From NCBI RefSeq assembly GCF_001430825.1, contig NZ_CP010535.1:2646501-2710500 (forward strand): a DNA stretch of 64,000 nt, read 5' to 3'. How positions within the stretch are numbered: the first letter of the stretch is position 1; each line of letters starts with the position of its first letter. Positions 1 to 64,000 of the stretch are shown piece by piece. A model generated the notes under the pieces. It saw nothing but the letters and a program-made list of their open reading frames with translations, did no database searches and was not told the origin of the DNA. The translations under genes were made by a program, and so were the position numbers. Source of the DNA: Sediminicola sp. YIK13. Its GTDB lineage: Bacteria; Bacteroidota; Bacteroidia; Flavobacteriales; Flavobacteriaceae.

Positions 1-1194
1 ATAGGCCCCACCCCAAAGTACCAGATAAGAATTTACGCCAATGTTGTATACGGCCCCTACCAAAACCGCTAGGTAGGCATCTAAGCCAAAATAGAGGTAA
101 AAGGATGCTATAACCGTGCTTATAAGCGTCGCAATGACTATAAGATACCATTTAGAATCTAGGTATTCACGATATTGTATGTTTTGGCTCATCATCAGGG
201 GATAATAGGAACTGTCCCAACTGGGTACAAACTGCCCAAAACTAAATAGGAAGCCCCCTGAAATAAAAATTCCTGCAAAAATCTTCCAAACTGGGTTTTC
301 ATACATCTCTAAAGATCCCGTAAAGAAAAGGAAGCCGTAAAAAATAAAGAAAAAGCTCATGATCACCGAGGTTCTTGAACGCTTGTTGCGCTTGATCAGT
401 TTGATATCGTTTTTCAAAAATGTCCCTAAATTTCCGAAACGGTTCAGCCAGTTCAGATCCTCGGTCTTGGCTTCGGCCTGTTTAATGGCCAGACCTGCAT
501 CCAAGTACATATGTTTTTTAAAATAAGTGTAGGCCGCCATATAAAGACCTATTAACAATGCCCAAGGAAGAAGGGCCATCCACGGCAGGTTGTACAGGGC
601 ATCAAAAAAGGGAGCGGTAAAAACCGTTATGTCAAAAAGGTTAAAATACTGGCATCCTCCCAAAACTGCCAAAATAGTGGCTGCTGGATAGAAAACGCTA
701 TCCTTATTGTTGGCTAAAATATTGATGAAGTTATTACTGTAAATGAGGGCCAACATTCCCAAATGCCAACCGATAACCCCAATAGGATTATACCCTTCGA
801 TCAAAAGCACAATGGAAAAAGGTATAAAGAAAAAAGCATGCGCTATATTGAAAAAGGAAACCACTGCCTTTCCCAAGGAATAATTTACCACTTGTTGTTT
901 TTTAAAAGGCAGATACAACAAAGGTTTTATATTGATAATGGGCATTTTTTGCATCATATACCTGATAAAAAGATCCATCCCCAAATAGTAGATCATATAT
1001 TTGTTTACGATAACCAACGGATCTCCTATTTCTGCTTTTTCGATGATATAAAATACTCCTACCCCCAAAAATAAAAATATCGCAATAAAGTAGAGGGCTC
1101 CAAAGGCCATAAGAATTTTAAAGGCCACATTGGTCTTGAAGGAAGCAGACCTGATGAACGATTTCCATTGGAGGTTGATAAAGTGCTTAAACAT
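1..1194 (-). CDS. DUF5687-like multi-pass membrane protein (3' end cut by window edge)
   Basis: An open minus-strand frame runs from an ATG at 1192-1194 to the left edge without a stop (398 codons visible), so the C-terminus is missing. The protein starts MFKHFINLQWKSF and has many hydrophobic helices, interrupted near the middle by a charged stretch (KNDIKLIKRNKRSR). This resembles the Bacteroidota DUF5687 family, predicted permease-like proteins usually found beside an ABC ATPase. It lies downstream of the padR operon on the same strand after a 58-bp gap and may be its last gene. Exported substrate and function are unknown. The family call is from memory of the fold pattern and N-terminus; the membrane nature is certain. 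Confidence 0.7.
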   Translation of the reverse strand, partial: MFKHFINLQWKSFIRSASFKTNVAFKILMAFGALYFIAIFLFLGVGVFYIIEKAEIGDPLVIVNKYMIYYLGMDLFIRYMMQKMPIINIKPLLYLPFKKQQVVNYSLGKAVVSFFNIAHAFFFIPFSIVLLIEGYNPIGVIGWHLGMLALIYSNNFINILANNKDSVFYPAATILAVLGGCQYFNLFDITVFTAPFFDALYNLPWMALLPWALLIGLYMAAYTYFKKHMYLDAGLAIKQAEAKTEDLNWLNRFGNLGTFLKNDIKLIKRNKRSRTSVIMSFFFIFYGFLFFTGSLEMYENPVWKIFAGIFISGGFLFSFGQFVPSWDSSYYPLMMSQNIQYREYLDSKWYLIVIATLISTVIASFYLYFGLDAYLAVLVGAVYNIGVNSYLVLWGGAY

Positions 1195-1252
1195 AAGGGT
1201 TGGTTTGTTTTTCTAGTTGGTTAGTGTTTCTAAGGATAAGAATGTTACAGTT

Positions 1253-1945
1253 TTAGACCATTTTATATTCTGGATAAGTTTGGGAAAGCAACTCTTCCGC
1301 TTTTGGAGGAATAACCATAATCATTACATAAATCAACATGATATAGCAGACAACAAAGAGGGATAAACTTAGTGTATACAAGTCATTAGAAAAAAGTCTA
1401 GGTGAAAGAAAAGTCATTTTAAGTGCATAGATTGGAAACAAGCCTAGGTTGAAATACCCCATTTGATTAAAAAGCATCTCCTCCAACATCCATTTCCGTT
1501 TTTTTGAATTCATTTTTTTTCGATACCTAAAACTCATAAAAAATAAAATCATCAATGCAATAAGCAAAGTTCCTAGGAAAAAATTATAACCGTCCTCTAA
1601 ATTCAATAATCCTAAAAGATAAAAATAACCTACAGTTAAACTTAAAATTAAAAGTATTTTCGGTAGTTTAAAATACTCCTTATAGTATCTCCAGATAATG
1701 GCCCTGTATTTCTTTTCCATGGCTTTCATACGTTCGCTGATAACATCCTGGAACCCAAATATCCCAAACTTCTTGAATTCCCTATTTAATGCCTCACGAA
1801 AGGTAAGGGTAGGGGATTCTTTCCATTGCTGTTCTATCCCGTTGGCCAGGTGATCTACCAACTCCGTTTGCAGGTCATAGTGTTCTACAAAGTGCTTTCT
1901 AGTGAAGGTATAGAGTTCCTGTATTTGGTCTTGGGTTAAATTCAT
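1253..1945 (-). CDS. Membrane protein with N-terminal HAAS-like domain, copy 2
   Basis: 230 residues. The first about 65 residues are a soluble helical module (LTQDQIQELYTF..., then ELVDHLANGIEQQW) followed by about four hydrophobic helices. The N-terminal module has the D/E-L/M-V-D-H-L/V-A pattern also present in the neighbouring upstream protein, and resembles the HAAS/DUF1700 type of domain that accompanies PadR regulators. Its ATG overlaps the end of the preceding gene by 4 bp, so the two are translationally coupled. A role in envelope stress or in signalling to PadR is inferred only from context. No catalytic motif is visible. Confidence 0.75.
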   Translation of the reverse strand: MNLTQDQIQELYTFTRKHFVEHYDLQTELVDHLANGIEQQWKESPTLTFREALNREFKKFGIFGFQDVISERMKAMEKKYRAIIWRYYKEYFKLPKILLILSLTVGYFYLLGLLNLEDGYNFFLGTLLIALMILFFMSFRYRKKMNSKKRKWMLEEMLFNQMGYFNLGLFPIYALKMTFLSPRLFSNDLYTLSLSLFVVCYIMLIYVMIMVIPPKAEELLSQTYPEYKMV

Positions 1946-2586
1946 ACTAAATGTACATTAGTGTAGGCTTCATATTCATTTTTTAATTTCAAGATGGTTC
2001 TAACATAAGCAAAGGCCAATACAAGCATAATAGCAACAAAAGCCATATTTAAATTCATATAATCCACAAAGAATTTCTTTTGATAAGATGGATTAAAAAA
2101 TAATTGTAGTAGCTGAAGGAAAATAACGAGATAAGTGCCAATACGTTCCAACCCAGAAAAGCGTTGTTTTTTACGTTGATAAATCACAAAATAAATAAGA
2201 AGTAATCCAAAAATTATAGTCAAAGGCATGAAGCGCAAAGATGTGGTTATATCCAATGAAAGAGCTAGTAATTTCAATAGCAAAAAGGAAGTAATAAAAA
2301 TAACCAAACTACCACCCTTTATAAGTTGAGCAACCAAAATCCTAAAAACCCTTTTGTCCGTGGTCCACTTAAACTTACTGTTTGATTTTTGAAGTTCCTT
2401 TTTATGGCGCACCATATAGCTTTTAAATGCCTCATAGAACGAGGACCCATCTTCTGACATTTTTATTTCAAGTTCAGAGGCCACATGATCTACCATTTCC
2501 ATGCGCACATCCACGTACTCAATCTCGGAATTTTTGAGATAGGTGTCTATAAAAGCGATTTCTTCTCGGTTTAATTTCATAATCAA
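1942..2586 (-). CDS. Membrane protein with N-terminal HAAS-like domain, copy 1
   Basis: 214 residues: N-terminal helical module (LNREEIAFIDTYL..., MEMVDHVASELE) and then four or five hydrophobic helices. It is a divergent paralogue of the next gene downstream: both share the V-D-H-V/L-A motif about 32-36 residues from the N-terminus and a similar layout. It starts 4 bp after the PadR stop codon, so the three genes form a tight operon. PadR plus HAAS-domain membrane protein is a recurrent bacterial pairing, but the function of these Flavobacteriia versions is not established. Confidence 0.75.
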   Translation of the reverse strand: MIMKLNREEIAFIDTYLKNSEIEYVDVRMEMVDHVASELEIKMSEDGSSFYEAFKSYMVRHKKELQKSNSKFKWTTDKRVFRILVAQLIKGGSLVIFITSFLLLKLLALSLDITTSLRFMPLTIIFGLLLIYFVIYQRKKQRFSGLERIGTYLVIFLQLLQLFFNPSYQKKFFVDYMNLNMAFVAIMLVLAFAYVRTILKLKNEYEAYTNVHLV

Positions 2587-2590
2587 ACGC

Positions 2591-2929
2591 TTAATTAATG
2601 CTCCAATTAGGATTCACCAAGTGTTGCATGCTCCTAATAAATTCTTCCAGCTCCGCCAATCTATTCTTGGTTTCTTTTACCCCGGCCTCTGTTAGCTTAT
2701 AGTACTTGCGCAAGCGGTTGTCCACTTTGGCCACCTCAACATCCAATAACCCTTCTGCCTCCAGTTTGTGCAAGGCAGGATAAAGTGCCCCTTCCGTGAT
2801 CTGAAGCTCCCCTTTGGTCAATTCCTTGACTTTTTGGGTAATCTCGTATCCGTACATTTTACCCTGCTTTTCCAGCAATTTTAAAATGATGGTGTTTAAA
2901 CTTCCCTTATACAATTTGGCATTTCCCAT
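2591..2929 (-). CDS. PadR family transcriptional regulator
   Basis: 112 residues, the usual length for a short (subfamily 2) PadR protein. A winged helix-turn-helix domain fills residues 10-85: the YGYEITQ motif, then the characteristic ITEGALYPALHKLEAEGL recognition region and a wing with RLRKYYKLTEAG. The C-terminal helix would mediate dimerisation. It is the first gene of the operon with the two HAAS-like membrane proteins. A -7 box lies 18 bp upstream on the minus strand, so PadR is likely to repress its own operon; the effector is unknown. Confidence 0.93.
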   Translation of the reverse strand: MGNAKLYKGSLNTIILKLLEKQGKMYGYEITQKVKELTKGELQITEGALYPALHKLEAEGLLDVEVAKVDNRLRKYYKLTEAGVKETKNRLAELEEFIRSMQHLVNPNWSIN

Positions 2930-2946
2930 ATACGCGACTATAGACT

Positions 2947-2954
2947 CAAATATA
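2947..2954 (-). promoter_or_regulatory. Bacteroidota -7 box (TATATTTG) for the padR operon
   Basis: CAAATATA on the plus strand, i.e. TATATTTG on the minus strand, matching TAnnTTTG exactly. It ends 18 nt upstream of the PadR ATG. No convincing -33 box could be assigned by eye. Two direct CATATAC copies flank this area (2929-2935 and 2973-2979) and could be PadR contacts; that is a guess. Confidence 0.5.
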
Positions 2955-3028
2955 GTTAATTTTCATATACATAAGGATTTTAGGTATATTTTTTTTAGTT
3001 TCCAATTTCGTATCAAGCAGTCTTTGCT

Positions 3029-3036
3029 TAATTTTG
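3029..3036 (+). promoter_or_regulatory. -7 box (TAATTTTG) that fixes the start of the reductase gene
   Basis: TAATTTTG matches TAnnTTTG exactly and ends 16 nt before the ATG at 3052. The longer alternative start, TTG at 3034, lies inside this box and would be untranscribed, so ATG 3052 is preferred. Confidence 0.5.
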
Positions 3037-3051
3037 CAGGAAATTTTAACT

Positions 3052-4101
3052 ATGGCAGATTTTCATTCCCTCACGGTTCACAATGTAAAACCTCTTACAC
3101 CAGATTCCGTTGCGATTACTTTTACCATTCCCAAAGAACTTAACCAGACTTTTTTATTTACTTCTGGTCAGTATATCACTATAAAAAAAGAGATCAAGGG
3201 CAAGGAATTGCGCAGAGCCTATTCCATCAGTTCTTCTCCAACTTGTGGGAATATCACCATAGGGGTGAAGAAAGTGGATAAGGGTGGTTTTTCGGATTAT
3301 GCCAATTCCAAAATTTCCGCAGGTGATGTATTGGAAGTAATGCCCCCTGAAGGAAGGTTTACCTTTAAGCCTTCCGATAAGGTGAAAAACATAGCCGCTT
3401 TTGCAGCCGGTAGTGGAATAACCCCAATCATTAGTATTGCCCGCACTGTTTTGGCGAGTAACCCGAAGAACAAATTCATGCTGGTCTATGGGAACAAATC
3501 GTACAAAGAGACCATGTTTTATACTGAATTGGTAAAACTTCAATTGGAATATGCCAATCGGTTTTTTGTTCACTTTATCTGCAGCCAGGAGCAGGAAGCG
3601 GATTCCCTTTTTGGTCGTATAGATGTCTCGACCGTAAATTATGCGCTAAAAAACAGGCACAAGGACATCATATTTGATGATTATTACCTTTGTGGGCCGG
3701 AAGCCATGATTAATTTGGTGACCGATACTTTAAAAGAAGATGGCGTTTCTGAAGATAAGATTCACTTTGAGTTGTTTACTTCAACCGAAATAATGGATGA
3801 GCTGCCAACTCACATTGAAGGTCAGTCCCAAATTACGATAATCCTGGATGATGAGGAATTTACCTTTTCCATGGACAAAAAGGCGCTGGTGTTGGATGCC
3901 GTTCTAAAAGAAAATATCGATGCTCCCTATTCCTGCCAGGGTGGGGTGTGCAGTAGTTGTATTGCGAGGGTGACCGAAGGAAAGGCCGAAATGGCAAAAA
4001 ACCAGATTTTGACCGATGGGGAAATCGCTGAAGGTTTAATTTTAACTTGTCAGGCGCATCCTATTACGCCAACACTAAAGGTAGATTACGACGATGTATA
4101 A
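3052..4101 (+). CDS. PaaE-like ferredoxin reductase with C-terminal 2Fe-2S domain
   Basis: 349 residues. An FAD-binding barrel at the N-terminus contains the flavin motif RAYSISS (about residues 56-62). An NAD(P)-binding domain follows with AAGSGITPI and LCGPEAM, and a plant-type ferredoxin domain ends the protein with CQGGVCSSC plus a fourth cysteine in LTCQAHP. This order (FAD, NAD(P), 2Fe-2S) is that of PaaE/PaaK-type reductases that pass electrons from NADPH to an oxygenase. No paa genes or oxygenase lie nearby, so the partner is unknown. A hairpin follows the stop. Confidence 0.9.
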   Translation: MADFHSLTVHNVKPLTPDSVAITFTIPKELNQTFLFTSGQYITIKKEIKGKELRRAYSISSSPTCGNITIGVKKVDKGGFSDYANSKISAGDVLEVMPPEGRFTFKPSDKVKNIAAFAAGSGITPIISIARTVLASNPKNKFMLVYGNKSYKETMFYTELVKLQLEYANRFFVHFICSQEQEADSLFGRIDVSTVNYALKNRHKDIIFDDYYLCGPEAMINLVTDTLKEDGVSEDKIHFELFTSTEIMDELPTHIEGQSQITIILDDEEFTFSMDKKALVLDAVLKENIDAPYSCQGGVCSSCIARVTEGKAEMAKNQILTDGEIAEGLILTCQAHPITPTLKVDYDDV

Positions 4102-4127
4102 CTCATATATAGAACTATAAAAGCCTT

Positions 4128-4156
4128 AAAACACCACTTCCTCAGTGGTGTTTTTT
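4128..4156. terminator. Bidirectional rho-independent terminator
   Basis: AAAACACCACT (4128-4138), loop TCCTC, AGTGGTGTTTT (4144-4154): an 11-bp perfect stem with T-runs on both strands, between the convergent reductase and patatin genes. Confidence 0.85.
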
Positions 4157-4952
4157 ATTTTACCACTTTAACTTTTCCCAAAACTTCTTCCAATTTCCTA
4201 GCAGCGTGCTCATAGCCAATGGCATAAGCCTTTTCTATCCCTTTTTTATCCAAGATTCCGATTAGTTCCAGTTCTTTGGGCTCAAAGACCAAATCACATT
4301 TTTGAATCTTTTCCTTATTGATGGCATAGATCATTAAGGCCGTGGTCCTACTGGCGAGCTGAAAAGACGTGCTAATACCATCTTTCCCGATTTCTTTTAC
4401 ACTTGAAACATTGCTTCCTATAATAAAATCTGAAGTTTCGTTTATCTCGTTATATGGAAAATTGTTCATGATACCGCCGTCTGCATATAAATTCCCCTGT
4501 ATACTGACTGGACTAAAAAGTGGGGGCAATGCTGCCGAAGCCAATAAAGGCCTGATTAATTCTCCTTCAGAAAACACCTTTTGATCTCCCATTTGAAGAT
4601 CCGTAGCCACCACATGGAGTTTGCGGTGCAACTTGGAGAAGGAGTCCTCTGGAAAATAGGCCTTGAATAAATCGAAGTAGCGCTCCGTATCTAGAAGACC
4701 TGGCTTTAAAATGGTCATGAAATTATAACGGAACAAGGGGGTCTCCTTAAAAAAATAAAGCATGTCCGTAACGGAATTCCCATTGGCGTAAAGTGCCCCT
4801 ACCAAAGCTCCCACACTGGTCCCTGCGACGACATTTGCGCCGATCCCGTATTCATCCAGAGCTTTGAGCATGCCAATGTGGGCAATGCCTTTTACCCCGC
4901 CTCCAGATAATACCAAACCAATTGATTTCGATTGTAACTCCTCTAATTCCAT
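4155..4952 (-). CDS. Patatin-like phospholipase (RssA type)
   Basis: 265 residues. It has the patatin serine hydrolase signature: oxyanion-hole glycines in LSGGGVKGIAHIG (about 16-28), nucleophile Ser46 in GTSVG, and the catalytic aspartate in ADGGIMNN (about 157). The Ser-Asp dyad is therefore complete. Length and lack of a signal peptide fit the small cytoplasmic RssA/YchK group, which hydrolyses acyl esters of phospholipids; the real substrate is unknown. It stands alone, convergent with the reductase gene, with a long upstream region holding several dyads. Confidence 0.9.
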   Translation of the reverse strand: MELEELQSKSIGLVLSGGGVKGIAHIGMLKALDEYGIGANVVAGTSVGALVGALYANGNSVTDMLYFFKETPLFRYNFMTILKPGLLDTERYFDLFKAYFPEDSFSKLHRKLHVVATDLQMGDQKVFSEGELIRPLLASAALPPLFSPVSIQGNLYADGGIMNNFPYNEINETSDFIIGSNVSSVKEIGKDGISTSFQLASRTTALMIYAINKEKIQKCDLVFEPKELELIGILDKKGIEKAYAIGYEHAARKLEEVLGKVKVVK

Positions 4953-5067
4953 TACACTACCTATTTTCTTAATGCGATTACTTCAAACAAAAATTTACCT
5001 TACTAATCACTAAAAATACCTATTCCAACCCTTTAAAACACTGATTTAGGTTTGTTAAGGAGAAAGA

Positions 5068-5093
5068 AATAACAAACCGTTTGGTCTGTTATT
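5068..5093. repeat. Imperfect palindrome with ACCGTTTGGT core
   Basis: 11-bp arms with one mismatch around a GTTT centre, in the upstream region of the patatin gene. Size and the ACCG...GGT core resemble a TetR-family operator. No regulator gene is adjacent; the TetR gene of this window is 11 kb away. Confidence 0.4.
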
Positions 5094-5290
5094 AGCTCCA
5101 AAACTGCCCAAATCAAAAGAATTTGAGCACTTTAGCGGTAAAAACCGCTCATCGAACCCTACATATTTCAAAACGACCGTTTATTGGGCACGAATATAAC
5201 TGACTACTAAGTCGGTTTATTATCTTACATCAAATATTCTTCCAATTTCTAAAATTATCAATACTATTCGCTGTTTTTATTTCAAGAAAC

Positions 5291-5321
5291 AAAAAACCTG
5301 TTCCCCTTAATGGAAAACAGG
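5291..5321 (-). terminator. Terminator of the CurA-like gene
   Basis: On the minus strand: CCTGTTTTCC, loop ATTAA, GGGGAACAGG (two G-U pairs) followed by TTTTTT (5291-5296 on the plus strand). It lies about 60 bp after the CurA-like stop codon. Confidence 0.8.
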
Positions 5322-5383
5322 CCTTCATATGTGTCATTTCTCTTACTGAGTATGACAAATGATTTACGGTTAAAAAGTTCGAC

Positions 5384-6379
5384 TTAAACCTTTACAATCA
5401 TCTTTCCTTTGTTCTTTCCTTTAAAAAGATCTATAAAGGCTTGGGGTGTTGCTTCAAATCCTTCAACAATGGTCTCCTTATAGGTTAGTTTACCTTCTCC
5501 CAACCACTGTCCCAATTGGTTCATGGCATCTGTGTACTTATCCGCATAGTCAAAAACAATAAAGCCCTGCATAAGAGCGCTGTTTTTTATCAAAAAAGGT
5601 TGTACACTGATACTTTTGGGCAATTCAGTCTCATTATAGACAGATATAGCACCGCAGATGACGAGTCGTGCTTTTTTATTGATGTTAAACAATACAGCAT
5701 CGGAAATATTACCCCCCACATTGTCAAAATAAACGTCCACTCCATTCGGACAAGTTTCTGCTATAGCCTTTACCATGTTCTCAGTGGAATTGTAGTTGAT
5801 GGCATCGTCAAAGCCAAATTCCGATTTTAATAGGGCCACCTTTTCATCGGTGCCAGCAATCCCAACAACTCTCAGTCCTAAAATCTTTCCTATTTGTCCC
5901 ACTACACTCCCAACAGCACCAGCGGCACCTGAAACCAGCAAAGTTTCACCCTCTTTAGGCTTACCAATTTCAGTGAGGCCTAAATATGCGGTTAGTCCGG
6001 TCATCCCCAATATTCCCAAATATGCGGATAATGGCGCTTTTTTGGCATCTACCTTCATTAAACCGTCTCCTTTGGTGACTTGTTGTTCTTTCCAGGGTAA
6101 ATTCCCAGTAACAAAATCCCCCTTATCGAAATTGCTGTTTTTGGTTTCCAGGACCTCAGCAACAATTCCTGAAACAATAGGTTGTTGTAGTTCAAAGGGT
6201 GGAATGTAGGATTTAACATCCCGCATACGCCCCCTTAGGTAGGGATCTACCGAGATATAGTTGGTCTTTAAAAGGATTTCCCCTGATTTAATTTCCGGAG
6301 TTGTTTCATCTATAATTTTAAAGTCGGACACTTTTGGCATTCCTTCAGGTCTGTTGTCGAGTAATATTGTCTTGCTCAT
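5384..6379 (-). CDS. NADP-dependent oxidoreductase, CurA/leukotriene-B4 dehydrogenase-like MDR
   Basis: 331 residues, a full-length medium-chain dehydrogenase/reductase of the zinc-free group. The N-terminal catalytic domain has the family motif SVDPYLRGRM (about 47-56), and the Rossmann fold has VSGAAGAVGSVVGQ (about 149-162). Zinc ligands are absent, as expected. Relatives reduce alkenal/one or curcumin double bonds with NADPH. It is monocistronic with its own terminator. The physiological substrate cannot be told from sequence; detoxification of reactive carbonyls is a family-level guess. Confidence 0.92.
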   Translation of the reverse strand: MSKTILLDNRPEGMPKVSDFKIIDETTPEIKSGEILLKTNYISVDPYLRGRMRDVKSYIPPFELQQPIVSGIVAEVLETKNSNFDKGDFVTGNLPWKEQQVTKGDGLMKVDAKKAPLSAYLGILGMTGLTAYLGLTEIGKPKEGETLLVSGAAGAVGSVVGQIGKILGLRVVGIAGTDEKVALLKSEFGFDDAINYNSTENMVKAIAETCPNGVDVYFDNVGGNISDAVLFNINKKARLVICGAISVYNETELPKSISVQPFLIKNSALMQGFIVFDYADKYTDAMNQLGQWLGEGKLTYKETIVEGFEATPQAFIDLFKGKNKGKMIVKV

Positions 6380-6552
6380 AATTTCATTTTATATTTAGTT
6401 CAATAAAATTTCTTTCAATTCTTTCTTAAATATGCTCCATAATCAATTGGAAATAACTTGTAATACTAAGATAGCCACAAAATGTTAGTTCATTCAATAC
6501 ATAAAGCCTTTAACAAAACTATATAAGTTTCATCCCTTTTTAGTGCATCATT

Positions 6553-6560
6553 TATTTTTG
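6553..6560 (+). promoter_or_regulatory. Possible -7 box (TATTTTTG) upstream of the DUF2064 gene
   Basis: TATTTTTG matches TAnnTTTG, 119 nt before the ATG at 6679 in the divergent region between the CurA-like and DUF2064 genes. The distance is long, and in AT-rich DNA such matches arise by chance. Confidence 0.25.
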
Positions 6561-6678
6561 TCAATGATCGAAAAAATCACCATCTGTTAAATTTTTAAGA
6601 TATTGTAATTTAAAAGTTAGGGGTTCGACCAAACCCTTAACACCTATTTAACGTAGGTACATCAAAGTTTTTGTTTCC

Positions 6679-7374
6679 ATGCCCCAAAAATTGAATATGA
6701 CCACCGCTGTATTGGTATTTGCCAACTCCCCTTCGGCGGAAACGCTTCACAAGCCCATACACAATGCTGAGAACTTATATCATGAGCTAACGGGGCAAGT
6801 GATACAAACGGTTGAGAAATCTGGGCTCCCCTATTTTCATTTTACAGAGCACGAACAAACAGGCTTCAGTTTTGGTGAACGGTTCACAAATGCCATTCAG
6901 GCTGTTTTTGACCATGGTTTTGACAATGTCATTACCATTGGCAATGATAGTCCCCAACTAAAAGCATCTCATATTAAAAGTGCTTCCCTGCATTTAAATA
7001 AACAGGAATTTGTTTTAGGGCCTTCTACTGATGGCGGATTTTACCTAATGGGTATTCAAAGAACTCAGTTCAATGCCACAAAATTTAAAAATTTACCCTG
7101 GCAAACTAATAGGACTGCTACTACCTTACTAGGACTTATACAGGAAACGAATCCTAAAGTTGTAAGACTTGAAATTCTGACGGATGTGGATTGCATTTCA
7201 GACTTAAAGCAATTACTGAATTTGTTTCATAGCATTCCTAATGCGATAATGGAACAAATGCGTTCCATTCTGAGTGTCAACAGCCTCCAAGTTATATACG
7301 AACAAATCTATTTTTCCAAAGATTTTGGCAAGAGCTTTTATAATAAGGGGTCTCCTCTAGTTGCCCTTATTTAG
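6679..7374 (+). CDS. DUF2064 GT-A-fold transferase (rSAM/selenodomain-associated type)
   Basis: 231 residues. Key segments are TAVLVFANSP near the N-terminus, ITIGNDSPQLKASHI (about 90-105) with the GNDSP nucleotide/metal site, and LGPSTDGGFYLMGI (about 113-127). These mark DUF2064, called in protein-family collections 'transferase 1, rSAM/selenodomain-associated' for its co-occurrence with ArsS-type radical SAM genes; one such gene lies downstream at 14817 on the same strand. It is a distant relative of CofC-like nucleotidyltransferases and GT-A glycosyltransferases. The reaction is unproven; sugar or nucleotidyl transfer to the rSAM product is an inference. The gap to the next gene is 68 bp. 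Confidence 0.87.
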   Translation: MPQKLNMTTAVLVFANSPSAETLHKPIHNAENLYHELTGQVIQTVEKSGLPYFHFTEHEQTGFSFGERFTNAIQAVFDHGFDNVITIGNDSPQLKASHIKSASLHLNKQEFVLGPSTDGGFYLMGIQRTQFNATKFKNLPWQTNRTATTLLGLIQETNPKVVRLEILTDVDCISDLKQLLNLFHSIPNAIMEQMRSILSVNSLQVIYEQIYFSKDFGKSFYNKGSPLVALI

Positions 7375-7396
7375 CCATGAGACATGCATGATATTC

Positions 7397-7408
7397 TTGA
7401 TGCATCAA
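7397..7408. repeat. 12-bp perfect palindrome TTGATGCATCAA
   Basis: It sits 34 bp before the SusC ATG, in the gap after the DUF2064 gene. It could be an operator for the transport genes; there is no other support. Confidence 0.3.
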
Positions 7409-7442
7409 ACCAATTCTATTCATACCAATTATTACATTTAGA

Positions 7443-10400
7443 ATGAAGCAGTTCGTTTTACTAACGGCCCTATGCTTTTTTGCATTGGGATCATCACAAA
7501 CTATTATTTCGGGCAAGGTGACCTCTGAATCCGGGGAGGCGCTATCTGGTGTTAACATTATATATGTGGGAACCAATAAAGGTGCTACCACCAACAACTT
7601 AGGGGAATATGCCATAAATATACCAGACACTTCTGGTTCCTTGGAATTTTCCACCCTTGGCTTCGAAACCCAAATTGTCTCCATTCGCAACAGAGACATG
7701 ATCAACATAGCATTGCGGGAATCCAGCCAAGAGTTGGATGAAGTAGTACTCACCGCCTTTGGACTTAAAAGGGAGAGCAAGGAATTAGGCTATGTAGTTC
7801 AGAGTTTAGATGCACAAGGTGTAACAGAAGTCCAATCGGTCAACTTTTTGGACAACCTGTCTGGAAAATTGGCAGGCGTAACCATAAACCAAGGTGCTAC
7901 GGGAGTAGGATCTTCCTCTAAAATAACCATTAGGGGTGAAGCTTCCTTTTCCAACAACAATCCACTTTTTGTGGTTGATGGCGTACCGATCAACAACAAC
8001 TCAGTTTTCAATTTTACCAATGAGGCGGCCGCAGGGTTTCAGGCGATAGATTTTGGTAACGGAGCCATGGAGGTCAACCCAGATGATATTGCTGAGGTGT
8101 CGGTTCTAAAAGGGCCAAGTGCCGCAGCCTTATACGGAACCAGAGCGTCCAATGGTGTCATAGTTATAGAAACAAAAAATGGTTCTAAAAGTAAAGGGCT
8201 TGGAATCAGTTACAATTCTAGCTTTTTTGTGGATTCTGCCTTTAAACTACCCGAGTTTCAAAACGAATACGGACAAGGAAATTCTGGCCAGTTTGCTTTT
8301 GTAGACGGTTTAGGAGGGGGTACCAATGATAATATTACCTACAGCTGGGGTCCTCGATTAGATCAAGGGATTTTGGTGCCTCAGTTTGATAGTCCGGTAA
8401 TTTTACCTGACGGACGTACAGTACGTGGTGGAGATACCTCACTATATGATGGTATCGCCATTACACCCACACCTTTTGTTTCCAACCCAGATAACTTAAA
8501 GGACTTTTATAAAACAGGGACCACTACGATCAATAACCTTTCCATTGCTTCCGGCTTTGATAAAGGCAACTATAGATTATCCTTTACAGATTTACGCAGT
8601 GAATCCATTATTCCTGGGGTAAATTTAGATCGCCAAACGATAAGCGCCCGCCTTGGGTTTTCACCAACGGATAAATTAAAAATAAATTCATCCATCAATT
8701 ACGTGAATTCCCAGAGTGATAACAGGCCCTCTAATGGCTATGGCTCAGAAAACGTGAATTACTCATTGGTTGCTTGGGGACCTCGGTCTCTGAACATCAA
8801 CAACCTGAAAGATTATTGGCAGCCAGGTCTGGAGGGCCTGCAACAATACTCCTATAATTACACCTTTTTTGATAACCCCTATTTTATCCTCAAGGAAAAC
8901 ACCAACTCCTTTAACAGGGATAGGGTTTTTGGGAATATATCAGCCAAGTACGAAATAACAGATCATCTGAGTGCTACGGTTCGCACTGGAATGGACTATT
9001 CCAATGAATTACGCCAATTGAAAAGGGCATTCAGCTCCAACCGCTTTAGAAATGGCGGGTACGCGGAGCACGATGTGTTCTTTCGCGAGATTAATACGGA
9101 TTTTCTTTTAAATTATACCAATAGGTTTGGTGATTTTAAGGTTGATATTTCCTTTGGTGGCAACAGAATGGATCAAAGGGCAGCAACCAATCAATCCCAA
9201 ACCACTAGTCTGGCGCAGCCAGGTATTTTTAAACTATCAAATGCTGCTTCCCCGATTGAAGTGTTCGAATTTGAAGCTGAAAAACGTATCAATAGTTTCT
9301 ATGGCTTGGCCAAATTCGGCTATAAAAATTACTTGTTCTTGGACATCACCGGTCGTAATGATTGGTCGAGCTCTCTGGCCACACCTTTTTCAGTGGACAA
9401 CACTTCGTTCTTTTATCCTTCGTTCTCTGGCAGCTTTATTCTATCGGAGGTTACCAGTCTTCCAGATTTTATTTCTTTTGCAAAACTACGCGCTAGTTAC
9501 GCCCAAGTAGGTAATGACACAAATCCTTATCAGACAACCGGTGCCTTTGTGGCCCAAACCCCTTTTAACGGACAGCCCACTTTTAGTGATCAAAATACCA
9601 TCGCCAATCCCAATCTTAGGCCCGAAACTACAAGTGCTTTCGAAGTGGGAGCGGATATACGCTTTTTCAGAGACCGATTAAATTTTGATATCAGTTATTA
9701 CAATGCGGTGACCAAAGATCAAATTATCTCCCTTCCTATTGGGGTATCATCCGGATACACGCAACAAGTGGTCAATGGAGGATCGGTAAGATCAACCGGA
9801 GTGGAGATCATTGCGGGAATAACCCCGATTACTACTCTTGATTTTACTTGGAGAAGCACCTTCAATTTTAGTACAAATAGGGCTACTGTTGAAGATCTAC
9901 CTCAAGATGATGGTAGGCTCACCCTAGCTTATTCCAGAATATATGACAGTCAAAACCAAACGGTATTTTTACAGGTAGAAGAAGGCGGTAGGGTTGGTGA
10001 CCTTTATGGCACGGGCTACCTAAAAAATGAGAATGGGGATTTTATACTAACCGATCAAGGGCGGTATATTGCCGACAACAATTTACAGAAATTAGGAAAC
10101 TACAATCCAGATTTTATGCTGGGCTTTACCAACCAATTTCAATATAAAAATTGGGATTTAGGGGTGCTTTTAGATTGGAGAAAAGGTGGCATCATTGTTT
10201 CACGGACAAGGGCCTTAGGGAATGTAGGTGGACAGTTGGCCGAAACCTCTTTTAGACCAGAAGCAGGCATTGTGCCAGAAGGGGTAGTAAATGTTGGCAC
10301 CCAAAATGCTCCGGTATACCAACCCAATACCGTTGCCCTAACTGCAGAAAGTTATTACCGACAATTCTACGACAGAAACCACGAGGAGAACAATACCTAC

Positions 10401-10646
10401 GATGCTTCTTTTCTAAAGTTGAGACAGGTAGCTATTGGATATACTTTTGATAGTTTTAATGTATTCAAAACCGATGCAAATCTTCGTATATCACTCATTG
10501 GGAGGAATTTGTTTGCTATCACTGAAAATCCACATTTCGATCCCGAACAACTAGCCGTACAGGGCCAAGGTTTTGTAAGCGGTGTAGAAGATATGTCCTA
10601 TGCAACCACTAGAAGTATTGGCCTAAAAGCCGGGTTTAATTTTTAA
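7443..10646 (+). CDS. SusC/RagA-like TonB-dependent outer-membrane transporter
   Basis: 1067 residues. A signal peptide (MKQFVLLTALCFFALGSSQ) is followed by a carboxypeptidase-D-like regulatory domain (about 22-105, GKVTSESGEALSGVNI), the linker LDEVVLTAFG, a TonB plug with FVVDGVPINN and GTRASNGVIVIETK (about 110-245), then a long beta-barrel ending in the aromatic GLKAGFNF. The conserved SusC segments and length are intact. It pairs with the SusD-like lipoprotein 9 bp downstream, forming the usual lidded-barrel importer. No glycoside hydrolase is linked; neighbours are an Na+ symporter and rSAM/selenodomain genes, so the cargo may not be an ordinary polysaccharide. Confidence 0.96.
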   Translation: MKQFVLLTALCFFALGSSQTIISGKVTSESGEALSGVNIIYVGTNKGATTNNLGEYAINIPDTSGSLEFSTLGFETQIVSIRNRDMINIALRESSQELDEVVLTAFGLKRESKELGYVVQSLDAQGVTEVQSVNFLDNLSGKLAGVTINQGATGVGSSSKITIRGEASFSNNNPLFVVDGVPINNNSVFNFTNEAAAGFQAIDFGNGAMEVNPDDIAEVSVLKGPSAAALYGTRASNGVIVIETKNGSKSKGLGISYNSSFFVDSAFKLPEFQNEYGQGNSGQFAFVDGLGGGTNDNITYSWGPRLDQGILVPQFDSPVILPDGRTVRGGDTSLYDGIAITPTPFVSNPDNLKDFYKTGTTTINNLSIASGFDKGNYRLSFTDLRSESIIPGVNLDRQTISARLGFSPTDKLKINSSINYVNSQSDNRPSNGYGSENVNYSLVAWGPRSLNINNLKDYWQPGLEGLQQYSYNYTFFDNPYFILKENTNSFNRDRVFGNISAKYEITDHLSATVRTGMDYSNELRQLKRAFSSNRFRNGGYAEHDVFFREINTDFLLNYTNRFGDFKVDISFGGNRMDQRAATNQSQTTSLAQPGIFKLSNAASPIEVFEFEAEKRINSFYGLAKFGYKNYLFLDITGRNDWSSSLATPFSVDNTSFFYPSFSGSFILSEVTSLPDFISFAKLRASYAQVGNDTNPYQTTGAFVAQTPFNGQPTFSDQNTIANPNLRPETTSAFEVGADIRFFRDRLNFDISYYNAVTKDQIISLPIGVSSGYTQQVVNGGSVRSTGVEIIAGITPITTLDFTWRSTFNFSTNRATVEDLPQDDGRLTLAYSRIYDSQNQTVFLQVEEGGRVGDLYGTGYLKNENGDFILTDQGRYIADNNLQKLGNYNPDFMLGFTNQFQYKNWDLGVLLDWRKGGIIVSRTRALGNVGGQLAETSFRPEAGIVPEGVVNVGTQNAPVYQPNTVALTAESYYRQFYDRNHEENNTYDASFLKLRQVAIGYTFDSFNVFKTDANLRISLIGRNLFAITENPHFDPEQLAVQGQGFVSGVEDMSYATTRSIGLKAGFNF

Positions 10647-10655
10647 TAAAGAAAG

Positions 10656-12107
10656 ATGAAGAGTAATTTACATATAAAATTTTTGGGATCCATAATGGCT
10701 TTGGCCGTTATTACTTCATGCAACAATGACTTTGAGGAGATCAATACCAATCCTAATGCACCCGTGAGCGTACAACCTAGTTTACTGTTACGCCAAGTGA
10801 TCTATGATTATGGGGAACAAATGTCCTATGAGGGTTTTACGGCGGGAAACCTTCTCGGACAATATACCACCGCCCTGGATTTTAACCTTTTTGATAGGCA
10901 CAATTTAAAATCTCCCCAGCTGGGAGGAAATCCATGGCCAATTTTTTATAAAAATCTCCGTGACAATGAACTTATTTTGGATCAGGCCAGGACTGTAGAA
11001 ACCTTTGCAGTATATGAAGGCCCCGCCCTTATTTTAAAGGCTTATATGACAGCGGCCTTGACAGATATCTTTGGGGATGTTCCCTACTCTGAGGCCTTTA
11101 GGGGGAAAAGTGAAACCGTTACTCCGGGGTATGACGCCCAAGAAAATATCTATTTGGAAGATGGGGGGATTTTGGACAACCTCAACAAAGGAATAGCGGC
11201 CATTCAAAACTACTCGGGAACCATTGCCTTGGAAGGGGATATTTTGTTTGAAGGAGACTTACAGGGTTGGATTCGTTTTGCGAATTCCCTAAAAATAAAA
11301 TCCTTGATACGAATCTCTAATAAAATGGATGTTGCCGTGGAATTGCAGGCCATTTATGATAATGGGGACTACATTGATAATAATTCACAAAATGCTGTTT
11401 TTGATTTCACCGATGGGGAGCCCAATAATTTTAGATTGGCCCGTTTGCGTGTTGGGGATTTCAATAATTTTGTCCTTTCCGAAACCATGGAGGAAATCTT
11501 GGTAAATCTAAATGATGATAGGATAGAGCGATTGTTCCGTCCTTTCGCCAATAGCACCAATGAAGAATTCAATGGGCTATTAAACGGGATTGATGCCTCA
11601 CAAACGTCAATAGCACTAGCCGATTATTCCTTGACAGGAACAATTTTCCGGGAAAATACCGGGCTATTGGATGCGAATTTTATGAGCAGTTGGGAGACCC
11701 AATTCTTATTGGCAGAGGCGGCCGAAAAAGGATTTATCACCGCAAGTGCAAAAGAATTGTACGAATTAGGGGTTACCCAGGCTTTTGAATACTGGCAGGT
11801 ACCATTACCGTCTACCTACCTAACCATAGATGCCGCTTATGATCTATCTGGCACGGAACCTTTAGAACAGATTATTACCCAAAAATGGATAGCCAATATG
11901 ATCAATGGGTATGAAGGGTGGATTGAATACAGGCGTACAGGCTTTCCGCAACTAAAAACCATTTCAGCGAGTCTGAACAACGACCTTATCCCGGTCAGAA
12001 TGCCCTATCCCGCAGAGGAAGAGGCTTTGAACAATAAAAACTATACAACTGCTGCTACAGCAACAGATGGTAACAGCATCAATGTTAAAGTTTGGTGGGA
12101 CGAATAA
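10656..12107 (+). CDS. SusD/RagB-family surface lipoprotein
   Basis: 483 residues. A lipoprotein signal peptide ends in AVITSC with the lipidated Cys at residue 22, followed by NNDFEEINTNPNAP, the typical start of the SusD-like_2 subgroup. The rest is the helical TPR-like fold with ILKAYMTAALTDIFGDVPYSEAF and a C-terminal WWDE. It forms the lid of the SusC-like barrel encoded immediately upstream and binds the substrate at the cell surface. Subgroup assignment is by pattern; the ligand cannot be predicted. Confidence 0.94.
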   Translation: MKSNLHIKFLGSIMALAVITSCNNDFEEINTNPNAPVSVQPSLLLRQVIYDYGEQMSYEGFTAGNLLGQYTTALDFNLFDRHNLKSPQLGGNPWPIFYKNLRDNELILDQARTVETFAVYEGPALILKAYMTAALTDIFGDVPYSEAFRGKSETVTPGYDAQENIYLEDGGILDNLNKGIAAIQNYSGTIALEGDILFEGDLQGWIRFANSLKIKSLIRISNKMDVAVELQAIYDNGDYIDNNSQNAVFDFTDGEPNNFRLARLRVGDFNNFVLSETMEEILVNLNDDRIERLFRPFANSTNEEFNGLLNGIDASQTSIALADYSLTGTIFRENTGLLDANFMSSWETQFLLAEAAEKGFITASAKELYELGVTQAFEYWQVPLPSTYLTIDAAYDLSGTEPLEQIITQKWIANMINGYEGWIEYRRTGFPQLKTISASLNNDLIPVRMPYPAEEEALNNKNYTTAATATDGNSINVKVWWDE

Positions 12108-12178
12108 TTCATTTCATGGTTGGGTTTTAAACTTTGGTTTGAGCGGTGGAAAAAATAAGTAAGAGATAAAAAATAGTT

Positions 12179-13513
12179 ATGGAACAGTATTGGCAATGGG
12201 GTTTGATTATCACTTCTAGTATACTACTATTTGTGCTTTCTCCTCTTGCTAAAAATACCAATCAGTTTTTTAAAGCTGTGCATAAAAAGAAAGCCCCCAA
12301 TACCTTTATGTTAATGGGGAGTTTGGTGATCTCTTGGATATTTGCGAAGAGCATAACCAACGCCGCAAATTTAGGGCTTGACTATGGAATTGTTGGAGGG
12401 GTAGCCTATGCTGCTTATTATGCTTCCTTTGCGGTGGCAGGACTTATCATTTATCAAATGCGCATGCAAGGTAAATTCCTCAGCATACACCATTTCTTAA
12501 CCTCAAGATATGGAAAGGGTGCAGTTGCGGTATTTTCTATTCTCATAGCCATACGACTATTTAACGAAGTATGGAGCAATACCATGGTCATTGGCACCTA
12601 CTTTGGGGAAACTGGATCATCCCCATATTTTTGGTCTATTTTAGTTTTTACGGCACTTACCTTGGCCTACACCCTAAAAGGCGGACTTAGTAGCTCCATA
12701 TTTACAGACGCGATCCAAATGGCACTATTTTCCATTCTTTTGTTCATCATACTTTGGAATGTATTCCATGTAGATGCCTCTTTCTCTCCTTCTAAAGCCA
12801 TTACAACCGGGGTGTGGAGTTTTGAAATGGGTGTCAATTTGCTTTTGGCGGCCCTTTTACAGTCCTTCAGCTATCCCTTTCATGATCCCGTGTTGACCGA
12901 TAGGGGTTTTATCAGTAGCCCTAAAGTGACAAGAAAAAGCTTTTTATGGGCAAGTTTAGTGGGTGCCATAAGCATTATACTGTTCAGTATTATAGGAGTC
13001 TATGCGAAGCATGCAGGACTACAGGGACAAGCAGCCGTTGAAGTAGGAAAAGCTTTTGGTGTGGCCATACTATTGGTCATCAATTTTATAATGATCACTT
13101 CCGCAGCATCAACATTGGATTCAACCTTTTCCTCCTTTTCCAAATTACTATCCGTAGATCTTAAGTTGGGGAATACCTTGAAATTTGGACGATGGTCAAT
13201 GGCCATTATTGCTATTTTAGGTACAATTCCCGTTTTTTTAAATGCAGAAATCTTATCGGCCACCACCATTAGTGGTACTATGGTCATTGGTTTGACCCCT
13301 GTATTTCTATTTTGGAAAAGTGAAACGCCTAAAATCAGTTTCTTTTTAAGTGTGTTTTGTGGAATATTATTTGGATTTTTATTGCTTTTGGAAGTTTTCC
13401 CACAGAGCCTGATCTTCACAAAGGGCAAATATGCCGATTTACTTTGGATTAATTTTTGGGGGATATTTTCCTGCATCTTATTATATTTTATACCCAAATG
13501 GATAAAAAAATAA
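12179..13513 (+). CDS. Sodium:solute symporter (SSS family)
   Basis: 444 residues with about 12-13 hydrophobic helices, slightly short for the family. Typical SSS features are GGLSSSIFTDAIQM in the middle (matching the GG...DxxQ signature) and an S-A-A-S-T-L-D sodium-site-like segment (about residues 308-314). It would carry the SusCD cargo, or a breakdown product, across the inner membrane with Na+. It follows susD by 71 bp, and its end overlaps the next gene by 16 bp, which supports one transcript. Substrate unknown. Confidence 0.9.
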   Translation: MEQYWQWGLIITSSILLFVLSPLAKNTNQFFKAVHKKKAPNTFMLMGSLVISWIFAKSITNAANLGLDYGIVGGVAYAAYYASFAVAGLIIYQMRMQGKFLSIHHFLTSRYGKGAVAVFSILIAIRLFNEVWSNTMVIGTYFGETGSSPYFWSILVFTALTLAYTLKGGLSSSIFTDAIQMALFSILLFIILWNVFHVDASFSPSKAITTGVWSFEMGVNLLLAALLQSFSYPFHDPVLTDRGFISSPKVTRKSFLWASLVGAISIILFSIIGVYAKHAGLQGQAAVEVGKAFGVAILLVINFIMITSAASTLDSTFSSFSKLLSVDLKLGNTLKFGRWSMAIIAILGTIPVFLNAEILSATTISGTMVIGLTPVFLFWKSETPKISFFLSVFCGILFGFLLLLEVFPQSLIFTKGKYADLLWINFWGIFSCILLYFIPKWIKK

Positions 13514-14709
13514 CACATCTGGGAACCCTATCGGGCAAGCTCATATTATTTGGGGGTGTTTATAGCAACCTTCAGGCCTTGGAGCGTCTTGTAGAAATTG
13601 CCAAAGAAGAAGGGATATCCCCTGAAAATTGCATCTGTACCGGGGACATTGTGGGCTACTGTGCACAACCGGAGGAAACGGTCGCTCTATTTAGACAATG
13701 GGGGGCAAAGAGTATTTCGGGCAATGTTGAGCAGCAATTATTTGAAGGTGCGGAGGATTGTGGTTGTGACTTCACCGAAGGCAGCAGATGCGATGGATTT
13801 TCAAAACTATGGTACCCCTACTCCCAAATGAAATTATCCGAGGATTCCATTGAATGGATGGGCCAGTTGCCCAACCATTTAACCTTTACCTATGGTGGGA
13901 AACAGGTGATGGTGGTCCATGGGTCTTACAGCAATATTTCTGAGTTTATATTTGAATCTACCCCAGATCATATAAAGCTTGAAAATTTTGAACAAACCCA
14001 AAGTGATATCATCATAGCCGGTCATTGTGGACTTCCATTTCATCAAAAATTGGCAAATCGCCAGTGGATAAACCCGGGAGTTATTGGGATGCCCGCCAAT
14101 GAGGGAAAAACAAGAGTCTGGTATATGATCCTAGAAGAAATTAATGGGGAAGTACAAGTTTCACATCAATATTTTGAATATGACCATACCACCGCTAACC
14201 AGCTGATGATAAAAAACCATTTACCCGAAGCCTATGCGGACACGCTCTTAACTGGATTTTGGGACAATATGGAAATTCTTCCCGCAGCTGAAAGGCAATT
14301 ACAGGGAAAATCTTATAATTTTAATCCCACCGAGGACCAAACAGAAGAAACAACAACTAAAAAAAATAAAAAAATGGCAGATTCATATTATGATCCAGCA
14401 GATTTAAGAAAGTTTGGCAAGATTACCGAATGGAGTGAGGAATTGGGAACAAAGTTTTTCGACTATTACGGAAAAGTATTCCAAGAGGGAGCCTTAACGG
14501 CCCGTGAGAAGTCACTCATCGCCTTAGCGGTATCACATGTGGTAAAGTGCCCTTATTGCATCGATTCTTATACCAAGGATGGCTTACAAAAGGGAATTAC
14601 CAAAGAAGAAATGATGGAAGCGGTCCATGTAGGGGCAGCCATAGAAAGTGGCGCAACCCTGGTACATGGTGTACAAATGATGAAAAAGTACGATAAACTG
14701 TCCATGTAA
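13498..14709 (+). CDS. Fusion: degenerate metallophosphoesterase-like domain + AhpD-like domain
   Basis: 403 residues from ATG 13498, which overlaps the symporter stop; a longer frame from 13456 lies inside the symporter and is less likely. Residues about 13-245 resemble a calcineurin-like phosphoesterase, but the first metal motif (normally D-x-H-x-N) reads GGVYSN (19-24), and GNH-D/E reads GNVE (75-78); GDIVGY (49-54), VVHGS (139-143) and AGHCG (174-178) remain. A low-complexity linker (TEETTTKKNKK) joins it to an AhpD-like domain (from Met293) with CPYC (351-354), like the peroxidase-related protein found with ArsS genes. The usual AhpD His after CxxC is Tyr358. Function unknown; the context links it to the radical SAM enzyme downstream. 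Confidence 0.85.
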   Translation: MDKKITHLGTLSGKLILFGGVYSNLQALERLVEIAKEEGISPENCICTGDIVGYCAQPEETVALFRQWGAKSISGNVEQQLFEGAEDCGCDFTEGSRCDGFSKLWYPYSQMKLSEDSIEWMGQLPNHLTFTYGGKQVMVVHGSYSNISEFIFESTPDHIKLENFEQTQSDIIIAGHCGLPFHQKLANRQWINPGVIGMPANEGKTRVWYMILEEINGEVQVSHQYFEYDHTTANQLMIKNHLPEAYADTLLTGFWDNMEILPAAERQLQGKSYNFNPTEDQTEETTTKKNKKMADSYYDPADLRKFGKITEWSEELGTKFFDYYGKVFQEGALTAREKSLIALAVSHVVKCPYCIDSYTKDGLQKGITKEEMMEAVHVGAAIESGATLVHGVQMMKKYDKLSM

Positions 14710-14816
14710 ATTAAATTATTGTTACTGCAGTACCATTGAGTTTAAAAGAATAGGAAAACCTCTTTATTCTGTAATCTTTTCATGGTTCTGCGAACTAAAT
14801 ACTGAATACAAAAAAA

Positions 14817-15872
14817 ATGGCTACAAAATCTTTAAAAGCAAGACATGATGATCTTGTGATCGGTAACAAACAATTGGAAATCCTGAACGGTGGCATCTTC
14901 GAAGATGGGGAACTCCCCTACTTTAAGGATAAAATTGCCCAAATAGGTCATTTCCCACTTCGACCTAAGAAGTTGGAAATATTGCAGATCAATGTGGGCT
15001 ATATGTGCAACCAGGTCTGTGAGCACTGTCATGTAGATGCAGGTCCGGACAGGAAAGAGATCATGACGCGTGATACGATGGAACAGTGTTTAGAGGTCAT
15101 CCGTAATACGGGTGCCCACACCCTGGATCTTACAGGTGGTGCCCCAGAAATGAATCCCGATTTTCGTTGGTTCGTAGAAGAAGCATCCAAGGCGGGGATC
15201 CAGGATTTTATTGTTCGATCTAACCTGACCATCATCAGGGCCAATAAAAAATACTACGATCTTCCAGAATTTTTCAAAAAACACAACGTGCATGTCATCT
15301 CGTCCATGCCCCATTACACTAGAGGTAAAACGGACAAGCAACGGGGTGACGGAGTTTTTGATAAATCCATTAAAGCACTTCAGGAATTGAACGCTGTTGG
15401 ATATGGCATGCCAAATAGTGATCTGCGATTGGATTTGGTTTACAATCCTTCAGGTGCCTACCTCCCAGGAGATCAGGCCGCCATGGAGCGCGATTTTAAA
15501 AAGGCATTAAAAGAAGATTTCGACATAGACTTTCATAATCTCTTTGCGATTACCAATTTGCCCATTGCCCGCTTTTTGGACTATTTGATAGCATCAGAGA
15601 ACTACGAAGATTATATGTATGCCCTAGTGGAGGCCTACAATCCTTCCGCGGTAGCAAACGTAATGTGCACCAATACCATTTCTATAAGCTGGGACGGGTG
15701 GTTATATGATTGCGACTTCAATCAAATGCTGGACCTAAAAGTGGCCAGTAAGGTGAAACATATAAAGGACTACAATGAGGATATCCTTAATGATAGGAAC
15801 ATCATTATATCACAACATTGTTATGGCTGTACCGCAGGTGCAGGGAGCAGTTGTCAGGGTACAGTAGCCTAA
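14817..15872 (+). CDS. arsS: ArsS-like radical SAM protein with C-terminal selenodomain (DUF3641 type)
   Basis: 351 residues. The radical SAM cluster motif is CNQVCEHC (Cys64, 68, 71), followed by LTGGAPE. The C-terminal half carries MCTN, DGWLYDCDFNQ and the terminal HCYGCTAGAGSSCQG (334-348), the signature of the rSAM/selenodomain family, in which some members have selenocysteine. Here every position is a Cys codon. The characterised cyanobacterial ArsS transfers a 5'-deoxyadenosyl group to dimethylarsenite on the way to arsenosugars. No ArsM methyltransferase is visible in this window, so the substrate is not certain. The neighbours (AhpD-like, DUF2064) are the family's usual companions. 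Confidence 0.92.
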   Translation: MATKSLKARHDDLVIGNKQLEILNGGIFEDGELPYFKDKIAQIGHFPLRPKKLEILQINVGYMCNQVCEHCHVDAGPDRKEIMTRDTMEQCLEVIRNTGAHTLDLTGGAPEMNPDFRWFVEEASKAGIQDFIVRSNLTIIRANKKYYDLPEFFKKHNVHVISSMPHYTRGKTDKQRGDGVFDKSIKALQELNAVGYGMPNSDLRLDLVYNPSGAYLPGDQAAMERDFKKALKEDFDIDFHNLFAITNLPIARFLDYLIASENYEDYMYALVEAYNPSAVANVMCTNTISISWDGWLYDCDFNQMLDLKVASKVKHIKDYNEDILNDRNIIISQHCYGCTAGAGSSCQGTVA

Positions 15873-15927
15873 ATTAGGCCATTCTTGTAAGGTAAAATAA
15901 GGTGTAAATACACTTTATCCGAGATTA

Positions 15928-15967
15928 AAACCGACCAATTACCAACTGATTGGTCGGTTTATTTTTT
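15928..15967. terminator. Terminator of the arsS operon, or TetR operator
   Basis: Arms AAACCGACCAAT (15928-15939) and ATTGGTCGGTTT (15949-15960) form a perfect 12-bp stem with a 9-nt loop, followed by ATTTTTT. It works as a terminator for arsS. The ACCGACC/GGTCGGT halves also resemble TetR-family operators, and a TetR gene begins 141 bp downstream, so a double role is possible. A second imperfect dyad (ATAAGGTGT/ACACTTTAT) lies just before it at 15897-15918. Confidence 0.7.
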
Positions 15968-16107
15968 AAAAATGACCCTTTTTTGTAGAAAATAGCCGTT
16001 ATAACGATTTTATCGTGCGATACGTCTTTTAATATTTACCAAATCCTATATCTGTCTGTTCTTTGTTAAAGACTCTCGGGTCTGTTTTACCCCAAAACCC
16101 AAATCTC

Positions 16108-16722
16108 ATGGAAAAGAACCTAAAACGCATGGCCACCATGCATCGTATGCAACGTACTGGACTAGAATTGTTTTATCAACAGGGATATTATAATACCAGT
16201 ATAGATGACATCTTAAAAAAGCTGTCCCTTTCGAAAGGAGCGTTTTACTACCACTTTCAATCCAAGGAAGATTTCTTTATTAGTATTGTACAGAACCTTT
16301 TGTTCCAAAAAGTATACAGTATGCTTGTGGAGCCCATTGAAGGTCAGGAAGACCCTTTAAGCGTTATTTCCAAGTCCATAGAAGACGCCCTTGAAACGGC
16401 AGAGCACAATACAATGGATTTTGGTTTTGTGTTAAGCAACTTTATCACAGAATTCAATGGAAGGAATCCTGAAATCATGAAATATCTCATGGATATAATA
16501 AAAGTATGGGAGGTTAATCTGATTACGACCTTGCAAAAAGGAAAAACAGATGGATATGTAGACAGACATGTAGACAGTGAGGCCGTTGCCACTTATGTGA
16601 TCTCATCTTATATAGGGGTGCGCACTTTAATGGTAGAAGGAAATTCAAAAATGTTACGCTATAAGTATGTACAACAATTGAAAAACTACTTCAAGTTGAT
16701 TTCCCAAAAAGCTGTGGCCTAA
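16108..16722 (+). CDS. TetR/AcrR family transcriptional regulator
   Basis: 204 residues from ATG 16108; an upstream TTG (16063) would add 15 residues of poor quality. The N-terminal helix-turn-helix is clear: TGLELFYQQGYYNTSIDDIL, then LSLSKGAFYYHFQSKEDFF (about residues 13-55). The C-terminal ligand domain resembles the TetR_C_6/YcdC-like type, loosely. It follows the arsS operon on the same strand but is separated by the hairpin, so it may be independently expressed and could control the upstream genes. Ligand unknown. Confidence 0.9.
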   Translation: MEKNLKRMATMHRMQRTGLELFYQQGYYNTSIDDILKKLSLSKGAFYYHFQSKEDFFISIVQNLLFQKVYSMLVEPIEGQEDPLSVISKSIEDALETAEHNTMDFGFVLSNFITEFNGRNPEIMKYLMDIIKVWEVNLITTLQKGKTDGYVDRHVDSEAVATYVISSYIGVRTLMVEGNSKMLRYKYVQQLKNYFKLISQKAVA

Positions 16723-16731
16723 GGAGGAAAA

Positions 16732-17805
16732 CTACTCTTTATTCGAAACCGAATTTACTTTAGCAATGATAGCCTCAGGGGTTATGGTATCCATAACGTT
16801 TTCATAACCCTTGGGGAATTTATTACCATATACGGAAGTAGGAATCAATGGATATAGGTCCCTATCTGCCAATAATGCCTGATCAATATCTTGTCCAAAT
16901 GGATAAAACCCGGCATAAGGATGGGTTACGCCCCAAATAGTTATAGTGGGTATTCCAAAGATCGCGGCCAAATGAGCGTTTCCGCTATCCATGGCCAGCA
17001 TAAGGTCTAGGTGGGAAATAACGGTCAATTCCTCTTCGAAAGAAATCTTTCCCGCCATATTCACGCAATTACTGAACTCTGTTGCCCAGGATTCCAACTG
17101 TTCTTCTTCCTTCTTACCGCCTCCAAACAATAGTATTTTATGATTGGCACTTTCATTAAGCGCCTTAACCACCTTATGCATTTGTAGTAATGGGTACATT
17201 TTTACCTCAAATGCTGCGAATGGTGCTATACCGATCCATTTTTCAGTCTTTGGCCCTATAACCTTTTGGATGGTTGCAGACATTTCTCTTTTTGGAGCAG
17301 GGCTGACCAATTCTAAATTAACAGGGAATCCTAATATGGCAAAAACATCAGCATATCGCTGGTGAGAGGATTTTAATGGTTTGAATATTTTTTGGGAACC
17401 TGCAGTGAGGGCCTTTTTTTCAACGCGACCCTTATCTAGTTGCACAAAGGGAATGTTGGTCAGTCTAAAAAAAGCTTTTAAGATGGAGCTTCGCAGCACA
17501 TTGTGAAGATCTGCGACTGCATCTATGCCAAGGCCTTTAAGTTCCTTAAAAAGACTATAGAGTCCGACTACACCCTTATGTTTCCCCTTTACGTCAGCAG
17601 CATAGACAGTAACGTTAGGAATTCCTTGAAATAAAGGGGTAAAAAAGCTTCTGGTTAAAACGGTGATCTGGACATTTGGATATTGACTTACCAAGCCCGA
17701 CAGCACCGGGACCGTCATGGCCACATCTCCCATAGCAGACAACCTGATCACCAAAATGTGAGTGCTATCTTTTGATTTTAAAGAAATGTTACCCTTTTTG
17801 GCCAC
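16732..17805 (-). CDS. Glycosyltransferase family 9 (heptosyltransferase-like)
   Basis: 357 residues with the two-lobe GT9 fold. The N-terminal lobe has LVIRLSAMGDVAMTVPVL (about 18-35), and the C-terminal donor site has MAMDSGNAHLAAIFGIPTITIWG with the D-S-G-N-x-H-L/I-A motif. GT9 enzymes add heptose (or related sugars) to the lipopolysaccharide core at the inner face of the inner membrane. Its start overlaps the end of the DUF4254 gene by 17 bp, so they are coupled. This pair is conserved in Flavobacteriia. The acceptor is inferred to be the lipid A core. Confidence 0.92.
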   Translation of the reverse strand: MAKKGNISLKSKDSTHILVIRLSAMGDVAMTVPVLSGLVSQYPNVQITVLTRSFFTPLFQGIPNVTVYAADVKGKHKGVVGLYSLFKELKGLGIDAVADLHNVLRSSILKAFFRLTNIPFVQLDKGRVEKKALTAGSQKIFKPLKSSHQRYADVFAILGFPVNLELVSPAPKREMSATIQKVIGPKTEKWIGIAPFAAFEVKMYPLLQMHKVVKALNESANHKILLFGGGKKEEEQLESWATEFSNCVNMAGKISFEEELTVISHLDLMLAMDSGNAHLAAIFGIPTITIWGVTHPYAGFYPFGQDIDQALLADRDLYPLIPTSVYGNKFPKGYENVMDTITPEAIIAKVNSVSNKE

Positions 17806-18394
17806 GAAGAATTGGGTTTAATTCCTCGTCGTTGTACATTTTCATCTGTTTGTAGACCTTCATGTACTTATTGCCAGCTTCTATATCTGTAAGTAATTGG
17901 TCAATTGCCAATGATAGATCCTTCTTTTGTTCTAAGAGGATGTTCAACTTTTGTTGACACTTTAATACGTGTTCTTCCGAAGCATCTGTCCTTTCTGCCT
18001 CTTCTTTCATATGGTATACCTTCAAGGCCAAGATTGAGAGTCGGTCTATCGCCCAGGCTGGACTTTCAGTGTTGATGGTGGCATCTGCCTTTTTTACAAC
18101 CGATTGGTATTTTTTTAGAAAATAACTGTCGATATACTCCACCAAATCCGTTCTATCCTGATTACTGGCATCAATCTTACGTTTTAAAACCAATGCTGCA
18201 CCTGGCTCAATATTAGGATCCCTTATGATGTCTTCATAATGCCATTGCACCGTATCGATCCAGTTTTTTCGATATAACAAATGGGCGATATCGTCCTTTT
18301 TATAAGGATTTGAAAATTCTTGATAAACATCATCCTTAACGTGATACTTCTGTATACTTTCTTCAAAAATGAAATAGGCAAATTCACTGAACAT
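17789..18394 (-). CDS. DUF4254 family protein
   Basis: 201 residues, soluble and mostly helical with several charged heptad-like stretches (residues 100-190), no signal peptide. NWIDTVQWHYEDIIRDPNIEPG (about 38-60) is typical of DUF4254, a Bacteroidota family nearly always next to the GT9 gene, as here (17-bp overlap). Its biochemical role is unknown; association with LPS core assembly is inferred from neighbourhood only. Confidence 0.88.
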   Translation of the reverse strand: MFSEFAYFIFEESIQKYHVKDDVYQEFSNPYKKDDIAHLLYRKNWIDTVQWHYEDIIRDPNIEPGAALVLKRKIDASNQDRTDLVEYIDSYFLKKYQSVVKKADATINTESPAWAIDRLSILALKVYHMKEEAERTDASEEHVLKCQQKLNILLEQKKDLSLAIDQLLTDIEAGNKYMKVYKQMKMYNDEELNPILRGQKG

Positions 18395-18413
18395 TTTTAC
18401 GCGTATTTTAGGG

Positions 18414-18421
18414 CAAAGATA
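18414..18421 (-). promoter_or_regulatory. -7 box (TATCTTTG) for DUF4254-GT9
   Basis: CAAAGATA on the plus strand, TATCTTTG on the minus strand. It ends 19 nt before the DUF4254 ATG and lies in the gap after the DUF6427 stop. Confidence 0.45.
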
Positions 18422-18425
18422 CTTT

Positions 18426-19364
18426 TTATTTATTCAAGATATCCCCGAAGAAGATAAGGAAGGGAATAAGCACAGCAGCTATCAGTGCTATCTCCTTCAC
18501 ATTTGACCTCTTTATTGATTCTATATAATGGGTAAAGAAAATAACTGCTGGGAAGAAAGTCATCAATACAGGGTACGAATCATCGGCAGATATGAGTACG
18601 ACGGAAATCACGGAAATAAAAAAGTACAGGGCTATCAGTCGCATCGCAATAATCTTTCCAGAGCCAGAAGTACGGAGTTTAACAAATGCCACTATCCCGG
18701 CTATAGTGGTCAATAGGATATAGATGACCAATTTAATACTGTTCCCAATATGTGTAAAATAAGCCACATTGAATTGATAATCGAATTGATAGTGTTTTTT
18801 TAAAAAAGTTGGATTGTCAACTATTAAAAGAACGGCATAGGAAATCATGGCCACCGTAAAAAAGCCGATAAAAGGTATCAACCAGTTCCTCCCATTTTTA
18901 GGGTCATACAGGTAAATAGCTATATAGACAAGAACAATATATACGATGGCCCAGTCATAAAACAGACTGGCCACTACGATCCAAAGTGAAGCATCGAATA
19001 TCTTTACTTTAATATTTTTTAATGATTTTATGCTCAGCAATCTCCTAGCGGCCAACAAAAGGAAGAGATTGCACCAAATGGCATTTTTATCTGTAAGCAC
19101 TTCGGGGAAAACCACCATTAACATGGTAAAAAACAAGATGGCAAAGGAATTTGTTTTGGTGAGTTTGTTCCGCTTTACAATAAAGTCAACCAAGAATATG
19201 CTGAACATTAAAAGGATCAAAAATCCCATTTTATATAGAAGTTCGTCAGAAAGCTCCGTCTGTACAAAAAGGAACAAATGGGCAAACCAATAGAACAAAA
19301 ACAAAAACACCAACAAAATAATGTAGTTAATGGGTTTTGTTTTTCCAAAAATGCTTGAAATCAT
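18426..19364 (-). CDS. DUF6427 family membrane protein
   Basis: 312 residues with about nine hydrophobic helices and almost no soluble parts. The N-terminus MISSIFGKTKPINYIILLVF and the position between DUF4254 and the divergent DUF6341 gene match the Flavobacteriia DUF6427 family. It may be an integral membrane partner in envelope polysaccharide synthesis, but no catalytic motif is visible and function is unknown. Confidence 0.82.
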   Translation of the reverse strand: MISSIFGKTKPINYIILLVFLFLFYWFAHLFLFVQTELSDELLYKMGFLILLMFSIFLVDFIVKRNKLTKTNSFAILFFTMLMVVFPEVLTDKNAIWCNLFLLLAARRLLSIKSLKNIKVKIFDASLWIVVASLFYDWAIVYIVLVYIAIYLYDPKNGRNWLIPFIGFFTVAMISYAVLLIVDNPTFLKKHYQFDYQFNVAYFTHIGNSIKLVIYILLTTIAGIVAFVKLRTSGSGKIIAMRLIALYFFISVISVVLISADDSYPVLMTFFPAVIFFTHYIESIKRSNVKEIALIAAVLIPFLIFFGDILNK

Positions 19365-19376
19365 CCTAGGTTTTTA

Positions 19377-19384
19377 TACTTTTG
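19377..19384 (+). promoter_or_regulatory. -7 box (TACTTTTG) for the DUF6341 gene
   Basis: Exact TAnnTTTG match, 20 nt before the ATG at 19404, in the 39-bp divergent gap. Confidence 0.5.
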
Positions 19385-19403
19385 CAAGGTAAAGATAAAT
19401 AAG

Positions 19404-19625
19404 ATGACAGCATTTTTTGAAGGCATAGCGGATTTATTTGTAAACTACTTGTTTTGGCCATTTGACCAATTGCGTTTTATGGAAAATTGGTGGGCGGCCA
19501 ATTTTTTAAATTGGATCTTTATGATCATCTGCACGGCTGCAATGGTATACTGGATGTTACAATTGAAAAAGTTCAACGATAGCGGAGAAGAGAGCAAGGA
19601 CGCAACGGCTCATTCCTACATCTAA
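19404..19625 (+). CDS. DUF6341 family small membrane protein
   Basis: 73 residues: an amphipathic N-terminus (MTAFFEGIADLFVNYLFWPF), one clear transmembrane helix (FLNWIFMIICTAAMVYWML) and a short polar tail. Size, the FWPFDQLR segment and the divergent position next to DUF6427 fit the Flavobacteriia DUF6341 family, sometimes mislabelled uracil phosphoribosyltransferase in databases. It has no phosphoribosyltransferase motif. Function unknown. Confidence 0.85.
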   Translation: MTAFFEGIADLFVNYLFWPFDQLRFMENWWAANFLNWIFMIICTAAMVYWMLQLKKFNDSGEESKDATAHSYI

Positions 19626-19644
19626 AAGGATTTAAAATAAAAAC

Positions 19645-19688
19645 AAAATCCGCATTGGATATAGAAATCTATATTCGATGCGGATTTT
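19645..19688. terminator. Long bidirectional terminator hairpin
   Basis: AAAATCCGCAT (19645-19655) pairs with ATGCGGATTTT (19678-19688), and the inner GGATATAGA/TCTATATTC extends the stem. It lies between the convergent DUF6341 and purD genes. Confidence 0.8.
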
Positions 19689-19707
19689 CTATTCCATACA
19701 TTTCCCT

Positions 19708-20982
19708 CTATTTCAAATCAAATCCAAGATCCTTACGGTAGTACATCCCGTCAAAATGAAGTTTATCTAAATTTCGGTAGGATATTGCTAAAGCTTCTTT
19801 GAAATTTTCTCCGAAAGACGTAATCGCCATGACTCTTCCACCGTTGGTAACTACTTTACCATCTTTTAGGGTAGTACCGGCATGGAACACCAAAGAATCA
19901 GAGATAGTGTCATATCCTGTTATTTCTTTTCCCTTGTCATAGGCTTCCGGATAACCTCCTGCAACGGTCATCACGGTTGTAGCGGTCCTATCATCTATTC
20001 TTAAATCAATTTGATCCAGGGTTTGATTGGCCACGGCCTCAAAAACGGCAACTAAGTCGTTCTGAATTCTTGGTAATACCACTTCGGTTTCCGGATCTCC
20101 CAAACGGACATTGTATTCGATCACTTTAGGTTCCTCCCCAACCTTGATCAAGCCGATGAAGATAAATCCCTTATATGGCAGGTTATCCTTTTTAAGACCC
20201 TCTACGGTAGGTTTCACCACTCGTTCGTGTATCTTGTCCATAAATGCCTTATTGGCGAATGGAACGGGCGAAATGGCACCCATACCGCCTGTATTCAAAC
20301 CAGTGTCTCCTTCTCCTATGCGTTTATAATCCTTGGCTGTTGGTAAAACCTTGTAGTTTTTCCCATCGGTCAATACAAAAACACTTAGTTCAATACCAGA
20401 AAGGAATTCTTCAATGACCACTGTAGCGCTTGCATTTCCAAATTTGGCATCTACCAACATGCTCTGCAGTTCCTTTTTTGCCTCGGCTATGTCATTTAGA
20501 ATTACCACTCCTTTCCCCGCCGCCAGGCCATCGGCCTTAAGCACATAAGGGGGTTTCAGGGTTTCCAGAAAAGCAAAGCCTTTTTCCAAGGTATCACTTG
20601 TAAAGCTTTGGTATGCCGCAGTAGGAATATTGTGGCGTATCATAAATTCTTTGGCAAAATCCTTACTTCCTTCTAAGGTAGCAGCTGCTTTTTGTGGACC
20701 AATGACGGGAATATGTTGTATTTCGGAATCGTTTAAAAAGAAGTCATGAATGCCGTTTACCAAAGGATCTTCGGGTCCTACAACTACCATGTTTATATTA
20801 TTGGATATAACCGCCTTTTTTATGGCTTCGAAATCATTCACCCCAATGGATAAATTTTCGGCAATGGACGCTGTACCAGCATTTCCTGGCGCAACATAAA
20901 GTTGATCTAGTTTAGGACTTTGCTTTAATTTCCATGCTAAGGTATGCTCACGACCACCAGCACCAAGGATCAGGATGTTCAT
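19708..20982 (-). CDS. purD: Phosphoribosylamine-glycine ligase
   Basis: 424 residues, standard length. It starts MNILILGAGGREHTLAWKL and has the ATP-grasp motifs PYVLKADGLAAGKGVV and EYNVRLGDPETEVVLPRI plus the PurD signature of the latter. It joins glycine to phosphoribosylamine with ATP, the second step of purine synthesis in the cytosol. It is separate from other pur genes here and has its own -7 box. Confidence 0.98.
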   Translation of the reverse strand: MNILILGAGGREHTLAWKLKQSPKLDQLYVAPGNAGTASIAENLSIGVNDFEAIKKAVISNNINMVVVGPEDPLVNGIHDFFLNDSEIQHIPVIGPQKAAATLEGSKDFAKEFMIRHNIPTAAYQSFTSDTLEKGFAFLETLKPPYVLKADGLAAGKGVVILNDIAEAKKELQSMLVDAKFGNASATVVIEEFLSGIELSVFVLTDGKNYKVLPTAKDYKRIGEGDTGLNTGGMGAISPVPFANKAFMDKIHERVVKPTVEGLKKDNLPYKGFIFIGLIKVGEEPKVIEYNVRLGDPETEVVLPRIQNDLVAVFEAVANQTLDQIDLRIDDRTATTVMTVAGGYPEAYDKGKEITGYDTISDSLVFHAGTTLKDGKVVTNGGRVMAITSFGENFKEALAISYRNLDKLHFDGMYYRKDLGFDLK

Positions 20983-20998
20983 TTTCTATAGTTTTGGG

Positions 20999-21006
20999 CA
21001 AAAATA
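20999..21006 (-). promoter_or_regulatory. -7 box (TATTTTTG) for purD
   Basis: CAAAAATA on the plus strand; the minus-strand match to TAnnTTTG ends 16 nt before the purD ATG. Confidence 0.45.
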
Positions 21007-21072
21007 CAGATTGAGGTTGAAAATCATGTTATTCCTTGAAATAATAACAAATTGAATTTTATTAAACTCTTT

Positions 21073-22059
21073 CTAATTTTTATTTCTATCCGCAAAGTCG
21101 CGGTGTTCCGTTTTTACCAATTCCTCTTGAGAAAGGGACTTAAAATAATCATAGGTTTTCTTCATCCCCTCTGCTCTACCTACCTTGGGTTCCCATCCCA
21201 AAATCTCCTTGGCTTTGGAAATATCCGGTTGTCTTTGCATAGGGTCATCCTTTGGCAACGGTTTGTAAATAACCTTTTGATCTGTTCCGGTTAATTTTAT
21301 GATCTCTTCAGCAAAGTCTCTAATGGTTATTTCATGGGGATTTCCAATATTTACCGGATCTGTATAATCACTCATTAGCAAACGATAGATACCTTCAACC
21401 TCGTCATCGACATAACAAAATGATCTAGTCTGAGAACCGTCCCCAAAGACCGTAAGATCCTCCCCACGTAAGGCTTGTCCCATAAAAGCTGGAATAACAC
21501 GCCCGTCATTAAGTCGCATTCTAGGCCCATAAGTATTGAAGATTCGCACGATACGGGTATCTACTCCGTGGAAGCGGTGGTAGGCCATTGTAATCGACTC
21601 CTGAAAGCGTTTGGCTTCATCGTAGACCCCTCTTGGCCCTATGGTGTTGACATTGCCGTAGTATTCTTCGGTCTGTGGATGTACCAATGGGTCTCCATAA
21701 ATCTCCGAAGTGGAAGCAATAAGGATTCTGGCCCCTTTATCCTTTGCAAGCCCCAATAAGTTGTGTGTTCCCAAAGCCCCTACTTTTAAGGTTTGGATTG
21801 GAATTTTCAAATAATCGATCGGACTTGCGGGCGATGCAAAATGAAGAATATAATCCAGTTTTCCGGGAACATGAACAAACTTGGTTACATCATGATGATA
21901 AAACTCAAATTGTTCCAAATGAAAGAGATGGTCAATGTTTTTAAGATCTCCCGTAATGAGGTTATCCATGGCGATGACATGAAAGCCCTCTTTGATAAAA
22001 CGATCACATAAGTGTGAACCTAGAAACCCTGCTGCCCCTGTAATTAAAACTCTTTTCAT
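21073..22059 (-). CDS. UDP-glucuronate decarboxylase (UXS-like SDR)
   Basis: 328 residues. Extended SDR: the NAD site [10 protein letters not shown] (about 7-16), and the active site with Thr/Ser (STSEIYGDP) and YDEAKR (Tyr-x-x-x-Lys). [13 protein letters not shown] and [17 protein letters not shown] are typical of UDP-xylose synthase. It converts UDP-glucuronate to UDP-xylose in the cytosol, a sugar donor for the adjacent polysaccharide genes. A UDP-glucose dehydrogenase, needed to make its substrate, is not in this window. Other SDR sugar epimerases are possible but fit less well. Confidence 0.88.
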
Positions 22060-22162
22060 TCTTTATGTTTTTGCTTACTCCTATAAAAGTTTCGAAAATA
22101 CTATAATAAACTTCATGGTGGGATTATACAAGATTAACAGCCAAAATAAAGGATTACTTGTA

Positions 22163-23515
22163 TTAATATGCCTTCTCCTCCCCTTTGATGGCATTTAACA
22201 CGGTTTGGAATACTATTTTAATATCCAGGAAGAGGGACCAGTTTTCTATATAGAAGATGTCAAATTTAATCCGGTTTAAAATATCCGCCTCGGCCTCTAT
22301 TTCTCCTCTATAACCGCGAATTTGCGCCAATCCTGTTATACCGGGCTTCACAAAATGCCTCAACATATACTTATCTACCTTGTTGGCATACTCATTAGTA
22401 TGTTTTACCATATGGGGCCTTGGGCCTACAACCGACATTGTGCCAAAGAACACATTATAAAACTGTGGTAATTCATCAATGCTGGTTCGTCTTATGAAGC
22501 GCCCTACTTTTGTTATCCGCATATCATTTTTACTGGCCTGAAAACGATCCGCATCTTGGTTAGGGGCCATAGATCGAAATTTATAACAATAGAACTCCTT
22601 GTTGTCTATTCCGTTTCTTTTTTGCCTAAAGAAAATAGGGCCTTTAGATTCAAGCGATATAATGATGGCCAATAATGGTGTCAGCCACGACAACAAGCCA
22701 AGGATCACAATTATAGCAAAAATAATATCGAACGAACGTTTTACAAATGAGTTAATGGGGTTATGAAGGGGTATATCCCTTAACGATAAAACAGGGATAT
22801 AATCATAATATTCAAACTTCAATTTCTTCGCGAAGATGTTCTTGTTGTCCGGAATAAATTTTAAGGTCTTTAAATTGTTATCCGCAAAATTGATAAACTC
22901 ATTTATTTCACTGTTCTTTAATTCCGAAATAGAGCAATAGATTTCATCGATTTGTTTAATTAGGATATAATCAAACGTTTTTTGGATATCAAAACCCCTG
23001 TCCTTTGGGCAAAACTGCTTTACAAAATGATACCCAAATTCTGCCCTATTGTTGAATACATCTATTAGTTGTTCCGTTTTTTTGTTTTTTCCAATGACCA
23101 CAACATTCCTAAGATTTCCTTTTACGCGTTCCCTATATTTCATTAATAGCACATAGTTCAAAAACTTTAAAGCTGAGATTGATAAACCTACAAGTAAAAA
23201 ATATTGGCCCAAAACAAACCGACTGATGTTGGGTTGTTTAAAAAATCCTATAAAAGCATAAAGGGTTAAGAAAAAGAATAAAAATTGAGAAAATAACAAT
23301 TTTAGAATGTAGGTTACCTTGGTATACCTATACACCTCATAAAATTCATTTTTAAATGAAATGATCACCCAGATTATGGAAATGTAGGTGTGGAAAAGAA
23401 TTGGTGTTAAAAAATTAATAGGCAGATAATAGGCAAACAGATTGATGACCAACAAATCCACCGCATAGGATATGGGATTAATAAAACCTGAATAGCGATG
23501 TTGGTTGGAAAACAT
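22163..23515 (-). CDS. Initiating polyprenyl-phosphate sugar phosphotransferase (WcaJ/WbaP-like)
   Basis: 450 residues. Four or five N-terminal hydrophobic helices, a central CoA-binding-like region, then the bacterial sugar transferase domain: KRSFDIIFAI (about 255), PIFFRQKRNG, YKFRSM, and DELPQFYNVFFGTMSVVGPRPHM. This enzyme starts O-unit or exopolysaccharide assembly by moving a sugar-1-phosphate onto undecaprenyl phosphate. It sits at the distal end of the polysaccharide locus next to UXS and GT4 genes and has its own -7 box. Confidence 0.94.
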   Translation of the reverse strand: MFSNQHRYSGFINPISYAVDLLVINLFAYYLPINFLTPILFHTYISIIWVIISFKNEFYEVYRYTKVTYILKLLFSQFLFFFLTLYAFIGFFKQPNISRFVLGQYFLLVGLSISALKFLNYVLLMKYRERVKGNLRNVVVIGKNKKTEQLIDVFNNRAEFGYHFVKQFCPKDRGFDIQKTFDYILIKQIDEIYCSISELKNSEINEFINFADNNLKTLKFIPDNKNIFAKKLKFEYYDYIPVLSLRDIPLHNPINSFVKRSFDIIFAIIVILGLLSWLTPLLAIIISLESKGPIFFRQKRNGIDNKEFYCYKFRSMAPNQDADRFQASKNDMRITKVGRFIRRTSIDELPQFYNVFFGTMSVVGPRPHMVKHTNEYANKVDKYMLRHFVKPGITGLAQIRGYRGEIEAEADILNRIKFDIFYIENWSLFLDIKIVFQTVLNAIKGEEKAY

Positions 23516-23543
23516 TATATGGATTGGAAATTTATTCTAAACG

Positions 23544-23551
23544 CAAATATA
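23544..23551 (-). promoter_or_regulatory. -7 box (TATATTTG) for the phosphotransferase gene
   Basis: CAAATATA on the plus strand, 28 nt upstream of the ATG at 23515, in the gap after the GT4 gene. Confidence 0.4.
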
Positions 23552-23590
23552 ATATTATAAAAATGATAAATTATAGCCTAACAAAATTCC

Positions 23591-24706
23591 TTATTTAAGC
23601 TTTTTAAATTTGGAATATTCTAATTCCACATAATTTTTCATTTCTAGTTCAAACCGTTTCTTTGAAAATTTCTCAACACTTTCTCGAATTACTTCGGGTT
23701 CAAAATTTAAACTTTCAAAATATATTACTGCTTCTTTTATAGAATTGACAGATTGCCGACCAAAATGAACGCCTGAAATTCCATGCTTAACAGTCTCCAA
23801 TAGCCCCCCTTTCCCAAATCCAATCACTGGAGTTCCGCATGCCTGTGCTTCCACAGGGACAATTCCAAAATCTTCCTCCGCTGCAAAAACAAATGCCTTG
23901 GCTGATTGCATGTAGCGCTTTAGTATTTCATCTGAAACAAAACCCAAAAATTCAATATTGTCTTTTGCAATTTTTTTTATTTTCTCAAAATCAGGACCTT
24001 TCCCAGCAACCACCAATTTTTTATCCGGCATTTCATTAAAAGCTTTTACAATTAGATCAATTTTCTTATACGGAACCATTCTAGAAGCAGTAAAATAGAA
24101 ATCTTCTTTATTTCTTTCTAGCTTAAAAGATTCTGTGTCCACTGGCGGATAAATCACCTTTGCCTTTCTGCGATATACCTTAAATATTCTTCTTGCAATA
24201 AATTCAGAGTTTGCCACAAAATGATCAACTCGATTTGAACTAATTATATCCCAATTACGCATCTTATGTAGAACATACTTGGCATACATCCCTTTGAATC
24301 CTCTATTTAACCCTGCCTCATTTAAATATTGATGATATAAATCCCAAGAATACCTCATAGGTGAATGGCAATAACAAATATGCAATTGATCATGATGTGT
24401 AATAACGCCTTTTGCAATGGAAGAAGAGGAACTTAAAATAAATTCATATTCCTCCAAATTAAATTGTTCAATAGCATAAGGGAATATTTGAAGAAACTTT
24501 CGGTGATTGGATTTTGCTGTTGGTAATTCTTGAATAAAACTAGTTTTGACCTTTTGCCCATTCAAAATATTAGCCCTGTCTTTTACCGATAAAAAATCTA
24601 CTAATGCATAATGTTCGAAGTCTGGCCATATATCGTTAAAAGATTGTATGACCTTTTCTGCTCCTCCGTTTGTATAATACCAATCATGCACCAATGCTTT
24701 TTTCAT
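23591..24706 (-). CDS. Glycosyltransferase family 4 (mannosyl/rhamnosyl transferase-like)
   Basis: 371 residues, GT-B fold. The N-terminus KALVHDWYYTNGGAEKV and the C-terminal donor motif EEDFGIVPVEAQACG (E-x7-E) are typical of WbaZ-type GT4 enzymes, with FTASRMVPYKKID before it. It would add one sugar to the lipid-linked repeat unit at the cytoplasmic face. Donor and linkage are not predictable. A 330-bp gap separates it from the more AT-rich genes upstream. Confidence 0.9.
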   Translation of the reverse strand: MKKALVHDWYYTNGGAEKVIQSFNDIWPDFEHYALVDFLSVKDRANILNGQKVKTSFIQELPTAKSNHRKFLQIFPYAIEQFNLEEYEFILSSSSSIAKGVITHHDQLHICYCHSPMRYSWDLYHQYLNEAGLNRGFKGMYAKYVLHKMRNWDIISSNRVDHFVANSEFIARRIFKVYRRKAKVIYPPVDTESFKLERNKEDFYFTASRMVPYKKIDLIVKAFNEMPDKKLVVAGKGPDFEKIKKIAKDNIEFLGFVSDEILKRYMQSAKAFVFAAEEDFGIVPVEAQACGTPVIGFGKGGLLETVKHGISGVHFGRQSVNSIKEAVIYFESLNFEPEVIRESVEKFSKKRFELEMKNYVELEYSKFKKLK

Positions 24707-25036
24707 TTTTTTAGATTTATTCTATAAGAAGAGACAATATTTTATTAATTAACACAATCTCTATAATGGAGAATTATATTAGTTTGTTAAAGATACTAAC
24801 TACCCTACACAATTTTATATTCTTTAATTTAATGTCTTTAATAAAACGCTGTGAATTCAAGTTTTTCACTATTCATAATAGTCATAAATCCAAGTAGTTC
24901 TTTAAATTGCAGCAAAGTATTTAATTGACAATTTTTTTGTTCGTATTGACCCTAAAAAATTCTTTCAGAATTAACTAGGGTTTAACCAATATTATTACCA
25001 TTTCACTCATTAATAAATTAACATATAATTCGTGAG
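24707..25036. other. 330-bp AT-rich gap in the polysaccharide locus
   Basis: No gene or strong terminator is seen. It presumably holds the promoter of the GT4 gene and the end of the polymerase transcript. It marks the border between the very AT-rich cassette and the less AT-rich distal genes. Confidence 0.5.
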
Positions 25037-26242
25037 TTATTTATCTTTATTTTTGAGGTTATTAGCCCTTACTGCTAAAATTAATATTGAAAATATTGTC
25101 GTGATTAATATTTTCCCCTGAAATCTAGAGAAAACGGATTCAACAAACTGGCTCAAGAACACCAACAAACTAAAGCATATTAAGGCTAAATTAACATAAT
25201 TCAACTTTTTAATTAATCTTAAAGGATAGAGAATAATTAGTAAAATTGATATTAGCCCAATAAGGCCAAAATCCAGGTATTCCTTAAGATATTGATTATG
25301 AATATCAAATTTATTATATTTTAACCGTGGGTCTTTCTCATAATTGGTATCGAGATATATTTTCAAACTCTTTTCGCCATTCGTAATTCCTTCTCCAAAC
25401 ACAAAATAATTATCCTCAATTATTTCATAAGCACTTTTCCATAAAAAAAATCGCTCGTCAGAATTATTTTTCAAGTTATAAAGCTTAGACTTCAAGTAAG
25501 GTGATTGATAAAAAGTTAAAGCCATTACCATTGTTAGAATCAAAGAAATTATTAAAATTTTAATTTTGGAAAGTTTTAAACTTTTAAAACAGAAATACGA
25601 AATAAAAAATAAATAAATTAAAATATTAATTACAAGAGAAGACCTCCCTGCCAAGTAAAATAAATTAAGATTAAAAACTATTTGGAATATGATATTAATT
25701 TTATATTTAAGATTACTTAGGTTGGAAAGAAGAAGAATATTGCCCACAACTAAATAATAACTCCAATATGAGGGATGAATTTCCATTAAATGTGGATATT
25801 TCCATTGGAGATAATTAGAATCCATCGTGGAAATGAATTTCATATTGCTATAGTAAAAGTGTTCTAGCATCAAACAGGAAACGATACTAATTAGAATCAA
25901 ACCAATCAAATAAACATTAATTAGAGTCTTAAATTGCTTTACATTATATACAAAAATGAATATAAGTATAGGTAATACCAACACCATGATTTGCTTTTCA
26001 AGTTGTTTGATGGATTGGCTATAGTCTTCTGAAAGAATAAAGAAAAATAGGTAAATAATAACGTATAACACAAAAGGAAAACAATCATAAAAATGATTAA
26101 AGTCTACTTTTCTTTTTTGAATGATGACAATAACGGAATATATAAACAGTAAGCCAAGGGCATATCCCCCTAATTTAATGTCCAGTAATGAAACATTAAG
26201 TGTTATACCTAAAAGGACAGGGAATAAATTAGTTAACTTCAA
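25037..26242 (-). CDS. O-antigen ligase/polymerase-like membrane protein (Wzy/WaaL)
   Basis: 401 residues with about 11 hydrophobic helices and one larger periplasmic loop near residues 240-310 (WKSAYEIIEDNYFVFGEGITNGEKS, FDIHNQYLKEYLDFGLIGL). The loop carries the HNQYL-type histidine segment of the O-antigen ligase family (Wzy_C). Such proteins either polymerise repeat units or ligate the chain to lipid A core at the periplasmic face. It overlaps the next polymerase-like gene by 14 bp. Which of the two is Wzy and which WaaL is not decidable. Confidence 0.85.
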   Translation of the reverse strand: MKLTNLFPVLLGITLNVSLLDIKLGGYALGLLFIYSVIVIIQKRKVDFNHFYDCFPFVLYVIIYLFFFILSEDYSQSIKQLEKQIMVLVLPILIFIFVYNVKQFKTLINVYLIGLILISIVSCLMLEHFYYSNMKFISTMDSNYLQWKYPHLMEIHPSYWSYYLVVGNILLLSNLSNLKYKINIIFQIVFNLNLFYLAGRSSLVINILIYLFFISYFCFKSLKLSKIKILIISLILTMVMALTFYQSPYLKSKLYNLKNNSDERFFLWKSAYEIIEDNYFVFGEGITNGEKSLKIYLDTNYEKDPRLKYNKFDIHNQYLKEYLDFGLIGLISILLIILYPLRLIKKLNYVNLALICFSLLVFLSQFVESVFSRFQGKILITTIFSILILAVRANNLKNKDK

Positions 26243-27509
26243 GGTTAGTAAATTTCTGCGTTAGAACATAAACTAGCCCTAATTGTGATATCATGAGTTC
26301 AGCTAATATTGACGAGCCAGTTCCATTTGTAATCATCAATCCTATTACATAAAACAAAAATAATGGTCCCAAAAAATTTTTTTTAGAAAGAAAATAGATA
26401 GTAAAGCAAAAAAATAGTAGCCCTAAAATAAAAGATAATATTCCACCATAGGCCAGTGTTGTTATATAAAAACTTTCCGGTACACTCACATGACTTAATT
26501 CTGATCCCATAATTGTCTCTTGGGTAGATAATATATTTTCAAACCTTGTTCTGTTGTATCCTATACCAAAAATAAGTGAGGAGATATGTGTGAAAGCATA
26601 TCCAAAGTAAAGGGTCCATGTATTGAAGCGATATGAAACATTGTTGTCAACCTTCCCTCTTTCAGAAAGTGAATTTAACATATGTTCAATTTTGTTTAGC
26701 AAAACAAATTCTGGCTGCCATACAATCAAAACGACTGAAATTACTCCGAGTAATCCAACAAATAAATAGAAGGCCTTTCTATTTACTTTCAATTTAGTTA
26801 AACTGTACATTGCCGTAAAAGCAATAGTCACAAATAATAGTAATATTGTTTCTCTTGAGGTTAAAAAAGAAATATTAACCAAAATTAATACAATCAAAAA
26901 CTTTCCCTTTTTATAAAAAGATTTTTTTAATTGATATACCGAAAGGATGAATAACAATACTAGATAAGTACCATAAATACCGTGATTTCCGCCAGATCGA
27001 TAAAAATTACCCGTGGATATGTCAAAAACTATATTCCCCAATCCCGTGGGCATATATTCTGCATGCCAAGTCGTAAATGAAACAAATTCCTGCCAAGACA
27101 TTCCCAATATAGAAAACCAATAGGCATACAAGATTAAAGAAATACATATAACCCATTTACCTATTACCAAGATTTTAAAAAAAACAATTTCTTTAATTAA
27201 ATCAGACGTTAGTAATAAAAATATACTATATGCATATAATAAATATTTAAACGTTTTAATTAGCCCTATAATGTCAAAAACAAAAAATAAAGAAATTAAG
27301 CTACTTAAAACAATTACAAATAATGATAAGTTAAGGCAAATATAAGGGAGGGAATATAACGGAGTTTTCTTTTTTATATTATCAACAGATATAAATATCA
27401 CTAACAACAAGATAAATGGCTCTTGAGGTAAAATCCTGAAACCTTCGAATAATTCAATTTTGAAGAAAAAAGGTATACTTATTAAAAGTGATAATAGCCA
27501 TTTATACAT
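26229..27509 (-). CDS. Second O-antigen polymerase-like membrane protein
   Basis: 426 residues with about 11-12 hydrophobic helices and a periplasmic loop (about 325-370, GIGYNRTRFE...HVSVPESFYITTLAYGG). It differs strongly from its neighbour at 25037 but has the same general Wzy/WaaL layout, including the G-x-G before the loop. Its last codons overlap the neighbour's start, and its own start abuts the GT4 stop. Likely the repeat-unit polymerase; the ligase role cannot be excluded. Confidence 0.8.
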   Translation of the reverse strand: MYKWLLSLLISIPFFFKIELFEGFRILPQEPFILLLVIFISVDNIKKKTPLYSLPYICLNLSLFVIVLSSLISLFFVFDIIGLIKTFKYLLYAYSIFLLLTSDLIKEIVFFKILVIGKWVICISLILYAYWFSILGMSWQEFVSFTTWHAEYMPTGLGNIVFDISTGNFYRSGGNHGIYGTYLVLLFILSVYQLKKSFYKKGKFLIVLILVNISFLTSRETILLLFVTIAFTAMYSLTKLKVNRKAFYLFVGLLGVISVVLIVWQPEFVLLNKIEHMLNSLSERGKVDNNVSYRFNTWTLYFGYAFTHISSLIFGIGYNRTRFENILSTQETIMGSELSHVSVPESFYITTLAYGGILSFILGLLFFCFTIYFLSKKNFLGPLFLFYVIGLMITNGTGSSILAELMISQLGLVYVLTQKFTNLEVN

Positions 27510-28633
27510 TACAAAAGGGATTCGTATAAAAATTCATGATTGGTAATCATTTTTTCAACAGTAAAACGATCTTCAAATAATTCTAAGGATTTCCTTCCGA
27601 AAATTTCTCTTAAATCTTCATTAATGTAAATTTCCTTGATAGCCTTGGCTGCTAATTCTTCATCGTTTGAAGGGAAAACAAATCCATTTAAACCATCTAT
27701 ACACACCTCATTGTTTCCGACAACATCGGTTGCTACAATTGGTAAACCAACAGAGCACGCTTCAATCAATGCAAAAGGTAAGCCTTCCCACCTAGATGTA
27801 GAAAGATATAATTTGCTAATTGAAAAATATCTTTGAATATCAATATGACTTTTAAAGCCCACAAAATCAATATTAGTCAAACCCTCTTCTGTTGCCTTTT
27901 GATTCAATCGCTCTTTATCCTCACCATCTCCAATCCAAATAAATTTAAAATCTGAAATATCCTTCAAAATATATGCAATCTTGTACATTGAATCCATGTT
28001 TTTGGACACATCAAATCGTGATAACGTAACAATTATAAATTGATTTCCATAAAGTTCCTTTAATTTTGAATCTTCATTTTTGGACATTGAACTTATCCCA
28101 TTATAGATATGAATAGATTTTTCCTTTGTCAAAACACCATTTGACAAACAATTATTTTGCTCGCCTATAGAAACGTTTATAACCTTATCCGTAAGTGTTA
28201 ACATTAATCTTTCATACAAAAAATACATCCGTTTTTGAATAAAATTATACTTGAAAATATGAAATCCTCTATAAGCAAACACTATAGTTATTTGTGGACA
28301 AAATAATTTAACGAGTCTACCATACAGTCCTGCCCCCTTTCCATTTGCCTGAACTAATTCAATTTTATTTTTTTTTAGATATCTAACTAGATTTAATAGT
28401 GCTCTTGGGGAGAATTTACGATGTGGTAGTAACAAAATACCATTTACTCTTATATTGTCCTTCCATTTTTGGTAATATGGCTTATCTTCTGGACAAGCTA
28501 TATGAACTTCAAAATTATTGGAAATATTGTTTATCATTAAATCCATATAATTTGGAGCACCACCGTAGTCTGCTCTTACTGTAATATGCATTATCCGCTT
28601 TTTCATTTTTTTTTGTTGAGAATTAAAAATCAT
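27509..28633 (-). CDS. Glycosyltransferase family 4
   Basis: 374 residues from ATG 28633; an ATG at 28606 (MKKRIMHITVRADYGG) is an equally plausible start and closer to family N-termini. GT-B fold with GGAPNYM near the N-terminus, LSRFDVSKN, IWIGDGEDK, and the donor motif SRWEGLPFALIEACSVGLPIV (E-x7-E). It adds a sugar to the growing repeat unit in the cytoplasm. Donor not predictable. It is embedded in the AT-rich exchange cassette between polymerase and flippase genes. Confidence 0.9.
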   Translation of the reverse strand: MIFNSQQKKMKKRIMHITVRADYGGAPNYMDLMINNISNNFEVHIACPEDKPYYQKWKDNIRVNGILLLPHRKFSPRALLNLVRYLKKNKIELVQANGKGAGLYGRLVKLFCPQITIVFAYRGFHIFKYNFIQKRMYFLYERLMLTLTDKVINVSIGEQNNCLSNGVLTKEKSIHIYNGISSMSKNEDSKLKELYGNQFIIVTLSRFDVSKNMDSMYKIAYILKDISDFKFIWIGDGEDKERLNQKATEEGLTNIDFVGFKSHIDIQRYFSISKLYLSTSRWEGLPFALIEACSVGLPIVATDVVGNNEVCIDGLNGFVFPSNDEELAAKAIKEIYINEDLREIFGRKSLELFEDRFTVEKMITNHEFLYESLL

Positions 28634-28638
28634 ATTTC

Positions 28639-29862
28639 TTAAAAGAAATTCCTATAGCTTATTATATTGTAGAATAGAAACACTAATAATGTAGAAATTA
28701 AAATACCAATTATACCAAAAGGAAACACGAAAGAAAATAAATAATTAAATATAATATTTGCTATAAATCCAAAAAGAGCAATAATCAAGAGTTTATTTAC
28801 CATATTTTTTCTATAGTAGAACCTATAAAAAAGATCCCAAATCATATAAAATGGGACGATAATAATTCCTATATAGATGATTTGCTTTAACAAATTATAG
28901 TCCTCGATATTGAAAAGTTTAACTATATTTTTCTCAAATAGTTGTACTGTTATTACCAATAATATAGTTGCCAAAATAAAAAAAGGTGTAAGCTTTTTTA
29001 TTGTTGAAAGGAATATCTTGTTTATTTTTTTTACGCTATTTAATTTATTGATTTGCACAAAAAAGTTGGATTTGATATCTAAAGATTGTCTTATAATAAG
29101 GGGAGCTTTCAGTCCATACACGTAATATGTAATGCTACCATCACCTAATAGTGACAAAAAATATTTATCCGTTATATCTATTAATGCAATGATCAATAAA
29201 ATAATAAACACCTTAAAGAACATTTGAAATGATAATTTTTCATTGAAATAGTGTACCCTGCCTATTCTAAATGTCTTCAAAAAAAATTTAGAGAATATTG
29301 CGAAAAAAACAATAGTTTCAGAAATTAAAATGGATAGGGAAATAGCTATAAAAGAGTTCAATGATAAATTAGGAATCCACTCGATAAAGGAAATAAGTAA
29401 TAAAATATCGAAGATTGATATAAGCAAATAATATAATAGTACCCTGGTATTTTTAGAATTATATCTAAATATTAGTAAAAAATAATTCGAATTAATATTC
29501 ATTATTGCCCATAAAGACAAAATGCACAAGTGAATAAAGATAGATCCAAAGCCAAAGGAAAAGTAACCTATAGTAATTACGGCTGATGAAAGAATAATGG
29601 CTAATTTAGTTAATAGTATGTTAAAGCGCTTAACGAAAGATAAATTATCCTTGAACTTGTTAATTTCGGATGAATATACAATTTCAAATAAAATACTCAC
29701 TATTGCTACAACTCCAATTATGGATTTGGCAAAGAAGAAATCATCCAATATTTCCTTAGTTTCAAAAAAATAAAGCAGATAGGCTGCTCTAAATAAAACC
29801 ATAAAGGTTGTGATAATCTTTACAAAAATCTCTTTAGTTATAAAATCCACTTTTATAGCCAT
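28639..29862 (-). CDS. Wzx-like lipopolysaccharide flippase
   Basis: 407 residues, about 12 hydrophobic helices spread evenly and strongly AT-rich coding. Pattern and place among GT and polymerase genes point to the MATE/PST superfamily, which flips undecaprenyl-linked repeat units to the periplasm. No strict motif exists for the family, so the assignment rests on topology and context. Its start overlaps the previous gene by 10 bp. Confidence 0.75.
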   Translation of the reverse strand: MAIKVDFITKEIFVKIITTFMVLFRAAYLLYFFETKEILDDFFFAKSIIGVVAIVSILFEIVYSSEINKFKDNLSFVKRFNILLTKLAIILSSAVITIGYFSFGFGSIFIHLCILSLWAIMNINSNYFLLIFRYNSKNTRVLLYYLLISIFDILLLISFIEWIPNLSLNSFIAISLSILISETIVFFAIFSKFFLKTFRIGRVHYFNEKLSFQMFFKVFIILLIIALIDITDKYFLSLLGDGSITYYVYGLKAPLIIRQSLDIKSNFFVQINKLNSVKKINKIFLSTIKKLTPFFILATILLVITVQLFEKNIVKLFNIEDYNLLKQIIYIGIIIVPFYMIWDLFYRFYYRKNMVNKLLIIALFGFIANIIFNYLFSFVFPFGIIGILISTLLVFLFYNIISYRNFF

Positions 29863-30647
29863 CTTGTAAGAAAGTAATCTTTACCGTATGTTAAAATTCT
29901 TTGATGCTTATTAACTATATCATCCTCTTTCAATTTACCCAAGGCAATATAGTGATTACTGTGTCCATATTTTTTCAATAAAGAAGGTAGTTCATCAAAA
30001 ATATTACCAAAACTATTTAACATATATTCACTTGAGCCAATGAAAAAGAAGTCCTGAAGCCCTTCTTTGTCGTATGGATACCCTATTTTAATTTGACTAA
30101 CCCCTTCCTTATTATTGAATTCCTTATATTCAAATCCTTCTAAAGTTCTGTTTTTAAAACGAAGACCTAACCAATCCCCTGAATAAAAACTTGATGAATC
30201 TAGTTGAAATACGTCAAATGGACTAAGTAGTGCCATATCGAATCTTGTGATAATTATTAAATCATAGTTTATCCCTGATTGTTTTACAAGGTTACAGGCT
30301 TTTTGAAAACTATACCATCTAGAATAGATATTATTCATTCTTTTGTATTCAAAAGTTTTCCCTATAAGTTTTTTGACACTTTCCTTAATGAGCGTATAAA
30401 ATGATACGTTTTTTATGTCCTTTGAAACTTCAAACGAGTATCCTTTTGGTTTCATATACGATACTATTTCTTCTTGGAATTCGTAGGACCAGCTATGTAG
30501 AAAAATATCAAATTTGCAATTGGGATTATGTTCTATGAGATTTCTTTTTATCAAATCGAACTCTTGACGATAACCAACCTCTAAACCACCATCTTTGAAG
30601 TTTTCACCTTTAGCTATTCCATGATAACATAGTGCAATTCTCACCAC
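29853..30647 (-). CDS. Putative polysaccharide glycosyltransferase, uncharacterised
   Basis: 264 residues. IALCYHGIAKG near the N-terminus, FDIFLHSWSYEF (about 48-59), then RWYSFQKACNL and YDLIIITRFDM (about 125-141), an R-x-D segment like that of uncharacterised capsule-locus transferases. No ATG is available at the front: the frame opens with two GTG codons (30647 and 30644), one of which is probably the start. Neighbours are the flippase and a nucleotidyltransferase. It may attach the group activated by the cassette upstream; that is inference. Confidence 0.6.
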   Translation of the reverse strand: MVRIALCYHGIAKGENFKDGGLEVGYRQEFDLIKRNLIEHNPNCKFDIFLHSWSYEFQEEIVSYMKPKGYSFEVSKDIKNVSFYTLIKESVKKLIGKTFEYKRMNNIYSRWYSFQKACNLVKQSGINYDLIIITRFDMALLSPFDVFQLDSSSFYSGDWLGLRFKNRTLEGFEYKEFNNKEGVSQIKIGYPYDKEGLQDFFFIGSSEYMLNSFGNIFDELPSLLKKYGHSNHYIALGKLKEDDIVNKHQRILTYGKDYFLTRWL

Positions 30648-31388
30648 CTAATAATTTAAAGGGTTACTATGTAAGAACTTGTTTAAATCCTCTGGTGTAC
30701 CGATGCCATGCATATACTCATGGTCTATATTATGTACAACAATTTTTTTTCCATCTTTAATGGCATAATTATAAACAGGACAGGTATAAAATTCATTGTT
30801 GGATCTATCATTTTCAATAATCATATCAATTGCATAATTCACATAATCCCGTCCTTTTTTGAAATAATATAAGCCTACAGTTGCATATTCCGAAATGGCT
30901 TCTTTTTCTTTTACCTTAGTAACATATCCTTCTGTATCAAGCTGTGCAAAAGACCATTTTGGATCCCTCTCTTTATCAATAAAAGTTAAAATAGAGCCGT
31001 TTGCCTCTTTCTTGTCGCATTCAGTAATATAATTTTCTAAACTAAATTGAACTATTTGATCTGAGTTGGCTAGTAACAATGGTTGATCATTATTAATGTG
31101 TTTTCTTGCATAAAGTATTGTGCAGGCTGCTCCTTCTGTTAATTTCTCAATTGGGATAAAAACAACATTAAATTTTTCTTTAATATCATTAATCAAAGTA
31201 GATTCCATTTCTAAATGTTCCTTCCTTAAGATCAAAATAAATTTAGCATTCTTAAAGGCTAAATTTTCCATTACACGGACAATCATGGGCTTGCCCATAA
31301 CATCTATAAACGGCTTTGGCTTCAGGTAGCCCTGCTTTGAAAATCTGCTACCCGCACCTGCCATGGGAATTACAATATTAATGCTCAT
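30648..31388 (-). CDS. NTP_transferase-family nucleotidyltransferase, first of two
   Basis: 246 residues. Rossmann-like nucleotidyltransferase: IPMAGAGSRFSKQGYLKPKPF (nucleotide-binding G-x-G-x-R, here G-A-G-S-R), GAACTILYA, and LLANSDQIV (metal site). These enzymes make NDP-activated sugars or polyols from the phosphate ester. It is 245-246 residues like the enzyme at 32048 and shares the same plan (GAAC, NSD/NGDQ), so the two are paralogues. The substrate is not known; the nearby HAD and GDPD genes hint at a small phosphorylated polyol. Confidence 0.83.
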   Translation of the reverse strand: MSINIVIPMAGAGSRFSKQGYLKPKPFIDVMGKPMIVRVMENLAFKNAKFILILRKEHLEMESTLINDIKEKFNVVFIPIEKLTEGAACTILYARKHINNDQPLLLANSDQIVQFSLENYITECDKKEANGSILTFIDKERDPKWSFAQLDTEGYVTKVKEKEAISEYATVGLYYFKKGRDYVNYAIDMIIENDRSNNEFYTCPVYNYAIKDGKKIVVHNIDHEYMHGIGTPEDLNKFLHSNPLNY

Positions 31389-31710
31389 ATTTTCCTAAAT
31401 ATTTATCATTATTAACTCCTGGTATTTTAACAACAGTGGTAACAGTATCTTCCAATACTTTGAAATCAGTTGACTCATTGGGCTGAATAACAATAATATC
31501 CCCTTTGTTATATTCAATATTATTCATTAAAACCTTACCAGAAATAATTGTGGTAATTTCAGTTGCTATTTTGTGATAATGTGTTTCTTCATAATCACCT
31601 TGTTTATATTCTTTGACACCTACTTCCACTTCAGAAGTTTGGTAAACGGTGGGCTCAAAATTCCCAACAAACCATCCTTTTACCATTGAATTTAAATTTC
31701 TCTTTGTCAT
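31378..31710 (-). CDS. Small cupin-fold protein
   Basis: 110 residues, single-domain cupin. Motif 1 is EETHYHKIATEITTIISG (His-x-His with Glu), and motif 2 is MNNIEYNKGDIIVIQPNE. It overlaps the nucleotidyltransferase gene by 11 bp. In polysaccharide loci such cupins can be isomerases or binding proteins. Metal ligands are present, so catalysis is possible, but the reaction is unknown. Confidence 0.75.
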   Translation of the reverse strand: MTKRNLNSMVKGWFVGNFEPTVYQTSEVEVGVKEYKQGDYEETHYHKIATEITTIISGKVLMNNIEYNKGDIIVIQPNESTDFKVLEDTVTTVVKIPGVNNDKYLGKYEH

Positions 31711-31716
31711 ATTAAG

Positions 31717-32061
31717 CTACTTCGGTATATCTAGATATGCTCGTAATTGTTTAATTTTATATTGCTCCCAGTCCAAAATATCAACACCTTTTAATATTAC
31801 GTCATCTAAAGTGAGTACAAATTCGATTATAGTTGTGTTTCTTTCTTGAAAAATGTTCTTGGCTTTAAAAGATAAATTTTCCGATCCATTAAAAATTTCC
31901 AATATTTTTATTAGTGCATTATCCCTTCCTACCACTTTTTGGACTACAGGGTCCTCTAGGATAAACCCTTCGGTTAACAAAGCTTTTAATGAATTAATGT
32001 CTTTATTATCAAATGCCTGTATGTATTCCTCGGTTAAGTTCTTCAGATTATCTAGATTCAT
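31717..32061 (-). CDS. NTF2/SnoaL-like small protein
   Basis: 114 residues: EEYIQAFDNKDINSLKALLTEGFILEDP and VVGRDNALIKILEIF are typical of the NTF2-like cone fold. It starts 14 bp inside the end of the next gene upstream and lies 6 bp from the cupin gene. The fold covers enzymes (isomerases, hydratases) and binding proteins. No clear catalytic residue can be assigned. Confidence 0.7.
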   Translation of the reverse strand: MNLDNLKNLTEEYIQAFDNKDINSLKALLTEGFILEDPVVQKVVGRDNALIKILEIFNGSENLSFKAKNIFQERNTTIIEFVLTLDDVILKGVDILDWEQYKIKQLRAYLDIPK

Positions 32062-32785
32062 AGGTTTTTATTTTTTGTGGGGAGTAAAAAGAAAAATATC
32101 GATCGTTATCTATTTTATATGCGCCTAATTTTTTGTTTTGTAAAACAAGTTCGTTAAGACAAGGAGCTATATAGTATAATCCATTAACATTAGCATCCTT
32201 TTCTATCATTCTCATAGCTGATTCTATAAAAAGATATCCATCTTTAAAATAATAAAATCCTGCAATCGCAGATTTGCTAATTGGTCTCTTTTCTGCGGTT
32301 TCTATGATATTGTCATTTTCATCCAAGCGAACATAAGACCATCGTGGATGGACTGATTCAAATGTAGCTACACCACAGTCAAATATGTTGTTTTGAAAAA
32401 AATCAATAATATCATTATAATTTTCCTCGATTACCTGATCACCATTACAAATAATTAGCTGCCTGTCTTTATCAAGATAATCAATCGCCATTAAAGCACT
32501 ACATGCTGCCCCTTTCGTTTCATTGTCCAATTTCACTATTTCACAATTATCTTCTGTTAAAAGTCTTAATACATTGTCTATATGGTACTTTTTACAGTCT
32601 TCATTGTTAACAATGAAGATAAACTTGTTTATATGAGTAAGTTTCAAAAGTCTTTCTATAACCAATTGAATCATAGGTGTGGAATCCACATCAATCAAAG
32701 GTTTAGGAAATGGATAACTCTTATCATCAAAAAACAGACTTTTTCCCGCCAATGGTATTAATATATCAATTTTGCTCATTCTCAA
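32048..32785 (-). CDS. NTP_transferase-family nucleotidyltransferase, second of two
   Basis: 245 residues, paralogous to the gene at 30648. It begins MSKIDILIPLAGKSLFFDD..., where the usual G-x-G-x-R loop is changed to LAGKSLFF (no Arg); GAACSALMA and ICNGDQVI are kept. The altered nucleotide loop suggests a different nucleotide or substrate preference, or reduced activity. It overlaps the HAD gene by 20 bp. Probably activates the phosphorylated group made or processed by the HAD/GDPD-like neighbours; this is inference. Confidence 0.8.
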   Translation of the reverse strand: MRMSKIDILIPLAGKSLFFDDKSYPFPKPLIDVDSTPMIQLVIERLLKLTHINKFIFIVNNEDCKKYHIDNVLRLLTEDNCEIVKLDNETKGAACSALMAIDYLDKDRQLIICNGDQVIEENYNDIIDFFQNNIFDCGVATFESVHPRWSYVRLDENDNIIETAEKRPISKSAIAGFYYFKDGYLFIESAMRMIEKDANVNGLYYIAPCLNELVLQNKKLGAYKIDNDRYFSFYSPQKIKTYESR

Positions 32786-33401
32786 TTTGTATTATGTGCT
32801 TTTTAATATTCATAAAATAGACATCTTCTACAGTTTCCACTTGCATAACATGTGCTCCACTTGCTTTTGCCGCCTTAATTCCATTTTCATTATCTTCAAC
32901 AATCAAACATTCCTCAGGCTTTAATTTTAATCTAGAAATAGCCTTGATATACATTTCAGGGTCTGGTTTTCCATTAAGCACATCTTGGTTGGATATAAAA
33001 AATTCTAGATATTGATTCAAAGAAGCTCTTTCCATCATAACTTTTACAGTATTCCTAACAGAATTGGAACAAACAGCCATTTTATAGTTTTCAGATTTAA
33101 GTTTTGCCAAAGCATACTCATGGTAAAAAACTGGTTTGCATTGAGCATGTACGATTTCCATTGTATATGATTGCTTCATATTATTTATAAAATCATGAAG
33201 TTTCTTTGGTAATCCATTTTCTACAGAGAGCATTTCTAGTTTTTTTTTAGTGGGCAATCCATCATAGGTCACCAAATGATCGTATCTGCTAATTTCCAAT
33301 CCAAAAAGAGCTAATGCTTTATTCAAAGCTTCATAATGCCACTCCTTTGCGTCTATCAAAACGCCATCCATATCAAAAATAACGGCTTTAATTTTATTCA
33401 T
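32766..33401 (-). CDS. HAD-superfamily phosphatase/mutase-like (beta-phosphoglucomutase group)
   Basis: 211 residues. Motif I FDMDGVLID (Asp10, Asp12), motif II VCSNSVR, Lys in GKPDPEMY, motif III LIVEDNENG: a complete HAD active site with the small alpha-helical cap after motif I. Family members hydrolyse or isomerise phosphorylated sugars. In this cassette it sits between a nucleotidyltransferase and a GDPD-like gene, with overlaps on both sides, so it likely dephosphorylates or isomerises the precursor of a surface decoration. Confidence 0.87.
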   Translation of the reverse strand: MNKIKAVIFDMDGVLIDAKEWHYEALNKALALFGLEISRYDHLVTYDGLPTKKKLEMLSVENGLPKKLHDFINNMKQSYTMEIVHAQCKPVFYHEYALAKLKSENYKMAVCSNSVRNTVKVMMERASLNQYLEFFISNQDVLNGKPDPEMYIKAISRLKLKPEECLIVEDNENGIKAAKASGAHVMQVETVEDVYFMNIKKHIIQIENEQN

Positions 33402-34023
33402 GAAAATATTTTTTTGCTTTTAAAGGCATATCTGTGCAGATATGAATATTTAAACTATTATTAATATTGAAATTCTTTCTATAAAGACTCCATTCCTTAT
33501 CCCAACTTCTTTTATGTAATTCAGGAGAAACAATACAAACTTGCTTGTTATTTTTAAGATGATTTTGAATTATTCTAGCACTTATCCAGTTTTTCTTAAA
33601 CTCATCCAACCAAACACCATTGGCTTGATCGTAAAAAGACGGCTTGACTTCATATTCACTTTCTCTTGTGAAAAAATTCAATCCTCTTTTCATGTAACCT
33701 ACGGTGTCAGGAATTGACATGTCAAAAACAAAATAATTACTTATACCAAATTTAATAATTAACTCCTCAAGTTGCTGCTGCAATCCATCTGCCTTAATGT
33801 TCAGAGCTAATGGCAGGTTATTATCATACTGATTATATAATTGAAAAAAATCTTCAACCAACATACTATGATCATTGGCAATATCATGAGATATTACAAG
33901 TTTACCTTTAAAATCTCTTATATCTGTTTCCGTTCCAAATCCAGATGAAAAAGATCTTACGAAGGATGCTATGGTATTTTTTTCAGATTCAATTTCCCAC
34001 CAACCCCTGTGTGATAAAATCAT
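33394..34023 (-). CDS. GDPD-like (PI-PLC superfamily) phosphodiesterase
   Basis: 209 residues, shorter than typical glycerophosphodiester phosphodiesterases (about 240-250). It has MILSHRGWW (His-Arg pair), GTETDIRDF (Glu and Asp metal ligands), and VISHDIAND (second His): the main catalytic set is present. The C-terminal part is reduced. Without a signal peptide it would act in the cytosol on glycerophospho- or polyol-phospho compounds, perhaps releasing a phosphorylated polyol for the two nucleotidyltransferases. Overlaps the HAD gene by 8 bp. Confidence 0.78.
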   Translation of the reverse strand: MILSHRGWWEIESEKNTIASFVRSFSSGFGTETDIRDFKGKLVISHDIANDHSMLVEDFFQLYNQYDNNLPLALNIKADGLQQQLEELIIKFGISNYFVFDMSIPDTVGYMKRGLNFFTRESEYEVKPSFYDQANGVWLDEFKKNWISARIIQNHLKNNKQVCIVSPELHKRSWDKEWSLYRKNFNINNSLNIHICTDMPLKAKKYFHE

Positions 34024-34040
34024 TAGCCTAATTTTTAAAT

Positions 34041-34823
34041 TTATTGTAAGGACAAAACTGAATTTTTTGGCCTAGCAGCAAAACTACGATAATTATTATC
34101 TCTGACAACTGTGGCCACACTACTAAAATTGTTTTCTGCGATTATCTTCTTTGAAAAATCATACCATGTCATAGCCTCACCGTCAGTATAATGGATAATT
34201 CCATAATTAGAATCTTCAAGGCTAATTAAGCCTAAAATAAATTGTGCTAAGTTAGCCGCATTAGTAGGGCAACCAACTTGTTCATCGGTAACATATATAG
34301 TTTCCCCTTTTTCAGCCTTTTTCAGAATAGTTTTATAGAAATTCTTGCCATGTTCCTTATGGTACAACCAAGAGGTTCGAACTATATAATATTGTTTTAG
34401 TATTTCTTGAATGTGTCTTTCTCCTTCCCTTTTGGACTTCCCATATTCATTAATGGGGTTTGGAAGGTCATCAACTGTGTATGGAAGGCCCTTTTCCCCA
34501 TCGAAAACATAATCGGTTGAAATATGGATAAATACTACATTGTATTCTTTACAAGCCAAAGCCATATTTTTGACTCCCTCAGCATTAATTTTATACGCGA
34601 TTGCTGGAGTTTTTTCTGCTTGTTCCACATCCGTATAAGCGGCACAATTGATACAAAAGTCAAAATTTCCGGAACTAAAAATATCCTTGACTTGATCCCT
34701 ACTGATAATGTCCAGCTCACTTCTGTCTTTAAAGACAAATTCCAGCTCTTGGAAGTCCTTGTGTATATCCTTAAGGCTCATTCCCAATTGCCCTGAAGCT
34801 CCAGTGACTAAGACCCGCTTCAT
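34041..34823 (-). CDS. rfbD: dTDP-4-dehydrorhamnose reductase
   Basis: 260 residues, about 25 shorter at the C-terminus than usual (ending RPKNSVLSLQ). SDR motifs: GASGQLGMSL (NADPH), STDYVFDG, and YGKSKREGE (Tyr-x-x-x-Lys). Reduces dTDP-4-dehydro-L-rhamnose to dTDP-L-rhamnose, the last step of the pathway whose other genes follow upstream. Its ATG overlaps the rfbC stop by 4 bp. Confidence 0.95.
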   Translation of the reverse strand: MKRVLVTGASGQLGMSLKDIHKDFQELEFVFKDRSELDIISRDQVKDIFSSGNFDFCINCAAYTDVEQAEKTPAIAYKINAEGVKNMALACKEYNVVFIHISTDYVFDGEKGLPYTVDDLPNPINEYGKSKREGERHIQEILKQYYIVRTSWLYHKEHGKNFYKTILKKAEKGETIYVTDEQVGCPTNAANLAQFILGLISLEDSNYGIIHYTDGEAMTWYDFSKKIIAENNFSSVATVVRDNNYRSFAARPKNSVLSLQ

Positions 34824-35365
34824 AATTCCAGCTCTTTTAACAAAGGTAGCTTTAGGTCCTTTTTAGAAAGTATTAATTCTTCCTCTGCCATTTCCCAATT
34901 GATATCCAGGGCTGGATCACTATATAAGATACCTGCCTCTGATTTGGGATTGTATAACGCATCACATTTATATGAAAAGATGACATCATCTGTTAATGCC
35001 AAAAAACCATGGGCCATCCCTTTTGGTATAAAAATAGAAGTTCTATTCTCATCAGAGAGCCTCATTTTAAAATGTTTCCCGAAGGATGGACTACCTTTTC
35101 TTAAATCCACTATCACATCCAATACCTCACCCTTCACTACATGTACCAATTTTGCTTGGGCGCTATCTCCTTTTTGATAATGTAAGCCTCGTAGAACTCC
35201 TTTTTTAGAAATAGAAACATTGTCTTGAACAAAATCCACATTTTCCCCAATACTCTTATCAAACCTATCTTTATGGTACGATTCATAAAAAAGCCCCCTT
35301 TCATCCTCATATGTGATCGGCTCCAAAATATAACAACCTTTTAATGGGCTTTCAATAACTTTCAT
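34820..35365 (-). CDS. rfbC: dTDP-4-dehydrorhamnose 3,5-epimerase
   Basis: 181 residues, typical length. Cupin-type epimerase with FYESYHKDRF, LRGLHYQKG (catalytic His), GEVLDVIVDLRKGSPSFGK and FIPKGMAHGFLAL. Epimerises dTDP-4-keto-6-deoxyglucose at C3 and C5. It is coupled to rfbD and lies 25 bp after rfbA. Confidence 0.97.
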   Translation of the reverse strand: MKVIESPLKGCYILEPITYEDERGLFYESYHKDRFDKSIGENVDFVQDNVSISKKGVLRGLHYQKGDSAQAKLVHVVKGEVLDVIVDLRKGSPSFGKHFKMRLSDENRTSIFIPKGMAHGFLALTDDVIFSYKCDALYNPKSEAGILYSDPALDINWEMAEEELILSKKDLKLPLLKELEL

Positions 35366-35390
35366 GGCAACTTCTTATATCTGAATACGA

Positions 35391-36248
35391 TTACGTTAAA
35401 TTCATTAGATAGGTCCCATACCCGCTTTTTAAAAGGGGCTCTGCCAACTTATGGAGTTGAGCTTTGGAAATATATCCCATGATGTACGCAACCTCCTCTA
35501 TAGCACCTATCTTAAGCCCCTGCCGCTCCTCTATTACTTCCACAAATTGGGAGGCTTGCATTAAAGACTGAAATGTTCCAGTGTCCAACCATGCTGTACC
35601 CCTATCCAAAATGCTCACTTTTAGTCTTCCCTCTGCCAAATAGGCTCTATTAATATCAGTTATCTCCAACTCTCCCCTTTTGCTTGGTTTTATCTCCTTT
35701 GCAATTCTCACCACGTCATTATCATAAAAATAAATCCCTGGTACAGCATACTTCGATTTAGGATTTTTAGGCTTTTCTTCTATGCTAATAGCATTACCAT
35801 CATCATCAAACTCTACCACTCCATACCTTTCTGGGTCTTGGACGTGGTAGCCGTATATAATACCACCTTCAGGGTCATTATTCTCCTGCAATAAAGTAGA
35901 TAACCCAGTGCCATAGAATATGTTATCACCTAATATCAATGCCACGTTGTCCTTTCCTATGAATTTTTCTCCAATGATAAAGGCTTCTGCTAAACCATTC
36001 GGATTTTCCTGTTTAGCATAAGTAAATTTACATCCTAATTGGCTACCATCACCTAATAGCTTCTTGAATAAGACAGTGTCCTCAGGTGTTGTTATAATAA
36101 GTATTTCCTTAATTCCAGCCGACATTAATGTGGCCAGCGGATAATAAATCATCGGCTTATCATAAATTGGCATCAGTTGCTTGCTCATCGCGATGGTAAT
36201 GGGATAAAGTCTTGAACCTGAACCACCTGCCAAAATAATGCCTTTCAT
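35391..36248 (-). CDS. rfbA: Glucose-1-phosphate thymidylyltransferase
   Basis: 285 residues, typical length. Nucleotide motif [11 protein letters not shown] (about 7-17), sugar-phosphate contacts in [29 protein letters not shown], and GTAWLDTGT. Makes dTDP-glucose, the first step to dTDP-rhamnose. It follows rfbB by 1 bp, so expression is coupled. Confidence 0.97.
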
Positions 36249-36249
36249 A

Positions 36250-37257
36250 TTAGTTATATTTTTTTATATACCAATCAACTGTCCTTTCCAAACCTGTTTC
36301 AAAATTCTCTTGTGGTCGCCAACCTATTTCCTTCTCAACCTTAGAATAATCAATTGCGTAACGATAATCGTGGCCTGGCCTATCCTTAACGAGGATAATT
36401 TGGTCCACATAACTTCCTTCCTTTTTAGGGGCTATAGCATCTAAAATACTGCACAAACTATTCGCTATCTGTAAATTTGTCCTTTCTACTCCTCCTCCAA
36501 AAAGATACGTTTCTCCTGAATTACCTTTTTTAAAAACCTCCCATATTCCTTTACAATGGTCAGTTACAAATAACCAATCCCTTATATTTTTCCCATCTCC
36601 ATAAATAGGGATTGCTCTTCCTTTAATAGCATTTCTTATTATGGTGGGAATCAACTTTTCATCATGTTGATGGGGACCATAATTATTAGAACAGTTGGTA
36701 GTGACCACATTTAAGCCATAGGTGTGGTGATAACTTCGAACTAAAAAATCAGATGACGCCTTTGATGCACTGTAAGGACTGTTTGGAGCATAAGGCGTAC
36801 TTTCTTTGAAATATCCCTTTGGTCCAAGACTACCATATACCTCATCTGTTGATATATGATGAAATCTTGCCTTTTCAAATCCTTCTTTTAAAATAAATGG
36901 TCCATTTGTCCAATGCTTTCGTGCGGCTTCCAAAAGTACAAATGTCCCTTCTATGTTTGTTTTAATAAAGGCTAAAGGACCCGAAATGGAATTATCGACA
37001 TGTGATTCAGCCGCAAAATGCACTACTGCATTAATACTATGTTCCATAAATATTTGGTCTACCAGCTCTGTATCACAAATATCACCTTTAACTAATGTAT
37101 ACCGAATGTTATTTTTAAATTGAGCCGTGTTATGCAAGTTTCCAGCATAGGTTAAGGCATCCAAATTGATTACGTTAGAATGTAGGTCGGTCTTCAAGAG
37201 ATAGTTAATAAAATTGCTACCAATAAAACCCGCTCCCCCCGTGACCAATATATTCAT
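36250..37257 (-). CDS. rfbB: dTDP-glucose 4,6-dehydratase
   Basis: 335 residues, standard. NAD site [20 protein letters not shown], catalytic ISTDEVYG (Thr-Asp-Glu) and YSASKASSD (Tyr-x-x-x-Lys), NNYGPHQ. Converts dTDP-glucose to the 4-keto-6-deoxy sugar. It follows the Wzz-like gene by 3 bp in the same operon. Confidence 0.97.
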
Positions 37258-37260
37258 AGC

Positions 37261-38316
37261 CTATTCCTTTTTATAATTTTTCAAATAGGTATTAAGTTCA
37301 AGAATACTAAGTACTACCAATATTAGTCCAATAAGACCAACAGGGATCCAAAACTTATAACTATTCCAAACCCCTTTTACTTTTACTCCCCTTCTAGGGA
37401 AAGCTGAAATAACGTTAATGATACTGGATTTATTGGCACGTTCTTCATTCAAAAGCACCAAACTTGTTTTTAACTCTTCCACCTTATTGATCAAAGCAAG
37501 TTCCTTATTTTCCTTTCCGCCATTTTCTCCCAGGCTGATGTTTGTACCCTGCATAAGCTTGTCAGCTTCCTTTATCATTACCCGCTTATACAACATCTGC
37601 AAGGAATCAATTTCAGCGATCTGCTTACTATACAAACTGTCCTGAAGCTCTATATTAATATCACTAATCGACTTTTGTAAATTAAAATATTCGTTTCTTG
37701 AAATGGAATTGATGATAGATGGCTGTATCTTCTTTGCTATGGTGTTGTTTGTTGCTGTTACCGAAACGGTATGAAAGCGCGCATCAAAAGAATTGAAATT
37801 GTTAAGATACTTTTCCATGTCAATGGCCTTCTGGGTGGTCGTATCCAAGCTTCGTACAAACTTATCAAACAACTGCACTTTTTGGTTTTCATCCGAATAG
37901 GACTCGACAGTGAATTCTTTAATAAAGGCAGCTTCTTTTCTGGTAATGTCCAACGCTTCTGCCAGGGCCGTGGAATCCTCTGCTTCCGCCAATTCATTAT
38001 AAAAATGTACGTTGTTGTACAACTGTTGTACACTGTTAAAATTAGGCTCTACCACCATGGTTGATAGGTATTTGGGCTCTTTCACAATATCCACATACAC
38101 CCCTATTGCCAATCCTACAACCCCTGCAATCGCTAACTTTACAAAGTGCTTTTGAATGAATAGTAAAAAGTGTATAATGATATTAAAAATACCCTTGAAA
38201 ATACTCCCTATAAAATTGAAAAGTTTCTTGAAACCGTCTCCAATCATTTGGAACAATTGTCCTAAATCTACTTCCTCGGAAGATGAATTGTTGTTTAAAG
38301 GTTGCTGGTTAGACAT
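37261..38316 (-). CDS. Wzz-like chain-length determinant protein
   Basis: 351 residues with a transmembrane helix at about 60-78, a long periplasmic region with coiled-coil character (about 200-290), and a second helix near the C-terminus (WIPVGLIGLILVVLSIL). This two-helix layout is typical of Wzz/polysaccharide co-polymerases, which set chain length with Wzy. The N-terminus has an extra amphipathic region (FKKLFNFIGSIFKGIFNIII). There is no C-terminal tyrosine kinase domain. It is encoded between DUF6909 and the rfb genes, 3 bp from each. Confidence 0.85.
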   Translation of the reverse strand: MSNQQPLNNNSSSEEVDLGQLFQMIGDGFKKLFNFIGSIFKGIFNIIIHFLLFIQKHFVKLAIAGVVGLAIGVYVDIVKEPKYLSTMVVEPNFNSVQQLYNNVHFYNELAEAEDSTALAEALDITRKEAAFIKEFTVESYSDENQKVQLFDKFVRSLDTTTQKAIDMEKYLNNFNSFDARFHTVSVTATNNTIAKKIQPSIINSISRNEYFNLQKSISDINIELQDSLYSKQIAEIDSLQMLYKRVMIKEADKLMQGTNISLGENGGKENKELALINKVEELKTSLVLLNEERANKSSIINVISAFPRRGVKVKGVWNSYKFWIPVGLIGLILVVLSILELNTYLKNYKKE

Positions 38317-38319
38317 AAA

Positions 38320-40005
38320 TTATGAATTAAATATTTGTGTTAGTATTTTATCAGTGATCAAATAGGTGGGTTTAACCCCTGTGGTGCCTAAACCACCTGA
38401 AGCCAAAGTACTCCCTGTTTCCAAGGGGTTGTCAGAGGCATAATAGGCATATCGCACTTTTACATCTTCCCTGATGCTCTTGCGTACCTTGGAAGCTGCT
38501 TGAATCGCCTTTTGGTAATGTACTCCTTCCATTTCCAAACCTATCACGTTCCAGGTGGATTCATGGAAGAATTTTAAAATGTCTTTATTCTGTAAGGAGG
38601 TTCCCAGAACCGTTATCATGGCGCCTTCCAATACCTTGAGCCCGTTCCCTTCAAAATCTTTAGCGGTGAACTCATTCTTAAATGGATAATTATCCGCCGT
38701 TCCCTCAAAAATATGGGAGGTTGGGATCATCAAATCCCCTTTGCCACCTTCCAGTATACCCGCTTTTCCCATTATGGAAATAGAAGCCACATCTAAAAAC
38801 ACCTCTTGGTGTTTTTTCTTCTTATATGGCTTTAAAAACTCATCAATAGTTTCATAGGCCTGTTCCCCGAATGCATAGTCCATCACAAAAATGACGGGCT
38901 TTTTATCATCGGGAATATTTTCATTTAATTCAAAACAACAGGCATCCTTGCCCAATTTGGCGGTATCAAATATTTGCACATCTATATTGGTGCCCGAGGT
39001 ATCGTCCAAAGAAATCATCCCGTTCTTCTTTGCCACGGATATTACCTTATTTCTCAAGGCTCCGTTTTCAGGTGAACTAAGGGCCTCATAAATCTCTAAT
39101 GAAGCTGTTTTGCCATATTCCTTGGACAACGCCTTTTTGGCGAACAATGAATTCATGACACTATGCATATTGGCACTAATGATATGAATGGGTCTTTCCA
39201 AGAGACCATGTGCTTTTAATGTTTCCTTTATATCATTTGCCCATCGTTCTCCATGAATGTGGTGACCCAAACGCTCCCTTAATAGTGGAGTAAAAGTAAT
39301 GGCCCTCTTATTGCCAGTGGTCTCTTCTTCAATGGCCAACTTCCCCAGCCAGTAAACAATCTTAAGAAATCGCTCCGGTTCTGATTTGGTTGCGAATTTT
39401 TTGTGAATTTCAATGGCCTCTGTAAAGGATCTTCCCAAGATATTGGCAGTATGGATCAACGCCACCTCCCTTTCGGTCTGGGTCAGTTTGTTCTTTGCGA
39501 TGGCCTCCTCCAATTTCACCCAGTCCCTAATGGTCCTATCCGTATCTTCTATCAAGACCCTTTTGGCTATTTTCTGGGATTCTATGAATAAGAAAGTAAG
39601 GTGGGTAAGAATGTCATATATATCGGAACGGCCCCTGGTAATCTCAATGTTCATCTGCTCATCGTCTATACGGTAGCAGTTTCTCCTTCTTTTTGGGGGA
39701 ATAATTGGTTTGAAGTGCGATTTCCCATAACCTTCGTCCGAGGTAAGGTTGATAAACCTACATTGTTCTATTCCTTCAGGCAAGCGCTCCAAAACATAGA
39801 TTAAACCGTTTAATTCAGTTTTTTCCTCCGCAATGGACCCATAAATCTCTGGTCGTAATTGCAATAAGGCATTTCTCAAGGTTTCCCCTGAAATGCCCAT
39901 TGGCTTATAAAACCCCCTATTGAAAAGGTGGCGCATTGTAATATATAACCGCTCAATGGCATTGGTAGATTCTTGAGCCCGCGTTGTATGTTTCAATTTA
40001 TTCAT
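38320..40005 (-). CDS. DUF6909 family protein (nucleoside-phosphorylase-like C-terminal part)
   Basis: 561 residues, soluble, no signal peptide. First gene of the polysaccharide operon, 3 bp before the Wzz-like gene. The N-terminal half (YITMRHLFNRGFYKPMGISG) is helical; the second half contains NVIGLEMEGVHYQKAI, which resembles the M-E-x-E/G segment of nucleoside phosphorylase folds, and a later SDNPLETGS. The overall match is to the Bacteroidota DUF6909 family. Activity unknown; a nucleotide-related role is a guess from the C-terminal motif. Confidence 0.65.
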   Translation of the reverse strand: MNKLKHTTRAQESTNAIERLYITMRHLFNRGFYKPMGISGETLRNALLQLRPEIYGSIAEEKTELNGLIYVLERLPEGIEQCRFINLTSDEGYGKSHFKPIIPPKRRRNCYRIDDEQMNIEITRGRSDIYDILTHLTFLFIESQKIAKRVLIEDTDRTIRDWVKLEEAIAKNKLTQTEREVALIHTANILGRSFTEAIEIHKKFATKSEPERFLKIVYWLGKLAIEEETTGNKRAITFTPLLRERLGHHIHGERWANDIKETLKAHGLLERPIHIISANMHSVMNSLFAKKALSKEYGKTASLEIYEALSSPENGALRNKVISVAKKNGMISLDDTSGTNIDVQIFDTAKLGKDACCFELNENIPDDKKPVIFVMDYAFGEQAYETIDEFLKPYKKKKHQEVFLDVASISIMGKAGILEGGKGDLMIPTSHIFEGTADNYPFKNEFTAKDFEGNGLKVLEGAMITVLGTSLQNKDILKFFHESTWNVIGLEMEGVHYQKAIQAASKVRKSIREDVKVRYAYYASDNPLETGSTLASGGLGTTGVKPTYLITDKILTQIFNS

Positions 40006-40016
40006 AATTCTGCCTG

Positions 40017-40024
40017 CAAAATTA
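40017..40024 (-). promoter_or_regulatory. -7 box (TAATTTTG) at the head of the polysaccharide operon
   Basis: CAAAATTA on the plus strand; exact TAnnTTTG on the minus strand, 11 nt upstream of the DUF6909 ATG. All genes from here down to about 25 kb are on the same strand with small gaps or overlaps, so this is the likely main promoter. Confidence 0.5.
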
Positions 40025-40091
40025 CACTTATTATTTAGGATAACCCATACGTGCGCTTATTTTCTAAAACCTAACTATAAATAGGTCTATA

Positions 40092-41591
40092 TTACTCTGT
40101 TGCATACCTTTTTAGAGCATCAGCAACCTTCCTATCGTTGGACAGACGCTGAACCTTATTCTGACCTCCCAGCTTTCCAAGAGATTTCATGTAGTCGTTA
40201 AAACCCCCTTGTCTGATTGGAGTTATCTTTAACGTTTGAAGTACCTTACCTACTTTCAAGTCAAGATAATAACTATTTTGCTTTTGTAATTCGGTATCAA
40301 GCACTTCAATAAACGTTTGATAATCTGTAGGTTCTTTTTCAAACTCGATCAACCATTCGTGATAAGGCAATTGATCGCCTTCCGGAGCAATCTGGGGAGC
40401 CACTGTAAATTCATTGATCCTGGCGTCGGTTGCAGAGATTGCTTTTCGCATGGCCTCTTCCACTTCCTTTCCAATCACATGTTCCCCAAAGGCGGATATA
40501 AAATGCTTGATCCTCCCTGATACTATTATTTTATAGGGTTTTAAAGAAATAAACTGAACGGTATCCCCTAGATTATACGCCCATAAACCAGCATTCGTGG
40601 AAATGATCATGACGTAATTGACCCCGAGTTCAACTTCTTTCAACGTTAGACGTTTAGGGTCCTCTTCAAAAAATTCATCTGATTTGACAAACTCATAAAA
40701 AATACCGGAATCCAACAGAAGGAGCATGCCCTTTTCCTTTTGGGAATTTTGATAGGCGAAGAAACCTTCACTTGCCGGAAACAGTTCTATACTGTCTACC
40801 CTTTTACCCATCAAACTTTCAAATTTCGCGCGGTAAGGCTCAAAATTTACACCCCCATAGATAAAGAGCTGGAAGTTCTTAAACAATTCTCCCACCTTTT
40901 TCCCTGACTTTTGATTCAGTTTTTCAAAGTACATCTGCACCCAGGAAGGGATCCCAGCAATAACCGTCATATCCTCATTTTCGGTTTCCTTTACAATCTC
41001 ATTGACCTTGGTTTCCCAATCTTCAATACAGTTTGTTTCCCAGGATGGTAAGCGATTTTTTTGAAGGTAATTGGGAACATAGTGGGCCGATATTCCAGAT
41101 AACCGTCCCAATTTAATTCCGTTTTTCTCTTGCAGTTCTGGACTACCCTGAAGGAATATCATTTTACCGGTCACAAAATCAGCATTCCCAGTTTCATCAA
41201 TATAATTCAGGATAGCATTTCTAGAGGCCTCTATTTGGTATTTGATGGATTCATCGGTAATAGGAATATATTTGGCGCCAGACGTTGTGCCCGAGGTTTT
41301 GGCAAAATAGGCCGGTTTTCCCGGCCAAAGGATATTCTCCTTACCCTTTATAACTTCTTCCACGTAAGGTTTTAACTCCTCATAATCCCGAATGGGGACA
41401 TTTTTGGAAAAATCCGAATATGTTTTAATGCTGTCAAAATTATGGTCTTGACCAAACTTCGTCCGCGATCCTTCTTTAATCAACTTTAAAAACACCTTTT
41501 CCTGTGCCTTAAGGGGATCATTGATCCATTTGGCATTTTTCTTTGCAATTCGCCTCGCAAAAATCCGTGCTGCAAACGACTTTATTGACAT
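40092..41591 (-). CDS. GH3 auxin-responsive promoter family protein (adenylate-forming)
   Basis: 499 residues. The GH3 family is recognised by PAYFAKTSGTTSGAKYIPIT (ATP loop, about 95-115), LFIYGGVNFEPY and LYNLGDTVQFISL-like (AYNLGDTVQF, about 340). Plant members conjugate amino acids to hormones by adenylation. The bacterial substrates are unknown. It lies 7 bp from the M23 gene on the same strand; the pair is likely co-transcribed. Confidence 0.92.
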   Translation of the reverse strand: MSIKSFAARIFARRIAKKNAKWINDPLKAQEKVFLKLIKEGSRTKFGQDHNFDSIKTYSDFSKNVPIRDYEELKPYVEEVIKGKENILWPGKPAYFAKTSGTTSGAKYIPITDESIKYQIEASRNAILNYIDETGNADFVTGKMIFLQGSPELQEKNGIKLGRLSGISAHYVPNYLQKNRLPSWETNCIEDWETKVNEIVKETENEDMTVIAGIPSWVQMYFEKLNQKSGKKVGELFKNFQLFIYGGVNFEPYRAKFESLMGKRVDSIELFPASEGFFAYQNSQKEKGMLLLLDSGIFYEFVKSDEFFEEDPKRLTLKEVELGVNYVMIISTNAGLWAYNLGDTVQFISLKPYKIIVSGRIKHFISAFGEHVIGKEVEEAMRKAISATDARINEFTVAPQIAPEGDQLPYHEWLIEFEKEPTDYQTFIEVLDTELQKQNSYYLDLKVGKVLQTLKITPIRQGGFNDYMKSLGKLGGQNKVQRLSNDRKVADALKRYATE

Positions 41592-41598
41592 AGGTTTT

Positions 41599-42468
41599 TT
41601 ATTTAAAATCGATGTAATCCAACGGGTTTACCGGACCACCATTGTTCCAAAGTTCAAAATGTAGATGCGGCCCAGTGGTCAGTTCTCCTGTATTCCCAAC
41701 AGAAGCAATGACCTCTCCGGCCCTAACCATTTCCCCTTGGTGCTTATTTAGAGAACCATTGTGTTTGTAAACCGACAGTAATCCGTCCTTATGTTCCAGA
41801 ATAATCACATAACCTGTTTCAGCCGTCCACTCCGAAAAAATCACCATTCCGTCTGCCACTGCCTTTACCGGAGTATTGGTTACTGCAACAACATCCACGG
41901 CGTAGTGTTTCTTTTGAGGGTTATATTCTTGTGTAATGGTTCCCCCTACTGGAGGAAATAGAACCAAGTTGACATCTTTGATATCCCTTTCAAACAAACT
42001 GTACTTGTCCTCCATGGCCACCTGTTCCCGCAGTAAGGAATCTTCCCTGATTGGCGTAAGGTCTATAGAAGACGGATCCAGTTTGAACTGCTCGAACAAT
42101 GAATCCCTATTGACCTGATTATTGGCGATATCACCATTCAGTACCATTCTGATATTATCAAGATACTTATTGGTATAATTTAAAACGGTCACCAGAGAAT
42201 CCGTTTTATAGGTCAGTTCAGTGGCTTGCCTTTTAAGTTTTGTTGAAGAATATCCTGGGATATATTCCCTCAAGGGTGTAAAGGCGATAAGTACGGTTGT
42301 AAAGGCAATCAGGGCAAAAATCAAAAGAGAACCCGTAACAAAAACATTCAACCGGCTTAATTTAAAGGAAATCTTCTCTTCAAAAGTATTTTCGTTAAGT
42401 ATCACCAAGCGATACTTATGCAAAAGCTTCTTTTTGATTTCTTTCCTTTTTTCTCCTTTCTTGGCCAT
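41599..42468 (-). CDS. M23 family metallopeptidase, membrane-anchored
   Basis: 289 residues. One transmembrane helix (about 36-60), a periplasmic stalk, and a C-terminal LytM domain (about 165-289) with the metal ligands in KKHYAVDVVA (H-x3-D) and GPHLHFELW (H-x-H), plus the YKHNGSL segment. The active site is complete, so it may cut peptidoglycan cross-links or stem peptides in the periplasm. A -7 box lies immediately upstream. Confidence 0.95.
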   Translation of the reverse strand: MAKKGEKRKEIKKKLLHKYRLVILNENTFEEKISFKLSRLNVFVTGSLLIFALIAFTTVLIAFTPLREYIPGYSSTKLKRQATELTYKTDSLVTVLNYTNKYLDNIRMVLNGDIANNQVNRDSLFEQFKLDPSSIDLTPIREDSLLREQVAMEDKYSLFERDIKDVNLVLFPPVGGTITQEYNPQKKHYAVDVVAVTNTPVKAVADGMVIFSEWTAETGYVIILEHKDGLLSVYKHNGSLNKHQGEMVRAGEVIASVGNTGELTTGPHLHFELWNNGGPVNPLDYIDFK

Positions 42469-42474
42469 AGTTTA

Positions 42475-42482
42475 CAAATATA
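42475..42482 (-). promoter_or_regulatory. -7 box (TATATTTG) for M23-GH3
   Basis: CAAATATA on the plus strand, only 6 nt before the M23 ATG, which would give a leaderless or very short 5' end. Confidence 0.4.
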
Positions 42483-42647
42483 ATGTTACTGTCGAATAAT
42501 TCAGAGGAGTTTTGATAATTCTACCCCTTGCAACAGATTGACAGTTAAAATGTATACGCTGATAAGTGGGATTTGGTTTACAAAGTTAAATTACTATTTC
42601 CTTTGTAATAATAACTGATTACTTATTACTTTTTTAGTACCTTTGTG

Positions 42648-42655
42648 GTCTATTT
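42648..42655 (+). promoter_or_regulatory. -7 box (TACCTTTG) for tatA
   Basis: Exact TAnnTTTG match ending 13 nt before the tatA ATG at 42668. Confidence 0.5.
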
Positions 42656-42667
42656 AAATCATCTAAA

Positions 42668-42859
42668 ATGATATCATCAAACATTTTTTTAGCAGTTGGC
42701 CCTTGGCAAATAGTTATCGTGGTTTTGGTCATTCTCTTATTGTTCGGCGGAAAGAAAATTCCAGAATTAATGCGTGGACTTGGGAGCGGAATTAAAGAAT
42801 TTAAAGACGCTTCGAAAGAAGATGATACTCCTAGCGACAAAATTGAAGAAAAAAAATAA
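42668..42859 (+). CDS. tatA: Twin-arginine translocase subunit TatA/TatE
   Basis: 63 residues. N-terminal transmembrane helix (WQIVIVVLVILLLF), the hinge FGGKKIPELMRGLG, an amphipathic helix (GIKEFKDASKE), and a charged tail. This is the standard TatA layout; it oligomerises to form the export pore for folded proteins with a twin-arginine signal. tatC is not in the window. Terminator directly downstream. Confidence 0.95.
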   Translation: MISSNIFLAVGPWQIVIVVLVILLLFGGKKIPELMRGLGSGIKEFKDASKEDDTPSDKIEEKK

Positions 42860-42877
42860 TCTTATACATTAAGAGTT

Positions 42878-42904
42878 AAAACACCCCTAGTGGGTGTTTT
42901 TTTG
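42878..42904 (+). terminator. Terminator after tatA
   Basis: AAAACACCC (42878-42886), loop CTAGT, GGGTGTTTT (42892-42900) and a T-run. Confidence 0.85.
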
Positions 42905-43243
42905 TTTTAATACCTAGTCTTCTCTACATTTTAATTAACAGTTATCTTCCAAATTCATTCTGATATTTTACCCCTAGCATCATCTTAATCTTTCTATTTT
43001 TTTTGGAATTCTGCATTTTCAAAATCCAACACTTAGCCATAAATCCCTTGTTTACGACAAAATGCATCACTTTCACAACAAAAAGTAATTGAATGGCACT
43101 TCATCCGCTAAATTCGTAGTTTAAAGACAATAAGGATTTAAACTTGCTGAAAATCAGATCGGTATAACAACTCAATAAATGAGTCCCTTTTTACGTTATC
43201 AGTTAACGATTTTAAGACAAGTTCCCAATTAATAGCTGCACCG
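42905..43243. other. About 340-bp gene-free region before the OmpA-family gene
   Basis: AT-rich, no open frame of interest and no clear hairpin. It must hold the promoter of the downstream gene, but no exact TAnnTTTG box was found by eye near it. Confidence 0.5.
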
Positions 43244-45856
43244 ATGAAAAACCTTCTTACCACCTATATATTCCTTCTCGCTATGTTATGCAGCGCCCAG
43301 GGTATAGAGAAGCATTATATGGCTAGTAATGGCGATTATGCCTCAGTTACGCACAATACCAAAAGACGAAACATCTATTCAACGATACCTAGCAAGAGAG
43401 TTTCTGGGGAAGCATTTAAAAGAACGGCCACTAAAAATAATATCAAGAGTAGAACTTTCTATAACCTAAAAGGTGCAGATGAAGGGTATTATATCGTTTC
43501 TGGTGTGTTTTCCGATTTGAGCAATGCTAGAAAATTAGTGCAAAAACTAAAAAGCAAAGGTTTTAAAGCCGGATTTATCAATAATCCCAGCAATGGCCTA
43601 AATTATGTGTACTTGGCACAATACGATTCTTTGGACAAAGCAATTAATTCTTGCAATTCCCAATTGAATGGCTCCTATACCGAACCTTTCTGGTTAATGA
43701 ACGTGGACAATGGAGGGAAAGCCAATAAAATTGATCCGAAGGACAAATCAGTTTCTCCATTACCATCAGATACAGATGATTCTAAGACTAGCATTCCCCC
43801 ACAAGAGACCAATAGTGATCAGGAACTTTCCATAGACGAAGTTACCTATGATATGCTCAATGCAGTTAAAGAGGAAAGCGATGATAAGACAAGAAATAGG
43901 CGACCATTAAGACGAGCAATTTCCTATTCCAAAGAAAAAGATAGCCCAAATGGCAGTAGACTTATCCAAAAAGCAGATGAGTATTTCAACAAAATGTGGT
44001 ATGCCGAAGCTGCGGAACTATATGAGGAAGCCTTAAAAAAGGACAGTAAAAATTATTCCTTTGATATCCTTCAAAAAGCAGGGGATGCCTATTATTACAA
44101 TACAGATATGCCCAAAGCCTATTATTGGTACAATATCTTATTTGAGCGCTATGAGAAGGATTTATCTCCAGACCAACTTTTCAAATATGCACATACATTA
44201 AAAGGTACCGGCAAGTACGGTAGATCAAAGCGTTTGATGCGACTTTATGACCAGGAAATGAAAAAAGGCAAGTCAGGTAATTCCAAATTGGGCCTAAATG
44301 CAGAAAAGAAAGAAGCTGTCTTAGATAATATTTTGAGCAAAGGACAAGACTTTGGGATTAAGAACTTGGCCATTAACACTAAGTATTCTGAATTTTCACC
44401 CATGTTCCATAATGGAGATGAGATAGTCTTTGCATCTGCAAAAGATTCTTCGTTTTTAAAAACCAGACGGTATAAATGGAACAACCAACCTTATTTGGAT
44501 CTCTACGTTTCCAAGATTAATTTGGAATCACAGGATTTAAAAAGCGCCCTTAAATTTTCCAAAAAAATCAATACCAAGTATCATGAAGCATCGGTTACGT
44601 TTTCGCCCGACAATCTTACCATGTATTTTACCAGGAACAATTATGGGAGAAAGTTGAAAAGGGATCAAAACGGAATTAACAATCTTAAAATATACCGATC
44701 AGTTAAGGTTAATGGCGAATGGACTGAAGCTTCTGAAGTACCCTTTAACAGTGATGATTATTCTACTGGCCATCCAGCCTTGAGCCCGGATGGGAAAAAA
44801 CTATACTTTGTGTCCGATATGCCAGGTAGTATAGGTGAGACAGACATTTTTGTGGTGGATGTTTTGGAAGGTGGACAGTTTTCCGCCCCTAAAAATCTTG
44901 GGCCAGGTATAAACACGGAACAAAAGGAGATGTTTCCTTTTATCAATGACAAAAAATTATACTTCGCATCAAACGGACACGTAGGCCTAGGTGGATTGGA
45001 TGTTTACGAAGTTGCTTATGATGAGGATGGATTCCAGGAAGTTAAAAATATGGGGCAGCCCATTAACAGTAATAAGGACGACTTTTCCTATATAGTGAAT
45101 GAAGAAAATCAAAAAGGATATTTTGCCTCCAACAGAAAAGGTGGTAAGGGAGATGATGATATATATTCCTTTAAGCGCTTGCTTGTGGAAGAGGTAGCGC
45201 CCAACCAAAATGCAATAGCCGGGGTGGTCACAGAACTGGTTACTGGTGAGGTTATGCCACAAAGTTTGATTACGCTCTTGGATGAAAACAATATTAAGTT
45301 AAAAGAGGTAGTCACAGGAGATGACGGAAGCTTTATTTTTGAAGATTTGGAGGGCAATACCAAATACACCCTAAAAGTTACCCAAGACTCTTATTTTGAT
45401 CAAGAGATACCTGTAACTACCAAAGATAATGAGTTGGTAAACATGGATATTTCCATTAAAAAACTAAAAGACCTAATCGCTATAGAGAACGGTATAAGGA
45501 AGCTTAAAACCGATATTATCTATTTTGACTTTGATAAGTTCAATATCAGGACCGATGCAAGTTTAGAATTGGACAAAGTGGTCAATGTTATGAAGGAGTA
45601 TCCGGATATGGTCATTAAGATTGAATCCCATACCGATTCTAGAGGTAATGATGTTTATAATAAGTACCTGTCCGATAGAAGAGCCAAGTCCACCAGGGAT
45701 TATATTATTTCAAAGGGTATTAATGCTGCACGAATAGAAAGTGCTACCGGATACGGGGAAGAACAACTGATCAACGAATGTAAAAATGGAGTTCGTTGTT
45801 CTGGAACTAAGCACGAATTGAACAGACGCTCTGAAATCATTATAGTGAATATGTAA
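43244..45856 (+). CDS. OmpA-family outer-membrane protein with SPOR, PD40 and CarboxypepD domains
   Basis: 870 residues. Signal peptide MKNLLTTYIFLLAMLCSAQG; a SPOR-like domain (about 85-150: YYIVSGVFSDLSNARKLVQKL) that may bind denuded glycan; a TPR-like pair (LIQKADEYFNKMWYAEAAELY); PD40/WD40-like repeats (about 380-640, e.g. GHPALSPDGKKLYFVSDMPG); a carboxypeptidase-regulatory-like fold (about 660-735); and a C-terminal OmpA peptidoglycan-binding domain (IESHTDSRGNDVYNKYLSDRRA). The PD40 and OmpA parts recall T9SS-linked proteins often next to porP/sprF, but there is no such neighbour here. Bridges outer membrane and peptidoglycan. Confidence 0.92.
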   Translation: MKNLLTTYIFLLAMLCSAQGIEKHYMASNGDYASVTHNTKRRNIYSTIPSKRVSGEAFKRTATKNNIKSRTFYNLKGADEGYYIVSGVFSDLSNARKLVQKLKSKGFKAGFINNPSNGLNYVYLAQYDSLDKAINSCNSQLNGSYTEPFWLMNVDNGGKANKIDPKDKSVSPLPSDTDDSKTSIPPQETNSDQELSIDEVTYDMLNAVKEESDDKTRNRRPLRRAISYSKEKDSPNGSRLIQKADEYFNKMWYAEAAELYEEALKKDSKNYSFDILQKAGDAYYYNTDMPKAYYWYNILFERYEKDLSPDQLFKYAHTLKGTGKYGRSKRLMRLYDQEMKKGKSGNSKLGLNAEKKEAVLDNILSKGQDFGIKNLAINTKYSEFSPMFHNGDEIVFASAKDSSFLKTRRYKWNNQPYLDLYVSKINLESQDLKSALKFSKKINTKYHEASVTFSPDNLTMYFTRNNYGRKLKRDQNGINNLKIYRSVKVNGEWTEASEVPFNSDDYSTGHPALSPDGKKLYFVSDMPGSIGETDIFVVDVLEGGQFSAPKNLGPGINTEQKEMFPFINDKKLYFASNGHVGLGGLDVYEVAYDEDGFQEVKNMGQPINSNKDDFSYIVNEENQKGYFASNRKGGKGDDDIYSFKRLLVEEVAPNQNAIAGVVTELVTGEVMPQSLITLLDENNIKLKEVVTGDDGSFIFEDLEGNTKYTLKVTQDSYFDQEIPVTTKDNELVNMDISIKKLKDLIAIENGIRKLKTDIIYFDFDKFNIRTDASLELDKVVNVMKEYPDMVIKIESHTDSRGNDVYNKYLSDRRAKSTRDYIISKGINAARIESATGYGEEQLINECKNGVRCSGTKHELNRRSEIIIVNM

Positions 45857-46206
45857 AAAAACATATTAAAAACGATACTATCACCTAATGTTCCAACAAT
45901 TAATCATAAGTTTCTTGTTGGGGCATTTTGCTTTCTAACAAGCATCCCCTACTTTCAAGTTTTCGAATTCACAATTGGTCCTTTACCGATCAGTTCCTCT
46001 CAAAAACTTCTTAAACAGGCCCTTTTCCCTTTTATCCGATTTTTCAATCCCTTTATCTTGGTAGTTTATCGAATAAAATAACACTTCAGCCCCTAGTCTA
46101 AAATAAAGGTGATTTCACCCTTAGAAGCATCCGTTTGACCTAGTATTTTTCATGCACTCCCTTAATACCCCGTACTTTGTGATAACTTAATCTAAAATTG
46201 TGGGGT
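45857..46206. other. 350-bp gap before the tandem small genes
   Basis: No gene. A TTTG (46176-46179) and TAAAATTG (46193-46200, one mismatch to TAnnTTTG) lie before the first small gene, but spacing is short for a Bacteroidota promoter. CCTAGTATTT near 46139 recurs before the second small gene. Confidence 0.4.
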
Positions 46207-46377
46207 ATGACAAAACTATTACTTATCAAAGAAATTTATTTAGAAGGCTTTAGAAACCTAGGGCATTTCATCATCAAGAACTACCTAAAGGTATTTTCTT
46301 GGGTGTGTTTTTCCTTAATTCTCGTTGCCATGTATGCATTGGTATTTAGAATGTCTACAGGATTTGTGTGGGATTAG
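46207..46377 (+). CDS. 56-aa small membrane protein, tandem copy 1 (DUF6747-like)
   Basis: ATG 46207 to TAG 46377, 56 residues: MTKLLLIKEIYLEGFRNLGH at the N-terminus, then one strongly hydrophobic helix (about 29-48) and the end MSTGFVWD. It is too short for common ORF cut-offs. It is about 60% identical by eye to the second copy at 46742, with the identical length, which strongly supports it as a real gene. The LLxKEIYLEaFrNLGh segment recalls the Flavobacteriia DUF6747 family (from memory). Function unknown. Its own terminator follows. Confidence 0.85.
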   Translation: MTKLLLIKEIYLEGFRNLGHFIIKNYLKVFSWVCFSLILVAMYALVFRMSTGFVWD

Positions 46378-46401
46378 ACTAAAGCCCATCAATATGACAT
46401 C

Positions 46402-46438
46402 AAACCCCTTTGGAGACAGCCATAGGGGTTTTTTTTTA
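46402..46438 (+). terminator. Terminator after small gene copy 1
   Basis: AACCCC (46403-46408) with TTTGG, loop, CC-ATA-GGGGTT (46425-46430), followed by a T-run of more than eight. Confidence 0.8.
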
Positions 46439-46741
46439 TCCTAAATAATCCCTAACCCATCCTGTTTAAAGATTAACCTTCATTTATCTTCTTCTCATTG
46501 GTCCTGTCTAATTCCCTATCATGCAGGATACATATCTTGTTACTAGCCAATGTCTTAAGTTCCTAACTATCTGGCTACCATCATTCTCGTAGCCCGTTTA
46601 TCCCACAAAAAAAACAGTTCATAGATAAATTTAAATAGGAGGATTCCTACGCCTAGTATTTCTCCCATTTAGCCAATAAATTATAAATGAGCGAACAACC
46701 TACCTACCTTTAAAGTAGTATTAACCCGAAAAAATACGATT
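46439..46741. other. 303-bp gap between the tandem small genes
   Basis: No gene. It contains a CCTAGTATTT also found before copy 1, and TACCTTTA (one mismatch to TAnnTTTG) about 30 bp before copy 2, possibly its promoter. Confidence 0.4.
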
Positions 46742-46912
46742 ATGAGCAAACTACTACTTGTTAAAGAAATATACCTAGAAGCTTTTAAAAACCTAGGACA
46801 TTTAATTATCACTAACTATTTTAAGGCACTCTCATGGTTTTGCTTTGGGTTGTTTGCCGTAGTGGTTTATGCCTTTGTTTTTAGATTGATCACAGGCTTT
46901 GCATTTGATTAA
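46742..46912 (+). CDS. 56-aa small membrane protein, tandem copy 2 (DUF6747-like)
   Basis: ATG 46742 to TAA 46912, 56 residues: MSKLLLVKEIYLEAFKNLGH, then a hydrophobic helix and the end LITGFAFD. It aligns with copy 1 without gaps; differences are mostly conservative (I/V, R/K). Each copy has its own terminator, so they are independently transcribed duplicates. A small inner-membrane protein of unknown role; the polar N-terminal half could bind another membrane complex. Confidence 0.85.
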   Translation: MSKLLLVKEIYLEAFKNLGHLIITNYFKALSWFCFGLFAVVVYAFVFRLITGFAFD

Positions 46913-46980
46913 ATAGCAACGCCTTTACAATACTATTTTTCCACAAAAAATGGTCACGCATCTGTTTTTGGATTAAGAAA

Positions 46981-47007
46981 AAAAGGGTCGCAATGCGATC
47001 CTTTTTT
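46981..47007 (+). terminator. Terminator after small gene copy 2
   Basis: AAAAGGGTCGC (46981-46991), loop AAT, GCGATCCTTTTTT, with one G-U pair. Confidence 0.8.
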
Positions 47008-47130
47008 AATGTAACAACCCTTCCAACACAACTTAACAACGTCTTTTGCCCTTCTGCACAAAACACTCCCACGCAGACCTTACATAGCTTTCTTGACCAT
47101 TGCCTGTACGGTATCTCCATAAAACAGAAA

Positions 47131-47156
47131 AGCGACCTGTTTAGGTCGCTCTTTTT
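47131..47156. terminator. Terminator hairpin at the end of the DUF4837 operon
   Basis: AGCGACC (47131-47137), six-base loop, GGTCGCT (47144-47150), then CTTTTT on the plus strand and TTTTCTGTTTT on the minus strand. Confidence 0.75.
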
Positions 47157-47177
47157 GTGACTATAAATCAATGATTT

Positions 47178-48173
47178 CTATTTCTTGGGCTTCTTAAATT
47201 TTATTGATTTCAATATAGCTTCCAGTTCAAACATATAATCCCTTTTTTCCGTAGATGGGGCAAACGTAAAGCCTTCTATGACCAGTTTTCTGTCGTTGGC
47301 CTCATCATTGATTATATAAGTCAAGAATGGCCCTGCCATTGGATAACCGTTGATCTCCCAAATGCCTTTTACCTCAACGGCCTTTTTTCCCGCAATTTCA
47401 GCTGGAAACACATAAGGCGAAAAAGCCTTTTCCGTCATCATATAGGTCACCTTATCAGGAACATCCGGACCTGGGATATATTTTTGACCTATAGAATCAC
47501 GCATCGCAACAATATCTTTGATAAAGGTTGAGTCGTTCTGAAAACTATCGCCTGGCATTGAATATACAATAACATTCATGACTCCTTTTGGAATCTGACG
47601 GTCTATCCAAACAAAATTATCCTCTTGCTTCCCTACCTTATAGACAGATGGCATGGAAAGGGTTATTCCAAATTTATCCTCAAGGACTTTTTCCTTATTC
47701 AAGGATCTCAGGAATCTCTTTTGGGCTTCTGTGATTTCTACCGACTTAAAAGCCTCAATTATTTTTGCGGCGTTCTCCTCTAAATTTTTAATAATTTCTT
47801 CATCTGTCCTTCCCTTTATGACAGCAATTTTTTGTGGTTTTGCGTACATATCCGTTTTGATATGCCCTAAATCAAGTGAATCTTTATCAACGAACAATAC
47901 GGATCTGGTATTTCTAATAGTCCCGGTAAAAACGTTGGCACCCATGTGGTTAATGGTGAACAAAGGCTCTTCCCATGAAAGTCCCAAAACAGGTGCAGCA
48001 AAGTATTCTCTGACCTTGTCTCCTACCGGTCCCTTCCAAAGCTCATTGTCCATGACCACAGCCACAGAATTTATGGCCCCAATAGATTCTGGTTTGTACT
48101 CTATTTTCTTTTGGTCCTTACAGGAAGTAACTGTAATTAAAAGAATGAGAAGAACCGTGCCTAATTTTTTCAT
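47178..48173 (-). CDS. DUF4837 family lipoprotein
   Basis: 331 residues from ATG 48173, chosen because MKKLGTVLLILLITVTSC gives a lipobox with Cys18; the longer frame from 48206 would bury it. The mature protein begins KDQKKIEYKPESIGAINSVAVVMDNELW, typical of DUF4837. It is separated from the lytic transglycosylase by 20 bp and likely co-transcribed, so it may help that enzyme or the envelope. No enzymatic motif seen. Confidence 0.88.
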   Translation of the reverse strand: MKKLGTVLLILLITVTSCKDQKKIEYKPESIGAINSVAVVMDNELWKGPVGDKVREYFAAPVLGLSWEEPLFTINHMGANVFTGTIRNTRSVLFVDKDSLDLGHIKTDMYAKPQKIAVIKGRTDEEIIKNLEENAAKIIEAFKSVEITEAQKRFLRSLNKEKVLEDKFGITLSMPSVYKVGKQEDNFVWIDRQIPKGVMNVIVYSMPGDSFQNDSTFIKDIVAMRDSIGQKYIPGPDVPDKVTYMMTEKAFSPYVFPAEIAGKKAVEVKGIWEINGYPMAGPFLTYIINDEANDRKLVIEGFTFAPSTEKRDYMFELEAILKSIKFKKPKK

Positions 48174-48193
48174 TTTGGTTTGATATTTAAGGG

Positions 48194-49825
48194 TTAACAA
48201 TTGCACAATTTTATTTTTGCGCCAATTTTAATATCATTCCCTCTAATACCGTTCCATTCTCGTAAATTTTCAATGGTAATTCCAGGATATTTTTTGGATA
48301 TGGTCCAAAGAGAATCTCCACTCTTTACGGTATGTACCTTTGTACCGCTTGCTATTGCTGCTTTTGTTGAACTATTTGATGATGAAGAGGAGGTTCTAGA
48401 AGTACTTGAAGCAACTGGGTTTTTTGCATAGATCGTGAGGCGCTGTCCTATTCTAAGAGTATTGCCCCTGAGGCCGTTCCATTGTTTTATTTGGCTTACT
48501 CCAACCCCATGTCTTTCGGCGATCCTGCCTAAATAATCGCCACTTCTAACCCTGTAAACAATCTTATCCTGTGCCTTTATCAATTCTGGCAATGGCTTTT
48601 CCTCCGTTTCCAGTTCCGATTTTACATGTGCATAGATAGCCGATTCATTGGTCACGAATTTTCCCATAGCCTCTCTTGGCAATCGAAGCACATAGTTCTT
48701 GCCTTCAACATAGGGTATAATATCCAATTTGTAAGATGGATTAAGAATTTGTAATTCTTCCACTGAAACGTCTACCAACTCTGAAATTTGGTTAAACGTA
48801 ATCAAGTTTTTTACATGTACCGTATCTGTGTCAAATAGAGGTCTCTCAATTTTTTCGCGTTGAAATCCGTGCTCCTCCGCATATTCAAAAATATACATTG
48901 CCGCTAAAAATGCTGGGACATATCCTGCGGTCTCCCTAGGAAGGTTTCTTCTGATATTCCAATAATTGGTGTACCCCCCAGACCTTCTGATGGCCTTATT
49001 GACATTCCCCGGGCCCGAATTATAGGCAGCCAAGGCCAAGTCCCAATCATTAAAAATACCATGAAGTCTAGATAGATATTTTGCTGCCGCTTTAGTTGAG
49101 GCAATGGGATCACTACGTTCATCCACATAACTGCTCACATCCAAGTCATACATCTTTCCTGTGCTGTACATAAATTGCCACAAACCAGTAGCTCCCACCC
49201 GGGATCTTGCCCTTGGATTTAAAGCCGACTCAATAATAGCCAAATACTTCAATTCTAACGGGACATTGTAGTTATCCAGTTCCTGTTCGAACATGGGAAA
49301 GTAAAACTGACTTACCTTGAGCATACGTTGCATCAACCCCCTTTTTCTGGTCAAAAATGTCTTGATAACATTTTCAAGCGATGGGTTATATGCGATATTG
49401 AAAGGAGTCTTTTGATCTAATATTTTTAATCTGGCCTTTAGTGTCTCCGTATCCAGATCGTAATTGTAAATGGAGTCCACTTCCAGATTGGTCACTGTCT
49501 TATGAATGGAATCAAAATAGCTTTGGTTTTCATGTAGTTCCTTCAACCACAATTTATCATACTTTAAAACGTCCGAACGATCAGACAAATTATACGTGTT
49601 CTTAACTTTTACCAAAATGGCAGGGGAATCTTCCAATTGTCCGGGAGACTCCATAAGTTCCATTTGTTCCACCCCTTCCATATCCATGGCCAGGGTATCT
49701 AAGGGGACTTCCACAACAACCTTATTCTTTCGCTGTTTTTTGCGCGTACCTTCCTTTTGTTGTGCCATAGCGGACACTACAAAAAGACAACAAAGTACAA
49801 GTCCTAATTGTTTTAATTTCATCAT
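48194..49825 (-). CDS. Lytic transglycosylase with two LysM domains (MltD-like)
   Basis: 543 residues. Signal peptide MMKLKQLGLVLCCLFVVSAMAQ. The SLT domain (about 180-330) has the catalytic Glu in AIIESALNPRARS, GLWQFM, and AYNSGPGNVNKAI. Two LysM domains follow (about 425-465 and 497-541), e.g. YRVRSGDYLGRIAERHGVG and HTVKSGDSLWTISKKYPG. It cleaves peptidoglycan between MurNAc and GlcNAc in the periplasm. Co-transcribed with the DUF4837 lipoprotein. Confidence 0.96.
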   Translation of the reverse strand: MMKLKQLGLVLCCLFVVSAMAQQKEGTRKKQRKNKVVVEVPLDTLAMDMEGVEQMELMESPGQLEDSPAILVKVKNTYNLSDRSDVLKYDKLWLKELHENQSYFDSIHKTVTNLEVDSIYNYDLDTETLKARLKILDQKTPFNIAYNPSLENVIKTFLTRKRGLMQRMLKVSQFYFPMFEQELDNYNVPLELKYLAIIESALNPRARSRVGATGLWQFMYSTGKMYDLDVSSYVDERSDPIASTKAAAKYLSRLHGIFNDWDLALAAYNSGPGNVNKAIRRSGGYTNYWNIRRNLPRETAGYVPAFLAAMYIFEYAEEHGFQREKIERPLFDTDTVHVKNLITFNQISELVDVSVEELQILNPSYKLDIIPYVEGKNYVLRLPREAMGKFVTNESAIYAHVKSELETEEKPLPELIKAQDKIVYRVRSGDYLGRIAERHGVGVSQIKQWNGLRGNTLRIGQRLTIYAKNPVASSTSRTSSSSSNSSTKAAIASGTKVHTVKSGDSLWTISKKYPGITIENLREWNGIRGNDIKIGAKIKLCNC

Positions 49826-49866
49826 AAGCTTTCTTCAGATTAATATGGGGAGCAACGAAAATCGCT

Positions 49867-49874
49867 CAAATTTA
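49867..49874 (-). promoter_or_regulatory. -7 box (TAAATTTG) for the transglycosylase operon
   Basis: CAAATTTA on the plus strand, 41 nt before the ATG at 49825. Confidence 0.4.
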
Positions 49875-49942
49875 GCAAACATTAAAAAATACCCTCTTAA
49901 AGTATTGATAAACTAAATTTGTGTGTACCATTCATAACGTTT

Positions 49943-51136
49943 TTAGTCCTCCAATATTGCTGCAATTCCAGGCAAAACCTTCCCTTCCAAACTTTCCAAC
50001 ATTGCACCACCACCGGTAGAAACATAACTTACTTTTTGCTCAAATCCAAATTGCTTTACGGCCGCAACAGAATCTCCACCCCCTACTAAGGAAAATGCAC
50101 CTTTACTGGTGGCCTCATCTATATAATTACCTATTGCTATGGTTCCTTTGGCAAAACTTTCCATCTCAAAAACCCCTATAGGCCCATTCCATAAAATGGT
50201 CTTACTGTTCAAAACAACCTCTTTAAAGTTGGCCAACGTTTTTGGACCTGCGTCCAAGCCTTGCCATCCTTCGGGGATTGTCTCTACATCCACAATTTTA
50301 GTGTTGGCATCGTTGCTAAAACTGTCAGCCGCCAAAACATCAACCGGGATATGTACTTTTACGCCTTTTGCTTCGGCCTGCTTTAAAATATCCAAAGCCA
50401 GATCCATCTTATCATCCTCACAAATGGAATCCCCTACTTTCCCACCTTTTGCTTTAACAAAAGTATAGGTCATACCACCACCAATAATCAAATGGTCTAC
50501 CTTGCTCAAGATGTTTTCTATGATTGTAATTTTGGAAGAAACTTTGGAACCTCCTAAAATGGCGGTTACTGGCTTCTCTCCTGTACGCATCACTTTTTCT
50601 ATCGCTTCAATTTCTTTGGCCATTAAACTCCCAAAACATTTCTCCCCTTTAAAAAATTGAGCAACAACTGTTGTAGAGGCATGTGCCCTGTGAGCTGTTC
50701 CAAAGGCATCGTTCACGTAGATGTCACCTAATTTCGAAAGCTTTTCTGCAAAATCACGATCCCCTTTTTCCTCTTCGGCATGAAAACGAAGATTTTCCAA
50801 CAGTAATACTTCCCCATTTTTAAGTTCGGCAACTGCTTTCTCGGCTTCCTCACCAATACAATCACTGACAAATTTTACCTTAACGCCAATAATTTCAGAA
50901 ACCTTATCCAAAATATGACCCAAGGACATATCAGCATTTGGCTTTCCATTTGGTCTTCCATAATGGCTCATTAAAACAGCACTACCGCCATCTTCCAAAA
51001 CTTTGATGATCGTAGGTTTTGCTGCTTCTATCCTATTGGAATCCGTTACATTAAAATCTGTATCCAACGGGACATTGAAATCAACACGGATTAGGGCTTT
51101 TTTATCTTTAAAATTAAAATCGTTTATAGTTTTCAT
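49943..51136 (-). CDS. pgk: Phosphoglycerate kinase
   Basis: 397 residues from ATG 51136; a GTG two codons upstream (51142) is less likely. Signature [12 protein letters not shown] (about 14-25), [34 protein letters not shown], and the C-terminal GGGDSVAAV nucleotide loop. It makes ATP from 1,3-bisphosphoglycerate in glycolysis. Monocistronic, with a -7 box 25 bp upstream. Confidence 0.98.
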
Positions 51137-51161
51137 CTTCACAAGGATTTTTTGAGAAAAA

Positions 51162-51169
51162 CAAATGTA
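51162..51169 (-). promoter_or_regulatory. -7 box (TACATTTG) for pgk
   Basis: CAAATGTA on the plus strand, exact TAnnTTTG on the minus strand. Confidence 0.5.
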
Positions 51170-51341
51170 AAGATTTCTCTAGTATGTTTAAACCAGGGAG
51201 TCATATTCTTTAGGGTTCAGGCAAAAAACAACCTATTGTTGTTTACTTTATAACCAATTGGCACACAATTCTTATAAAAATGCTCTTGGTCCATTGTAAA
51301 TGACGGAAGCTTTGCTATTATGGAAGAACAAGCAAATGAAC

Positions 51342-51349
51342 TATATTTG
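51342..51349 (+). promoter_or_regulatory. -7 box (TATATTTG) touching the holB start
   Basis: Exact TAnnTTTG match ending 4 nt before ATG 51354. If used, the transcript would start at or very near the AUG. Confidence 0.45.
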
Positions 51350-51353
51350 ACCC

Positions 51354-52505
51354 ATGCTTTTTAATGACATTTTAGGATTATCCCATATCAAAAAACATTT
51401 GACCCTCAGTGCCGATGCGGGCCGCATTCCGCATGCACAGTTATTTGTAGGCAAGGAAGGCTGTGGAACATTGCCCATGGCCATAGCGTATGCGCAATAC
51501 GTCATCTGTGCCAATACACAAGGGGAGAACATAGGGGAAAATGCAGCCTGTAACGCAAAATGTAATTCCATTTCCCATCCCGATGTTCATTTTGCTTTTC
51601 CTGTATCCAACAGCGATAAGGTAAAGAGTCATGCCGTTAGCAACCATTATATGGAGGAGTGGCGGGAGTTTCTAAACGAACAGCCCTATGGCAACCTCTT
51701 CGATTGGTACCGACTAATAGGCATAGAAAAAAAACAGGGCATGATAGGGGTGGACGAGGCACAGGAAGTGGTAAAAAAACTCGCCCTAAAATCTTATGAA
51801 GGCGGTTATAAGGTCATGATTATTTGGATGGCCGATAGAATGAACAATTCAGCGGCCAATAAACTGTTGAAACTAATTGAAGAACCCCCTGCAAAGACCG
51901 TTTTTATTCTGATTACAGAAGAGGAGGAGCAAATTATCCAGACCATACGTTCCAGATGCCAGGTGCTTCACTTTCCTCCCTTGGCCGAAGAGGTTATTGC
52001 CCAAGGACTGGTGGAAAAGGGGCTTACCAAGGAAGAAGCCTTGCGGATTTCTCATGAATCGAATGGGAATTTTAACAAGGCATTGGATTTGATGAACAAA
52101 GATTCAGAAGATCTGGTGTTTGAAAGATGGTTTGTTCAGTGGGTGAGGAGTGCTTTTAAGGCCAAAGGTAACAAGGCTGCTATACATGACCTTATCCTAT
52201 GGAGCGAGGAGGTGGCCAAAACTGGTAGGGAAACACAAAAGAAATTTTTGTTGTACTGCCTAGCGGTGATGAGACAGGCCATGCTTACCAATTACAGTGT
52301 ATCTGACCTTACCTTTATGAAAATCCATGTGGAGGGCTTCCAATTGGCAAAATTTGCCCCTTTTATTCATGAAAACAATATTCTACAGATTACCCAGGAA
52401 CTGGAAGATGCCATCTATCATATAGAGCGCAACGGAAACTCTAAAATAATACTGACAGATCTATCTATAAAACTTACGCGATTACTTCATAAAAAGGCCG
52501 CATAA
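51354..52505 (+). CDS. holB: DNA polymerase III delta-prime subunit
   Basis: 383 residues. Clamp-loader AAA+ N-terminal domain: GLSHIKKHLTLSADAGRIPHAQLFVGKEGCG, with a changed P-loop (KEGCGTLP, not GxxGxGKT, so probably no ATP hydrolysis, as in other delta-prime proteins), a zinc-like Cys cluster (CANTQGENIGENAACNAKC), then SAANKLLKLIEEPP and IRSRCQ, conserved in clamp loaders. It belongs to the complex that loads the beta clamp. The C-terminal oligomerisation domain is present. Confidence 0.93.
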   Translation: MLFNDILGLSHIKKHLTLSADAGRIPHAQLFVGKEGCGTLPMAIAYAQYVICANTQGENIGENAACNAKCNSISHPDVHFAFPVSNSDKVKSHAVSNHYMEEWREFLNEQPYGNLFDWYRLIGIEKKQGMIGVDEAQEVVKKLALKSYEGGYKVMIIWMADRMNNSAANKLLKLIEEPPAKTVFILITEEEEQIIQTIRSRCQVLHFPPLAEEVIAQGLVEKGLTKEEALRISHESNGNFNKALDLMNKDSEDLVFERWFVQWVRSAFKAKGNKAAIHDLILWSEEVAKTGRETQKKFLLYCLAVMRQAMLTNYSVSDLTFMKIHVEGFQLAKFAPFIHENNILQITQELEDAIYHIERNGNSKIILTDLSIKLTRLLHKKAA

Positions 52506-52541
52506 ACTCAATAAAACCAATTTATAAAACTTATTACTCTT

Positions 52542-52943
52542 ATGGAAAACATTACCAACAACGCCACTGAAATTCTTTTACTATTTTTCTTGTTGATCAC
52601 CTTTTTACAAAGTGGAATTGACAAGCTCGTAGATTGGAAGGGCAACTTATCCTGGTTGACCGGTCATTTTGCTGAATCGCCTTTGAAAAATATGGTTCCT
52701 ATGTTGTTGGGCATCGTGGTGATCACGGAAATGATAGCTGGGATCCTTTCTGCCGTTGGATTATTCCAAATTGTTACAGCTGGAGAAAGTCAGCTTGCAT
52801 TTTATAGTGCCATTGTTTCCTGTGTTGCCCTATTAATGTTATTGTTCGGACAGCGAATGGCCAAAGACTACGAAGGGGCAAAGACCATAGCGGTCTATTT
52901 TATCCCTGCCATCTTTTTGGTATTCCTGTTACAGGCGTATTAA
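52542..52943 (+). CDS. DoxX-like small membrane protein
   Basis: 133 residues with four hydrophobic helices: LLLFFLLITFLQSGIDKL, then a long loop with WLTGHFAESP, and further helices (about 50-80, 85-103, 113-132). The four-helix layout and the LQSGxDKL segment fit the DoxX/DoxD-like family. It follows holB by 36 bp and may share its transcript. Function not predictable. Confidence 0.8.
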   Translation: MENITNNATEILLLFFLLITFLQSGIDKLVDWKGNLSWLTGHFAESPLKNMVPMLLGIVVITEMIAGILSAVGLFQIVTAGESQLAFYSAIVSCVALLMLLFGQRMAKDYEGAKTIAVYFIPAIFLVFLLQAY

Positions 52944-52972
52944 AAATACCTTTTCAAATCTTCACAAACGAA

Positions 52973-53004
52973 AAAAACCGTCCTGTTGGGACGGTTTTTT
53001 TTTT
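52973..53004 (+). terminator. Terminator after the DoxX-like gene
   Basis: AACCGTCC (52976-52983), loop TGTTG, GGACGGTT (52989-52996), then a T-run reaching the 3' end of the minus-strand tRNA-Cys; the flanking A-run makes it usable in both directions. Confidence 0.85.
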
Positions 53005-53005
53005 G

Positions 53006-53076
53006 AGGCATCGAGCAGATTCGAACTGCTGTACAAGCTTTTGCAGAGCTCTGCCTAGCCACTCGGCCACGATGCC
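53006..53076 (-). tRNA. tRNA-Cys (GCA)
   Basis: 71 nt. Acceptor GGCATCG/CGATGCC, D arm GCC-GAGTGGCTA-GGC, anticodon arm GAGCT-CTGCAAA-AGCTT with U33 and anticodon GCA, T arm AGCAG-TTCGAAT-CTGCT, discriminator U (typical for tRNA-Cys). CCA is not encoded. Confidence 0.95.
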
Positions 53077-53218
53077 AATTTTGGATTGCAAATCTACAAA
53101 AATTAATTCTAAGAAAAATTAATTTTAGCGTAGTTTTATTTAAAACGAACCCCTGCCCTATTTGTTGTGGTTCTCGGTTCAATTAACGCATAGGAGTATT
53201 GGTCTGTGAGCCAATTGA

Positions 53219-53244
53219 AAACGGTCTTAAAAATTAAGACCGTT
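53219..53244 (-). terminator. Hairpin downstream of the tRNA-Cys-like gene
   Basis: AACGGTCTTAA and TTAAGACCGTT form a perfect 11-bp stem around a short A-rich loop, directly after the 3' end of the minus-strand tRNA-like gene, followed by TTTTC on that strand. Confidence 0.75.
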
Positions 53245-53252
53245 CTTGTTTG

Positions 53253-53324
53253 AGGCATCGAGTGGACTCGAACCACTATAAAGGTCCTTGCGGGACCCCG
53301 TCTCTCCATTTCGACCACAATGCC
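53253..53324 (-). tRNA. Second, unusual tRNA-Cys-like gene (GCA, C33)
   Basis: 72 nt. Acceptor GGCATTG/CGATGCC (one G-U), D arm GTC-GAAATGGAGA-GAC with A14, G18, G19, T arm AGTGG-TTCGAGT-CCACT, discriminator U as in tRNA-Cys. The anticodon arm is GGGTC-CCGCAAG-GACCT, anticodon GCA, but position 33 is C where U is nearly universal, and an alternative GGTCC/GGACC pairing would leave only a 5-nt loop. It shares the acceptor with the neighbour tRNA-Cys. It may be a functional minor tRNA, a non-translational tRNA, or a decaying copy. Confidence 0.65.
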
Positions 53325-53381
53325 AATTAGTCCTGTAAAAGTAATTTATTTTCTAGCTCAAAAAAACTGAACCTTCGTTTT

Positions 53382-53738
53382 TCAACGAGTTCTTTGCAAG
53401 TTTATCGATACCATTTCCACATCCCCACCTATTGGCGGATTAATTTTGGAAACAGAAATTTCCACCTCTTCTACCGTTGGCAGTTCTGAAAAAACGCGAT
53501 CTATAATCCGTTTTGCCACATGTTCCAATAACTTGGACCTTACCTTCATCTCCTCCTTTACAATGCGGTTGAGGTGCACATAATCTACGGTATCCACTAA
53601 ATTGTCTGATTGTGAAGCTTTGGTCAGATCGGTTTTCACTTCAAGATCCACTCGGTAATCGCTTCCTATGATTGCTTCTTCTTCGAGGCAGCCATGGTGT
53701 GCATAAGCTTTGATGTTACTTAATTTTACTTTCCCCAC
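53382..53738 (-). CDS. folB: Dihydroneopterin aldolase
   Basis: 118 residues, typical length. KLSNIKAYAHHGCLEEEAIIGSDY has the family H-G-x-x-x-x-E start, with VDTVDYVHLNRIV and LEHVAKRII later. It makes 6-hydroxymethyl-dihydropterin in the folate pathway. Its own -7 box (TAAATTTG on the minus strand) lies 19 bp upstream. Confidence 0.94.
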   Translation of the reverse strand: MGKVKLSNIKAYAHHGCLEEEAIIGSDYRVDLEVKTDLTKASQSDNLVDTVDYVHLNRIVKEEMKVRSKLLEHVAKRIIDRVFSELPTVEEVEISVSKINPPIGGDVEMVSINLQRTR

Positions 53739-53756
53739 AACGGTTTTAAATTTCTA

Positions 53757-53764
53757 CAAATTTA
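53757..53764 (-). promoter_or_regulatory. -7 box (TAAATTTG) for folB
   Basis: CAAATTTA on the plus strand, in the 45-bp gap between folB and the PorP/SprF gene. Confidence 0.45.
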
Positions 53765-53783
53765 ATCCAATTGGATGGAAATA

Positions 53784-54731
53784 TTAGTACATACACCTAC
53801 AATTACTAAGGCCTTGAAATAGATCTACCCCCAAGGTGACCACATGGGTACCTGAACTAAAGCCTATAATTTCATTAAGGATTACCTGATAGGAATATCC
53901 AAAATAGAAATTATTCTTTTTAAGCCCAAAAATAGGGGCAATGTAGAGCGGGTTTCCTATCTGATCGTTCAAGAATCGATAGTTTACTCCGGCATAATAG
54001 TAATCCTCAAAATCGTACCATCTGAATTTCACGTTCAAATCTGTTACGGAACGCCCATCACTTTCAAAGTATTGATAGAAAACAGAAGGTTCTATTTCCA
54101 TATCACTGTTCTTGCTCTTCTTATATCTGTAGCCTGTGTATATGTAATAATTCCTTAGCCTATTGGGTTCAAAAACAGGGTTGAACTTGGTTAAATCCTT
54201 ATCTAGCAGGTTAGAGGCATTTGCACTTAGGTAAAATTTATCTTTACGGTAAAGAAGACCTACATCGAAGTTATGATTCGTGGTTGACCTATCGTCGGTA
54301 ACAGATGCATCATTGTTGTCCCTAAAATTTTCAATATCTATTCGAAACTGATTGAAATTATAGGAAATACCGAAAGATAAAAACTCATCATCATAACGGT
54401 CCAAGGTCAAATGGTGTGCAAAAGAAAGTCTCGCTCCCCTTTGTTTGGTCTCCCCGTTGCTGTCATTGTACAAGAGCATTCCTATACCCGATTTTTCCCC
54501 TACCCTGGCATCCGCCGCCAAAGATTGGGTATCCGGGGCATCCTTGATACCTACCCATTGGGTAAGCCCATTGATCCTTATCTTGATATGATCCCCAATC
54601 CCTGAATAGGTAGGTGATATTACAAATGGGTTATCAGCCAAATATTGGGAAAGCTGGGGTAGGGTCAACTCCTGTCCTTTGGAGGTCAGTGCAACAAAAA
54701 GCAACACTAGGGTTAACACCGTATTTCGCAT
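53784..54731 (-). CDS. PorP/SprF family T9SS outer-membrane protein
   Basis: 315 residues from ATG 54731, which gives a signal peptide (MRNTVLTLVLLFVALTSKGQ); an upstream frame continuation is inside the giant adhesin gene. The mature start ELTLPQLSQYLADNPFVISPTYSG and the end GTHVVTLGVDLFQ are typical of PorP/SprF, 14-stranded beta-barrel proteins that hold type-B sorted T9SS cargo at the surface. It lies 22 bp downstream of the giant adhesin, the usual cargo/partner gene order of sprB-sprF. Confidence 0.95.
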   Translation of the reverse strand: MRNTVLTLVLLFVALTSKGQELTLPQLSQYLADNPFVISPTYSGIGDHIKIRINGLTQWVGIKDAPDTQSLAADARVGEKSGIGMLLYNDSNGETKQRGARLSFAHHLTLDRYDDEFLSFGISYNFNQFRIDIENFRDNNDASVTDDRSTTNHNFDVGLLYRKDKFYLSANASNLLDKDLTKFNPVFEPNRLRNYYIYTGYRYKKSKNSDMEIEPSVFYQYFESDGRSVTDLNVKFRWYDFEDYYYAGVNYRFLNDQIGNPLYIAPIFGLKKNNFYFGYSYQVILNEIIGFSSGTHVVTLGVDLFQGLSNCRCMY

Positions 54732-54753
54732 AATTCTATTTAGGTTAAGTCGG

Positions 54754-57700
54754 TTATCTATAAAGGGTAAAGTGACCAACAAATTCTCTGGCATCTTCTT
54801 CTCCCTGTAATTTGAGGATGTACCAATAATCTCCGGTTGGCAATTCGGCTTCTTTGTATAAACCATCCCATCCTTTATCATTTAGTCGCAATCTGGCCAC
54901 CTCTCTACCATAACGGTCAAATATGATGGTTAGTATGTTGGGCCATGATTCTTCATTCCTCGGCTTCCAGAAGTCGTTTTGTCCGTCCCCATCAGGCGTA
55001 AAGAAGTTAGGTATCTCAATATCTATAAATTCTATAAATATCTGTTGGGAAACCTCACAACCATTCTCATCCACAACGGTTACAGTATACGTATCGGTCC
55101 TATTGATAAAGAACGTCGTCTCATTTCCTCTGTCCCTATCCCCTAGGAAGAAGGTGTAATTTTGTCTACCTCCCGTGGCAACCGCGGTTATCTCATTAAT
55201 GTTGTTTTGTTCCAATACCAGCGTCAAAGGCTCATATTGTTCAATCTCAAAATCGATGGTTCTTATACAACCATTGGCGTGGGATACCGTTATATAATGT
55301 TGCCCTGGGGCTATATTTGTAAAGTTGGGATCCAAAACCATATCCGCTGGATCCGTAGAATCCAAAGCATATAATACATCATTTGAAACCGATGCGTCTT
55401 CCAAGGTAAGGATGATTGAGGCTTCTGGAACAGCTCCCGTACATTCATATACAGGTGTTATTTCAGCGTTTAGGTTAACGCCTTCCTCTATCTCAACAAT
55501 GATATTGGTCTCACATCCTTGACTATCCTTTACAAAAATTACATACGTTCCTGCGGCCAAATCGGTAAAGGATGTTTGTCCCTGTACAAAATCTGACGGA
55601 TTATTGGAGTTGAACGCAGTACTGTATGGTGCTGTTCCTCCTGTTATGTCTACAGTAATAGAACCATCTTCACTACCCGCACATATTTCCGATTGAACCA
55701 TGGTTGTGGTCACTTCAACAGGAAGTGGTGCCACAATCTCAAGATCGAATATGAATGGCAAACAACCATTGGAGTCTTGCGCAATAATAGTATACGTTCC
55801 AGGCAACAAATCTGTAAATACATTTTCGTCGCTGAACTGGTTCAGGTTAGGGGATATAGCATACTGATAGATACCAGTACCGCCTACCAAACCAACTTCT
55901 ATGCTACCAAAATCATCGGCACATAACGGGTTGTTTACAATTGGCGTATTGGCTATCAGCTCATTACCCTCGGTAATGACGACCTGTTCCCTGTCCATAC
56001 AGTCTTGGCTGTCCACTTGAATATAGTAGGTGCCTGCTGTTAAATTATTAAAGGTCGTACTTGTTTGAGGTCCTCTAAGAACAGTAATCTGATCCTGTGC
56101 CAATAGGGAATAGGAATATCCTCCAAGACCGCCAATGGCCTTCACTCTGATCAGTCCTGTAGCTTCCTCAAAACAACCTACATCAACCAAGGCATCAGCT
56201 ATAATTTGTAGTTCTGGAATGGCATCTACAGTAACAGTATTGGACACTGTTGATATACAACCGTTCGCATCCCTAATAAAATACTGGTATGGGCCTACCG
56301 CCACATTGGTCAGGTCAACTGTGCTTCCAACCATAGGAGTAAACACTCCAGAAACTGATGTGCTGTAGCTGTATGGGGCAGTACCTCCAGTAGCTGTTAG
56401 CCTAAGATCGGCACCAACAGTACAAGTATTCAATGCTGTTATGGCCAAAGAAGCCGTTACTTGCGACGGTTCGTCTATTAATACAGCCGGAGTTGTAAAA
56501 TCACAGTTCCAACTATCCGTTACAGTCACTGAATAATTTCCTGCTGGGAGATCGGTAAATATATTCGATGTCTGCGGCCCACTGACCAGCCCTTCGTCCA
56601 AATAGTTAAGGATGTAGTTATAGCTGGCAGTAGCATCCAAGGCGGGTCTTCCTCCACCTGTAACCGTAGCCGTTATTTGCCCTCCGAAATCGCCTTCGCA
56701 CAAGATTGTAGATGAAGCCACAGCTGTTGCGGTGATTTGGGTGGGTTGCACCAAGGTTTCTGTTGAGAAGACCTCACAACCATTTAAATCCCTAACATAT
56801 ACTTCATAGGTTCCTGCGGTTAGTCCACCAAAAACATTGTTTGTGGTAAAAGCTCCTACCGCTGGAGGTGTTCCTTGAGCAATGGCATAGGTATATGTGC
56901 CCCAACCTCCAAATGCATTGGCAGTTATCTGTCCTGGATCTGTACAACTTATCGCTATAGAGATGTCTGTATTTAATTGCAACGGACTGCTTGGTGATTT
57001 TATGGTGATGGTATTTGATAGATCATCACAGAAAGGTGTGCCTGTCGCAACAACATTCACATAAAAGTTTCCTGCGGGCAACCCATTAATACTGATTGGG
57101 TTCGTTGTTGTATTTGAAGCGACCACACCGGTAAACGCGGTGCCATCAGACCAAAATACCTGATAATTATAATTACCGTCGTAATTGTTGACCTGGAGGG
57201 ACATTGACCCATCGGTATCTCCAAAACAGGTTACCGAATTTATTGGAGATGCCACCACTTCAATAATATCGTAAGGCTCCACGGTATAAGGCGCTGTTGT
57301 AAAGTAACAACCCGTTACATTATCTGTTACCCTGAATACGTAGTCCCCTACACTCGTTAATGTAAAGTCTGCTGACTGATTTCCTGCTCCCGGAGTCACT
57401 GTGGCGGTTCCCATAGGTAAAAGATCAAAACTGAAATCCCCTGATCCTCCTGTTACCGATAGGCGCACTGTTTCATCATTACTACAAGTAATTGCTGTTA
57501 GCTCTGTGAAATTAACCGCTGTAATCTTTGGTAATGGATTTACAGTAAACAAGGTCGTATCGGTACATCCGTTGTCATCCATTACGGTAATCGTAATATC
57601 TTGTGACAACCCGGTGTCTGTAATAGTAAATATATTCGAAGAGCGGAAGTTACCGCCATTGATACTATACGTGTAAGGTGCCGTTCCATTTGCCCCAATG

Positions 57701-60700
57701 GCTGTAATAGTTGCCTGGGTCACTGAATTATTGGGGTTACAGGCAAATTCTGTATGGGTTGCGCTAACGGAAACAGGAGAAGGTTCTGTAATAGTTACGG
57801 TTTGAGTATCTACACAGTTTCTATCTGAAGTCACCGTAATATCATATGTTCCTGCAGCTAAGTCCGTAAACAAATTACCGGCTTGACTGGTAGAAGTTAT
57901 CCCATCAGAAATTGTAAAGGTATAAGGCTGGTTGTTATTGGATGCGTCCAAATTAACCAGTATGGAACCATCAGCTCCACCGTTACAGGAAACATCTTCC
58001 TTGGAAGTGGTGAACACAACTGGGGTTGGGGCTTCCAAAGTAACAGTTGCCGGTATACTACATCCCGTTGTGGTATCGTGCAATACCACAATATAGTCCC
58101 CAAAGGCCAGTCCCGTAAATAGGTTGGAAACCTGGTTGCCTGCAATGGTGTTCCCTATGCTGTCCTGCAGCTCATACTCATAATTACCGGTTCCACCCTG
58201 TGCGGTAACCGTAATCTCCCCATTGTCCACATCACACGACACTTGTGTCGTTACCGTTGGGGTTGCCCCCAATGCCGGATAAATAACCAAAGTATCCATA
58301 GCGGTACAACCATTGCCGTCACGAACGGTAATAGTATAGGTTCCCGGTGCGGAAACCGTGAAGGTACCACTACTCTGGAATCCTGAACCGATACTGTAAG
58401 ATAACGGACCTACCCCTGTAGAACCTGCTACTGTAAAGCTATATGAAGTCCCTGTAGAAGTACACTGGTCCGTCGCAAATGCAGGGGCCGTTACCGTAGG
58501 CAAGGGATCAACAGCAATTACCACATCTATCATAGTGGTACATCCCTGAGTATCCATTACCCAAACATCCCAATCCAAACTGGTAGCCGGATCTAAAGTA
58601 GCGGAAGCACTTGCGCCATAAAGGCCAGTAGGTGAGGTCGCATCTGGTACAAAGGCATAGGTATATCCTCCATTTCCTCCGCTGGCCCTTACACTCACTT
58701 GTGCCCCAACAGTACAGTTGGCGTTTATATTGCTTATCTCCAAGAGGCTTAGCGCTGCACTTGGCGATGTAATGGTTACCGTATTTGTGATATCATCACA
58801 GAATGGAGTGTTTAATGCCTCAACTCCGACGTAAAAATTACCTGCAGGCATATTTGCAATACTCAGGGTCCCCGGGGCAACCCCAGAACCACTGATGCCT
58901 GCAAGACTGCCATCACTATTGTAAACTACATAGTTGTAATTCCCCGTATAACCGGTCACACTGATCTCCATAGCACCATCGGTGTCACCAAAACAAGTTA
59001 CTGGTGCTGTTGGAGAGGCAACAACCTCTATAAGGTCATATGGAGCAATGGTATAAGGTGCTGTTGTAAAATAACATCCTGTTACATTATCGGTAACCCT
59101 AAAGGTATAATCTCCAACGGTGGTTAATGTAAAGTCAACAGTATTGAAACCTGATCCAGGAGCAATAGTGGCTGTACCCATTGGCAATAGGTCGAATGTG
59201 AAATCTCCCGAACCTCCGGTAACCGTCAAACGAACTACCTCATCATTGTCACATGTAATGGCCGCTTGCTGTGAAAAAGCCACATTGGTGATTACAGGTA
59301 ATGGATCTATCGTCTGGGACAATGGAGCAACAATGGAACACCCATTATTGTCCTTTACATCTACAGTAAATGTGCCTGCATTGGCAGTTATATAAGTGTA
59401 TTGATTCCTAGCTGGTCCAGTCCCTTCAAAATAAGCCCCACCATTGATACTGAAAAAGTAAGGTCCCGTTCCTGTAGTAGGATCGGCTGTAATATCAAAA
59501 GAAGCTGTTTGAGCCGTATTGTTGGCATCACAAGCAAAATCGATTACATTGCTTATAGAGGCCACCAACTGTTGTGGTTCTGTTATGGTCACCTGATCTG
59601 TAACAATACAGTTACGGTTAGAGGTAACAGTAATATCATATATTCCTGGATTCAATCCTGAGAAGAATCCGGTGCTTTGGGTAATTGCAGGATCTGTTCC
59701 ATTATCTATGGTAAATGTATAAGGTGGGTTGTCATTTACACCAGCACCAGGGTTCACTATTCTCACATTTATGGTTCCATCCGCTGCACCAAAACAACTA
59801 ATATCTGTTTTTTGGGTAGCCTGTAGGGTTACCGGTGTCGGCTCTTCCAAAGTAACTTGTATTTCCTTGGTACAATTGGCAGGATTTCCAAGGGTATTGT
59901 CCGTAACACGAACAATATAGGTTCCAAAAGCCACGCCTGTAAATTGGTTAGCTACCGGAGCAATTCCGGTTGGAGTAATACCATCCGCTTGGAAAAGTTC
60001 AACGGTGCTGCCACCTGAACCGCCTACTACGTTAAAATCTATTATTCCGTCATTGCTATTACAAGTAGGCTGGGTATTGACCATAGCGGTAAATTCCAAC
60101 TCAGGACTAATGGTAATGGATTCAATTTCCCCACAACCATTGGCATCCACCACTTCTATATCATATGATCCTGAAGATAGGTTACTAAAGGTATATGGGA
60201 ACGTTGTAATATTTTGGAATGAATTGCCAACTATTCTAATTCTATACGGGGCAACGCCTGTATTTACGGCATCTAAACTTACGTTTATTGAAAAGCTCCC
60301 GTCCTCCTCACACTCATCAACAATCGCTAATGTAATATCGGGTCTCGTGTCCTCGGTAATGGTAATATCCAAAACTTGGGAAATACAACCATTGGCATCT
60401 TGGGCATAGACATCCCAATTGGCCCCTAAAGCATAATCCAGATGTAAAGTTTCATTTTCCGGGAATGTTCCTGGCGTAGCTGCTCCGTCCAATACTACCG
60501 CATAGGTATATGGACCTGTTCCTCCACTTGCTTGTACCACCACAATGGCATCCTCATTACAGTTGTCAGGGGTATTGCTTACCTCAACAACAATAACTTC
60601 TTCTGGCGCATCTATGGTCACTGAATTGGAAACTTCCGAACAGAAAGGGTCCTGAGTCTCTGTAACCTCAACGGTATAGATCCCTGCAGGTAAGGTTTGT

Positions 60701-63700
60701 GGAATAACATAATTAAAAGGATCTGAAATAGCATCAGAACTTCCTGCTGCTCCTGCAACAGGATTACCAATATTGTCAAAAACTTGATAATCAAAAGTAC
60801 CTACATAGCCGGTAATATTAAGTTGCATCTGCCCATCACTGCTATCGCTACAAGTGGCATCTGAAACCAAAGAAGCGGTAACCATGATGAGGTCGTAAGG
60901 CGCCACATTATGCTCTACAATTACGGAACAATTGGTAGTCGTATCCAATACCTCGTACACATAGTTCCCAGGTGCTGTCAAAACAATATTTAATGGGTCT
61001 GCAACTACGTTCCCGCTTGGTAATTCTGTGTAGCTATAGTTACCAGAACCGTTAGCTGGAATTATTTCTATGATCTCTTGACCATTGCTACAATTTATTG
61101 CCTGTAATTGATTGATGTTAGCCGTTACCTTTTGTTCTGCCGGAATGACCACCGAAGCAGAAACCGTACAACCATTATCATCCTTGACAATAACAGTAAC
61201 ATCTGGGGAACCATAGGCAATCATATACGTATTATCTCCTTGGAACGAACTGCCATTAAAGCTATACAGATAAGGTCCTGTCCCCGAAGGATTCCCAGAA
61301 GTATCATCATCTATGGTAACCGTTACCGTGCTTGCATTATCATCACAAGTATAATCTGAGGCAAGGGCAGTGATAGCCAACTGTGATGGCTCATTAACTG
61401 TAATGGTCTCATCGTGTGTACATCCTTTACCAGAAATAACAGTTACTGTATATGTACCCTCTAAAAGTCCGACAAATACATTTGAATTTTGTGTTGTAGT
61501 ACCCCCATCCAAACTGTATAGGTAAGGGGTATCCAAGTTTCCTGCATCCAACGCAACTGTAATGGTACCATCGCCACCTCCAAAACAGCTCACGTCTGTA
61601 GCAGATAAGCTAAAAGTAGGGTTGATTGGCGCTTCAATGGTGACAGTAACGCTCCTGCTACATCCTGTTATATTATCTATAACATCAAAATCATAGGTGC
61701 CACTGGTCAATCCTGTAAACACTGGATCATTGACCTGTGTTGGTCCTGCAGGGCTTGTTTGTACATAATTGAAATCTCCTGAGCCTCCGCTAGTAGAAAT
61801 GGCAACCTCAGCATTATTGGAAGGGTTACAAAACTCTTCTTGGGTAATTGTTGCTTGGGCCATTAATGGAGGGTATATGGTAATGGATTCTGCCGCTTCA
61901 CCACAGCCACTGGAATCTACAACTTCTATAGTATGGGTTCCAGAAGAAAGAGACGATATGGTAACAGTTTCCCCCGGATTATTTAACGCCACTGGCTCAA
62001 ATACACCTCCGTCTACACTAATATAATGAGGACCTATCCCCGCGTTATTCATTGTTACAATAATTTGAAAAGTGCCATCTGGAGATACACAATTATCGGC
62101 TACATCTATAGAAATAGCAGACTCCGGGTCCTTTTCGAGAGTTACAGTAATTGGTGGAGCAACACAGCCATTTAGATCCTGAACATATATATCATAGTCA
62201 ACTGGATATGTGGCTGATATTATTTGAAAAGTACTAGAATTTGGAAAAGTCCCTGGAACAGGATCTCCTGTAGGCACATAGGCAAATGAGTATGAACCAG
62301 AACCACCTGTTGCTTTAACGGTAACAAATGAACCATCATTACAATTAGCATTGGACTTATTAACCAAACTTAACTGCACAGGAGTAGGTTCCAAAACTCT
62401 AAAACCATAGGTATTAGAACAAAACGGGCTTGTATCCTCCTCAAAATATAATACATAATCCCCAGGTGGTATATTGTTTACCATCACTAATGGGGTAGGT
62501 GTTGGACCTCCAGCTGCCTGTGTTACACTACCAGAATAAGCTGCCCCTAATGGAGAATTGGTAAGAGCGTTTAGTATATTGTAGTTGATTACTGTTACAC
62601 TAGGATCAAACCCTTCAATTTGAAATTCCAAGGACCCATTGGTTTCTCCAAAACAACTAACATTGGTTACACTTGGGGAAGCTACCACATCAATATTTGA
62701 AAGTGTTGGAATAGTTTCCTCTACATAACTAGAACAGCCAGTGGCATCATCAATAGCCTGAAAAACATAGGTTTGACCAGCATTTAAACCTGTAAAAGTT
62801 GCAATAACAGCAGTTCCTGATGTGCCAGTTGAATTAGGTCCAATTGCCGTACCATAAATAGAAAATGTATAACTTCCAGATCCACCATCCGCAGACAATT
62901 CAACTGTCCCGCCAGTAGCACAATCGGCAATTGCGGGTGCTGAATTTAATGACAGAAATGGACTAGCTAATACTCTTACAGGATCTTCATAATATTCACA
63001 TCCGTTTGCATTAATCACTCTAATATAATAATCCCCAAAAGCCAATCCATCAAAAGTTACAGATGTACTTGAGGTTGTTACTGGATTAGGTGTTGGCCCC
63101 AATACTGCCACAATATTATTGGATTGATCATATAGCGTATAGGTATAATCTGGAACTCCTCCACTTGTAATATCAATAGTAATACTTCCGGGCAAATCTC
63201 CAACACCTACACCACCACAAGAAACATCAGTTACAGAAACATTGGCATCAAAAACAGCGGGATCATTTAATGTAACGGTGTATGTTGTAAAACATCCTTT
63301 ACTGTCTCTAATGGTATATGTATAAGGTACCCCTGCCGATAGACCTGAATAGGTCCTTTGGGCAGAAAATGGACTTCCGTCGAAACTGTACTCATAAGGC
63401 AATAGGCCTGTCCCTGAAATCGGTATGATTTCAACAATACCATCTGAGCCACCATTACAACTAGGATCGATAGCAGTATGATTTGCCTCAGGATTAGTAG
63501 TTGCATTAACGTTTATTGGGTTGGACAAAGCGCTACAGCCATAATCATCAAATACCCTAAAAATATAGGTTCCCGAGACATTTGTATTAAAACTAAAGCT
63601 TGCTCCTGTCAGGGCAGCTCCAGGATTAAAGGTGGTACCTCCATCAGTACTAACTTCATAACGGTCATAGGGAGGGTAGCCTCCATCCACAGTAATATCA

Positions 63701-64000
63701 ATTACTGCATCCGTTGGTGCGGAACAGGTTAGGTCCTTTGTAACTACTGCACTTGCAATAATCAACCTCTCGGGCACAACGATATTAAAGGTGGCCGCAT
63801 CACAGCCATAAGCATCTGTAGCTTCAAAGGCATAGGCACCTGGGATGATCCCATTGAACGTATTGCTCAATTGATATGGTCCCCCATTTACCCTGTACCT
63901 ATATGGGGCTTGTCCACCACTGGCTGTTAAAATTACTACAGCGCCATTGTCATCAAAACAAAGATCGGAGCTTGGATCCAAGGCAAGGTCTGGCGTTGGA
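54754..64000 (-). CDS. Giant SprB-repeat adhesin with T9SS type-B sorting domain (5' end beyond window)
   Basis: An uninterrupted frame of 3080 codons reaches the right edge, so the start and signal peptide are outside. Repeats of about 80-95 residues, each with a C-x-G/N-x-x-D-G (e.g. VTCFGDTDGAM) and a D-x-x-G-C, match SprB repeats; about 30 or more are present. A higher-order unit recurs with PYDLIxVxAS at 57.27, 59.03 and 60.89 kb. The last 90 residues (NFFTPDGDGQNDFW..., YGREV, LPTGDYWYIL, GHFTLYR) form the gliding-motility-associated type-B (CHU_C) signal for T9SS export. It probably acts as a surface adhesin for gliding or attachment, with the PorP/SprF downstream. Confidence 0.95.
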   Translation of the reverse strand, partial: PTPDLALDPSSDLCFDDNGAVVILTASGGQAPYRYRVNGGPYQLSNTFNGIIPGAYAFEATDAYGCDAATFNIVVPERLIIASAVVTKDLTCSAPTDAVIDITVDGGYPPYDRYEVSTDGGTTFNPGAALTGASFSFNTNVSGTYIFRVFDDYGCSALSNPINVNATTNPEANHTAIDPSCNGGSDGIVEIIPISGTGLLPYEYSFDGSPFSAQRTYSGLSAGVPYTYTIRDSKGCFTTYTVTLNDPAVFDANVSVTDVSCGGVGVGDLPGSITIDITSGGVPDYTYTLYDQSNNIVAVLGPTPNPVTTSSTSVTFDGLAFGDYYIRVINANGCEYYEDPVRVLASPFLSLNSAPAIADCATGGTVELSADGGSGSYTFSIYGTAIGPNSTGTSGTAVIATFTGLNAGQTYVFQAIDDATGCSSYVEETIPTLSNIDVVASPSVTNVSCFGETNGSLEFQIEGFDPSVTVINYNILNALTNSPLGAAYSGSVTQAAGGPTPTPLVMVNNIPPGDYVLYFEEDTSPFCSNTYGFRVLEPTPVQLSLVNKSNANCNDGSFVTVKATGGSGSYSFAYVPTGDPVPGTFPNSSTFQIISATYPVDYDIYVQDLNGCVAPPITVTLEKDPESAISIDVADNCVSPDGTFQIIVTMNNAGIGPHYISVDGGVFEPVALNNPGETVTISSLSSGTHTIEVVDSSGCGEAAESITIYPPLMAQATITQEEFCNPSNNAEVAISTSGGSGDFNYVQTSPAGPTQVNDPVFTGLTSGTYDFDVIDNITGCSRSVTVTIEAPINPTFSLSATDVSCFGGGDGTITVALDAGNLDTPYLYSLDGGTTTQNSNVFVGLLEGTYTVTVISGKGCTHDETITVNEPSQLAITALASDYTCDDNASTVTVTIDDDTSGNPSGTGPYLYSFNGSSFQGDNTYMIAYGSPDVTVIVKDDNGCTVSASVVIPAEQKVTANINQLQAINCSNGQEIIEIIPANGSGNYSYTELPSGNVVADPLNIVLTAPGNYVYEVLDTTTNCSVIVEHNVAPYDLIMVTASLVSDATCSDSSDGQMQLNITGYVGTFDYQVFDNIGNPVAGAAGSSDAISDPFNYVIPQTLPAGIYTVEVTETQDPFCSEVSNSVTIDAPEEVIVVEVSNTPDNCNEDAIVVVQASGGTGPYTYAVVLDGAATPGTFPENETLHLDYALGANWDVYAQDANGCISQVLDITITEDTRPDITLAIVDECEEDGSFSINVSLDAVNTGVAPYRIRIVGNSFQNITTFPYTFSNLSSGSYDIEVVDANGCGEIESITISPELEFTAMVNTQPTCNSNDGIIDFNVVGGSGGSTVELFQADGITPTGIAPVANQFTGVAFGTYIVRVTDNTLGNPANCTKEIQVTLEEPTPVTLQATQKTDISCFGAADGTINVRIVNPGAGVNDNPPYTFTIDNGTDPAITQSTGFFSGLNPGIYDITVTSNRNCIVTDQVTITEPQQLVASISNVIDFACDANNTAQTASFDITADPTTGTGPYFFSINGGAYFEGTGPARNQYTYITANAGTFTVDVKDNNGCSIVAPLSQTIDPLPVITNVAFSQQAAITCDNDEVVRLTVTGGSGDFTFDLLPMGTATIAPGSGFNTVDFTLTTVGDYTFRVTDNVTGCYFTTAPYTIAPYDLIEVVASPTAPVTCFGDTDGAMEISVTGYTGNYNYVVYNSDGSLAGISGSGVAPGTLSIANMPAGNFYVGVEALNTPFCDDITNTVTITSPSAALSLLEISNINANCTVGAQVSVRASGGNGGYTYAFVPDATSPTGLYGASASATLDPATSLDWDVWVMDTQGCTTMIDVVIAVDPLPTVTAPAFATDQCTSTGTSYSFTVAGSTGVGPLSYSIGSGFQSSGTFTVSAPGTYTITVRDGNGCTAMDTLVIYPALGATPTVTTQVSCDVDNGEITVTAQGGTGNYEYELQDSIGNTIAGNQVSNLFTGLAFGDYIVVLHDTTTGCSIPATVTLEAPTPVVFTTSKEDVSCNGGADGSILVNLDASNNNQPYTFTISDGITSTSQAGNLFTDLAAGTYDITVTSDRNCVDTQTVTITEPSPVSVSATHTEFACNPNNSVTQATITAIGANGTAPYTYSINGGNFRSSNIFTITDTGLSQDITITVMDDNGCTDTTLFTVNPLPKITAVNFTELTAITCSNDETVRLSVTGGSGDFSFDLLPMGTATVTPGAGNQSADFTLTSVGDYVFRVTDNVTGCYFTTAPYTVEPYDIIEVVASPINSVTCFGDTDGSMSLQVNNYDGNYNYQVFWSDGTAFTGVVASNTTTNPISINGLPAGNFYVNVVATGTPFCDDLSNTITIKSPSSPLQLNTDISIAISCTDPGQITANAFGGWGTYTYAIAQGTPPAVGAFTTNNVFGGLTAGTYEVYVRDLNGCEVFSTETLVQPTQITATAVASSTILCEGDFGGQITATVTGGGRPALDATASYNYILNYLDEGLVSGPQTSNIFTDLPAGNYSVTVTDSWNCDFTTPAVLIDEPSQVTASLAITALNTCTVGADLRLTATGGTAPYSYSTSVSGVFTPMVGSTVDLTNVAVGPYQYFIRDANGCISTVSNTVTVDAIPELQIIADALVDVGCFEEATGLIRVKAIGGLGGYSYSLLAQDQITVLRGPQTSTTFNNLTAGTYYIQVDSQDCMDREQVVITEGNELIANTPIVNNPLCADDFGSIEVGLVGGTGIYQYAISPNLNQFSDENVFTDLLPGTYTIIAQDSNGCLPFIFDLEIVAPLPVEVTTTMVQSEICAGSEDGSITVDITGGTAPYSTAFNSNNPSDFVQGQTSFTDLAAGTYVIFVKDSQGCETNIIVEIEEGVNLNAEITPVYECTGAVPEASIILTLEDASVSNDVLYALDSTDPADMVLDPNFTNIAPGQHYITVSHANGCIRTIDFEIEQYEPLTLVLEQNNINEITAVATGGRQNYTFFLGDRDRGNETTFFINRTDTYTVTVVDENGCEVSQQIFIEFIDIEIPNFFTPDGDGQNDFWKPRNEESWPNILTIIFDRYGREVARLRLNDKGWDGLYKEAELPTGDYWYILKLQGEEDAREFVGHFTLYR
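57259..60900 (-). repeat. Higher-order tandem repeat inside the adhesin gene (period about 1.76-1.86 kb)
   Basis: The PYD-I/L-IxVxAS segment and its flanks recur at about 57.27, 59.03 and 60.89 kb (minus strand). Between the first two, long stretches match at the DNA level (for example a shared TGTAAAGTAACA/TGTAAAATAACA block and the TTPCYFTTAPY-coding area), showing recent duplication of a block of six or seven SprB repeats. The third copy is more diverged. Confidence 0.8.

Follow-up and report, generated by a model that had tools for sequence, protein, structure and literature searches.

The locus considered here lies in a stretch of 64,000 nucleotides of the genome of Sediminicola sp. YIK13 (Flavobacteriaceae; NZ_CP010535.1, positions 2,646,501 to 2,710,500), referred to throughout as the window, and the described system closest to it is the biosynthesis of (oxo-)arsenosugars by the cyanobacterial ArsM-ArsS pathway. 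The locus has ArsS in common with that pathway, and counterparts of ArsM (arsenite methyltransferase), PNP (purine nucleoside phosphorylase), TIGR04282 and TIGR04283 are located elsewhere in the window's genome; however, SusC/SusD, a symporter and a Cys-bearing phosphoesterase-fold partner are to our knowledge not part of the described cyanobacterial pathway, and no ArsM was found in many of the Flavobacteriaceae that carry these genes. With polysaccharide utilisation loci, in which SusCD pairs serve nutrient uptake and of which glycans are mostly the cargo, the locus shares adjacent SusC and SusD genes and a lipoprotein-like SusD, but it has no carbohydrate-active enzyme, and its partners are instead a Na+ symporter, a phosphoesterase-fold protein and arsenosugar enzymes. 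A further likeness is to vitamin salvage, where uptake (e.g., by the B12 transporters) takes the place of synthesis; here too a TonB-dependent importer is found where a biosynthetic gene is missing, although the compound taken up in this analogy would be a methylated arsenical.

Gene content of the block

Six genes form a one-strand block at positions 6679-15872 of the window, encoding a DUF2064 variant (DUF2064v), SusC, SusD, an SSS-type symporter, a phosphoesterase-like/AhpD-like fusion protein and ArsS. The block and its downstream flank contain the following features (profile scores in bits, cut-offs in brackets).

6679..7374, + strand, DUF2064v: PF09837 78.8 (25.8); TIGR04282 105.2 (134)
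7443..10646, + strand, SusC-type TonB-dependent outer-membrane transporter: TIGR04056 602.8 (368); PF13715, PF07715, PF00593
10656..12107, + strand, SusD-like_2 outer-membrane lipoprotein: PF12771 291 (27); Cys (TSC) after an N-terminal signal-like stretch
12179..13513, + strand, divergent sodium:solute symporter (SSS/SSF): TIGR00813 38.9 (184); PF00474 22.7 (22.8)
13498..14373, + strand, fusion protein, N-terminal calcineurin-like phosphoesterase-fold part: Metallophos_2 PF12850 40.7 (27)
14374..14709, + strand, fusion protein, C-terminal AhpD-like part of the arsenosugar-associated peroxidase family, with CPYC: TIGR04169 193.2 (120)
14817..15872, + strand, ArsS, radical SAM protein with a DUF3641 C-terminal domain: TIGR04167 440.9 (300); PF12345 184.9; PF04055 36.2
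15928..15960, + strand, inverted repeat followed by a T-run, 3' of ArsS: terminator-like scan
16063..16722, + strand, TetR-family regulator adjoining ArsS, outside the cassette: PF00440

The preliminary description had placed these six families here on one strand, and all were found there with the scores listed. The start of the fusion gene was corrected and is most likely the ATG at 13498 rather than 13456. The fusion and symporter genes share 16 bases, and 9 bases separate SusC from SusD. The ArsS translation carries C-x3-C-x2-C, which we take to be the radical SAM motif, and matches residues 2-302 of the 303 of the TIGR04167 model. Arsenic adenosylation by a radical SAM enzyme is described in PMC12159101, and the ArsS of the block would, by its family match, adenosylate dimethylarsenic(III). 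The family name 'selenodomain' had led to the suggestion of a role in selenium metabolism; the window's ArsS reads Cys throughout, nothing that we found points to selenium, and this role was set aside.

Our searches identified SusD homologs in the PDB, the best being 5j5u (E 1.8e-37). SusD relatives in general usually bind glycans or peptides, which are larger than dimethylarsinate. The symporter profile had a single match at E ≤ 1 among PDB sequences, to the choline transporter 9rws (SLC5A7 chain, E 5.2e-7). There was no glycan-degrading or other carbohydrate-active enzyme among the six genes of the block, and the SusC and SusD proteins of the corresponding loci in other species remain 67–82% and 66–79% identical, respectively, to those of the window; for these reasons a generic polysaccharide locus was set aside as an explanation.

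The inverted repeat at 15928-15960 has a stem of 14 pairs, the longest of 18 in the region 6300-16200 (9.7 expected), and from its sequence it is likely the transcript end or a TetR operator; a search for a downstream palindrome identified it in 0 of 18 relatives, the orientation step of that search being unreliable, and we draw no claim from it. No match to the promoter pattern known for Bacteroidota lies upstream of 6679, and the seven sites found in the window were no excess over the 4.8 expected.

A conserved cassette linked to ArsS

SusC, SusD, the symporter and the phosphoesterase-fold protein form a conserved cassette of the Flavobacteriaceae, the symporter relatives in cassette loci being 67–80% identical; there was no match to the symporter in 15 genomes from other families of the order. 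The linkage to ArsS, which the preliminary description had proposed to check in related genomes, proved strongly conserved: of 52 symporter-bearing genomes, 50 had ArsS within the sequence retrieved around the symporter (about 9.3 kb to each side, ~20 kb in all), and in a named scan of the best 80 of 336 symporter relatives it was found in 77. This exceeds chance, the expectation for random placement being about 20 kb out of 3.6 Mb. The 60 ArsS loci examined were the top ones among the matches listed. Cassette loci occur in two arrangements, here layouts I and II; the TetR-family regulator beside ArsS was seen in layout I loci and was unmatched in layout II, where genes for TIGR04283, a desaturase-like protein and a DUF547 protein follow. 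The cassette is not bound to the ArsS cluster, since in one genome (G086) the two lie at separate places.

The phosphoesterase-fold protein and DUF2064v

Of 123 locus rows, 30 have the phosphoesterase-fold part fused to the TIGR04169 protein, and in the other 93 the two are separate. The AlphaFold2 model of the phosphoesterase-fold part (pLDDT 89.6) matched PDB structures with Z-scores of 25–26.5 over 216–244 residues (26.5 to 2gju), placing its fold with the calcineurin-like phosphoesterases near SapH (3qfm), 3rqz, 2gju and 1nnw. The cassette protein differs from this group, however, in having GGxY for GDxH, GNV for GNH and GHCG for GHTH. Going by the roles that we presume these residues to have as metal ligands and catalytic His, the metal site B residues D50, N76, H141 and H176 are kept (from conservation and alignment to 3rqz), the metal site A ligands and the catalytic His of GNH are replaced, and a complete two-metal site is absent, so that a plain 'phosphoesterase' is not supported. 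Five cysteines (C45, C55, C88, C90 and C98) were invariant in all 116 rows with letters at these positions, in a conservation alignment of 120 partly non-independent rows.

DUF2064v is a variant of the DUF2064/TIGR04282 nucleotidyltransferase-like family. Its below-cut-off match to TIGR04282, the arsenosugar glycosyltransferase family, covers only positions 70-189 of the 189 of the model, and its alignment has no KTRL motif, in contrast to the classic copy at L089, which has KTRL at its N-terminus. The model of DUF2064v was nearest to 3cgx, followed by CofC-type chains. A conserved NKGSP tail (7342-7356) forms its C-terminus; as a C-terminus NKGSP occurred in 83 proteins, all of one cluster, and in the model the tail was of low confidence (block means 45–57). 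Across 30 rows the tail is encoded in 26 different ways yet kept in the protein (a single row reads NRGSP), and we therefore rejected it as a DNA element.

The cassette and the presence of ArsM

Of 275 ArsS-bearing genomes, 51 carry the cassette and 224 do not; an ArsM of any type was found in 22 and 210 of these, respectively, in a search limited to a single protein query and a single profile. The difference held in the first sample (19/40 versus 164/175; Fisher p 8e-11) and in the second (3/11 versus 46/49; p 9e-6), each restricted to ArsS-bearing genomes. The second sample was 80 of 98 new genomes (G391-G407 and G409 were left out, and G408, G410 and G411 were put in to cover all 11 new cassette genomes), and in it G325 was scored as ArsM-bearing from a 63-residue match. 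All 59 ArsS-bearing genomes that lacked the AsSugar type (22 with and 26 without the cassette in the first sample, 8 with and 3 without it in the second) were searched for canonical ArsM (NF008823 over cut-off). Canonical ArsM was identified in 15 of the 26 and in one of the 22, the latter being a copy with an in-frame stop (G120) that we counted as present, and in none of the 11 of the second sample; of 17 ArsS-negative genomes scanned, one (G378) had it. No ArsM was found in 14 of the 224 cassette-free ArsS genomes, six of these 14 being under 90% complete, and thus ArsS can occur with neither the cassette nor ArsM.

When genomes with and without the cassette were paired within a genus, six pairs came out as predicted, seven were ties and none was opposite (p 0.031). 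On an ArsS tree of 127 of the 275 genomes (every one of the 51 cassette carriers plus 76 non-carriers, among the latter 5 of the 14 in which no ArsM was found), a cassette-dependent rate of ArsM loss raised lnL by 15.5 (p 2.6e-8); independent pairs on the well-supported (starred) branches alone had a median p of 0.125, not reaching 0.05, on this weakly resolved tree with rows partly picked by cassette state.

Thirty cassette genomes had no AsSugar-type ArsM, 20 of layout II and 10 of layout I. PNP and TIGR04283, and no ArsM, were seen in 17 of the 20, and in the seven layout I genomes whose second island was read the rhodanese, TIGR04282, PNP and TIGR04283 genes were kept and ArsM was absent. 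ArsM-less clusters that are in full view retain the rest of the pathway genes. The window's genome has the arsenosugar gene set in such a second island (L147), with an AsSugar-type ArsM (77% identical to the query), TIGR04283 (235.6 bits, cut-off 182) and, by tblastn only, PNP and TIGR04282-like copies. As the cassette and ArsM coexist in this genome, uptake would here supplement ArsM rather than replace it. Since cassette carriers have often lost ArsM, their own arsenic-methylating enzyme, we suggest that they scavenge preformed methylated arsenic from their surroundings.

A proposed route and its alternatives

We consider it reasonably probable that the block is the uptake and ArsS half of an arsenosugar pathway, into which an imported methylated organoarsenical enters between ArsM and ArsS. 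The cargo may be dimethylarsinate, an arsenosugar or an arsenobetaine-like compound. SusC and SusD would bind it at the cell surface and take it across the outer membrane in a TonB-powered step; the compound itself, or some smaller arsenical derived from it, would then enter the cytoplasm by way of the Na+ symporter. Once inside, the AhpD-like thiol protein (CPYC) and its Cys-bearing phosphoesterase-fold partner may keep or make the arsenic trivalent and thiol-bound, and would hand dimethylarsenic(III) to ArsS for joining to a 5'-deoxyadenosyl group, after which PNP and the TIGR04282/TIGR04283 transferases, encoded at the second place in the window's genome, would complete the sugar; the directions of these steps, like any part played by DUF2064v, are putative. 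Entering as the supply of dimethylarsenic to ArsS, the imported compound would take over the function of ArsM, and this may be how many species with the cassette came to drop that enzyme. Organoarsenical uptake, one of several cargoes raised in the preliminary description, has gained support, because cassette genomes are often without ArsM and yet keep ArsS and the rest of the pathway. Several observations weigh against the route: 22 of 51 cassette genomes retain an ArsM, the window's genome has one alongside its cassette, 14 cassette-free ArsS genomes had none either, the ArsS-negative G378 has a canonical ArsM, the usual ligands of SusD relatives are larger than dimethylarsinate, and the starred-branch pairs fall short of p 0.05.

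A different, and in our view unlikely, role for the cassette would be to take up algal arsenosugars or arsenolipids for degradation or remodelling, with ArsS acting on the released dimethylarsenic as a detoxifying step only. This would account for the loss of ArsM equally well, and it fits both the cytoplasm-type phosphoesterase-fold protein with DUF2064v beside it and the carriers, which include Maribacter, Winogradskyella, Polaribacter and Cellulophaga, genera that often occur with algae. However, wherever these genes are in view, ArsS, PNP and both transferases have been retained, so that sugar synthesis seems to continue in the cell; the cassette has no glycosidase; and importing arsenic would be an odd route to detoxification. 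More doubtful again is import of an arsenic-free compound, such as a glycan, glycerol-type or lipid acceptor of the arsenosugar, for a late step, as the usual glycan cargo of SusCD pairs and the TIGR04283, desaturase-like and DUF547 genes of layout II might suggest, but this leaves the loss of ArsM in cassette genomes with no reason. Least probable is that the trade-off with ArsM reflects shared lineage or missed ArsM genes, with the linkage being mere co-inheritance of neighbours, as the starred-branch pairs, the quality and sampling of the tree and the narrow ArsM search would allow, since the trade-off repeats in the second sample, within genera and by likelihood on the tree, and the G086 cassette stands on its own.

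If uptake of a methylated organoarsenical is correct, this would be the first known SusCD system for an organoarsenical, as we know of no earlier one and searches of open PubMed Central papers listed none that describes such an importer, and an uptake step would be added to the marine arsenic cycle. The purpose of arsenosugars is an old open question, to which the usual answer is detoxification. We put forward tentatively, as somewhat less likely than the route itself, that methylated arsenic may be a wanted nutrient, for which there would be a dedicated importer spanning the outer and inner membranes, which many carriers would have given up making, and from which a useful arsenosugar would be built, so that in this family arsenosugar synthesis would not serve detoxification; the Cys-bearing phosphoesterase-fold protein would then be a new kind of arsenical-handling protein. 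With a conserved importer that trades places with ArsM, the question of what arsenosugars are for becomes directly testable.

Gene block and genome setting

All six genes that the preliminary description had recognized at window positions 6679-15872 were found, all on the + strand: DUF2064v (a DUF2064/TIGR04282 variant), SusC, SusD, an SSS-type symporter, a fusion of a phosphoesterase-fold and an AhpD-like protein, and ArsS. The short gaps and overlap it had described are, in gene order, 68, 9 and 71 bases, a 16-base overlap and 107 bases. The window ArsS contains a C-x3-C-x2-C motif and scored 440.9 bits against TIGR04167 (cut-off 300). SusC, SusD and the fusion's TIGR04169 portion also exceeded their profile cut-offs, and the symporter score fell right at the Pfam limit. 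ATG 13498 is the most likely start of the fusion gene, whose product combines an N-terminal calcineurin-like phosphoesterase domain with an AhpD-like C-terminal part carrying CPYC. Between ArsS and a TetR gene lies the palindrome GACCAATTACCAACTGATTGGTC (15933-15955), a predicted terminator stem or TetR operator.

The window comes from a 3.57 Mb genome in a single contig, at positions 2,646,501-2,710,500. Elsewhere in the window, a 3075-residue protein (54754-63981, - strand) bearing both SprB repeats and a CHU_C type IX secretion signal is probably a gliding or surface adhesin, and two tandem tRNA-Cys (gca) genes lie at 53005-53324 (- strand), of which the one at 53005-53076 met the Rfam tRNA threshold and its partner did not. 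A long single-strand gene run (22163-42468, - strand), perhaps for surface-polysaccharide synthesis, includes:

22163-23515, - strand, bacterial sugar transferase
35391-36248, - strand, sugar-nucleotide transferase
38320-40005, - strand, DUF6909

Linkage of the cassette and ArsS

The linkage of SusCD, symporter and ArsS, which the preliminary description had proposed to check in related genomes, proved to be conserved. Among 299 family genomes, 215 had an ArsS above the cut-off (the 60 loci read first came from the top matches listed) and 41 were matched by the symporter profile, which matched 52 when the draw was enlarged to 397; ArsS lay within the same ~20 kb in 39 of the 41 and in all 11 new symporter genomes. 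The exceptions are genome G086, in which the cassette (the SusC-SusD-symporter-phosphoesterase-fold unit; locus L174) lies away from the ArsS cluster (L198), and G241, where the symporter is less closely related (58%), no ArsS exceeds the cut-off and the pathway is perhaps in decay. The G241 symporter relative is at L148, and TIGR04282-, PNP-, DUF547- and TIGR04283-type genes are elsewhere, at L234.

Genomes of named species gave 336 symporter relatives, and among the best 80 of these ArsS was found in 77; two loci (L107, L135) were cut by a contig end, and Flagellimonas beolgyonensis L101 had the cassette with no ArsS in view. Because L101 and L174 carry the cassette without an adjoining ArsS, it may be mobile on its own. 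The closest named symporter relatives among these 80 (80% identity) were from an uncultured Flavobacteriaceae bacterium, Maribacter antarcticus and Cellulophaga tyrosinoxydans, and many named Maribacter loci showed the same order of genes as the window, flanked by tetR and/or heptosyltransferase genes ("Maribacter-type"). Two layouts, I (the window's type) in 31 and II in 46 of the best 80 of 336, were seen, the latter with minor variations on its common order:

Layout I: DUF2064v, SusC, SusD, symporter, phosphoesterase-fold protein, TIGR04169 protein, ArsS
Layout II, first part: TIGR04169 protein, ArsS, DUF2064v, SusC, SusD, symporter, phosphoesterase-fold protein
Layout II, rest: rhodanese-like, TIGR04282, PNP, with or without ArsM (arsenite methyltransferase), desaturase-like, DUF547, TIGR04283

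Representatives of PNP, rhodanese and TIGR04283 in these clusters exceeded their cut-offs, and the ArsM of the cassette-free locus L011 matched NF038099, "arsenosugar biosynthesis arsenite methyltransferase", at 563 bits (cut-off 400). Of 123 locus rows, counting duplicates and the locus of the window itself, 30 had the phosphoesterase-fold and TIGR04169 proteins fused. The SusC-SusD-symporter-phosphoesterase part appears to behave as an insertable unit, since in 9 of 14 cassette-free ArsS loci with a tetR and/or heptosyltransferase flank DUF2064v lies directly 5' of the TIGR04169 protein and ArsS. DUF2064v itself is not strictly a cassette member, as it also accompanies ArsS in these cassette-free relatives; it retains the GND and DGG-type motifs of its family and lacks the KTRL present in the classic layout II copy. 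Its model came closest to 3cgx, followed by CofC-type guanylyltransferases, and its conserved C-terminus, an NKGSP tail (window 7342-7356 and relatives) following a variable linker, was modeled with low confidence.

Trade-off with ArsM

AsSugar-type ArsM was found in 168 of the 299 genomes, 167 of them with ArsS, and among ArsS genomes this type alone was present in 18/40 with the cassette versus 149/175 without (p 3.9e-7). A canonical ArsM (NF008823 over cut-off), sought in all 48 ArsS genomes of this first sample that lacked the AsSugar type, was found in 15 of 26 cassette-free versus 1 of 22 cassette genomes, the single match (G120) having an in-frame stop and being scored as present. Any ArsM was present in 19/40 ArsS genomes with the cassette versus 164/175 without (p 8e-11). 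A second sample took in 80 of another 98 genomes, including all 11 new cassette genomes; 60 of the 80 had ArsS, and any ArsM was present in 3/11 with the cassette versus 46/49 without (p 9e-6). Pooled, the figures were 22/51 with and 210/224 without (p 2.5e-15). Six of the 14 cassette-free ArsS genomes in which no ArsM was found were <90% complete; the ArsS loci read for six of the 14 (L185-L188, L223, L224) were short clusters with the TIGR04169 protein, ArsS, TIGR04282, PNP and some further genes, in which neither a rhodanese nor a TIGR04283 gene was in view. Genome G378 had a canonical ArsM and no ArsS at the threshold used.

Relatedness was considered in several ways. Among same-genus pairs of ArsS genomes differing in the cassette, compiled by hand, six (g97, g55, g93, g46, g172, g176) had ArsM absent from the cassette member and present in the other, seven (g73, g3, g171, g20, g164, g168, g195) were ties and none was opposite (sign test p 0.031). 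On an ArsS tree of 127 rows with 21 cassette changes, cassette-dependent ArsM loss fitted better than an independent model (likelihood ratio 31.0, 1 df, p 2.6e-8). The fitted loss rate was 14.8 where the cassette is present and near 0 where it is absent, figures not to be taken literally given the weak resolution of the tree and the choice of its rows partly by cassette state. Independent pairs on well-supported branches only (n=7) gave ~4.5 opposite in ArsM and 0 the same way (median p 0.125).

In cassette genomes, ArsM was missing from clusters kept in other respects. Thirty cassette genomes lacked AsSugar-type ArsM, one of them, G120, having the canonical match. Twenty of the 30 were of layout II, and in 17 of these PNP and TIGR04283 were in view and ArsM absent (the other three, G273, G298 and G408, lack a gene or are cut short by the end of the view); ten were of layout I, and all seven second islands read (L226-L232) kept rhodanese, TIGR04282, PNP and TIGR04283 with ArsM absent. 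ArsM was retained at the second-island place in the window's genome (L147), G163, G032, G221 and G171, and it was in view at 9 of the 31 layout II loci with PNP and TIGR04283 among the best 80 of 336 named loci. As ArsS and the later genes stay, the compound supplied by the cassette would enter the pathway after methylation and before ArsS.

Candidate cargo and the phosphoesterase-fold protein

An AlphaFold2 model of the phosphoesterase-fold protein (52-row alignment, pLDDT 89.6) matched 2gju, 1nnw, 3qfm (SapH) and 3rqz with Z of 25-26.5. Alignment with 3rqz (numbering from ATG 13498), taking the aligned residues to be metal ligands, showed site A (Asp and His of GDxH, second His of GHTH) replaced by G20, Y22 and G178 and the catalytic His of GNH by V77, while D50, N76, H141 and H176 of site B are kept; with site A and the catalytic His replaced, phosphatase activity is unlikely. 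Cysteines 45, 55, 88, 90 and 98 were invariant in 116/116 rows with letters there, Cys177 was found in 107 and Cys47 in 99, the rows not all being independent. Our guess is that the invariant cysteines are a putative thiol site for an arsenical, which fits the fusion to a redox CxxC protein.

The only match of the symporter profile to PDB sequences at E <= 1 was the high-affinity choline transporter 9rws (E 5.2e-7), too weak for naming a substrate; dimethylarsinate, arsenosugars and arsenobetaine-like compounds are possible cargo. SusD proteins of the cassette loci were 66-79% identical to that of the window, which suggests one constant ligand. In oxo-arsenosugar biosynthesis, according to a published account (PMC12159101), arsenic is adenosylated by a radical SAM enzyme; the reference given there, a 2021 paper by Cheng, names ArsS in its title. 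In the open PubMed Central literature searched, we found neither a SusCD pair nor a symporter described for organoarsenicals. The proposed role of the cassette, import of a methylated organoarsenical, is open to experimental test, and we judge the block, unreported as far as we searched, to be real and conserved: an uptake variant of the arsenosugar pathway.
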